Positions 1-31,270 of a stretch of 31,270 nt of DNA are shown here, one piece after another. Source of the stretch: Bacteroides sp. CAG:1060 (GTDB lineage: Bacteria > Bacteroidota > Bacteroidia > Bacteroidales > UBA932); assembly GCA_000432655.1 (NCBI GenBank), contig HF986284.1, positions 13,812 to 45,081 of the forward strand. Reading direction: 5' to 3'. How positions within the stretch are numbered: position 1 is the stretch's first letter; each line of letters starts with the position of its first letter. Both the position numbers and the translations under genes were made by a program. The notes beneath the pieces were generated by a model. The model was not told where the DNA came from, did not search any database, and saw only the letters and a program-made list of their open reading frames with translations.

Positions 1-396
1 CTTCATTACCCTGCCGAGGGCATGATGAGGGGTCTTGGAAATACGTTTGTACGCATCTATAAGCATTACGTCACCGGACAGAATGGCGGTATCTTCGTTC
101 CATTTCTTCCACACTGTAGGCATTCCGCGACGAAGAGGCGAATGATCCATGATATCATCGTGCATCAAGGTAAAAGAATGAAACACTTCCAGCGCAGAAG
201 CGGGATACAGAATTCCGTCGTTGAAAGAATCCGCAAACATCGAATATGCAATAAGACACAGACGAGGTCTGACCCGCTTACCGCCTATCTCAATCATATA
301 TCTGAGAGGATCGTACAATCTTCTCGGCTCGTTCGAGAATTCTATATTATCGAACAATCTCTTGATGACATCGTCAATTCTGGCTTCCTTATTCAT
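1..396 (-). CDS. Polyprenyl (trans-isoprenyl) diphosphate synthase, 5' part, truncated by window edge
   Basis: The first 132 residues are readable from an ATG at 394-396 down to base 1 with no stop, so the gene continues outside the window. Class I trans-prenyltransferase hallmarks are present: GGKRVRP at residues 38-44, and the first aspartate-rich motif DDIMD at residues 80-84 followed by PLRRGMPT. Enzymes of this family condense isopentenyl diphosphate with allylic diphosphates in the cytoplasm to make farnesyl, geranylgeranyl or longer chains for quinones and undecaprenyl carriers. The residues just before DDIMD (FTLMH) include the chain-length positions, but I cannot assign product length from half a protein; the second aspartate-rich motif lies off the edge. 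It is divergent from rdgB across 112 bases. Confidence 0.93.
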   Translation of the reverse strand, partial: MNKEARIDDVIKRLFDNIEFSNEPRRLYDPLRYMIEIGGKRVRPRLCLIAYSMFADSFNDGILYPASALEVFHSFTLMHDDIMDHSPLRRGMPTVWKKWNEDTAILSGDVMLIDAYKRISKTPHHALGRVMK

Positions 397-508
397 CGCT
401 TATAGTTTCAAGTATGTTTTCAAAATAATAATACCAGTGTAACCTCCCGCACAACCAAGCGAATTTAGAAATTCTTTCTAACTTTACAAAATCGTTTATT
501 ACCCATTT

Positions 509-1126
509 ATGAAACTGTTATTTGCTACCGCCAACAAAAACAAGCTTCGCGAAGCTGCAGAAATACTGGGAGACATGGTACATGTGATTTCTCCCTCCGA
601 ACTCAATATAAACGCCGATGTGGAAGAGACCGGAGAAACCTTGCAGGACAATTCCATCCTCAAGGCCCGAACACTCTATGACCTGAGCGGTCTTGACTGC
701 TTCGCGGACGATACCGGACTGGAAGTGGAAGTCTTGAACGGTGCTCCGGGAGTACTGACGGCCAGATACGCTGCCTGCTTCCCGGGAGGAGCATTACCGC
801 ATGACAGCGAAGCCAACATGAACCGCCTTCTCGAAGAGTTGTCAGAATACAGTACACCAGAGAGCCGCAGGGCACGATTCAGAACCGTCATCACACTGAT
901 ATACGAAGGCAGGCAGTATTGCTTCGAAGGGATTGTCTCAGGGACAATAGCCCAGGGAAAAGCAGGCAACGGCGGATTCGGATATGACCCAATCTTCATT
1001 CCTGACGGATTTGGAGGAAGGACCATGGCCGAAATATCGGAAGACGAAAAAAACGCCATATCCCATCGCGGCAGAGCGCTTAGAGCTATGGCTGAATTTC
1101 TTTCTACCGTCCGCGAGGACTATTGA
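509..1126 (+). CDS. rdgB: XTP/dITP diphosphatase (RdgB/HAM1 family)
   Basis: The 205-residue length is normal for the Ham1/RdgB family. The N terminus MKLLFATANKNK carries the nucleotide-binding TxNxxK motif (residues 7-12). The catalytic acidic pair is in ADDTGLEV (Asp67-Asp68). GFGYDPIF (157-164) and SHRGRA (185-190) complete the conserved set. The enzyme hydrolyses non-canonical purine triphosphates (dITP, XTP) to monophosphates and pyrophosphate in the cytoplasm, keeping deaminated bases out of DNA and RNA. An imperfect -7-like box (TAACTTTA, 479-486) lies 22 bases before the start. Its last 7 bases overlap the end of the convergent rnr gene, so there is no space for a terminator between them. 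Confidence 0.95.
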   Translation: MKLLFATANKNKLREAAEILGDMVHVISPSELNINADVEETGETLQDNSILKARTLYDLSGLDCFADDTGLEVEVLNGAPGVLTARYAACFPGGALPHDSEANMNRLLEELSEYSTPESRRARFRTVITLIYEGRQYCFEGIVSGTIAQGKAGNGGFGYDPIFIPDGFGGRTMAEISEDEKNAISHRGRALRAMAEFLSTVREDY

Positions 1127-3210
1127 TCTTTCTTGGCTTTGGGTACGCTCCGTCTGCGACGAGGCTTTTCAGGCTCAGGCTCGCGGACGGTGTCTTGTCC
1201 GGCCTGGTCTTCGACCAATTCATAGTCAAGAAGACGCTGCTCAAGATTGGCGTTTTTCACCTTGATGCGCACAGAATCACCCAATTTGTATATCTTGCGG
1301 GTCCTTCTGCCCACAAGTCTGTAACGAGCCTCATCAAATTCGAAAAAGTCCGATTTGATGTCCCTGAGGGCTATCATTCCTTCCACTTTGGTAGGCTCTA
1401 TCGAAGCGTACATTCCCCATTCGGTGATTCCGGATACCGTAGCGTCAAACTCCTGTCCCACCTTATCCATCATGTACTCCACCAACTTGTATTTGACGGA
1501 TGTGCGTTCTGCATCAGCAGCCACCAACTCTCTTTCGGAAGCATACTGGCACTCCTTCTCGTAAACATCCTTTTTGGCACTCTCCGCCCCACCAAGGTAC
1601 AGGGCGAGCAGCCTGTGCACCATCAGGTCCGGATATCGTCTTATAGGAGAGGTGAAATGGGTGTAAAACTTGAATGCAAGTCCATAGTGCCCGATGTTGT
1701 CCGTACTGTAGCAGGCTTTCGCCATTGCCCTGAGGGCAAGATTCTCGAAGGCGTCATGCTCCGGCTTGCCTTTGGCCGAATCAAGCAACGCGCTGAGGGA
1801 TTTGGCTGCCGCCCGGCCGCTTGAAGGTTCATTCTCCGAGAATTTATATCCGAATCCCTTGGCAAATGTCCTCAGTCCCTCGAGCTTCAATTCGTTTGGC
1901 TCTCCGTGTATACGATAGACAAACGTCTTGGCATTTTTCTGCGCCACGCCGTTCATTTTACCTCCGGTAGCCACAAACTCCGCCACTGTCTTATTGGCCA
2001 GAAGCATGAAATCCTCAATAAGCCAATTGGCTTCCTTGGAAATCTTCTCATATACCCGTATCGGCTTACCCTCCGCATCGACCTCAACCTTCATCTCGGG
2101 ACGGTCAAAATCAATGGCTCCGGCCTTCTGCCTCGCAGCCCTCATTATGGATGAAAGACTGTTAAGCCTCAGAATCGCCTGTCCGAGCTCGTCGGACTCA
2201 GGCGCCGTACCGGCATCAATGTAAGCCTGCGCCTGCTCATAACTAAGTCTGTGATTGGACCTTATGGCCGCGCGTCCTATCCAGCGCGATTTGATTTCAG
2301 CTTTCGGCGTCATCTCGAATACGGCAGAGAAGACAAGTTTGTCCTCATCCGGACGCAGCGAACACAGCTTATTGCAGAGTTTCTCCGGAAGCATCGGGAC
2401 TGTCCTGTCCACAAGATAGACAGATGTTCCGCGCTCTCTGGCCTCCTTGTCAACTACTGACCCCGGAGTCACATAATAAGAAACATCGGCAATATGTACT
2501 CCTATCTCAAAGTTGCCGTTAGAAAGAGCCCTTATAGACAGCGCATCATCAAAATCCTTGGCATCAGCCGGATCAATTGTAAATGTAAACCTGTCCCTGA
2601 AATCCTTGCGGCCCTTCATCTCCCTGTCACCTATAACATCCGATATCTTGTCGGCCGCATCCTCAACTTCTTTCTCAAACTTATAAGGAAGATTGAACTC
2701 AGCTAGAATCGCATGCATCTCGGTATCGTTCTTCCCCGGCTCTCCAAGCACATCAGTGATATGTCCGCGCGGAGTCAAGTCCTTACGGTCCCAGCGGTCC
2801 ACCACCGCAGCCACTTTCATTCCCTGTCCGGCTCCGAGCCGCTCCGCTTCTTCCATGTCCACTTCTATATCGTACGGCATCACTCTGCTCTGCATCAACA
2901 CCCAGGCCTGCGTGCCGACACTGTGATACACCCCGACGAAAGGCTTCTTCGAGCGGCCGAGTATCTCTACCACTTCGCCTTCACAACGCTTGTCTTTCGT
3001 CTTGTTGCCTTCTTTGGTGACAGATACCCTTACCAAATCACCATTAAGTGCATGACGTGTCTTGGAAGCTTTTACGAATATGTCATCCTGCTCCCCTTCT
3101 CCGTCGGGAATCACAAAAATAAATCCTTCACGAGTCATCTGCACCCGACCCGTGACCTGCGGGAAGACCTTCCTCCTGCGGGGTTTGTCTCTTTTTACAC
3201 CTTTCTTCAT
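1120..3210 (-). CDS. rnr: Ribonuclease R (3'-5' exoribonuclease, RNase II/RNB family)
   Basis: 696 residues, the usual size for Bacteroidota RNase R. In order: a basic N terminus; a cold-shock/OB domain (about 18-85, GRVQMTREGFIFV); a second OB region; the RNB catalytic domain with the metal-binding motif DPADAKDFDDA at 213-223; and a C-terminal S1 domain (VSGITEWGMYASIE). The tail is rich in Lys and Arg, typical of RNase R rather than RNase II. It degrades structured RNA processively in the cytoplasm and helps in rRNA and mRNA turnover. The end overlaps rdgB by 7 bases tail-to-tail. A candidate -7 element lies only 8 bases before the ATG, so the mRNA may be nearly leaderless. Confidence 0.96.
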   Translation of the reverse strand: MKKGVKRDKPRRRKVFPQVTGRVQMTREGFIFVIPDGEGEQDDIFVKASKTRHALNGDLVRVSVTKEGNKTKDKRCEGEVVEILGRSKKPFVGVYHSVGTQAWVLMQSRVMPYDIEVDMEEAERLGAGQGMKVAAVVDRWDRKDLTPRGHITDVLGEPGKNDTEMHAILAEFNLPYKFEKEVEDAADKISDVIGDREMKGRKDFRDRFTFTIDPADAKDFDDALSIRALSNGNFEIGVHIADVSYYVTPGSVVDKEARERGTSVYLVDRTVPMLPEKLCNKLCSLRPDEDKLVFSAVFEMTPKAEIKSRWIGRAAIRSNHRLSYEQAQAYIDAGTAPESDELGQAILRLNSLSSIMRAARQKAGAIDFDRPEMKVEVDAEGKPIRVYEKISKEANWLIEDFMLLANKTVAEFVATGGKMNGVAQKNAKTFVYRIHGEPNELKLEGLRTFAKGFGYKFSENEPSSGRAAAKSLSALLDSAKGKPEHDAFENLALRAMAKACYSTDNIGHYGLAFKFYTHFTSPIRRYPDLMVHRLLALYLGGAESAKKDVYEKECQYASERELVAADAERTSVKYKLVEYMMDKVGQEFDATVSGITEWGMYASIEPTKVEGMIALRDIKSDFFEFDEARYRLVGRRTRKIYKLGDSVRIKVKNANLEQRLLDYELVEDQAGQDTVREPEPEKPRRRRSVPKAKKDQ

Positions 3211-3218
3211 ACGGGGAA

Positions 3219-3226
3219 CAAAGTTA
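3219..3226 (-). promoter_or_regulatory. Candidate -7 element for rnr
   Basis: On the minus strand the bases read TAACTTTG, a full match to the Bacteroidota -7 consensus TAnnTTTG. It ends 8 bases before the rnr ATG, placing the expected transcription start within a few bases of the start codon. I see no good TTTG -33 element at 19-21 bases, which limits confidence. Confidence 0.4.
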
Positions 3227-3248
3227 CGGATTTATCGGAGAATATTGT

Positions 3249-3256
3249 TATCTTTG
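3249..3256 (+). promoter_or_regulatory. Candidate -7 element for the DUF5020 gene
   Basis: TATCTTTG matches TAnnTTTG and ends 31 bases before the ATG at 3288. The -33 region is weak. It lies back to back with the rnr -7 box on the other strand, giving a compact divergent promoter between 3211 and 3287. Confidence 0.4.
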
Positions 3257-3287
3257 GGCGTTAGTTATCTTTATTTAAGGCAGATAA

Positions 3288-4049
3288 ATGAAAAAAATGT
3301 TCCTTTCGAGCATCATCGGTATCGGCATGATGCTCTGTCACAGCGCAAACGCGCAGACAAATCTTCAGATTCAGTACGACTTCGGCTCAGATCGTAAACA
3401 TGTCACCACGACATTCGAAGGCTTCTACAACGACCCATGGGGAAACACCTTCTTCTTCATTGACCATGATTTCAATTCCCGTGATGACAAAGGCAATGTC
3501 AAAGCACCAAGCGGCACCTACATGGAGGTGGCAAGATGCCTCAATTTCTGGCAGAACACGGTCATCTCTCCGCTCAGTCTTCATGTAGAGTATAACGGTG
3601 GTGTGTATAACGGATATACCATCAACAACGCATTCCTTACCGGTATAGACTACTTCCTCCACAGCGCCGATTTCCGATACACGCTGAATCTCAAAGCTCT
3701 GTACAAATACATCAGTTATTCTGACTCCGGCACCCACAGCAAACTTCCGATGCAGTTTACCGCCGTATGGGGAATGAAAGACCTGTTCGGAGTGAAAGGC
3801 CTGAGCTTTTCCGGATTTGCGGACTTCTGGTGGGAAGAGCACACGCTGATATTCGACAAGGACGGAGCAATTCTTCCAGAGCAGTCAAGCTTCGTATTCC
3901 TTTCCGAGCCGCAGCTTTGGTACAATGTAGGGGAACTGTTCGGCTGCAGCAACCTCAACCTCGGAGGCGAGATTGAACTTTCATACGATTTCGGCACCTG
4001 CAAGGGATTCCGCGCGCGTCCGTGCCTCGGCATGAAATGGGTATTCTAA
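3288..4049 (+). CDS. DUF5020 family outer-membrane protein
   Basis: 253 residues starting with a type I signal peptide that ends near SANAQ (about residues 1-23). The mature part begins NLQIQYDFGSDRKHVTTTFEG and includes DPWGNTFFFIDHDF, which I recognise as the pattern of the Bacteroidota family DUF5020 (Tsx-like nucleoside-channel superfamily). Alternating hydrophobic strands and a terminal aromatic residue (GMKWVF) fit an outer-membrane beta barrel. The transported molecule is unknown; a nucleoside-type solute is only a family-level guess. It is monocistronic: its own -7 box is upstream and a hairpin terminator follows at 4120. Confidence 0.82.
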   Translation: MKKMFLSSIIGIGMMLCHSANAQTNLQIQYDFGSDRKHVTTTFEGFYNDPWGNTFFFIDHDFNSRDDKGNVKAPSGTYMEVARCLNFWQNTVISPLSLHVEYNGGVYNGYTINNAFLTGIDYFLHSADFRYTLNLKALYKYISYSDSGTHSKLPMQFTAVWGMKDLFGVKGLSFSGFADFWWEEHTLIFDKDGAILPEQSSFVFLSEPQLWYNVGELFGCSNLNLGGEIELSYDFGTCKGFRARPCLGMKWVF

Positions 4050-4072
4050 AAACAGAGGTCGACTAAAAGTGA

Positions 4073-4093
4073 TGTGACCCCCAAAAGTTGGAC
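4073..4093. mobile_element. Possible solo terminus of an IS3-family element
   Basis: The bases around GTGACCCCCAAAAGTTGGAC resemble the terminal inverted repeats of IS3-family (IS150-group) insertion sequences common in Bacteroidota. No transposase frame and no partner inverted repeat follows; the next 180 bases hold two terminators. This would be a relic or a single tip. The resemblance is from memory of such ends, not from an alignment. Confidence 0.3.
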
Positions 4094-4119
4094 GGTATAA
4101 CATTAAAAAGTTTATTGGT

Positions 4120-4153
4120 AAAGAGTTCGGTATTGCACCGGACTCTTTCTTTT
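4120..4153 (+). terminator. Intrinsic terminator after the DUF5020 gene
   Basis: A 12-base stem (AAAGAGTTCGGT at 4120-4131, ACCGGACTCTTT at 4137-4148, one mismatch or wobble) has a 5-base loop and is followed by CTTTT. It lies 70 bases after the stop codon. A 21-base sequence that recurs after the terminator at 30011 starts in the T tract. Confidence 0.75.
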
Positions 4154-4170
4154 GTGAAGTTCGAAGTTCC
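4150..4170 (+). repeat. 21-bp dispersed repeat, copy 1
   Basis: The core GTGAAGTTCGAAGTTCC, preceded by four T, is identical to 30038-30058. It contains the tandem heptamer GAAGTTC twice. Both copies begin inside the T tract of a Rho-independent terminator, although the hairpins themselves are unrelated. Confidence 0.7.
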
Positions 4171-4224
4171 GCAGCGGCAGCATCTTCAGTGCGCGACACG
4201 GCCCCGTTCGGAGGTGAGCAGACA

Positions 4225-4260
4225 AAAAAAGTGGTCACGAAAAATCGTGACCACTTTTTT
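4225..4260. terminator. Strong bidirectional terminator ending the SusCD/protease operon
   Basis: A perfect 16-base inverted repeat (4225-4240 and 4245-4260) with an AAAA loop, flanked by A and T tracts so that it works on either strand. On the minus strand it lies 14 bases after the stop of the last lipoprotein gene and ends that transcription unit. On the plus strand it backs up the terminator at 4120. Confidence 0.9.
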
Positions 4261-4274
4261 GATATGTGATTGGC

Positions 4275-5303
4275 TTACCTTGAAATGTATGAATCTGAAG
4301 CCTTCTCAATCTTAGTTACAGAATCTGCGTCCTTCAAGCCGGATACCGTGATGCCGCTGGCGTCCCTCTTGGCTATGCATGCTGCGGTTGCAGCCTGAGC
4401 CTGCGCACTTTGAATCCTGGTTACACTCTCTACTGCGAGCTGGCCTCCATAAACGTATCCTATGAACTTCCCAGTTTTGTTGTCGAACAAGCCGTATGAC
4501 AGGTATTGGCCTTTACCAAGACCTACAGCGTAGTTGTCGGTATCAAGAGCCTGGAAGTAAAGTTCTCCACCGGTGTACGCTCTATTATCATCGGTAACTA
4601 CGATTGGAGCTACAATGCATGCTGTCTGTCCCTCAGGGAGGTTGAAAAGGTATGCGCCAACAGCATTGTCAACACCAAGAGGGAAGACGAAGAAAGTTTT
4701 GCCTTCTTCTTTAACCATGGTTCCTATGACAGGATATTTTGCTCCCGCTGCCTGTGTCTCTCCGAGAAGACCCCAGAAACCAATAGCACTGTTTTTTCCA
4801 TAAACGAAATCCCACTGCTCTGTGTGTGCTTCTCCGTCTTTAGTGCCTTTTGCAGCGAAAGATCCGGAATAGAAAGCTACTTCAGGTGCTATGAGAATTT
4901 CTGTCTGGCTGATTTGACCAATGCTACCAGCGCTGACGGTCTCAATCTTCAATGCGATATCGAAGATGCTTTCTTCGTTATTGATGACCCTGACGGTGAA
5001 TGCAGGAGTCTCTTCTGCGGAGTTGATTACAAGCTCTCTTTCGAGGAAACGGTAGTCAACGTTGCGCTCTGAGTAATCGTTGTCGTCTGCTGCCGGGATA
5101 TCCACGATCTTAACGGTCATAGGATATGTCACATTGGCGCCGCTAACCTTAACAGGCACGCTGAAGTTAGGTCCTTCCTCGAGGGAACATACATAAGAAT
5201 CCTGCTCGAAGCTGACAACTGCATCGCTGACAGTAGCTTTTTCACAAGATGCGGCGGCAAGTACAGCCAATCCCGCAAGAACGATGGTTCTAAATGCTTT
5301 CAT
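4275..5303 (-). CDS. Calx-beta-like surface lipoprotein (second of two paralogues)
   Basis: 342 residues with a lipoprotein signal peptide ending in AAASC (Cys20), followed by EK. Residues about 28-125 look like a Calx-beta-type immunoglobulin-like domain (VVSFEQDSYVCSLEEG, then NVDYRFLERELVINSAEE, then FTVRVINNEES). The rest is a second, probably beta-rich domain. It is recognisably paralogous to the lipoprotein at 8752-9627: both share the VSF/NVDY region, a GT-DG-A(H/Y)-(T/S)E-W stretch, a (V/I)GAYxF-VAP stretch and a D-x-(V/I)TK ending. It starts 17 bases after the subtilase stop and is the last gene before the terminator at 4225. The function is unknown; position suggests surface binding of substrate. 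No catalytic motif is visible. Confidence 0.75.
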   Translation of the reverse strand: MKAFRTIVLAGLAVLAAASCEKATVSDAVVSFEQDSYVCSLEEGPNFSVPVKVSGANVTYPMTVKIVDIPAADDNDYSERNVDYRFLERELVINSAEETPAFTVRVINNEESIFDIALKIETVSAGSIGQISQTEILIAPEVAFYSGSFAAKGTKDGEAHTEQWDFVYGKNSAIGFWGLLGETQAAGAKYPVIGTMVKEEGKTFFVFPLGVDNAVGAYLFNLPEGQTACIVAPIVVTDDNRAYTGGELYFQALDTDNYAVGLGKGQYLSYGLFDNKTGKFIGYVYGGQLAVESVTRIQSAQAQAATAACIAKRDASGITVSGLKDADSVTKIEKASDSYISR

Positions 5304-5320
5304 ATCAATTATTATTTAAA

Positions 5321-7750
5321 TTATATTTTCACTATTGTACTGTTTATCTCGACCTTGTCTGACTTGAGCTTGATTGAGTATACGCCTCCGGAGAGGGCGC
5401 TCATGTCGATTTTGCCAGGGCTGAACGGTGAGATATCCACATTTTCTTTAATAACACATTTTCCTGATGCAGAATAAATCTCGACATTTGCTGTGAAACT
5501 GTCTGCTGCACGGAAATAGAGATTGTCCTTTACAGGATTAGGATACATATCTACGGTTCTGGAAGAGCCGTCTCGAACAAGCAATTTAAGCTTTCCGCTT
5601 ACCTTTGCTCCGAAAGGATCGGTTGCCGTAATCTCAACTTCGTCGCTTCCATATTCGTGAGGAGTGAATATGAGTTTTCCTCCCTTGATTGCAAACTTGC
5701 CGATGTTTGTCTTGCTTACGTCGTAAGTAAGAGCGTCGCTGTCCGCATCAAAGAAATACTTCGACAAGTTGAGAGAAGATGCTTCGCCAATCTTATTGGC
5801 TACAAATCCGGTGAGAGGTTTCAGAATGATAGGAGTCTGGTTGGCATCAATTGAAACCCTGAATTCGCAACTGTGAACCTCGTCTTCCTGTCCGCATCCG
5901 ACGCTGAAAGTCATGTTGTACTCATTCTTTCTGTCCCAGTTCTTACCAACAGCCGTCTTGCCGTCCACGGTGACGATGAACCTTCTGTTAGGTCTGCTTG
6001 GATCCGGTGACAGAGTAATTCCATTGATTTCAGGTGTAATGGATACGTCAAGCTTATGTCCTGTCGGATTGTTTACGAGGAATACCAACTCTCTTGTCTG
6101 AGAAGGCTTCATCGACAGGTAATTGCTTGATTCCGGCTCGATGGTGTGCTCAGTGCTGGAGCTTCCCGTTATGGCTTCTCCTGCATTCACAAGACCGGAT
6201 CCGATCATCTCCACATTGTATGTGAGAACCTCCTCATTGACCGAAGCGAGAAGCATTCTTTCAAGATCCGCATTGGTGAATCCTGGTCCGCCACAATTGG
6301 ACAGTACAAGAGCGGCTACACCGGATACGTGAGGACAAGCCATTGATGTGCCCTGCATATATCCGTAGTCGTTTCTTGGAACTGTACTTAAGATTGTGTA
6401 TCCCTTGCGTGCATCTCCGCCCGGAGCGCAGATATCCACCCAACTTCCGAAATTGGAATAATATGCCCTTCTGTAATCGGCTCCGATGGAAGCTACTGCA
6501 AAAATTGGAGCATAGTTGGCCGGTGCACCGTTTCCTATATTGTCATTGCCTGCTGCGAAGATAACGATTCCTCCCTTCATTGGAGAATTGTCAAGCTGAT
6601 TGCCCTTGTTGTCGCATCCGGCATATTTGATAAAATAGTCAATGGCATCTCTCTCGTACGAGGATATCGTAGCCGCCATGGCATCGGTGTATTCGCTGCC
6701 TGTAAGCATTCCGTCCCCATTATAGTCGAAATTGTATCCCCAGCTGTTCTGTGAGATGACGGCACCATGGTCCGCACCCCATTTTATTGCCTGGGCTCCG
6801 TCTCCTCCTATATCTCCGGCTGCGGTAGTCATGAATATCTGGCATGACATAAGCTGCACGCCAGGTACTCCCTTGGCAGCATCACCACCGGCAATTCCAC
6901 AAACTCCTACTCCGTTGTTGTTCACAGCGGCAATGGTTCCCGCAACGTGGGTACCATGATCGTGAGCTGTGATTTTGCTGGAATTGTTGACAAAGTTGTA
7001 CCCACAGCTGCCAGTCTTTGGATCTGTCCACATATTGGCGGCGAGATCCGGGTGATCGTACTGGATACCTCCGTCCACCACGGATACGATTACGTTAGAG
7101 TTTCCTGCCACCTTGTCTTTCCATATTGGCAAGGCATTGACATCGCATCCTGCTGTCATTCCTTTCTGGGCACCGTCATTGTAGTAGTGCCACTGCTGGG
7201 AGAGATGCGGGTCGTTGAAGACCTTTGTCGCAGCTGAATTTGTGGCCGGAATATACTCTCCTGCCGGAATCACGGTGTTGTCGAACATCCCGACAATCTG
7301 GCGTCGAAACTCCACTTTCTCGATGCCCGGCTTTCCATAGAATGCCGCTTCAGCATCTCTAAGAGAGATGTTTTTCGGAAGTTCTACCCGATACCATCTG
7401 TCCAGGCCGGCTTCATGGGTGCGCTCCTCGTATTCTCCCGCGTAAGGGAATACTCTGGAAAGGCCCACAGGTTTCACGATACTGAAAACCTCATCTTCTG
7501 CCTTGGTCCCAAGGCAGAGGATTTCCAGATTCGCATCCACCTCGGCGATTCTTTCACGCATTGCATCGTTGACCTTGATGAGAATTTCTCCCTGGTGTAT
7601 GACGCTCGGGTGAATGGCAGCACCACTCGATTGGGAAATGAAACTGTCAGATGTCTCTGAAGCTGTGGATGTAACTGTCACATCTCTCTTGTCGCAAGCG
7701 CAGATAGCAAGAGACACTAAAACTATAGATGAAATAAAACTATATCGCAT
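5321..7750 (-). CDS. S8 (subtilisin-family) serine protease with T9SS-type C-terminal sorting domain
   Basis: 809 residues. The catalytic triad is complete: Asp226 (VSVVDGG), His265 (HDHGTHVAG) and Ser469 (QGTSMACPHVSG), with oxyanion Asn402 (FAAGNDN). Residues about 50-155 form a region that may act as a propeptide. The catalytic domain spans about 215-525 and contains a canonical EF-hand-type loop, DYNGDGMLTGSE (342-353). Two beta domains follow (about 540-640, and a cadherin-like one at 640-727 with KYFFDADSDALTYDVS). The last 80 residues (MYPNPVKDNLYF at 735-746, ending in IVKI) match the type A sorting tail of T9SS cargo. The N terminus looks like a lipoprotein signal (LAICAC, Cys19), which is unusual for such cargo. 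The gene starts 2 bases after the PorV-like stop, so coupled translation is likely. It probably degrades proteins at or outside the cell surface; substrate unknown. Confidence 0.92.
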   Translation of the reverse strand: MRYSFISSIVLVSLAICACDKRDVTVTSTASETSDSFISQSSGAAIHPSVIHQGEILIKVNDAMRERIAEVDANLEILCLGTKAEDEVFSIVKPVGLSRVFPYAGEYEERTHEAGLDRWYRVELPKNISLRDAEAAFYGKPGIEKVEFRRQIVGMFDNTVIPAGEYIPATNSAATKVFNDPHLSQQWHYYNDGAQKGMTAGCDVNALPIWKDKVAGNSNVIVSVVDGGIQYDHPDLAANMWTDPKTGSCGYNFVNNSSKITAHDHGTHVAGTIAAVNNNGVGVCGIAGGDAAKGVPGVQLMSCQIFMTTAAGDIGGDGAQAIKWGADHGAVISQNSWGYNFDYNGDGMLTGSEYTDAMAATISSYERDAIDYFIKYAGCDNKGNQLDNSPMKGGIVIFAAGNDNIGNGAPANYAPIFAVASIGADYRRAYYSNFGSWVDICAPGGDARKGYTILSTVPRNDYGYMQGTSMACPHVSGVAALVLSNCGGPGFTNADLERMLLASVNEEVLTYNVEMIGSGLVNAGEAITGSSSTEHTIEPESSNYLSMKPSQTRELVFLVNNPTGHKLDVSITPEINGITLSPDPSRPNRRFIVTVDGKTAVGKNWDRKNEYNMTFSVGCGQEDEVHSCEFRVSIDANQTPIILKPLTGFVANKIGEASSLNLSKYFFDADSDALTYDVSKTNIGKFAIKGGKLIFTPHEYGSDEVEITATDPFGAKVSGKLKLLVRDGSSRTVDMYPNPVKDNLYFRAADSFTANVEIYSASGKCVIKENVDISPFSPGKIDMSALSGGVYSIKLKSDKVEINSTIVKI

Positions 7751-7752
7751 CG

Positions 7753-8667
7753 TCAGAATGAATAACCGAGATTAAACATCAATGTGTTGCCCATAGGATT
7801 TCCTTGGGGAGCGAGCACATACGCCGCATCCAATGAAACGCCAAACAGGCAGAGTCCTGCTCCAAGAGTAGCATATGACGGAAAGTCGGAGTCCGAATTC
7901 CAGCAATATCCTCCTGATAGTCTGAAAATATCTTTGAACAGATAGCTGAGTCCTCCCTTTGCGGACACGACAGAGTCTGTGATAAGGTACCCTGCCTGAG
8001 CGTCCACTGACATCCTATGCGTGCCTTTTCCGAGCGTGTATCCAGCGCCAAGATCAATATGAGCAGGAAGACTGTAGTCCTTTCCGCCATAATTGACAGA
8101 GGTTCCGAGATTCGCCGCAGACAGGGCTGCTCTAAGACCTTTGTGCTTGAAATACACTCCCAAGTCGGCAGCGAACGCATTAGCTACTTCTGGGGCGCCT
8201 ATGTCAGAACGGATATAGTTGAATGTTGCTGATACAGACAGTCCGGAAAGTATGTTGAATCCGGCGCCTACACCGAAAGCCATTTCCATAGGAGTGAAAC
8301 TTCCAGTGAAGAGTCCGTTGTCGTCAGCTATGTCATAACTCTGATATCTTGCCATTTTGCCTCCCGCCGTAATGCTCCACCTTTTGCCTATTCTGCCATA
8401 TCCTGCGACGGCATACGTTTGAGCCTTCATGGCGTCAGGCTGCCATAGCCCGAATGCTGCAGATGCAGCCATAGTCTTGTCCGATAGACCGGCTGAAGCA
8501 GCGTTGTTCCAAAAAGCGAACGCGTTTGCTTCAGACGCAACAGACGCTCCACCCACGGAAAGGGTTTTGGCGTCAGGACTTGCATTCAAAAACTGAGCGG
8601 CGCTTTCTTGTGCAAACGCAATGACAGAGCCGGTCAGAAAGAATAATATTGGAAGAATTCTCTTCAT
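7753..8667 (-). CDS. PorV/PorQ-family outer-membrane barrel protein
   Basis: 304 residues with a type I signal peptide (cleavage near AFAQ, about residue 19). The mature start, AAQFLNASPDAKTLSVGGAS, and the FWNNAASAGLS segment are the signature of the PorV/PorQ (FadL-like, UPF0164) family; the C terminus LMFNLGYSF is a barrel-end signal. In type IX secretion, PorV carries cargo from the SOV translocon to the attachment complex by binding the C-terminal domain, and PorQ works with PorZ. This copy is shorter than classical PorV, so it may be a locus-specific homologue. Its position directly before a protease with a T9SS tail supports a cargo-handling role, but the assignment to PorV or PorQ is inference. 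Confidence 0.82.
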   Translation of the reverse strand: MKRILPILFFLTGSVIAFAQESAAQFLNASPDAKTLSVGGASVASEANAFAFWNNAASAGLSDKTMAASAAFGLWQPDAMKAQTYAVAGYGRIGKRWSITAGGKMARYQSYDIADDNGLFTGSFTPMEMAFGVGAGFNILSGLSVSATFNYIRSDIGAPEVANAFAADLGVYFKHKGLRAALSAANLGTSVNYGGKDYSLPAHIDLGAGYTLGKGTHRMSVDAQAGYLITDSVVSAKGGLSYLFKDIFRLSGGYCWNSDSDFPSYATLGAGLCLFGVSLDAAYVLAPQGNPMGNTLMFNLGYSF

Positions 8668-8680
8668 CTGTTGTCTTTTG

Positions 8681-8729
8681 AAAAAAGAGGACGACTCAGG
8701 AAATCCTTTACGACTTCTAGGCCGTCCTC
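8681..8729 (-). terminator. Intrinsic terminator or attenuator inside the SusCD/protease operon
   Basis: On the minus strand, GAGGACGGC (8721-8729) pairs with GTCGTCCTC (8687-8695) as a 9-base stem with one G-T wobble. The 25-base loop holds a small AGGA/TCCT inner stem, and TTTTTT (8681-8686) follows. It lies 22 bases after the stop of the first lipoprotein gene and 13 bases before the PorV-like start. No convincing new promoter sits between it and that start, so it may act as a leaky terminator that sets the downstream genes lower than SusCD. Confidence 0.7.
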
Positions 8730-8751
8730 ATTGAAACTATCAATAACTGAA

Positions 8752-9627
8752 TTACTTGACCTTAGTAATGGTATTGTCATTTATGTAGAGAGCCGGCTTG
8801 TAGACACCAAGCAGTTTTCTTGCGTCATCGTAAGAATATACTGCCAGAATAAGTCCATAAGGCTCTTCAATCTGCCATACGATAGACTTGAAGTCTTCGC
8901 TTACCTTTCCTACGAGGGTTCCGCTTGCAACTTTGAACCTATCGTCGTCGGCCAAGTATCCAAATGCCGGAGCCACATATGCCGCACCTATGCCGGAGAA
9001 GTTATATGCTCCGATTGGATTTCCGCCACCGAGTTCGAAGGATACAACACCGTCTTCACACTTACCTACAAGGCCATCTTTCTCTCCATAGATGCCGGAT
9101 ATAAGGATATCTCCGTTATCATTGCTGATTTTCCATTTTTCAGAATATGCAGCGCCGTCGCTGGTTCCGACTACCGAATATGTGCCGCAGACACGGTCCA
9201 GCTCTGATTTGGCGCATCTGATAAGGGTGCTTGCAACCATCTCGGAAGATACGCTTGCGCCTTTTATGTCAAGTGCGAAACGAAGTTCGTCTGCATCTTC
9301 AGGGTTAAGGATGCGAATCTCAATACTAGGTTTGCTTTCAGCGGATGCCACTACAATATCTTTGGAGGTGATGATGTAGTCCACATCCTCTTTGGCGGCA
9401 AATGAGCCTGAGTATTCTTTTACCTCTATGTTTACCGTGCAAGGGTAAGCGGTAGCATCGCCGGCTACGGACAGCGGAATGTAGATGTATTCAGCACCGA
9501 GGCCGGTCTCGATCTCTGCTGATTTGAATCCAACCGCTGCAGTGCCTGTAGGGCCATTTGTCTTCTCGCAAGAGGCGACAAGAAGCAATGAAGCAAATGC
9601 TGCAAGTAATATTTTAGTTGATTTCAT
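8752..9627 (-). CDS. Calx-beta-like surface lipoprotein (first of two paralogues)
   Basis: 291 residues with a lipoprotein signal ending in LVASC (Cys20), followed by EK as in its paralogue at 4275-5303. Residues about 30-125 resemble a Calx-beta-type domain (AAVGFKSAEIETGLGAEY, then EDVDYIITSKDIVVASAES, then IEIRILNPED). The C-terminal part is beta-rich with GTSDGAAYSEKWK and IGAYNFSGIGAAYVAP. It sits 11 bases after SusD, the position occupied by SusE-like surface binding lipoproteins in polysaccharide loci, so a substrate-binding role is plausible. No enzyme motif is visible. A terminator-like hairpin follows. Confidence 0.76.
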   Translation of the reverse strand: MKSTKILLAAFASLLLVASCEKTNGPTGTAAVGFKSAEIETGLGAEYIYIPLSVAGDATAYPCTVNIEVKEYSGSFAAKEDVDYIITSKDIVVASAESKPSIEIRILNPEDADELRFALDIKGASVSSEMVASTLIRCAKSELDRVCGTYSVVGTSDGAAYSEKWKISNDNGDILISGIYGEKDGLVGKCEDGVVSFELGGGNPIGAYNFSGIGAAYVAPAFGYLADDDRFKVASGTLVGKVSEDFKSIVWQIEEPYGLILAVYSYDDARKLLGVYKPALYINDNTITKVK

Positions 9628-9638
9628 ATCGATTCTAT

Positions 9639-11207
9639 TTATTTGGTGTAACCTTCATTCTGCTTGAGATTCGGATTGGCGTCTGTCTCTGCAACAGGGA
9701 TAGGCCATACGAAGCGGAAATCGCCAGCAGATTTTTTGAGGTTCTCTGTGGTAGCCTGTCCTGGAAGAGAAATGACATTCTGATCCTGAGATGCTGACCT
9801 TGCAAAGCCCTGATTGTATCTCTTGAGGTCGCTGAGGCGGAATCCTTCTCCAATGAGCTCTCTTACGCGCTCATTCTTGATCTCTGTCTGAAGATTATTT
9901 TCGGTGTAGAGTTTCTCCTCCCAGTCAGAAATACGCTTTGACTGAAGATCGTTGAGAAGCTTGGATGCTTCACTGACGCCATTGGAGAGTCCGGACTTCA
10001 GATAAGCTTCCGCTGCAATGAGATAAAGCTCTGCAAGGCGGAACGGCTTCGGGGCGTTCCTGTAGTTTACATCTGCAGGAGCGGTCTGAAGTGCAGGGTT
10101 GCCGCAGAACTTGTTGAGGACAAACAAAGGCTCTGATACTCCTGCAGCCTGAGTAAGTGGAGTCTGCATGAAATATACTGCCTTACGAAGGTCCTTTTCT
10201 GAATACAAATCCAAAATCCACTGCTCCGGGATGTAATCAGGGTTGTAAGTGTTCTTTGAGTAATTGAAGTTGAGGTATCCGTAGTTGTTGGTGCCAGGAT
10301 CTTCCGTCTTAAGGACTGCGGAGCACTGCATGATGCATTCGGAAAGAGTATTGTCGTTTACCCAAAGAGCCTTAAGGCCGTCCTCGTTGCCGGTAAGGGC
10401 ATATATTCCGGAGTTGATCACCTGTGTAGCGTCCTGAATAGCGGTATCGTAATCTTCGCAGAGGAGAGCAATGCGGGCTCTGAGAGCTCTTACCGCATCA
10501 AGAGTAATATACTTGCTGCCTGCTGCTGAAGCATGAGCGAGCTCAATATTGGCCTCTGCTGCTTCCAGGTCCTCAAGCATGAAGCTGTAGGAAGCCTTGA
10601 GAGTTGAGCGTCCAGGATACTTTCCTTTGTCGGCAGTTGGCTCATACTTGGTCACGATGGCAAGTCCGAGGTCTTCCTTGTTTTCATTCTCCGCGGTGTA
10701 TGCCGGGCAGAATCTGTCGAAAAGGATAGAGTAAGCGTAAGCTCTTAAAAAGTGAGCTTCTGATATCTGTCCCTTGAGCAAATCAAGATCGGCAGACGCC
10801 CAGTTCTTTGCGAACTCTGAGTCTGTGGTGACTTTTTCCTGTACAGCTGCAGCCTTTTCGATAAAGAAGTTGGCATTTGCTATTGCAGCATAGCAGGCCC
10901 CCCAAACAGATGAGAAATCGGGGTCGGTGGCATCGAATGCCCAACGATATATAAGACCGCCACGGTTACCGAAGTTCGTAGTTGCGTGGAAGACGTCGGC
11001 CTGGATCTCAGGATTGTAGTTGACTGAACCTACCGCCAGACTTCTGATTTGAATATGAAGTCCGTTAGACAATTTTGCAGCATCCGCCGGAGACTCCAAG
11101 GCGTTCTCAGGGTCAACTGCACCGTATGGACGCTTGTTCATGTCGCAACTTGCAAAAAGCCCGACTACAGCAGCCAATATAAAAGATATTTTGAATATAC
11201 GTTTCAT
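9639..11207 (-). CDS. SusD/RagB-family outer-membrane nutrient-binding lipoprotein
   Basis: 522 residues from the ATG chosen here, which gives a clean signal (MKRIFKISF, ending LFASC, Cys21). An in-frame ATG 9 bases upstream (11216) is possible but adds only MTF before the basic start. SusD hallmarks: an alpha-helical tetratricopeptide-like core with a helix around SEAHFLRAYAYSILFDRF, then DLGLAIVTKYEP, a middle YITLDAVRALRARIALL helix, and a C-terminal segment with RNAPKPFRLAELYLIAAEAYLK and ERVRELIGEGFRLSDLKRY. The protein forms the lid on the SusC barrel and captures substrate at the cell surface. It follows SusC directly, and the two should form a SusC2D2 complex. Sequence does not tell sugar from peptide. 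Confidence 0.95.
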   Translation of the reverse strand: MKRIFKISFILAAVVGLFASCDMNKRPYGAVDPENALESPADAAKLSNGLHIQIRSLAVGSVNYNPEIQADVFHATTNFGNRGGLIYRWAFDATDPDFSSVWGACYAAIANANFFIEKAAAVQEKVTTDSEFAKNWASADLDLLKGQISEAHFLRAYAYSILFDRFCPAYTAENENKEDLGLAIVTKYEPTADKGKYPGRSTLKASYSFMLEDLEAAEANIELAHASAAGSKYITLDAVRALRARIALLCEDYDTAIQDATQVINSGIYALTGNEDGLKALWVNDNTLSECIMQCSAVLKTEDPGTNNYGYLNFNYSKNTYNPDYIPEQWILDLYSEKDLRKAVYFMQTPLTQAAGVSEPLFVLNKFCGNPALQTAPADVNYRNAPKPFRLAELYLIAAEAYLKSGLSNGVSEASKLLNDLQSKRISDWEEKLYTENNLQTEIKNERVRELIGEGFRLSDLKRYNQGFARSASQDQNVISLPGQATTENLKKSAGDFRFVWPIPVAETDANPNLKQNEGYTK

Positions 11208-11221
11208 AAAGGTCATTTTAA

Positions 11222-14200
11222 TTAAAAGTTAATTTCTGCACCAAATGTGAACTGCTTAGAGTTAGGGTAGCGTCCGAGCTGGAGGTTTGAGGAAGACTCT
11301 GGATCATATCCTGTATATTTGGTGAAAGTAAGAAGGTTACGACCTACTACGAATACCTTGACATTGTCTATGAAACCGATTTTGCGTACAAGGTTGCGTG
11401 GAAGAGTGTATGCGCACTGAAGGTTCTTCAGGCGGAGGAAAGACGCGTCTTCAAGCCAAATGTCGTTACCAATCTTTCTCTCTGATTCGAGACAAGGAAC
11501 ATCGGTAACCTGACCAGGAGTTGTCCACATGTTGAGAAGTTCGGCCGCACCGTTGCCATCAGTTAGGAACAGAGGGTTCATAAGGAAGAATTTGTCGTTG
11601 TTGATGGTATATTTACCTGCAACCCATGAGAACTGTGCTCCGATAGAAAGACCCTTCCAGCCGAATGTGAAGTTGAAACCGCCAGCCCAAGGAGCAAACA
11701 TCTGCTTTCCGGTGAATACGGCGTAATCGTCTGAGAACGTCTTGGTCTTGTTGCCTTCCGCATCGTAGTACATCTGCATACCGTCACGAGGATCCACACC
11801 TGCATTTCTCACAGTGAAGAACTCTCCGTAAGGCTTTCCGACTTCAAGTTTAGTACCTGTTCCGGAAATTTCGAAGCTGTCGCGTCCGTCGAAGAGCTTT
11901 GTGATCTCGTTACGGTTGTAGTTGAAGTTGGCGGACAGGTTGAGGTAGAAGTCCTGTGGCATAGGGACGTCGTAAGAAAGCTCGAAGTCCACACCGCGGT
12001 TGAGCATGTCGGCCACATTACCCCATCCGCTTGAGTGTCCAGTGGTCATGGAGTAAGGAATCTCCATGAGCATGTCCTTTGTGACTTTGTTGTAGAAGTC
12101 CACATCAATGCTCAAACTGTTAAAGAGCTTGGTGGATACGCCCACGTTAAGGTTTTCTACAACTTCCCATGAGAGGTCGTCATTTGACGGAGAGCTGAGT
12201 CCCCAGGCAGTCTTGCCGTTGTAAAGGCTGGCATAGGCGCCCACAATACCGTAGGCGAGGTAGTTGTCGATGCTTGAGTTACCGGTGGTACCGTAGCTTG
12301 CCTTGACGGAAAGATTGTTGAGCCATGGGATATTGGATAACCATGCTTCCTTGGTGATATTCCAGCGTGCACCGATAGACCAGAAATTGGCATAGCGCCT
12401 GTTCTTGCCGAAGAGAGAGGAACCGTCCCTACGGAAAGAAGCATCTAAGAGGTACTTGTCGTCATGATTGTATCCGATACGGGAGAAATAAGAGTTGAAT
12501 ACCTCTTCAGACTTGGACCAAGACGGCTTTTTGTAAACGGTACCATAGTTGATCTCTTCCTGTCTCAGGTCGGTGATTCCTTCTACGGAAGTGCCGAATG
12601 CATTGGTGGTGCTGAGAATGCTCTCCTGGCCAAGCAGGATGTTGACATTGTTCTTCTCTGCGAAGTCAAACTCGTACTCGGCAGTGTTGGTGAACGTCAT
12701 CTGGTAGTATCTTGAGAAATTCTCGCCAGCTGTACCGGCGCCCTCAAACGGACCGACAGGGTTTGCCTTTTGGGAGATGCGTCTGTCATTTCCGTTCAGT
12801 GCCTGTACGGCGCGAAGGGTAAGCCCCTTGACCGGGGTGAACTGCTCGTAAAGATTGCCGCTGAGGCGGATATAGTTGGTGGTTGAAGGCTGAAGCTTCT
12901 GAAGATAATAGGTATTGTAGAATCCCAGCTCCTCGAAGAAAGTCCTCTCCTCTCCGAGAGTAAGAGAGCCGTCAGCATTGACCGTGTACTCGTATGGCAG
13001 CATCCAAGGATACATCCGTGATGCCATGAACATCGGGTTGTACACACTGTTGCGAGAGTTGGAGAAACCGGTAGTGTTGACATCCTGATAGGTCAGGTTC
13101 ATGGAGAAACCGGTCTTGATCCAGTCGTTGAGCTGGGCATTCAGCTTTGACATGAAAGATATACGGGACATATCTGAGTATGGAGCGTTACCCTCCTGTG
13201 TAAGGGCTCCGAGAGATACGTAGTAGTCGGTCTTTGAAGTACCGCCGCTGAATGTCGCACCAGCCTGCCATGTAGGAGCTGTCGCATCAGCCTGCCATGT
13301 AGGAGCATGAGGCTTGAAGAAGTAATCTACCCAGTTGGTATTGATGTTATGATCGAGGGCGAAGTCCTTCTGGGCTGCACGTCCCGGCTTGTCAAGGAAA
13401 GTCGGATCCATCATCTCGTTGAAGTCGAACCACTGCTCGGAGTTCATGAGCTGGATATTGTGGTTGACGATGTTTGAGACACCGTACTGTGCACGTACTG
13501 TGAATACAGGCTTCTCCGAAGAGCGGCCTGCCTTGGTGGTGATGAATACCACACCGTTGGCGGCACGTGAACCGTAAATGGATGTCGCAGAGGCGTCCTT
13601 CATGACAGTGATGTTCTCAATGTCATTTGCGTTGAGGGCGGAGAAGATTGAAGCCGGAACCGGGCTGCCGTCAAGAACGAACAGAGGCTCGGTATCAGCG
13701 GAGATGGAGTTGACACCACGAATTCTCATGGAAATGGTTGCACTTGGCTCTCCTGAATTGGACCATACCTGAAGACCTGCAACCTGTCCCTGAAGAGCAT
13801 CTCCGACACTTGCCACAGGGGCGTTCTGCAAAAGTTTAGCACCTACGGTAGCTGCAGAACCTGTAATGGCGGAAATTTTCTTGGCGGAGCCGTATCCCAC
13901 GATGATGGCGTCTTCCAGAATTTCAGTGTCCACTGAAAGCGGAAGGTCAATCTGTGCGCGGCCGTTGATAGGAAATTCTGCGGTCTTGAACCCGATAAGT
14001 GTCACGACCAATGTGCCGTTTGAAGGGACGGCAGAGAGCGAATAGCGTCCATCCAGATCAGTGATCGAGTACTTTGTAGCACTTCCCTTGAGTTGGACAG
14101 TTGCACCTACAACAGGGTCCCCGTTGCCCGCATCAATCACTGTACCTGATACGCTGATGTTCTGAGCGCCTGCATACAAAGCAGCTGCAAAAAGCATCAG

Positions 14201-14230
14201 GGTCGTGATTAAAAGTCTTGCTTTTTTCAT
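11222..14230 (-). CDS. SusC/RagA-family TonB-dependent outer-membrane transporter
   Basis: 1002 residues. Signal peptide (to about residue 22, YAGAQ), carboxypeptidase-regulatory-like domain (about 25-100, VSGTVIDAGNGDPVVGATV), a TonB-box-like segment near 106-114 (EDAIIVGYG), the plug domain (about 125-235, DALQGQVAGLQV and MRIRGVNSI), then the 22-strand barrel ending FTFGAEINF. It imports large nutrients with energy from TonB-ExbBD, with SusD as its lid. Residues 309-326 hold a 9-residue tandem repeat (APTWQADAT, APTWQAGAT). It is the first gene of the operon, with a promoter at 14321-14351. No ECF sigma or anti-sigma pair is next to it, and it has no N-terminal signalling extension, so regulation comes from elsewhere. 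Confidence 0.96.
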   Translation of the reverse strand: MKKARLLITTLMLFAAALYAGAQNISVSGTVIDAGNGDPVVGATVQLKGSATKYSITDLDGRYSLSAVPSNGTLVVTLIGFKTAEFPINGRAQIDLPLSVDTEILEDAIIVGYGSAKKISAITGSAATVGAKLLQNAPVASVGDALQGQVAGLQVWSNSGEPSATISMRIRGVNSISADTEPLFVLDGSPVPASIFSALNANDIENITVMKDASATSIYGSRAANGVVFITTKAGRSSEKPVFTVRAQYGVSNIVNHNIQLMNSEQWFDFNEMMDPTFLDKPGRAAQKDFALDHNINTNWVDYFFKPHAPTWQADATAPTWQAGATFSGGTSKTDYYVSLGALTQEGNAPYSDMSRISFMSKLNAQLNDWIKTGFSMNLTYQDVNTTGFSNSRNSVYNPMFMASRMYPWMLPYEYTVNADGSLTLGEERTFFEELGFYNTYYLQKLQPSTTNYIRLSGNLYEQFTPVKGLTLRAVQALNGNDRRISQKANPVGPFEGAGTAGENFSRYYQMTFTNTAEYEFDFAEKNNVNILLGQESILSTTNAFGTSVEGITDLRQEEINYGTVYKKPSWSKSEEVFNSYFSRIGYNHDDKYLLDASFRRDGSSLFGKNRRYANFWSIGARWNITKEAWLSNIPWLNNLSVKASYGTTGNSSIDNYLAYGIVGAYASLYNGKTAWGLSSPSNDDLSWEVVENLNVGVSTKLFNSLSIDVDFYNKVTKDMLMEIPYSMTTGHSSGWGNVADMLNRGVDFELSYDVPMPQDFYLNLSANFNYNRNEITKLFDGRDSFEISGTGTKLEVGKPYGEFFTVRNAGVDPRDGMQMYYDAEGNKTKTFSDDYAVFTGKQMFAPWAGGFNFTFGWKGLSIGAQFSWVAGKYTINNDKFFLMNPLFLTDGNGAAELLNMWTTPGQVTDVPCLESERKIGNDIWLEDASFLRLKNLQCAYTLPRNLVRKIGFIDNVKVFVVGRNLLTFTKYTGYDPESSSNLQLGRYPNSKQFTFGAEINF
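13254..13307 (-). repeat. 27-bp in-frame tandem duplication inside susC
   Basis: The 27 bases at 13254-13280 are repeated at 13281-13307 with two mismatches, giving two 9-residue units (residues 309-317 and 318-326) just after the plug, before the first barrel strands. High identity suggests a fairly recent duplication. Confidence 0.85.
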
Positions 14231-14320
14231 AAGCGTTTCTTTAATTAAACAAATAACTATACTAACTAATCATCTTCTTAGTTATACCTGCAGATAGCCG
14301 CTTTAGTGGCATCCGAGATG

Positions 14321-14351
14321 CAAATTTAGAAGATTTTTTCACTTGACCAAA
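14321..14351 (-). promoter_or_regulatory. Promoter of the SusCD/protease operon
   Basis: On the minus strand a TTTG -33 element (14348-14351) is separated by 19 bases from TAAATTTG (14321-14328), matching the Bacteroidota consensus TTTG-N19-TAnnTTTG. Predicted start near 14313 leaves a leader of about 80 bases before the susC ATG. Confidence 0.8.
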
Positions 14352-14541
14352 TTTTCAAACACTGATTTGTAGTGCTTTAATTGGTAATTATGGCTTAAAA
14401 CGGAAAATTTTGATTAAAAACTGTTACAAAAGCGAAAATAATCTTTGCAAATTGTAAGCAGATATCGAGGAATCCAGCAAAAATGAACTTTATTAAAATT
14501 TTTATTAAGTCGCAATTCCGAGATGTTTGTGGAAACCTCTC

Positions 14542-14571
14542 TTGTCGGATGCCGGGATTTTTTTATATTTG
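14542..14571 (+). promoter_or_regulatory. Promoter of the DUF4954-SIS-lplA operon
   Basis: TTG at 14542-14544, a 19-base spacer, then TATATTTG at 14564-14571, a full match to the -7 consensus TAnnTTTG. The ATG at 14605 lies 33 bases after the -7 element, leaving a short leader. Confidence 0.78.
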
Positions 14572-14604
14572 TGTGTTTTACACAGAATTTAAAAGTCCGT
14601 AGCT

Positions 14605-16818
14605 ATGGAGAAAGTGACCGTAATTCCTTCGGAAAAGCTTGCGAACGGGTGGATAGACCCGTCGTTCCTGCCTGAAGGTCAGGACAAGTATTACATAAGG
14701 AACCGACAAGTGAAGGCTCCTGCCGGCGGCTGGCGACATCTTACAAGTGATGAGATAGAGAGGCTTGTAAAGAATGACAATACAGCGTCAAGCTGGGATA
14801 CCATCTGGGTGACGGATGAGTTTATCCCCCGCATGCTCAAGAACAACAATTTCTATGGTACCGTGCGTATCGGGAGAATCTCCGACAACGGACTCCAGTT
14901 TCATGATTTGCGGCTTCCGATCGGTATCACCAACTCGTCGATACATTCCTGTGATATAGGCGATGACTGCGCCATTCATGACGTGCATTATCTGAGCCAT
15001 TATATAATAGGTGACAGGTGCATGCTCTTCAACATTCATGAGATGTCTTCCACTGACCATGCCAAGTTCGGCAACGGCATTGTCAAGGACGGAGAGCCGG
15101 AGAGCGTCAGGGTGAAACTTCACGTGATGAACGAGACCGGGTGCCGCAGCGTTTATCCTTTCGACGGGATGATTACCGCAGATGCATATCTTTGGGCCAA
15201 ATACCGGGACGACCTGCCGCTTCAGAAAAGGCTTGAAGAGATGACCCAGTCAGTTCAGGACCACCATCGCGGATATTACGGCACCGTGGGTTCGGGCTGC
15301 GTCATCAAGACTTCCGAAATCATCAAAGATGTCAAGATCGGCACCGGATGCTATATTAAAGGTGCAAGCAAGCTCAAGAACATCACCATCAATTCTTCCG
15401 AGAGCGAACCTACCCAGATAGGGGAAAATGTGATTCTGGTCAACGGAATCGTGGGCTACGGCTGCCGTATCTTCTATGGCTGCACTGCCGTCAAGTTTGT
15501 CATCGGGACCAACTGCAACCTTAAATACGGTGCCCGTGTCATCGATTCCATACTCGGGGACAACAGCACGATTTCGTGCTGCGAGGTGCTCAACAACCTT
15601 ATCTTCCCTGCGCATGAGCAGCATCACAACAATTCTTTCCTTATTGCTGCCTGTCTTCTGGGGCAGAGCAATCTCGCCGCCGGTGCGACCATAGGCTCCA
15701 ACCACAACTCGCGGTCCAATGACAATGAAGTGGTTGCGGGGCGTGGTTTCTGGCCGGGACTTTGTTCGTCCATAAAGCACTCGTGCGTGTTTGCCTCATT
15801 TACCCTTCTTGCCAAGGGTGCCTATCCTGCCGAGATGCATATCCGGCTGCCGTTCAGCATGGTGAGCAATAATGAATCCGAAGGGTGCCTGGAGATAATG
15901 CCGGCGTTCTGGTGGCTGCACAATATGTATGCACTTGCCCGCAACAACTGGAAATTCCAGACAAGGGACAGACGGCTTACCAAGGTGCAGAACATAGAGT
16001 TTGACACTTATGCACCGGACAGCATGGAAGAGGTGCTCCAGGGCATGGAACTGCTGGCGCTTTGGACTGCCAAGGCATGGTTCCGTTCGCGCGGAGAAGA
16101 TTGTGCTGCAGTCGGTTTCGAGGCTCTTGTGCGGAAAGGACGGGAGCTGTTGGAAGGCCCTTATGAGACGGTAGCGTCTCTTGAGGTACTTGGGGAGGAT
16201 GTGGAGAAATCGAAGCGCAAAGTGCTGATACGCAAGCCGTGGCAGGCATATAGAGCTTACTCGGAGATGATTGTGCATTATGCTATGGGCAATGTGCTCA
16301 AGTATTTTGAGGGTAATTCTTCTCCGTCGTTCGAATATCTTTCCGGGCTTTCGGCAGCCCCACGCGAGAAGATGTGGGTGAATCTTGGCGGTCAGCTGAT
16401 GAAAAACAGCGATGTGGATACTATTCGTGAAGATATCGTTTCGGGCGTTCTTCCGGATTGGGTGTCGATTCACTCCAGATACTCTCAGATCTGGCAGTCT
16501 TATCCGGAGGCGAAACTGGCGCACTCAGTGCAGTGTCTGGCAGAGCTTTATGGCACCCGATGCCTTTCAAAAGAAGACTGGCGTCGTGCGCTGGAAGATG
16601 AAAAACGGATATGCCGACTTGTCAGCGACCAGGTGTACCTGACCAGACTGAAGGATTATGAGAATCCGTTCCGTCGGGCGACATACCGAAACGAAGATGA
16701 GATGACGGCTGCCATCGGGCGAGTGGAGGACAATAGTTTTGTGAAGCAGGTTGCGTCCGATACCGAGAAAGAATTATTGCAAATAGACAGAATTTTAAAT
16801 ATTTTAGGAAAGCTATGA
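14605..16818 (+). CDS. DUF4954 family protein with left-handed beta-helix repeats
   Basis: 737 residues, no signal peptide, so cytoplasmic. Two stretches of hexapeptide-type repeats (about 85-145 with IGDDCAIHDV and IGDRCMLFNI; about 228-375 with IGTGCYIKG, IGENVILVNG, YGCRIFYGC, IGTNCNLKYG) indicate a left-handed beta helix like that of acyl- and nucleotidyl-transferases such as GlmU. The segment NLIFPAHEQHHNNSFLIAAC (331-350) is typical of the Bacteroidota family DUF4954. The C-terminal 350 residues are helical and unrecognised. No nucleotidyl-transferase motif is seen, so the beta helix may act as an acyltransferase or as a scaffold. Its stop overlaps the SIS start (ATGA), implying coupled translation and linked function. 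Confidence 0.85.
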   Translation: MEKVTVIPSEKLANGWIDPSFLPEGQDKYYIRNRQVKAPAGGWRHLTSDEIERLVKNDNTASSWDTIWVTDEFIPRMLKNNNFYGTVRIGRISDNGLQFHDLRLPIGITNSSIHSCDIGDDCAIHDVHYLSHYIIGDRCMLFNIHEMSSTDHAKFGNGIVKDGEPESVRVKLHVMNETGCRSVYPFDGMITADAYLWAKYRDDLPLQKRLEEMTQSVQDHHRGYYGTVGSGCVIKTSEIIKDVKIGTGCYIKGASKLKNITINSSESEPTQIGENVILVNGIVGYGCRIFYGCTAVKFVIGTNCNLKYGARVIDSILGDNSTISCCEVLNNLIFPAHEQHHNNSFLIAACLLGQSNLAAGATIGSNHNSRSNDNEVVAGRGFWPGLCSSIKHSCVFASFTLLAKGAYPAEMHIRLPFSMVSNNESEGCLEIMPAFWWLHNMYALARNNWKFQTRDRRLTKVQNIEFDTYAPDSMEEVLQGMELLALWTAKAWFRSRGEDCAAVGFEALVRKGRELLEGPYETVASLEVLGEDVEKSKRKVLIRKPWQAYRAYSEMIVHYAMGNVLKYFEGNSSPSFEYLSGLSAAPREKMWVNLGGQLMKNSDVDTIREDIVSGVLPDWVSIHSRYSQIWQSYPEAKLAHSVQCLAELYGTRCLSKEDWRRALEDEKRICRLVSDQVYLTRLKDYENPFRRATYRNEDEMTAAIGRVEDNSFVKQVASDTEKELLQIDRILNILGKL

Positions 16819-17825
16819 ATCTTGAACAAGAAAAATATTCCCGCTACAGCCTCGTCAAAGAGATGATGGGGACTGTACCTACCGTAGCTGAGTTTGACCC
16901 TTCATGCGTTTGTACTGTGGCAGAGTCTCTTCGCAGGACAGGTCGCATGTTCTTTACCGGGGAAGGTTCGTCAAGAATAATGCCGGCCAAGAATGCTCGC
17001 CGTCGTGCCATGAATTGGGGGCTTGCCGTGAATGTCCAGTGTGACGGAGCCCGTCAGGCGCTTGGCTATGACCTTTCGCAATATACCGTCCTTGTGGACT
17101 CCAATTCGGGGCGGACCAAAGAAGCGCTGACGCTTGCAAAGAAACTGAGGGCCGAAGGTCACAGGGAATTGTTTTCCCTCAGTGCCAATGAGGATACGCC
17201 GATTGAGAAAGAGTGCGTGAGCGGCTCTGTGCTGAAGTGCGGATGGGAAGAAGCCGTGGCCGCCACCAAGAGTGTAGTGGAACAGGGGCTTTACTGTGAT
17301 TCCATTATCTGGGCTTTGGCCGGCAGGGATTTCAAGTCATCCCTTGACGGATTGTCGGAGAAAATACGCGCGGCGCTTACCATGCAGATAGATCCTCAGA
17401 TCGTAGAGTGGGTCAAGGGAGCGAATACTGTTTATTTCAGCGGACTCAATGATGGTGTGGCTGAGGAACTTACCCTTAAGACCAATGAAATCACCCGCCG
17501 CAAAAGTGATTATCTCGAAGGGACATACGCTGTCCATGGAATCGAGGAGGTGATGCAGTCGGGAGATGTGGTGTTTATAGTCGATCCTATTGAGAGCGAG
17601 TACGACAAATTCCTTTCAGTACTTGGCGGAGCCGGTGTGCATACTGTAGGAATCCATCACAAGCCTACCCCGTTCGAAAAGACTGTCCTTGTGCCTGATG
17701 CCGGGGAATGCCAGAACTATGTCAATCTTTGTGCTGGATGGAATGTGCTTGTGGAGATAGCCGTGAGTGATGGTATCAACCTTGACAAGCCGGAGAGGGC
17801 CAGAAAGGTGGGTAATGAGATGTAA
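16815..17825 (+). CDS. SIS-domain (sugar isomerase-type) protein
   Basis: 336 residues, cytoplasmic. Two SIS-type halves are suggested: FFTGEGSSRIMPAKNARRRA (47-66) and the phosphosugar-loop-like DSNSGRTKEA (95-104) in the first, and a second half beginning near IVEWVKGANTVYFSGLNDG. The layout resembles the isomerase half of GlmS, but the glutaminase domain is absent. Such proteins bind or isomerise phosphosugars, or sense them as regulators; no DNA-binding domain is present. It overlaps the DUF4954 gene by 4 bases and is followed after 3 bases by lplA, so the three are almost certainly co-transcribed. The substrate is unknown. Confidence 0.85.
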   Translation: MNLEQEKYSRYSLVKEMMGTVPTVAEFDPSCVCTVAESLRRTGRMFFTGEGSSRIMPAKNARRRAMNWGLAVNVQCDGARQALGYDLSQYTVLVDSNSGRTKEALTLAKKLRAEGHRELFSLSANEDTPIEKECVSGSVLKCGWEEAVAATKSVVEQGLYCDSIIWALAGRDFKSSLDGLSEKIRAALTMQIDPQIVEWVKGANTVYFSGLNDGVAEELTLKTNEITRRKSDYLEGTYAVHGIEEVMQSGDVVFIVDPIESEYDKFLSVLGGAGVHTVGIHHKPTPFEKTVLVPDAGECQNYVNLCAGWNVLVEIAVSDGINLDKPERARKVGNEM

Positions 17826-17828
17826 GGG

Positions 17829-18791
17829 ATGAAGTACTTGATCAATGGATTGACGGATCCGTATTTCAATATGGCATTTGATGAATATTGTCTTGAGCAG
17901 TATCCTTCAGATGCCCCCTTTTTCTATCTGTGGCGCAATGCTCCGTCCGTTATTATCGGACTGAATCAGAATGCCTGTGCGGAAGTCAATATCGGATACC
18001 TGGAGAATAACGGGATAAATCTTGCCCGCAGGGTTACCGGCGGAGGTGCGGTGTACCATGACCTCCAGAATATGAATTACACCATAATCGGCCGTAATGT
18101 CACCCCGGCTCCTTTTGTGGAGGCGCTTCGCTCGCTGGGCGTTCCGGCAGAGCTTTCCGGTCGCAATGATATTTTCGTGGACGGCCGTAAGGTGTCGGGA
18201 TATGCCCGTCGCGTGTCCAAGGATCGGGAGATTGTACACGGGACCATGATGTATGACGTGGATATTGACACTTTGATAAAGGCTCTGGATGTGCCAGGGT
18301 CCAAGCTGTCTTCCAAGGGCGTGTCTTCGGTGAGAAGCCGGGTGGCCAACCTGAAGGATTATCTGCCTCAATTTGCATCTCTTGATGAGGTGCAGGCGGC
18401 GATATCGGAGGCCATGTCTGGCGGGGACCAGGTTCTTGAATTTGGAGAGGACCGGATTGCGGAAGTGGAACGGATAGCTCGTGAGAAATTCTCCACATGG
18501 GACTGGATATACGGCCATTCCAGGGACGCGCAGATTCTGCACAAAGCCAAACTGCCTTGCGGTACCGTGGAGGTGCATCTGTGTCTTGACGGCGGGTTCC
18601 TGAAGGACCTTGCTTTCAGCGGAGATTTTATCGGCGGCCGCAGTACGGATTACATTTCCTCTATTCTTAAGGATGTGAGATATGACAGCAGTTCCATCTC
18701 GGATGCTCTCTCCGGAATAGATGTATCGGAGTGTTTTCCGGGCGTGGATGCAGCGCTCCTTACGAGGCTTTTGATGGGGGAACAGGTATAG
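17829..18791 (+). CDS. lplA: Lipoate--protein ligase A
   Basis: 320 residues. The lipoyl-AMP/lipoate-binding motif RRVTGGGAVYHD is at 67-78, DGRKVSGYA (118-126) carries the catalytic lysine (Lys121), and HGTMMYDVD follows at 137-145. A C-terminal accessory domain (about 245-320) is present, as in two-domain LplA. The enzyme activates free lipoate with ATP and attaches it to lysines of the E2 subunits of 2-oxoacid dehydrogenases and GcvH in the cytoplasm. It starts 3 bases after the SIS stop and ends 18 bases before the convergent SulP gene. Being third in an operon with DUF4954 and SIS proteins is not explained by lipoate salvage alone. Confidence 0.93.
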   Translation: MKYLINGLTDPYFNMAFDEYCLEQYPSDAPFFYLWRNAPSVIIGLNQNACAEVNIGYLENNGINLARRVTGGGAVYHDLQNMNYTIIGRNVTPAPFVEALRSLGVPAELSGRNDIFVDGRKVSGYARRVSKDREIVHGTMMYDVDIDTLIKALDVPGSKLSSKGVSSVRSRVANLKDYLPQFASLDEVQAAISEAMSGGDQVLEFGEDRIAEVERIAREKFSTWDWIYGHSRDAQILHKAKLPCGTVEVHLCLDGGFLKDLAFSGDFIGGRSTDYISSILKDVRYDSSSISDALSGIDVSECFPGVDAALLTRLLMGEQV

Positions 18792-18798
18792 GCTCCCT

Positions 18799-18827
18799 GT
18801 GAAGACGTCCTATTGGGCGTCTGTCAC
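18799..18827. terminator. Hairpin between convergent lplA and SulP genes
   Basis: GTGA-AGACGTCC / GGGCGTCT-G-TCAC folds as a stem with one bulged G and a TATT loop, and overlaps the SulP stop codon. There is no T tract on either side, so it is at best a weak or Rho-assisted terminator. Confidence 0.35.
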
Positions 18828-20515
18828 GAAGGAGTCGGCTATTTCGTTGGCATGGGTTAGGGCCGGGAATATGTTTGGATATATATTCCCTTTTCCAATG
18901 ATTTCATCCACGCCGAATTTGTGCAGCGTGCCGAGCACGTCTTCGTTGACGCCGGACAGAATCACCTCCACGCCACGTTTGTGGGCCATGTCAATGATGT
19001 TCTTGAGATTCTTGACTCCGGTCGAATCCATGAACGGCACCTTGCGCATACGGATTATTCTCACCCGGGTGCTTTTGTTGCGCCGCTCAAACTCCTCCGA
19101 GCGGCTGGCCAGTCCGAAGAAATAAGGACCGTTTATCTCATAGACTTCGACTCCCTTGTGGATATCAAGCATCTCAACATCGTCGTGGGCTGCCACATCA
19201 TCATCTTCCGTGGCGGCGAGTCTGTTCTGTTCAAGTACGGTAATGGTGGATGTCTGCATCATGCGGCGAACGAACATTGCGATGGCCAGGACTACGCCGA
19301 CCTCTATGCCCACGGTAAGATCCACGATGACCGTAAGGAGGAAAGTTATCAGCAGTACCGCCACATCTGCGGCATCTCCCTTGAGCAGATACTTGAAACT
19401 GCGCCACTCGCTCATATTGAATGCTACGATTACCAGAATTGCCGCCAGGCAGGAAAGTGGGATATATACGGCATACGGCATAAGGAACAGGTAGATCAAA
19501 AGAAGCACTATGGCATGGATGATTCCCGCTACGGATGTGCGGGCGCCGTTGTTGATGCTGGCCATGGTTCTGGCAAGGGCTCCAGTAGCCGGAATGCCGC
19601 CGAACATCGGGGTGATGATATTGGCTATGCCTTGTCCTATCAGCTCGGTGTTGGAATCGTGCTGCTTGCCGGTAACGCCATCTGCCACCATGGCCGCCAG
19701 AAGAGACTCGATGGCACAGAGTATGGCAATGGTGAATGCCGGTGATACGAGTCCTTTTACGGTCTCAAAGTCCATGGCCGGGGCTACCGGCTTGGGAAGA
19801 GGCAGACCCTGCGCGAGCTCCGGGAACTTGGAACCTATCGTAGCGAACTCAATGCCGGTGAATTTGCTCAGAAACACAGATGCCGCAGTGCCGACTATCA
19901 GCGCAATCAGGGAACCGGGAATCTTTCTGAAACCCCACTTGTTCCATAGAATGATCACTAAAAGGCAGGCTATGCTCAACCCTGTTTCCGTCAATGATAT
20001 ATGGTCATATTCTGGAAATAGCAGATCCATTCCGGTACGAATCCGGACGGTACGGCTACATCGCTCATGCCGAAGAAATCTTTCATCTGGGTGGAAAATA
20101 TCGTAAGCGCGATGCCGCTTGTGAATCCTACGACTATCGGATATGGTATGAACTTGAATACCGCACCCATCTTGCACAGACCCATGATGACAAGTATGAC
20201 TCCTGCCATGATGGTGGCAAGGGTGAGCCCCTGAATGCCGTATTGGGCGACAATTCCGGAAACGATTACGATGAATGCCCCTGTCGGACCTCCTATAAGG
20301 AATCGGGAACCTCCGAAAACGGAGATGAGAAATCCGGCCACTATGGCGGTTATAAGTCCCTGTTGAGGTGATACTCCGCTCGCAATACCGAATGCGATGG
20401 CGAGAGGAAGGGCGATGATACCTACTACTATACCTGCGATGAGGTCGGAGACAAAACGCTCACGACTATACCGCCCCTTCTTGAAGAGGTGGAAAAACTT
20501 CGGGTTGAAAACCAT
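18810..20515 (-). pseudogene. SulP-family anion transporter with STAS domain, interrupted by a one-base frameshift
   Basis: The N-terminal part (ATG at 20515, frame closed by TGA at 19991-19993, 174 residues) begins [21 protein letters not shown] and has the SulP core start ([24 protein letters not shown]). The remaining membrane segments and the cytoplasmic STAS domain (VEVYEINGPYFFGLA, with MDSTG phospho-loop) continue in another frame down to the stop at 18810-18812. The two parts join around 20004-20015: one reads EWICYFQN and the other [11 protein letters not shown]. Adding a single base there gives an uninterrupted protein of about 568 residues, the normal SulP length. No slippery heptamer is visible, so this is a mutation or a sequencing/assembly error rather than programmed frameshifting. 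Intact homologues carry sulfate, bicarbonate or other anions across the inner membrane. Confidence 0.88.
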
Positions 20516-20548
20516 CTGTTATTATGAAAACTACTAACTAACCGGGTG

Positions 20549-20556
20549 CAAAGGTA
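20549..20556 (-). promoter_or_regulatory. Candidate -7 element for the SulP gene
   Basis: Minus-strand TACCTTTG matches TAnnTTTG, 33 bases before the ATG at 20515. The -33 region is only TTTTA-like. Confidence 0.4.
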
Positions 20557-20598
20557 GTACTTTTCTTTGGAATATTAAAATTATTTATTAATTATTCC

Positions 20599-21054
20599 TT
20601 AGTCGTTCGCTGCTTCAAGGCCGGAGATGATGCGGACAACGTCCTTGGTGGACCCTTCTATTTCCACGCCGGCGGCCGTAACCGTGCAGGTGAGCCTGTC
20701 TTCCCACATCTTCAGGGCTCGCGAAAGAGTGGAGCGTTTGATGTAGCAGAAAGTCTGGTCCTCGCTTTTTTCAAGCTTGTATCCGTGCAGCTCCATTACC
20801 TTGTCCAGCCTTGCCTTGGCATCTGAAGGCTCTCCATAGACATGAGCTGTGCGGGTGCAGTATCCCATTCTCGGGTATAGCGCGGCAAGTGCGGCGGCTA
20901 TCAAGGCAATCTGCCAATATGAGTCATAACCGTTGACAAACATGGTGGAAAGGTCTCCGTCCACAAGTCCGGACACCACCAGGATTGCAATTACCAATGC
21001 CAGAATGACAAGCAGGTAGATAAAGTATTTTACGGCTCTTACGAAATATTTCAT
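20599..21054 (-). CDS. Small membrane protein of unknown function
   Basis: 151 residues. Two membrane segments (about 11-31, YFIYLLVILALVIAILVVSGL; and about 46-60, WQIALIAAALAALY) are followed by a cytosolic domain of about 90 residues (EPSDAKARLDKVMELHGYKLEKSEDQTFCYIKR) with alternating strands and helices. I do not recognise a named family. A -7 box lies 25 bases before the start. It precedes the SulP gene on the same strand with an 83-base gap holding another -7 box, so the two are probably separate units. Confidence 0.7.
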   Translation of the reverse strand: MKYFVRAVKYFIYLLVILALVIAILVVSGLVDGDLSTMFVNGYDSYWQIALIAAALAALYPRMGYCTRTAHVYGEPSDAKARLDKVMELHGYKLEKSEDQTFCYIKRSTLSRALKMWEDRLTCTVTAAGVEIEGSTKDVVRIISGLEAAND

Positions 21055-21079
21055 TTTTGTTGTTTTTGTTGTACCTTGG

Positions 21080-21087
21080 CAAAGTTA
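21080..21087 (-). promoter_or_regulatory. Candidate -7 element for the small membrane protein gene
   Basis: Minus-strand TAACTTTG fits TAnnTTTG, 25 bases before the ATG at 21054; the -33 element is not clear. Confidence 0.4.
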
Positions 21088-21100
21088 GTATAATTATTGC

Positions 21101-21108
21101 TATTTTTG
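21101..21108 (+). promoter_or_regulatory. Candidate -7 element for the coiled-coil gene and hemW
   Basis: TATTTTTG fits TAnnTTTG, 25 bases before the ATG at 21134. A TTG at 21076-21078 is 22 bases upstream, slightly long for a -33 element. Confidence 0.45.
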
Positions 21109-21133
21109 CATCTGTAAATCAAAATGTAATGTT

Positions 21134-22048
21134 ATGGAAAGAGAAGATCCACTAGAGAAGCTCGAAAGAAAGGAGCTTGAAAACAAGTCAAACGGTGGTC
21201 TTAAGACCATCATGATTGTGATGACCGTAGTGGCATTGGCGCTGGCTGCGGCACTTGTGTATGTCTGGATGTCAAAGAATTCCCTTGTAGATGAGCTCAA
21301 TGGCGAAAAGCAGGATTTGACGGAGCAGATACTTGCTCTTCAAAATGACTATGAGGGCCTTTCTTCTGATTATGATACAATTAACGCTCAACTTGATTCT
21401 TCCAGGGAAGAGATTGCCCAACTTGTGGATCGGGTCAAGAAGACCGAGGCTACCAACCGTTCAAAGATGCGCCAGTATGAAAAGGAACTCGGGACGCTTC
21501 GCTCTATAATGAGGGGATATATAAGCCAGATAGATTCGCTTAACACTCTCAATCATCGTCTTACCCAGGAGGCTGCCTCTGCAAAGCGTGAGGCCGCAGA
21601 AAGCAACCGCAAGAACCAGGAACTCTCACAGCAGGTTGAGAATCTTACGGACCGTGTCAATGTAGGTTCTATCCTCAAAGCGCGCGGTATCTCAATGGAA
21701 GCTCACAACAGCGCTGACAAGAAGACGGACCGCAGCGGCCGTGTGGCAAGACTGCTTGTCAATCTGACCCTTGTGGAGAATGAGCTTGCAGCCCGCGGAC
21801 CTGTAGAAGTGTTCGTGAGAGTGTTTGATCCTGACGGGAAGCAGCTTTTTGACGGGAAGGGAGCAAGTTTTGAGTATGAAGGAGAAGTTCTGTCTGCGAC
21901 CGCTTCACGTGAAGTTGATTATCAGGGAGAAGAAATCGATCTTGGCATTTATGTCAACAACATAGACGTATTCACCAAGGGAGTCTATACCGTGGAGGCT
22001 TATACTTCGCAGTCACGGCTTGGCTCGGCGGAACTCTTGCTGAGGTAA
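21134..22048 (+). CDS. Membrane-anchored periplasmic coiled-coil protein, function unknown
   Basis: 304 residues. A short charged cytosolic start (about 1-24), one membrane helix (about 25-46, TIMIVMTVVALALAAALVYVW), a long coiled coil (about 48-175, with heptads such as LNGEKQDLTEQILALQNDY) and a compact C-terminal beta domain (about 200-304, ARLLVNLTLVENELAARGPVEV and VYTVEAYTSQSRLGSAELLLR). By topology the coiled coil should be periplasmic. It resembles Bacteroidota hypothetical proteins of this build, but I know no function. It is 13 bases upstream of hemW and shares its transcript, which may be coincidental. Confidence 0.8.
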   Translation: MEREDPLEKLERKELENKSNGGLKTIMIVMTVVALALAAALVYVWMSKNSLVDELNGEKQDLTEQILALQNDYEGLSSDYDTINAQLDSSREEIAQLVDRVKKTEATNRSKMRQYEKELGTLRSIMRGYISQIDSLNTLNHRLTQEAASAKREAAESNRKNQELSQQVENLTDRVNVGSILKARGISMEAHNSADKKTDRSGRVARLLVNLTLVENELAARGPVEVFVRVFDPDGKQLFDGKGASFEYEGEVLSATASREVDYQGEEIDLGIYVNNIDVFTKGVYTVEAYTSQSRLGSAELLLR

Positions 22049-22061
22049 TGACAGGAATCTG

Positions 22062-23138
22062 ATGATTTACGTTCATGTTCCGTTCTGCAGAAGTTTCTGT
22101 ACATATTGTGACTTTTATTCGGAGGTGGTGTGTCGGGGAAGAGATGCCGATGCGGTTGGCAGATATTGCTCCGAAGTATGTGCGGAAATAGATATCAGAA
22201 GGGATGAAATAGAGAAGACATTGGGTTGCAATACCCTTTATGTAGGAGGCGGCACACCATCGGTGCTGCCTCTTTCTGTGCTTGAGACAATAGTTGGCAG
22301 GCTGGGTTATGGTCCGTACGATGAGTTTACCGTGGAGGTGAATCCGGAAGATGTCGTTGACGGGGGAGCTGAGTATGCCTGCGGACTTGCCCGCATGGGT
22401 GTTACCCGGGTGAGCATGGGCGTGCAGTCATTGGATGATGTGGTGCTTCGTCGTATGAACCGTCGTCATGACTCGGATTCGGCACGAAAAGCGGTGTCCA
22501 TACTGCGCGGCTCCGGAATCGACAATATCAGTATAGACTTGATATTCGGGGGATTGGGTGTGGATATGGATAAGCTTGAAAGTACGCTTGCCGGATTTGT
22601 CTCGCTCTCTCCCGAACACATTTCTGCGTACCAGTTGAGCGTGGAGGATGGAAGTGCCCTTGCGTCCATGATTGCCCGGGGGGAATATGAGGAACTCTCT
22701 GATGATGAATGCCGTATGCAGTATGAACTTGTCTGTCGCAGTCTTGAGGCGGCAGGGTACGAGCATTACGAGATTTCCAACTGGGCCAAACCGGGAAAGC
22801 GTGCCGTGCACAATTCTGCATATTGGAAACGGCTTCCGTATGTGGGGCTTGGACCGGGAGCGCACTCGTTTGACGGGGAGCACAGGAGTTGGAACACATC
22901 GGTGCGGTCCGGATGGTCGCGGGAAAGCGAAACTCTTACACCGGAGCAGGCACGGGAAGAGGCTGTGATGCTTGGGCTGCGAACTTCTGATGGAATCGAG
23001 CCTGGGCTGTGTGACCCGGACATGACGGAGCGTCTGCTGCATCAGGGGCTTCTTGTAAGACAGCCCGAGACCGGCAGGCTTCGTGTCCCGGAGTCGCAGA
23101 TGTTTGTATCAGACTCAATTATAGAGATGCTGGCATAG
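22062..23138 (+). CDS. hemW: HemW-type radical SAM protein (heme chaperone, coproporphyrinogen III oxidase-like)
   Basis: 358 residues. HVPFCRSFCTYCDFY holds the CxxxCxxC motif for the 4Fe-4S cluster (Cys9, Cys13, Cys16); GGGTPS (62-67) binds S-adenosylmethionine; GVQSLDD, YEISNWAKPG and the HemW C-terminal region follow. HemW proteins were long labelled HemN-like but act as heme chaperones, and this sequence has the short HemW N terminus lacking the extra residues of true HemN. It is cytoplasmic. The last 20 bases overlap the convergent AraC gene. Confidence 0.9.
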   Translation: MIYVHVPFCRSFCTYCDFYSEVVCRGRDADAVGRYCSEVCAEIDIRRDEIEKTLGCNTLYVGGGTPSVLPLSVLETIVGRLGYGPYDEFTVEVNPEDVVDGGAEYACGLARMGVTRVSMGVQSLDDVVLRRMNRRHDSDSARKAVSILRGSGIDNISIDLIFGGLGVDMDKLESTLAGFVSLSPEHISAYQLSVEDGSALASMIARGEYEELSDDECRMQYELVCRSLEAAGYEHYEISNWAKPGKRAVHNSAYWKRLPYVGLGPGAHSFDGEHRSWNTSVRSGWSRESETLTPEQAREEAVMLGLRTSDGIEPGLCDPDMTERLLHQGLLVRQPETGRLRVPESQMFVSDSIIEMLA

Positions 23139-24081
23139 AATCTTCCTGAGTATCTCCTTTTCGGTAGTCGGATGGGGTGATACCGGTGTGGGACTTGAAG
23201 AATTTATGAAAAACGCTTGAACTCGGGAATTCCAGTCTATAGGAAATCTCTTTTATGGACAGGTCGGAATAGCGCAGGAGATTCTTGGCTTCCAGTATTA
23301 CAAATGAGTCTATCCATTCCGGGCCGGTGCGTCCGGACGACTCTTTGACTATTTTCGAAAGATATTTTGGCGTCAGGCACAGCTTGTCGGCATAGAACTG
23401 CATGCCGCGCTGTGTGCTGTGGTATTCTGTGACCAGGGCGATGAATCTTTCGAATGTCTGATTCTTTCTGATGGTGTTTTCTTCTTTATGAACCTTGGCT
23501 TCCGAGATTTGCTTTGTCCACACGTCTTCCATGAAGTAGCTTAATGAAGACAGGAGACTCTTGATGATGTCTTTTTTGTTGCGCTGCGAGGACTGCAATA
23601 TCTTTTTGGCAAGAAGATAGTAGGACTCTGCCATCGAATACTGTTCGTCGTTAAGGGAAATGCAGGGATTGTCCAGCATGTGTATACTGTCCTGAAAAGC
23701 CCTGTTGAAATCAAAATGCAGCCCGGAGATGAATTCTTTGGACAGAAGGATGAAGACCAGTTCTATGTCTTTGAGTTTCTCTTTGTCAAGAGACGGGATA
23801 CGGATGATGTTGCCCGGAACGGCCATTATAAGGGACCGCTCCTGCACGTCGTATGTTTTCAGATTGAAATCTACACGGAAGTTGCCTTTTTGCAGGAAGA
23901 AAATTATATATCCGTCAAATCTTATAGGAGATTGGAGCGCGGTCAATATCTTGGTGTCGCGAAGAGCGCTTTCTCCGCTTGCCTCACCCATTATAAAGTC
24001 TCCGCCAAGTGAATGTTCGTCCACTATGGATGACAGCTGAAGAATTTGCTGAATATTTATGGCGTGTAGTGACTGTTGCAT
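23119..24081 (-). CDS. AraC-family transcriptional regulator
   Basis: 320 residues. A ligand-sensing N-terminal region (about 1-200, cupin-like, with FFLQKGNFRVDFNLKTYDVQERSLIMAVPG broken into strands) is followed by the two helix-turn-helix motifs of the AraC/XylS DNA-binding domain (about 215-312; MQFYADKLCLTPKYLSKIVK, then LSIKEISYRLEF and SSVFHKFFKSHTGITPSDYR). It is divergent from the TolC-type export operon across 178 bases that contain a perfect inverted repeat, so it most likely controls that operon and itself. The inducer is unknown. Its 3' end overlaps hemW by 20 bases. Confidence 0.92.
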   Translation of the reverse strand: MQQSLHAINIQQILQLSSIVDEHSLGGDFIMGEASGESALRDTKILTALQSPIRFDGYIIFFLQKGNFRVDFNLKTYDVQERSLIMAVPGNIIRIPSLDKEKLKDIELVFILLSKEFISGLHFDFNRAFQDSIHMLDNPCISLNDEQYSMAESYYLLAKKILQSSQRNKKDIIKSLLSSLSYFMEDVWTKQISEAKVHKEENTIRKNQTFERFIALVTEYHSTQRGMQFYADKLCLTPKYLSKIVKESSGRTGPEWIDSFVILEAKNLLRYSDLSIKEISYRLEFPSSSVFHKFFKSHTGITPSDYRKGDTQEDSMPASL

Positions 24082-24106
24082 TTTGGAGTAAATTTTAAAA
24101 CAGGTG

Positions 24107-24114
24107 CAAATCTA
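24107..24114 (-). promoter_or_regulatory. Candidate -7 element for the AraC-type regulator
   Basis: Minus-strand TAGATTTG fits TAnnTTTG, 25 bases before the ATG at 24081; no clear -33 element, as expected for a regulated promoter. Confidence 0.4.
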
Positions 24115-24154
24115 CTAAAAAAATGCAAATAATTGTAATAATTGCTTAATTTTC

Positions 24155-24187
24155 GACCAAAATACAACTTTAGTATCCATTTTGGTC
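24155..24187. promoter_or_regulatory. Candidate operator: perfect 9-bp inverted repeat between regulator and export operon
   Basis: GACCAAAAT (24155-24163) and ATTTTGGTC (24179-24187) are exact inverted copies separated by 15 bases, so half-site centres are 24 bases apart (about two helical turns). The right arm falls about 25 bases before the -7 box of the export operon, where an activator would contact RNA polymerase. No T tract follows, so it is not a terminator. Confidence 0.55.
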
Positions 24188-24210
24188 TTTATGAGGTGTA
24201 TTTTTGTATA

Positions 24211-24218
24211 TACTTTTG
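24211..24218 (+). promoter_or_regulatory. Candidate -7 element of the export operon
   Basis: TACTTTTG fits TAnnTTTG, 41 bases before the TolC-type ATG. The nearest TTTG (24182-24185, inside the inverted repeat) is 25 bases upstream, too far for an ideal -33 element, consistent with a need for an activator. Confidence 0.4.
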
Positions 24219-24259
24219 CAGCGTGAAATTTGATGTAAAATCATAAAAAGGTATATATA

Positions 24260-25876
24260 ATGAAAAAGTGTGTATGGATGGCCGTCCTTATTTCGGCCGC
24301 AATGCAGTTCCCTGCTGCTGCACAGGAAAGTTCTCCCGAATATACGGGAGAGCCTCTTACTATAGAAGACTGCCGGGCTATGGCTGTCCGCTCTTCCAAT
24401 GAGTTGGATCAGGCTCGAATCTCCGTGGAGATGGCAGGATATGACAAGAAGACGGCTTTTGCCAATTATTTCCCTAATATCAATGTTACGGGCGCGTACA
24501 TGTATAATAATAGGAATATCTCTCTTATTAGCGACAGTCAGTCCGAGATGCTTCGCAATTCCGGCACCTTGATTCAGGGTCAGCTCAACAATGCATTTTC
24601 CGGAGCCGGTCAGCAGATTAATGCTGCGATGGCGGACAAGATGAACCAGCTGATGCAGGCGATTCAGACCAATCCTGCGCTTGCTGCCGATTATATGGGC
24701 AGTCCTATGTGGCAGACGGTTCTCAATATGCTCAAATCTACCGACATTGGATCCGCCGTTGCCGGAATGGCACCGAATATTGCCGACCCTATCAATGCCA
24801 TAGGCCGGGATATTGATGATGCTCTTCATCCGGACATGCATAATCTCTGGATAGGAGCCGTGACTGTGGAGCAGCCGGTTTTTGTCGGTGGTAAGATTGT
24901 ATATTCCAATCAGATAGCAGCTCTTGCAGAGCAGCTCGCCGAGGCTAAATATGATATGAAATATGCCGACGTCATCGTGGATGTGGATCAGGCCTACTGG
25001 CAGATTGTTTCCATTGCCAACAAGAAAAAGCTTGCCGAGTCATATTCGCAGCTGCTTCATCAGATGGAGGAGGATGTGAATGCTTCCATCCGTGCCGGAG
25101 TGGCTACCGAGTCGGATGCACTTCAGATAAAGGTCAAGGCCAATGAGGCCGACATGCTTCTCACCAAGTCCACCAACGGACTTGTACTTGCCAAGATGCT
25201 TCTGTGCAAGAGAATCGGTCTTCCTTTGGAAACTGAGATTGTACTTGCCGATGAGAATCTTGAAATCATCCCAGTGCCGGCCCTCTCCGAGGAGAAGTCC
25301 ATGGATGATATATATGCAGATCGCCCGGAGACCCGCAGCTTGTCGCTTGCAAGTCAGATTTATGACAAAAAAGCCCTGGTTGCACGTGCTGACCTCATGC
25401 CGAAAGTCGCCCTTACCGGCAGCTACACTCTTACCAATCCTAATTTGTACAACGGATTCCAGAACTCATGGCAGGGTGGTATGCTGAGCGCCGGAGTCAT
25501 GGTCAACATTCCGATTTTCCATGGCGGTGAGAGCATGAGCAAATATCGTAAGGCGCAGGCCGAGGCAAAGCTCTACACCGATCAGTACAATGATGCGCGT
25601 GATCTTATCAATCTTCAGGTCACCCAGCAGCGTAAGATTTTTGACGAGACTATGGAGAAACTCGTAATGTGCGAGTCCAATCTTGAGAGTGCCGAAGAGA
25701 ATCTTCGCAAGGCGAATGTCAGCTTCCAGGCTGGAATTCTTGAGACCAATACAGTGCTTGCAGCCCATACTGCCTGGCTGAGCGCACACAGTGAATATAT
25801 CGATGCAGGCATAGAACTTCAGATGGCCGCAGCATCACTTCGTAAGGCAGAGGGAAACTATAAAGAGAACGAATAA
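24260..25876 (+). CDS. TolC-family outer-membrane efflux protein
   Basis: 538 residues with a signal peptide (cleavage near AAAQ, about residue 21). The start of the mature protein (PLTIEDCRAMAVRSSNELDQARISVEMA) and the paired OEP repeats (first about 35-315, second about 340-535) are typical of TolC. The barrel strand TGAYMYN (77-83) and its partner LWIGAVTVEQPVFVGGKI (196-213) are separated by about 110 residues, so the first extracellular loop is very large, a feature I associate with Bacteroidota TolC proteins. The protein forms the outer-membrane and periplasmic duct of a tripartite exporter with the adaptor and permeases that follow. Confidence 0.92.
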   Translation: MKKCVWMAVLISAAMQFPAAAQESSPEYTGEPLTIEDCRAMAVRSSNELDQARISVEMAGYDKKTAFANYFPNINVTGAYMYNNRNISLISDSQSEMLRNSGTLIQGQLNNAFSGAGQQINAAMADKMNQLMQAIQTNPALAADYMGSPMWQTVLNMLKSTDIGSAVAGMAPNIADPINAIGRDIDDALHPDMHNLWIGAVTVEQPVFVGGKIVYSNQIAALAEQLAEAKYDMKYADVIVDVDQAYWQIVSIANKKKLAESYSQLLHQMEEDVNASIRAGVATESDALQIKVKANEADMLLTKSTNGLVLAKMLLCKRIGLPLETEIVLADENLEIIPVPALSEEKSMDDIYADRPETRSLSLASQIYDKKALVARADLMPKVALTGSYTLTNPNLYNGFQNSWQGGMLSAGVMVNIPIFHGGESMSKYRKAQAEAKLYTDQYNDARDLINLQVTQQRKIFDETMEKLVMCESNLESAEENLRKANVSFQAGILETNTVLAAHTAWLSAHSEYIDAGIELQMAAASLRKAEGNYKENE

Positions 25877-25892
25877 AAAGTATAAACATATT

Positions 25893-26885
25893 ATGGCAAA
25901 GAAAAATTACAACCTCCTTACAGGAGTGATAGCACTGGTTGCAGTGGTGCTGATTGTATCAGTAGTAGGTTTCATAGTATCAAGACCTAAGGCAATCGTG
26001 ATACAGGGAGAGGCGGAAGCTACGGAATACAGAGTTTCCGGCAAGATTCCCGGACGTATTGAGGAATTTCGTGCTGATGAGGGACAGTCAGTCAGAAAAG
26101 GAGATACCCTTGTCCTGATCGATTCTCCGGAAATCAGATCCAAGATTGCTGAGGCCAATGCTGCCAAGGCTGCTGCGGTGGCCCAGAAAAACAAGGCTTA
26201 CAATGGTGCTCAGCAGGAGCAGATTGCCGGTGCTTATGAAATGTGGCAGAAGGCTCTCGTAGGTGAGGAAGTGATGCGCAAGTCATTTGAGCGTATCAGC
26301 GAACTTCACGAAGAGAAAGTGGTGTCAGACCAGAAATATGATGAGGTGAAAGCTCAGTATGATGCCGCCTCCGCTACCGCCCGTGCTGCAAAGAGCCAGT
26401 ATGATATGGCTGTGAAGGGTGCCCGTCAGGAAGATAAGGATGCTGCCGTGGCCCTTGTGGAAAGAGCCAATGCTGCTGTGGAGCTTGTCAATTCCTATAT
26501 GGACGAGATTGTGCTGACTGCTCCTGCTGATGGAATCATCGCTGCGAGATATCCAAAGGTTGGCGAGCTTGTGGGACAGGGTTCTCCTATCATGACCATT
26601 CAGGATCTTGATGATATGTGGCTTACTTTCAATGTGCGTGAAGACAGGCTTGAAGGCATGAAGTCAGGTGATAAGCTGAATCTTACAGTACCTGCGCTCG
26701 GCAACAAGCACATTACCGCTACCGTATATTATATAGCAGTACGTGAGTCTTATGCTACATGGAGAGCAACCAAGGAAATCGGTGAATTTGACACCAAGAC
26801 ATTCGAAGTGCGCGCACGTCCTGACGCCAAGGTTGAAGGTATGCGTCCGGGTATGAGTGTTATCCTTGAGAGGAAAGAAAAATAA
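25893..26885 (+). CDS. HlyD/EmrA-type membrane fusion (periplasmic adaptor) protein
   Basis: 330 residues. One N-terminal membrane anchor (about 8-29), the first half of a lipoyl domain (about 40-82, GEAEATEYRVSGKIPGRIEE), an alpha hairpin rich in Ala (about 83-205), the second lipoyl half (TAPADGIIAARYPKVGELVGQG) and a beta-barrel domain ending GMRPGMSVILERKEK. It links the inner-membrane permeases to TolC. It starts 16 bases after the TolC-type gene, and the next gene begins 2 bases after its stop. Confidence 0.9.
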   Translation: MAKKNYNLLTGVIALVAVVLIVSVVGFIVSRPKAIVIQGEAEATEYRVSGKIPGRIEEFRADEGQSVRKGDTLVLIDSPEIRSKIAEANAAKAAAVAQKNKAYNGAQQEQIAGAYEMWQKALVGEEVMRKSFERISELHEEKVVSDQKYDEVKAQYDAASATARAAKSQYDMAVKGARQEDKDAAVALVERANAAVELVNSYMDEIVLTAPADGIIAARYPKVGELVGQGSPIMTIQDLDDMWLTFNVREDRLEGMKSGDKLNLTVPALGNKHITATVYYIAVRESYATWRATKEIGEFDTKTFEVRARPDAKVEGMRPGMSVILERKEK

Positions 26886-26887
26886 TA

Positions 26888-28051
26888 ATGAAACGCATCT
26901 ATAAAATAATACTTCGCGAACTCCATCTCTGGTCCAAGAGGCCGATTTATCTGCTGGGTTCCATAGGAGTGATGCTGGCTTCCGCCGTTTTCTTCCTGAC
27001 TTTTCTGGGAGAAGGGCTGCCGCAGAAACTCCCGATAGGAGTGGTGGATCTCGACAATTCATCCACATCCAGGAACTTTATCGAGCAGCTTGATGCGACA
27101 CAACTTGGACAGGTGGAGGGGTTCGCCAACATCCCGGAGGCCAGGAGGCAGATGGAAACGGGGCGTATATGTGCTTACGTCATCATTCCTGAGCACTTCG
27201 ACGAGGATGTTCAGGCATTCCATTGCCCTAAAATGGGAGTGTATGTGAATGCGATGAATCCTGTCATTGGCGGTGCACTGTCTTATAAGGATATCCTTTT
27301 CATGGTCAACCTTACCAATGGTGCTGTGCAGAGACAGGTGCTTCGGGCCAAGGGCGTGAATGAGGACGAGATAATGGCGCGTATCCAGCCGGTGACGCTT
27401 GATGCGCACAATATCGGGAACGCTCCTACAAGCTATGCCTACTATCTTGGCAATATGATTCTTATCGGAATTCTTGCCATGAGCATTCTGCTGGTCGTCT
27501 CATATTCTCTGGCTTCAGAACTGAAATATGGTACATCCAAGGATTTGCTCGCACTTGCCGACGACTCCATAGATATTACAATCACCGGGAAACTGATTCC
27601 TTACACGCTGCTCTTTACAGCTTTGGGAGTTATGGTACAGCTGCTGCTGTTCGGTCCGTTGCATTTCCCTCTTAAGGGTTCCATCTGGGCAATGGTGCTT
27701 TCGACGCTTCTTCTGGTGATGGCGTATGAGGCGATAGCCGTGTTTGTAGTGTCCATGGTGCCGACCTTGAGGCTTGCTGTATGTATAAGTGCCCTTTACA
27801 GTGTGCTTGGGTTCTCGTTGGCCGGGTTTACCCTGCCTATCGAATCTTTGCCTGTAGCACTTCAGGGCGTGTCTTGGCTTTATCCTCTGCGCTTTTACTA
27901 CAAGTTCTATGTGCAGGAAGCGATATTCGGGATGGGTTTTGCCGGATGGTGGACCAGCTGCGTCAGCATGCTTGTGTTCCTGTTGATTCCGTTTGTGGGA
28001 AGAAAGCGCCTGTATGACGCTTATAAGTATCAACTTTATCCTCGTAATTAG
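26888..28051 (+). CDS. ABC-2 type permease (YbhR/YhhJ-like), first of a pair
   Basis: 387 residues. One membrane helix near the N terminus (about 20-40), a large periplasmic domain (about 43-180, beginning LPIGVVDLDNSSTSRNFIEQ), then five further helices in the C-terminal half. This is the ABC2_membrane_3 layout. Homologous permeases work with a nucleotide-binding subunit, but none is encoded here. It is similar in architecture to the next gene (shared P-x-x-VVDL start of the periplasmic domain, and LDAT). The substrate is unknown; drug-like or lipophilic compounds are the usual guess for this architecture. Confidence 0.88.
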   Translation: MKRIYKIILRELHLWSKRPIYLLGSIGVMLASAVFFLTFLGEGLPQKLPIGVVDLDNSSTSRNFIEQLDATQLGQVEGFANIPEARRQMETGRICAYVIIPEHFDEDVQAFHCPKMGVYVNAMNPVIGGALSYKDILFMVNLTNGAVQRQVLRAKGVNEDEIMARIQPVTLDAHNIGNAPTSYAYYLGNMILIGILAMSILLVVSYSLASELKYGTSKDLLALADDSIDITITGKLIPYTLLFTALGVMVQLLLFGPLHFPLKGSIWAMVLSTLLLVMAYEAIAVFVVSMVPTLRLAVCISALYSVLGFSLAGFTLPIESLPVALQGVSWLYPLRFYYKFYVQEAIFGMGFAGWWTSCVSMLVFLLIPFVGRKRLYDAYKYQLYPRN

Positions 28052-28053
28052 AA

Positions 28054-29262
28054 ATGGGTGAGAAACTTACATATATTGGACGATGGCTTCGGGATGCCTG
28101 GGGCATATTCGTCAATGAGTTGAGGATGATATCCAGAGACGGTGGTGTGATGTTGATCTTCTGCTTCGCGGGTCTTGTCTATCCTGTCCTTTATAACTGG
28201 ATTTATGAGGACGGTGTAGTGAACGAGATGCCTGTGGCCGTGGTGGATCTCTCCGGAGGAAGTTACAGCCGTCGTTATGTGCGCGAACTCGATGCTACGC
28301 GCGAATGTGCAGTGGCGTATGATTGTGCTTCAATGCAGGAAGCGCAGCATTTGATGGAAGCGCAGAAAGTGCACGGAATCGTCTATATTCCACAGGATTT
28401 TGACGATAATCTTGTCGAGATGCGTCAGGGCGTGATTTCGACTTATGCCGATATGTCCACGTTCCTGTACTATAAGAATATGACCCTCGCTACCAATCAG
28501 GTGATGCTGGATGAGGTGCATCAGATTCAGACCGAGCGGTACGCCGCAGCGGGATATGTCGGACAGGATGCCACGCAGCTGATAGAGCCTGTGCAGTATG
28601 ACGCGTTTCTTCAGTACAACCCGGCAATATCTTTCACCATGTTCTTCATATACATGGCGCTCATGATGATATTGCAGCAGGTTATGTTCTACGGCAGTTC
28701 CACTCTCGTGGGTACTATGAGGGAAGAAAGTCGCAGCTTTGCAAGGCGGCCTGAGAATTTCAGCAGACACGGGATGGGACGCGTAGTGCTCGGAAGAGGT
28801 CTTGCGTATTATCTGATATTCATCCTTCTCGGGGTTTACGGTGCGCTGTTCGTACCTTATCTGTTCCATCTTCCGATACACTGCAGATGGTGGGAGATGC
28901 TGGTATTCCTGCTTTTCTATGTGGCGGATATCATATTCTTCTCTTTCACCTGGTCCACTTTCATCAACAAAAGGGAGACCGTGCTTGTCATGCTCTTGTT
29001 TGTGACTCCGATTGCAGTGTTCCTTACAGGATTCACATGGCCGGTATCCAACTTCCCTCCGGTATGGAATGTGCTTTCATACATATTCCCTTCCACATTC
29101 GGATGTCGTGGTTACATGAACCTCTGCAATGCCGGCACTTTGGATGCCATAGCTCCTGAGATGCGTATCCTTACGATCCAGACGGTCATCTATTTTATAC
29201 TGGCTTCTCTTGCCGCTCTTATGGAGAGCAAACGCAATGAAGCATCATCAATGCAAGAATAA
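28054..29262 (+). CDS. ABC-2 type permease (YbhS-like), second of a pair
   Basis: 402 residues. Same fold as the preceding gene: one N-terminal helix (about 31-50), a periplasmic domain opening with MPVAVVDLSGGSYSRRYVRELDAT, and a C-terminal block of helices (ISFTMFFIYMALMMILQQVMF onwards in segments). It begins 2 bases after the first permease stop, so the two are translated together and probably form a heterodimer. No Walker A/B protein follows: the next gene is an unrelated outer-membrane barrel. Confidence 0.88.
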   Translation: MGEKLTYIGRWLRDAWGIFVNELRMISRDGGVMLIFCFAGLVYPVLYNWIYEDGVVNEMPVAVVDLSGGSYSRRYVRELDATRECAVAYDCASMQEAQHLMEAQKVHGIVYIPQDFDDNLVEMRQGVISTYADMSTFLYYKNMTLATNQVMLDEVHQIQTERYAAAGYVGQDATQLIEPVQYDAFLQYNPAISFTMFFIYMALMMILQQVMFYGSSTLVGTMREESRSFARRPENFSRHGMGRVVLGRGLAYYLIFILLGVYGALFVPYLFHLPIHCRWWEMLVFLLFYVADIIFFSFTWSTFINKRETVLVMLLFVTPIAVFLTGFTWPVSNFPPVWNVLSYIFPSTFGCRGYMNLCNAGTLDAIAPEMRILTIQTVIYFILASLAALMESKRNEASSMQE

Positions 29263-29343
29263 TGTGGTTGCGCTGCAACGTCAGCGTGGTCTTCGAGCAT
29301 CTATTTTAGAAATGATAACATTATTATTAGTTCTATAATTATT

Positions 29344-29979
29344 ATGAAGAAATTTGTTACAATTATTGCGGCCGCTGCCATGATGTTTTCCGCAGGTACC
29401 GCTTTCGCTCAGATTAATCTCGGAGCCGGTTATGTTAATTCAGCAGACAAGACAAAGGTAGATGATAAAACCAGTACCAATACCATGAACGGTTTCTATG
29501 TGGGAGGAGGATATTCAATTCCTATCGTTGCCGGACTTAAGGTTACCCCTGGTGTTTATTATAACTTCCTTACCAAGAGTGATGCGGCTTCGGTAGGCTC
29601 TGTAGCAACGCTTAACGGAGATCTTCAGGAGCATTACCTCAATGTACCTGTATCTTTCAGCTATGGTTATGAGTTTACTCCTGATTTCAAGGTGTTTGCC
29701 TATGCAGGTCCTACATTCTCAGTAGGTCTCGCTTCCAAGACAAAGGTTACCGGAAGCGCCCTTGGTGTTACCACAGAAAAGACTATTGACAATTATGATG
29801 AGGACTACAAGTATGGACGTTTTGACGTACTTCTCGGAGTTGGCGCAGGTGTGGATCTTTTCGGTAGCGTACGCGTAAGTGTAGGTTATGACTTCGGTCT
29901 TGTCAACCGTTACACAGGAGATGCTGACGTGACCCGTCATCGCAATCAGCTTGCTGTCGGCGTAGCATATCTGTTCTAA
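29344..29979 (+). CDS. Small outer-membrane beta-barrel (porin-family) protein
   Basis: 211 residues with a type I signal peptide (AFAQ, about residue 23). The mature part (INLGAGYVNS, GFYVGGGYSIPIVAGLKVTPGVYYNF, FSYGYEFTPDFKVFAYAGPTFSVGL in segments) has alternating strands and ends with the aromatic LAVGVAYLF, as in the OMP_b-brl family of eight- to ten-stranded barrels. The role is unknown; such proteins are structural or minor porins. It begins 81 bases after the export operon with an A+T-rich leader, so it probably has its own promoter, although I see only an imperfect -7 box. A terminator follows at 30011. Confidence 0.82.
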   Translation: MKKFVTIIAAAAMMFSAGTAFAQINLGAGYVNSADKTKVDDKTSTNTMNGFYVGGGYSIPIVAGLKVTPGVYYNFLTKSDAASVGSVATLNGDLQEHYLNVPVSFSYGYEFTPDFKVFAYAGPTFSVGLASKTKVTGSALGVTTEKTIDNYDEDYKYGRFDVLLGVGAGVDLFGSVRVSVGYDFGLVNRYTGDADVTRHRNQLAVGVAYLF

Positions 29980-30010
29980 TAGGACAACGGTGTTTTTTAT
30001 ATGAATGACA

Positions 30011-30041
30011 AGGGCTGGCCAAAGTGGTCAGCCCTGTTTTT
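30011..30041 (+). terminator. Intrinsic terminator after the barrel gene
   Basis: AGGGCTGGCC (30011-30020) pairs with GGTCAGCCCT (30026-30035) with one wobble and a 5-base loop, then GTTTTT. It lies 31 bases after the stop. The reverse strand lacks a T tract, so it does not obviously end atpG transcription. Confidence 0.85.
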
Positions 30042-30058
30042 GTGAAGTTCGAAGTTCC
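30038..30058 (+). repeat. 21-bp dispersed repeat, copy 2
   Basis: Identical to 4150-4170, again beginning in the T tract of a terminator. Here it ends 1 base before the atpG stop codon on the other strand. Confidence 0.7.
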
Positions 30059-30059
30059 T

Positions 30060-30965
30060 TTACGATGTAGAGCCGCCCACAAGGTCAAGAATCTCGGAAG
30101 TAATTTTCTGCTGACGGCCCTTGTTGTATTCAAGTGTCAAGTCAGCAAGAAGATTCTGGGCATTGTCCGTAGCTGTCTGCATCGCTATGGTACGGGCCGC
30201 ATGTTCGGCGGCGACAGAATCAAGTATCGCCGCATGAAACTTGAGATTCAAGAGCTGAGGCATAAGAGTTGAAGCTATCTGGAATGCGTCCGGCTCATAT
30301 ATATATTTGCGCTCCTCATTATAGCGTACGGCATCCCAGGTCGAATCCGAATCATCAGAAGACTCTGTGTCACCGGATGTGCGGTTTAACCCTTCACGGC
30401 TGTATGGCAGATATTGCTCCGTCACAGGCTTCTGCGAGGACGTCGATATGAATTTGTTGTAAATCAAGACGACTTCGGAAATTTCCCCGCATGCAAATCC
30501 GGATATCAGGCGTCTGGACAGCTCGGAAGACTTTTCAAAGGATGGATGGGCCACAAGTTCAGTGTTGACGAACTCGGGGGTTATCCCCATGGATTTTGCC
30601 GCCTCTGACATTTTACGGCCTATACAGAAAAGCTTGTAACTGCGCCCGTTCAGAGATGAAATGTATTCTTCAAGTTTCTTGACGGCACTTACGTTAAAAG
30701 CACCGCAAAGGGAATTGTTCGACGCCACGACAACTATCGCCACGGGGGCCGAGTCATTTTTCGAGACAGACTGACAAGCGGAAGGCGCCTTGAGAGCCAC
30801 CTCATCAAGTATTTCATCAAGAGTCTGCTCGTAAGGTCGCAGGCTTTCTATCTCTTTCTGCGCCTTACGGAGCTTGGAAGAAGCGACAAGCTTCATCGCC
30901 GAGGTAATCTTCAGCGTGCTCTTTACAGACGATATTCTGTCCTTTATTTCCCTTAGAGAAGCCAT
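30060..30965 (-). CDS. atpG: F1Fo ATP synthase gamma subunit
   Basis: 301 residues. The N terminus MASLREIKDRISSVKSTLKITSAMKLVASSKL, read in two helical pieces, and the C-terminal helix (AARTIAMQTATDNAQNLL) form the coiled coil that is the rotor shaft of F1. The middle has the Rossmann-like core (SLCGAFN at 85-91). An acidic Ser/Asp-rich insert (about 188-212, SGDTESSDDSDSTWD) enlarges it slightly. It starts 3 bases after the atpA stop, the order usual in Bacteroidota ATP synthase operons, so it is co-transcribed. It is part of the membrane-associated enzyme that makes ATP from the proton or sodium gradient. Confidence 0.96.
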   Translation of the reverse strand: MASLREIKDRISSVKSTLKITSAMKLVASSKLRKAQKEIESLRPYEQTLDEILDEVALKAPSACQSVSKNDSAPVAIVVVASNNSLCGAFNVSAVKKLEEYISSLNGRSYKLFCIGRKMSEAAKSMGITPEFVNTELVAHPSFEKSSELSRRLISGFACGEISEVVLIYNKFISTSSQKPVTEQYLPYSREGLNRTSGDTESSDDSDSTWDAVRYNEERKYIYEPDAFQIASTLMPQLLNLKFHAAILDSVAAEHAARTIAMQTATDNAQNLLADLTLEYNKGRQQKITSEILDLVGGSTS

Positions 30966-30968
30966 ATT

Positions 30969-31270
30969 CTAACTATTGTGAGAAAGGAGCCCGCACACTG
31001 AAGCCGCTTCTTGTCTGATGACGGATGTCTGCTCATCCCCTACCTTGCCGGAACTCAAATCGTCCAGTATGTCAGAATGTGTCGAACGCATACGGTCAAG
31101 GAACAACTTCTGGAAATCAGCGACCTGCTCCACGTCAATATCTGCCATAAGCCCCTGTGTGCCGCAATAGAGCACAGCTATCTGCTCCCCCACAGGCATA
31201 GGGCTGTATTGAGCCTGAATCAACAGACGTTCGTTCTTACGTCCCTTGTCAAGAGTCATCGCAGTGACCT
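30969..31270 (-). CDS. atpA: F1Fo ATP synthase alpha subunit, C-terminal part, truncated by window edge
   Basis: About 100 C-terminal residues; the frame is open to the right edge (the internal Met at 31257-31259 is not the real start). LLIQAQYSPMPVGEQIAVLYCG (in segments QAQYSPMPV, EQIAVLYCGTQGLM) is the conserved C-terminal helical-domain region of AtpA, matching the usual QPQYSPxPVExQVAIIYCG pattern. The catalytic-interface and Walker regions lie outside the window. Confidence 0.93.
   Translation of the reverse strand, partial: VTAMTLDKGRKNERLLIQAQYSPMPVGEQIAVLYCGTQGLMADIDVEQVADFQKLFLDRMRSTHSDILDDLSSGKVGDEQTSVIRQEAASVCGLLSHNS

Follow-up and report, generated by a model that had tools for sequence, protein, structure and literature searches.

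A candidate protein-scavenging operon combining a RagAB-like importer, a tail-bearing subtilase and a PorV-like barrel in Bacteroidales

Introduction

The peptide importer RagAB of Porphyromonas gingivalis is a SusCD-type transporter that works together with surface proteolysis. The gingipains of this organism arrive by the type IX secretion system (T9SS) and are encoded outside any ragAB operon. A T9SS tail is commonly read as indicating type IX secretion. According to the available excerpts of the structural work, type A tails bind the loops of the shuttle barrel PorV, with a tail lysine in contact with PorV, and in a T9SS structure the tail buries approximately 1000 square angstroms against SprA and approximately 850 against PorV (PMC10994853). 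In F. johnsoniae, PorV is described in the excerpted text as recognising all type A tails (PMC12618676). Type B tails belong to a different arrangement within T9SS, where the gene for a dedicated FadL-family, PorP-like barrel often comes after the tail gene; as far as the accessible parts of the reports go, this partner is thought to anchor the tail protein at the surface (PMC9143113, PMC12618676).

Degrading enzymes are also encoded together with SusCD importers. In the BT4240-50 mucin locus of B. thetaiotaomicron, a SusCD operon includes a lipoprotein peptidase at the surface that has been proposed to supply the importer; that peptidase is M60-like and carries a CBM32, glycoside hydrolases are part of the locus, and the excerpts available mention neither a T9SS tail nor a PorV-like barrel (PMC11992087). 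The two utilisomes described serve levan and dextran, and a separate anchoring barrel is not mentioned in the portions of the report at hand (PMC7618045).

Here we describe an operon within a window of 31,270 nucleotides (the whole stretch of DNA analysed) from Bacteroides sp. CAG:1060. In contrast to RagAB and the gingipains, one operon here encodes a protease, a PorV-like barrel and the importer, and by its N-terminus the protease resembles a lipoprotein.

Results

Six open reading frames on the minus strand form an operon-like run with gaps of 2 to 84 bp, and their coordinates and family matches confirm the uninterrupted arrangement proposed in an earlier note on this DNA. The run is flanked on the opposite strand by a DUF5020 gene (3288-4049) and a DUF4954 gene (14605-16818). 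Searches of the six genes with Pfam and NCBIfam profiles returned no glycoside hydrolase, polysaccharide lyase, sulfatase or hybrid regulator, as the same note had stated; the operon has the SusCD pair of a polysaccharide utilisation locus and lacks a carbohydrate-active enzyme. A candidate promoter (TTTG-N19-TAAATTTG, 14321-14351, minus strand) lies 91 bp upstream of SusC. It was called with the Bacteroidota promoter consensus, which is matched twice in the window against 0.51 expected, and 10 of 100 shuffles also reached two. In the interval between the last gene (LP2) and the convergent DUF5020 gene, a terminator-like hairpin of 12 pairs was found as a plus-strand site (4120-4148); it is weak evidence for a terminator because such sites are no commoner in the region than in shuffled sequence (8 vs. 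9.2). All gene and domain coordinates below refer to the minus strand.

The first gene (11222-14230) encodes a SusC/RagA-family TonB-dependent transporter of 1002 aa (TIGR04056, 719.7 bits, cut-off 368), and the second (9639-11216) a SusD/RagB-family lipoprotein of 525 aa (SusD_RagB, 74.7 bits, cut-off 23.1). Among solved structures, SusC matched RagA best (6sli_B, 575 bits; the next different protein, 8aa4, 361 bits) and SusD matched RagB chains best (107.6 bits). By sequence, and among solved structures only, the pair is thus nearer to the peptide importer RagAB than to any other, which upholds the comparison made previously. The importer is accompanied by two lipoproteins. LP1 (8752-9627), a putative surface lipoprotein of 291 aa with a lipobox-like ASC motif (Cys 20), has homologues near SusD in many of the relatives fetched. 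LP2 (4275-5303), of 342 aa, is paralogous to LP1 (30% identity over 250 aa), and a related gene occupies the same position in one other locus (L097). The Calx-beta label given earlier to these lipoproteins finds no support in Pfam, where neither matched any family at E 0.01; LP1 had no NCBIfam match either.

The protease gene (5321-7750) encodes an S8 subtilase of 809 aa with a lipoprotein-type N-terminus, an S8_N domain (Peptidase_S8_N, 103.1 bits, cut-off 30.5), a catalytic domain (residues 218-504; 6239-7099; PF00082, 137.8 bits, Peptidase_S8 cut-off 21.8), a Big_9 domain and a T9SS type A C-terminal domain (residues 735-809; 5324-5548; Por_Secre_tail PF18962, 42 bits, cut-off 27). The C-terminus also passes TIGR04183 (34.7 bits, cut-off 23), as expected of type A cargo, and its best sequence match in the PDB is a T9SS sorting domain (8glj_D, E 6.6e-4). 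Residues D226, H265 and S469 are invariant in 33 of 33 aligned rows, and the protease looks intact from its sequence. At the N-terminus an ICAC motif places a cysteine at position 19, which is kept in at least 90% of the 33 rows; judged by motif only, the protein lacks the Sec type I signal peptide of T9SS type A cargo. The lipoprotein-type N-terminus did not figure in the earlier note. Under a strict rule, such an N-terminus is seen in 70 of 81 proteases (the window's own and those of SprA-negative genomes), compared to 0 of 16 tailed proteins from SprA-positive kin; of the 70, 66 carry an acidic residue between +2 and +6. In the tail, G763, G789 and Y791 are kept in all 81 proteases and K808 in 75; the lysine equivalent to K808 contacts PorV in the solved complexes.

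The gene next to the protease (7753-8667) encodes a PorV/PorQ-family 14-strand outer-membrane barrel of 304 aa (PorV_fam NF033709, 159.7 bits, cut-off 90), referred to here as PorV-like. It scores below the curated cut-offs for PorV (NF033710, 86.3 of 250 bits) and PorQ (NF033711, 71 of 220 bits), whereas six PorV genes from SprA-positive kin reach 301 to 406 bits on NF033710. It also falls short, closely, of the PorP/SprF family (Pfam PorP_SprF, 20.5 bits vs. cut-off 22.3). The predicted structure has 14 long strands in a FadL/PorV-type barrel, and the top structural matches of the model are the PorV chains of the solved PorV-tail complexes; as modelled, the protein has a PorV/FadL-type fold. 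A tree separates 82 PorV-like rows from 14 rows taken as canonical PorV by a 100/97 branch.

In the relatives fetched, conserved adjacency was found as the earlier note had anticipated: 83 of 85 PorV-like genes (84 from SprA-negative genomes plus the window's own) have a tail-bearing neighbor in the same orientation, with a median gap of 7 bp, and SusC and SusD lie at most 7 kb away in 49 of 71 counted cases. Four S8-plus-tail genes have no PorV-like neighbor (L163-L166), and the pair is present elsewhere in their genomes. Among 20 other loci with a related SusC, an M64 peptidase follows the matched SusCD in four; in one further locus it follows a neighboring, more distant SusCD. In a related SusCD operon of a SprA-positive genome, an M43 peptidase with a tail takes the place of S8, as M64 does in the loci just named. 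Carbohydrate-type enzymes were found in the gene runs of four of the 20 loci: a GH20 (L210), a melibiase with an AXE1-like esterase in a locus that also has M64 (L207), and weak AXE1-like matches (L201, L203). Therefore, the links of the SusC group are not confined to protein degradation. The protein-scavenging reading is supported in part, by the M64 genes, and the glycan enzymes beside homologues that had been named as counting against it do occur in these four loci. No glycan enzyme family was matched among 20 scanned proteins of relatives.

A draw of 299 genomes from a related family comprised 48 SprA-positive and 251 SprA-negative genomes. SprA was absent from all 92 genomes with a strong PorV-like match (below 1e-40); among the SprA-positive genomes, 45 had weaker PorV-like matches and three had none. 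Of the SprA-negative genomes, 103 combined a tail with a PorV-family match (below 1e-10), 13 had the match only, 12 a tail only and 123 neither, counts that are uncorrected for relatedness and for which genome completeness is not given. Tail and PorV-family match thus go together in SprA-negative genomes. The median number of tails per genome was 7.5 in SprA-positive genomes, compared to 1 in those SprA-negative genomes that had a PorV-family match. Two models (TIGR04189 and PF14349) detected SprA in 0 of 35 pair-bearing genomes and gave no match in the two genomes with the closest SusC (G289, 74%; G001, 69%). TIGR04189 matched in five of five kin chosen for weak PorV matches and in one Cytophagales control, and the Cytophagales genome alone served as positive control for PF14349. 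GldM_1st was matched in three of the 35. Six genomes with strong PorV-like matches fall outside the family draw. Two of them (G424, G480) hold a further match that is weaker but has the size of a canonical PorV, which means that the PorV-like gene and tail may also occur alongside a T9SS. Another two (G515, G416) lack a tail gene next to the PorV-like one. The role of T9SS secretion helper previously proposed for the PorV-like protein was not supported in that form, given the 0 of 92 result in the family draw, the scores below both the PorV and PorQ cut-offs, and a protease partner that resembles a lipoprotein and not standard T9SS cargo.

Discussion

With moderate confidence, we read the operon as a RagAB-like protein-scavenging locus in which a protease of lipoprotein type docks, with no T9SS involved, onto a PorV-like barrel of its own. 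LP1, LP2 and SusD would catch protein at the cell surface. The S8 subtilase, to judge from its N-terminus, would be lipidated and reach the surface by the route usual for surface lipoproteins of Bacteroidota; its type A tail would then bind loops of the barrel encoded beside it, in the manner in which tails of this type bind PorV. We infer both this docking and the surface location of the protease. The barrel would hold the protease in the outer membrane beside the RagAB-like importer with no need of a SprA translocon; the protease would cut protein, and SusC with its SusD lid would import the peptides with TonB energy, by analogy with RagAB. Weaker binding to PorV after release, suggested by the authors of the structural study in its available part, counts against docking, as does the larger tail surface buried against SprA than against PorV (PMC10994853). 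Further points against this reading are the S8-plus-tail genes that lack a PorV-like neighbor, the PorV-like genes of G515 and G416, the 13 SprA-negative genomes in which a PorV-family match was found and a tail was not, the possible T9SS in G424 and G480, and the carbohydrate-type enzymes near related SusC genes.

With the T9SS PorV shuttle, as far as the excerpts describe it, the locus shares a type A tail (Pfam, NCBIfam), the PorV fold and a conserved tail lysine (PMC10994853, PMC12618676). It differs in that barrel and protease are encoded as a pair, the barrel lies below the PorV cut-off, SprA was not found in related genomes and the window protease has a lipoprotein-type N-terminus. The own barrel gene recalls the type B pairs; the window differs from these by its type A tail and by a barrel just under the PorP/SprF cut-off. 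As in utilisomes, an importer, a binding lipoprotein and a degrading enzyme are co-encoded and plausibly form one complex (PMC7618045).

Barrel and tail might still serve secretion, the barrel carrying the protease across the outer membrane PorV-style together with a translocon that is strongly diverged or goes unrecognised, or doing so in a T9SS-bearing host. We regard this as unlikely. In its favour, the barrel shares the fold and family of PorV, the tail scores above the type A cut-offs, a PorV-like protein and a canonical-size PorV seem to be present together in G424 and G480, and GldM_1st appears in 3 of 35 genomes; against this stand the absence of SprA from all 35 pair-bearing genomes by two models and from all 92 in the larger draw, and an N-terminus unlike those of tailed proteins in SprA-positive kin. 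It is quite improbable that the barrel is a one-component surface-delivery device, flipping or threading the tail-bearing lipoprotein outward: FadL-type barrels are narrow, and the tail-less SusD, LP1 and LP2 of the operon would have to reach the surface without a tail. The tight pairing and close gene spacing would suit such a device, and the Bacteroides machinery for lipoprotein surface transport had, by the excerpt available, not been identified in 2018 (PMC6222051). That tail and barrel are left over from a lost T9SS and no longer have any role is very hard to credit. SprA-negative and SprA-positive genomes do occur in one family, but the tail residues are kept in 75 to 81 of 81 proteases, adjacency is kept in 83 of 85 cases, and SprA-negative genomes without a PorV-family match are mostly tail-less (123 vs. 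12).

The imported substrate could also be different. SusCD might import glycans or glycopeptides, with the protease doing no more than opening up glycoprotein substrates, as at the BT4240-50 mucin locus; we hold this to be possible if doubtful. There is a published SusCD locus whose peptidase at the surface is M60-like, according to the excerpts (PMC11992087), and among the 20 related SusC loci two have GH20 or melibiase and three have AXE1-like esterases in their gene runs, one locus having both; however, RagAB is the closest solved pair, carbohydrate enzymes are absent from the window operon, and the 20 scanned proteins of relatives had no glycan enzyme match.

As for the protease, it is on a narrow balance probable that the type A T9SS tail and a barrel of the PorV family have left the secretion system and now act by themselves as a docking pair in the outer membrane (or even as a one-barrel delivery device), which positions a protease of lipoprotein type beside a peptide importer in many SprA-less Bacteroidales genomes. 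What is new here is that the genomes with strong PorV-like matches in the 299-genome draw are SprA-less, that tail and PorV-family match go together in SprA-negative genomes, and that the protease there mostly has a lipoprotein-type N-terminus and keeps the PorV-contacting lysine. The persistence of tail and shuttle-type barrel together where the translocon was not found suggests that tail-barrel binding can work alone, and the locus allows a direct test of the docking share vs. the export share of the tail's job. With S8, M64 and M43 peptidases at related importers, it suggests that loci for "protein utilisation", a counterpart to those for glycans, are widespread among uncultured Bacteroidales.

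Results

The six minus-strand genes that the earlier note had described were present, from 14230 down to 4275: SusC, SusD, a lipoprotein (LP1), a PorV/PorQ-family barrel (PorV-like), an S8 protease with a T9SS tail and a second lipoprotein (LP2). Gaps within the run were 2 to 84 bp, and both flanks carried opposite-strand genes. Domain searches bore out the SusC/RagA, SusD/RagB, PorV/PorQ-family and S8 protease identities and gave the protease an N-terminal S8_N, Big_9 and a type A T9SS tail; LP1 and LP2, which are paralogues, matched no family in these searches. A match to what we take to be the Bacteroidota promoter consensus lay 91 bp upstream of SusC (window total 2 vs. 0.51 expected), and a terminator-like hairpin, a kind of site no commoner than in shuffles, lay 3' of LP2. 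Elsewhere in the window, an AraC-type regulator adjoins TolC-like, HlyD-like and two ABC-2 permease-like genes (23119-29262, likely an efflux operon), and genes for a DUF4954 hexapeptide-repeat protein, a protein with weak resemblance to sugar-phosphate isomerases and a lipoate-protein ligase follow one another (14605-18791).

Scanning named genome contigs gave 10 loci from relatives (L-numbers; their genomes are G-numbers). The PorV-like gene adjoined an S8 gene in seven (L001-L006, L008), with the complete SusC-SusD-LP1-PorV-like-S8 set in L001; this pair was not seen in L007, L009 and L010. Of 299 genomes drawn evenly from the family of L001's genome, 161 had a PorV-like alignment match below 1e-10, and all of the best 30 of these adjoined an S8 gene. 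Wider regions, a subset picked mostly from the best matches, held 85 PorV-like genes (84 from SprA-negative genomes, plus the window). A same-strand tail-bearing neighbour, mostly S8, accompanied 83 of them, so the proposed adjacency is conserved. Counted per pair, the tail gene was upstream in 78 and downstream in seven, the window included, at a median gap of 7 bp. The exceptions were L075, 117 bp from a contig end, and L136, a second copy; this PorV-family gene (10624-11499) is followed by a 380-aa ORF, and its nearest row in the PorV-family tree, P0019, is a hypothetical protein. Four S8-plus-tail genes had no adjoining barrel (L163-L166), all in pair-bearing genomes. Close to a double pair in L135, 12 same-strand ORFs stand in a row (45-6600), 11 of them of 152-154 aa.

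Both SusC and SusD were found within 7 kb of the PorV-like gene, whichever the side or strand, in 49 of the 71 cases where SusCD was seen or the upstream sequence reached at least 7 kb, a selection that biases this share upwards; SusD alone was within 7 kb in several of the other 22. Thirteen proteins whose genes sit between those for SusD and S8, from 12 loci, carried BACON, fn3, Big_5, Cleaved_Adhesin, DUF4302 or BT_3987 domains or were unmatched, with no glycan enzymes among them. Among 247 genomes of the order, eight had a PorV-like match below 1e-40, the rest of the matches listed being 3.9e-30 or weaker. Two of the eight were already in the family draw, and the other six were looked at separately. 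An S8-tail gene with a barrel was found in G508 (two loci), G409, G424 and G480, with a lipobox-like Cys in the S8-tail proteins, and SusCD adjoined the pair in G409 and at each of the two G508 loci; in G515 and G416 the barrel was present and a tail gene absent beside it. Additional weak PorV-like matches of canonical size in G424 and G480 mean that the pair may coexist with T9SS there.

SprA, the T9SS translocon, was detected by neither of two models in any of 35 pair-bearing genomes, and GldM was found in three (G105, G079 and G197, with GldM_1st above cut-off and SprA undetected). A Cytophagales control was positive in both SprA searches and the GldM search, and SprA was found in all five kin chosen for weak PorV-like matches. 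In SprA-positive G013, G014, G027, G046 and G111, the PorU model match was not above cut-off. Each of the 35 pair-bearing genomes encoded one to four T9SS tails; seven of seven family members without a PorV-like match encoded none. Across the family draw, SprA was above cut-off in 48 of 299 genomes, 45 of which had a PorV-family match (best 3.2e-40) and three none, and all 92 genomes with a PorV-like match below 1e-40 were SprA-negative. The 251 SprA-negative genomes comprised 103 with both PorV-family match and tail, 13 with match only, 12 with tail only and 123 with neither (Fisher p = 6e-41, relatedness uncorrected; cut-offs 1e-10 for the match and 1e-3 for the tail, weak matches counted too). 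Some SprA-negative genomes that combine many tails with weak matches (G054, G057, G100, G162) could be T9SS-positive but incomplete.

D226, H265 and S469, presumably the catalytic triad going by subtilase motifs, were invariant in 33 aligned S8 sequences (window plus 32 of the 120 homologues listed), and Cys 19 was kept in at least 90% of them. The protease model (mean pLDDT 86.6) matched subtilisins. The tail segment alone matched 8glj_D, a T9SS sorting domain (E = 6.6e-4), lipase 7pzj (9.8e-4) and 8glk_D (0.053) in the PDB, values that are weak because the segment is short. By a strict rule, 70 of 81 S8-plus-tail proteins, the window's included, had a lipoprotein-type N-terminus; among the other 11, visual inspection found a lipobox-like Cys in eight (L004, L006, L059, L062, L100, L108, L111, L125) and three were cut or of unclear start (L005, L126, L135). 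In 66 of the 70, positions +2 to +6 include an acidic residue, which is reminiscent, by a looser rule, of the Bacteroides surface-export signal described in PMC6222051. In SprA-positive kin, none of 16 tailed proteins starting with Met looked like a lipoprotein, at least two of these (L156, L161) having doubtful starts, and in many the signal peptide, judged by eye, had an AQ-type end. Of the tail residues, G763, G789 and Y791 were conserved in all 81 proteins and K808 in 75. According to PMC10994853, a near-terminal lysine is almost invariant in type A tails and contacts PorV in all the structures of that study, its main role is placed elsewhere by the authors, and SprA buries more tail area than PorV. 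K808 would be this lysine, judging by its place close to the C-terminus.

Against solved structures, the window SusC reached 575 bits against RagA, compared with 361 for the next different SusC, and RagB was the top match of SusD (107.6 bits). SusC was compared likewise for two of the relatives' loci: that of L104 scored 613 with RagA, and that of L057 was about equally close to 8aa4 (368), the dextran utilisome entry of PMC7618045, and RagA (366), so a clearly RagA-like SusC is not constant in the operon.

Among 38 SusC hits (at least 49% identity; at most two candidates scored per genome), 12 had a PorV-like gene no more than 13 kb away, 33 being checked by search and five by hand; contig breaks can conceal pairs. 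Twenty loci (L195-L214; SusC hits of 43 to 60%) were then chosen among those with no known adjoining PorV-like gene. From their same-strand runs after SusC, 67 proteins were scanned jointly (25 of 32 matching families listed), and 30 of these or nearby proteins singly. An M64 peptidase followed the matched SusCD in L202, L207, L213 and L214; in L200 one followed a neighbouring SusCD that is more distant (35%). GH20 occurred in L210, L207 had a melibiase and an AXE1-like esterase, and L201 and L203 gave weak AXE1-like matches; the remaining proteins were BACON or unmatched, regulators, a racemase or housekeeping. In L210 a single 1518-aa ORF (6283-10839) after SusCD joins a ceramidase-like N-terminus to two GH20 stretches. 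In L201, L203 and L207 the SusCD run precedes the esterase and an AraC-type regulator, the latter shown for L203 and L207, and in L203 an Asp/Glu racemase-like protein follows as well. The SusCD operon often adjoins two long ORFs, one of about 1420 aa and one of about 1272 aa (L060, L070, L104, L105, L107, L108; L196, L199, L214), the former being RpoC in L104 and the other long ORFs judged by length. Beside them stand S8 and barrel in some genomes, neither in some and an M64 peptidase in one, an apparent protease swap site. A parallel layout occurs in SprA-positive G013 (L117, 3-10152): SusC, SusD, an LP2-like gene, an M43 metallopeptidase with a T9SS tail, also not lipoprotein-like, and canonical PorV.

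Discussion

We somewhat favor a protein-scavenging locus in which a lipoprotein protease is docked on its own PorV-like barrel without T9SS. LP1, LP2 and SusD would capture protein, the lipidated protease would dock on the barrel via its tail and cleave the captured protein, and the RagAB-like importer would take up the resulting peptides. The scavenging interpretation of the earlier note is supported, but not exclusively. Import of glycans or glycopeptides by the SusCD pair is an unlikely but serious alternative: the earlier note had held that glycan enzymes beside homologues of this SusCD group would speak against its reading, and carbohydrate-type enzymes do stand in the gene runs of four of the 20 related loci (M64 peptidases in five), which speaks in part against that reading, slightly weakens the docking interpretation and strengthens that of glycan or glycopeptide import.

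Parts of the docked-protease system have published analogues: for docking, type B tails and PorP/SprF-like barrels, often encoded by neighbouring genes, are found in complex (PMC9143113; PMC12618676), enzyme and importer are coupled in the glycan utilisome (PMC7618045), and in BT4240-50 a surface peptidase accompanies SusCD (PMC11992087). In the parts of these papers that were consulted, none of the systems joins a type A tail to a PorV-like barrel of its own outside T9SS. Taken in its simple form, the suggestion that the PorV-like protein helps T9SS secretion is probably incorrect, as every genome of the family draw with a strong match lacked detectable SprA. More interesting than a secretion helper is that a T9SS tail and a PorV-like barrel have been retained as a pair without SprA.
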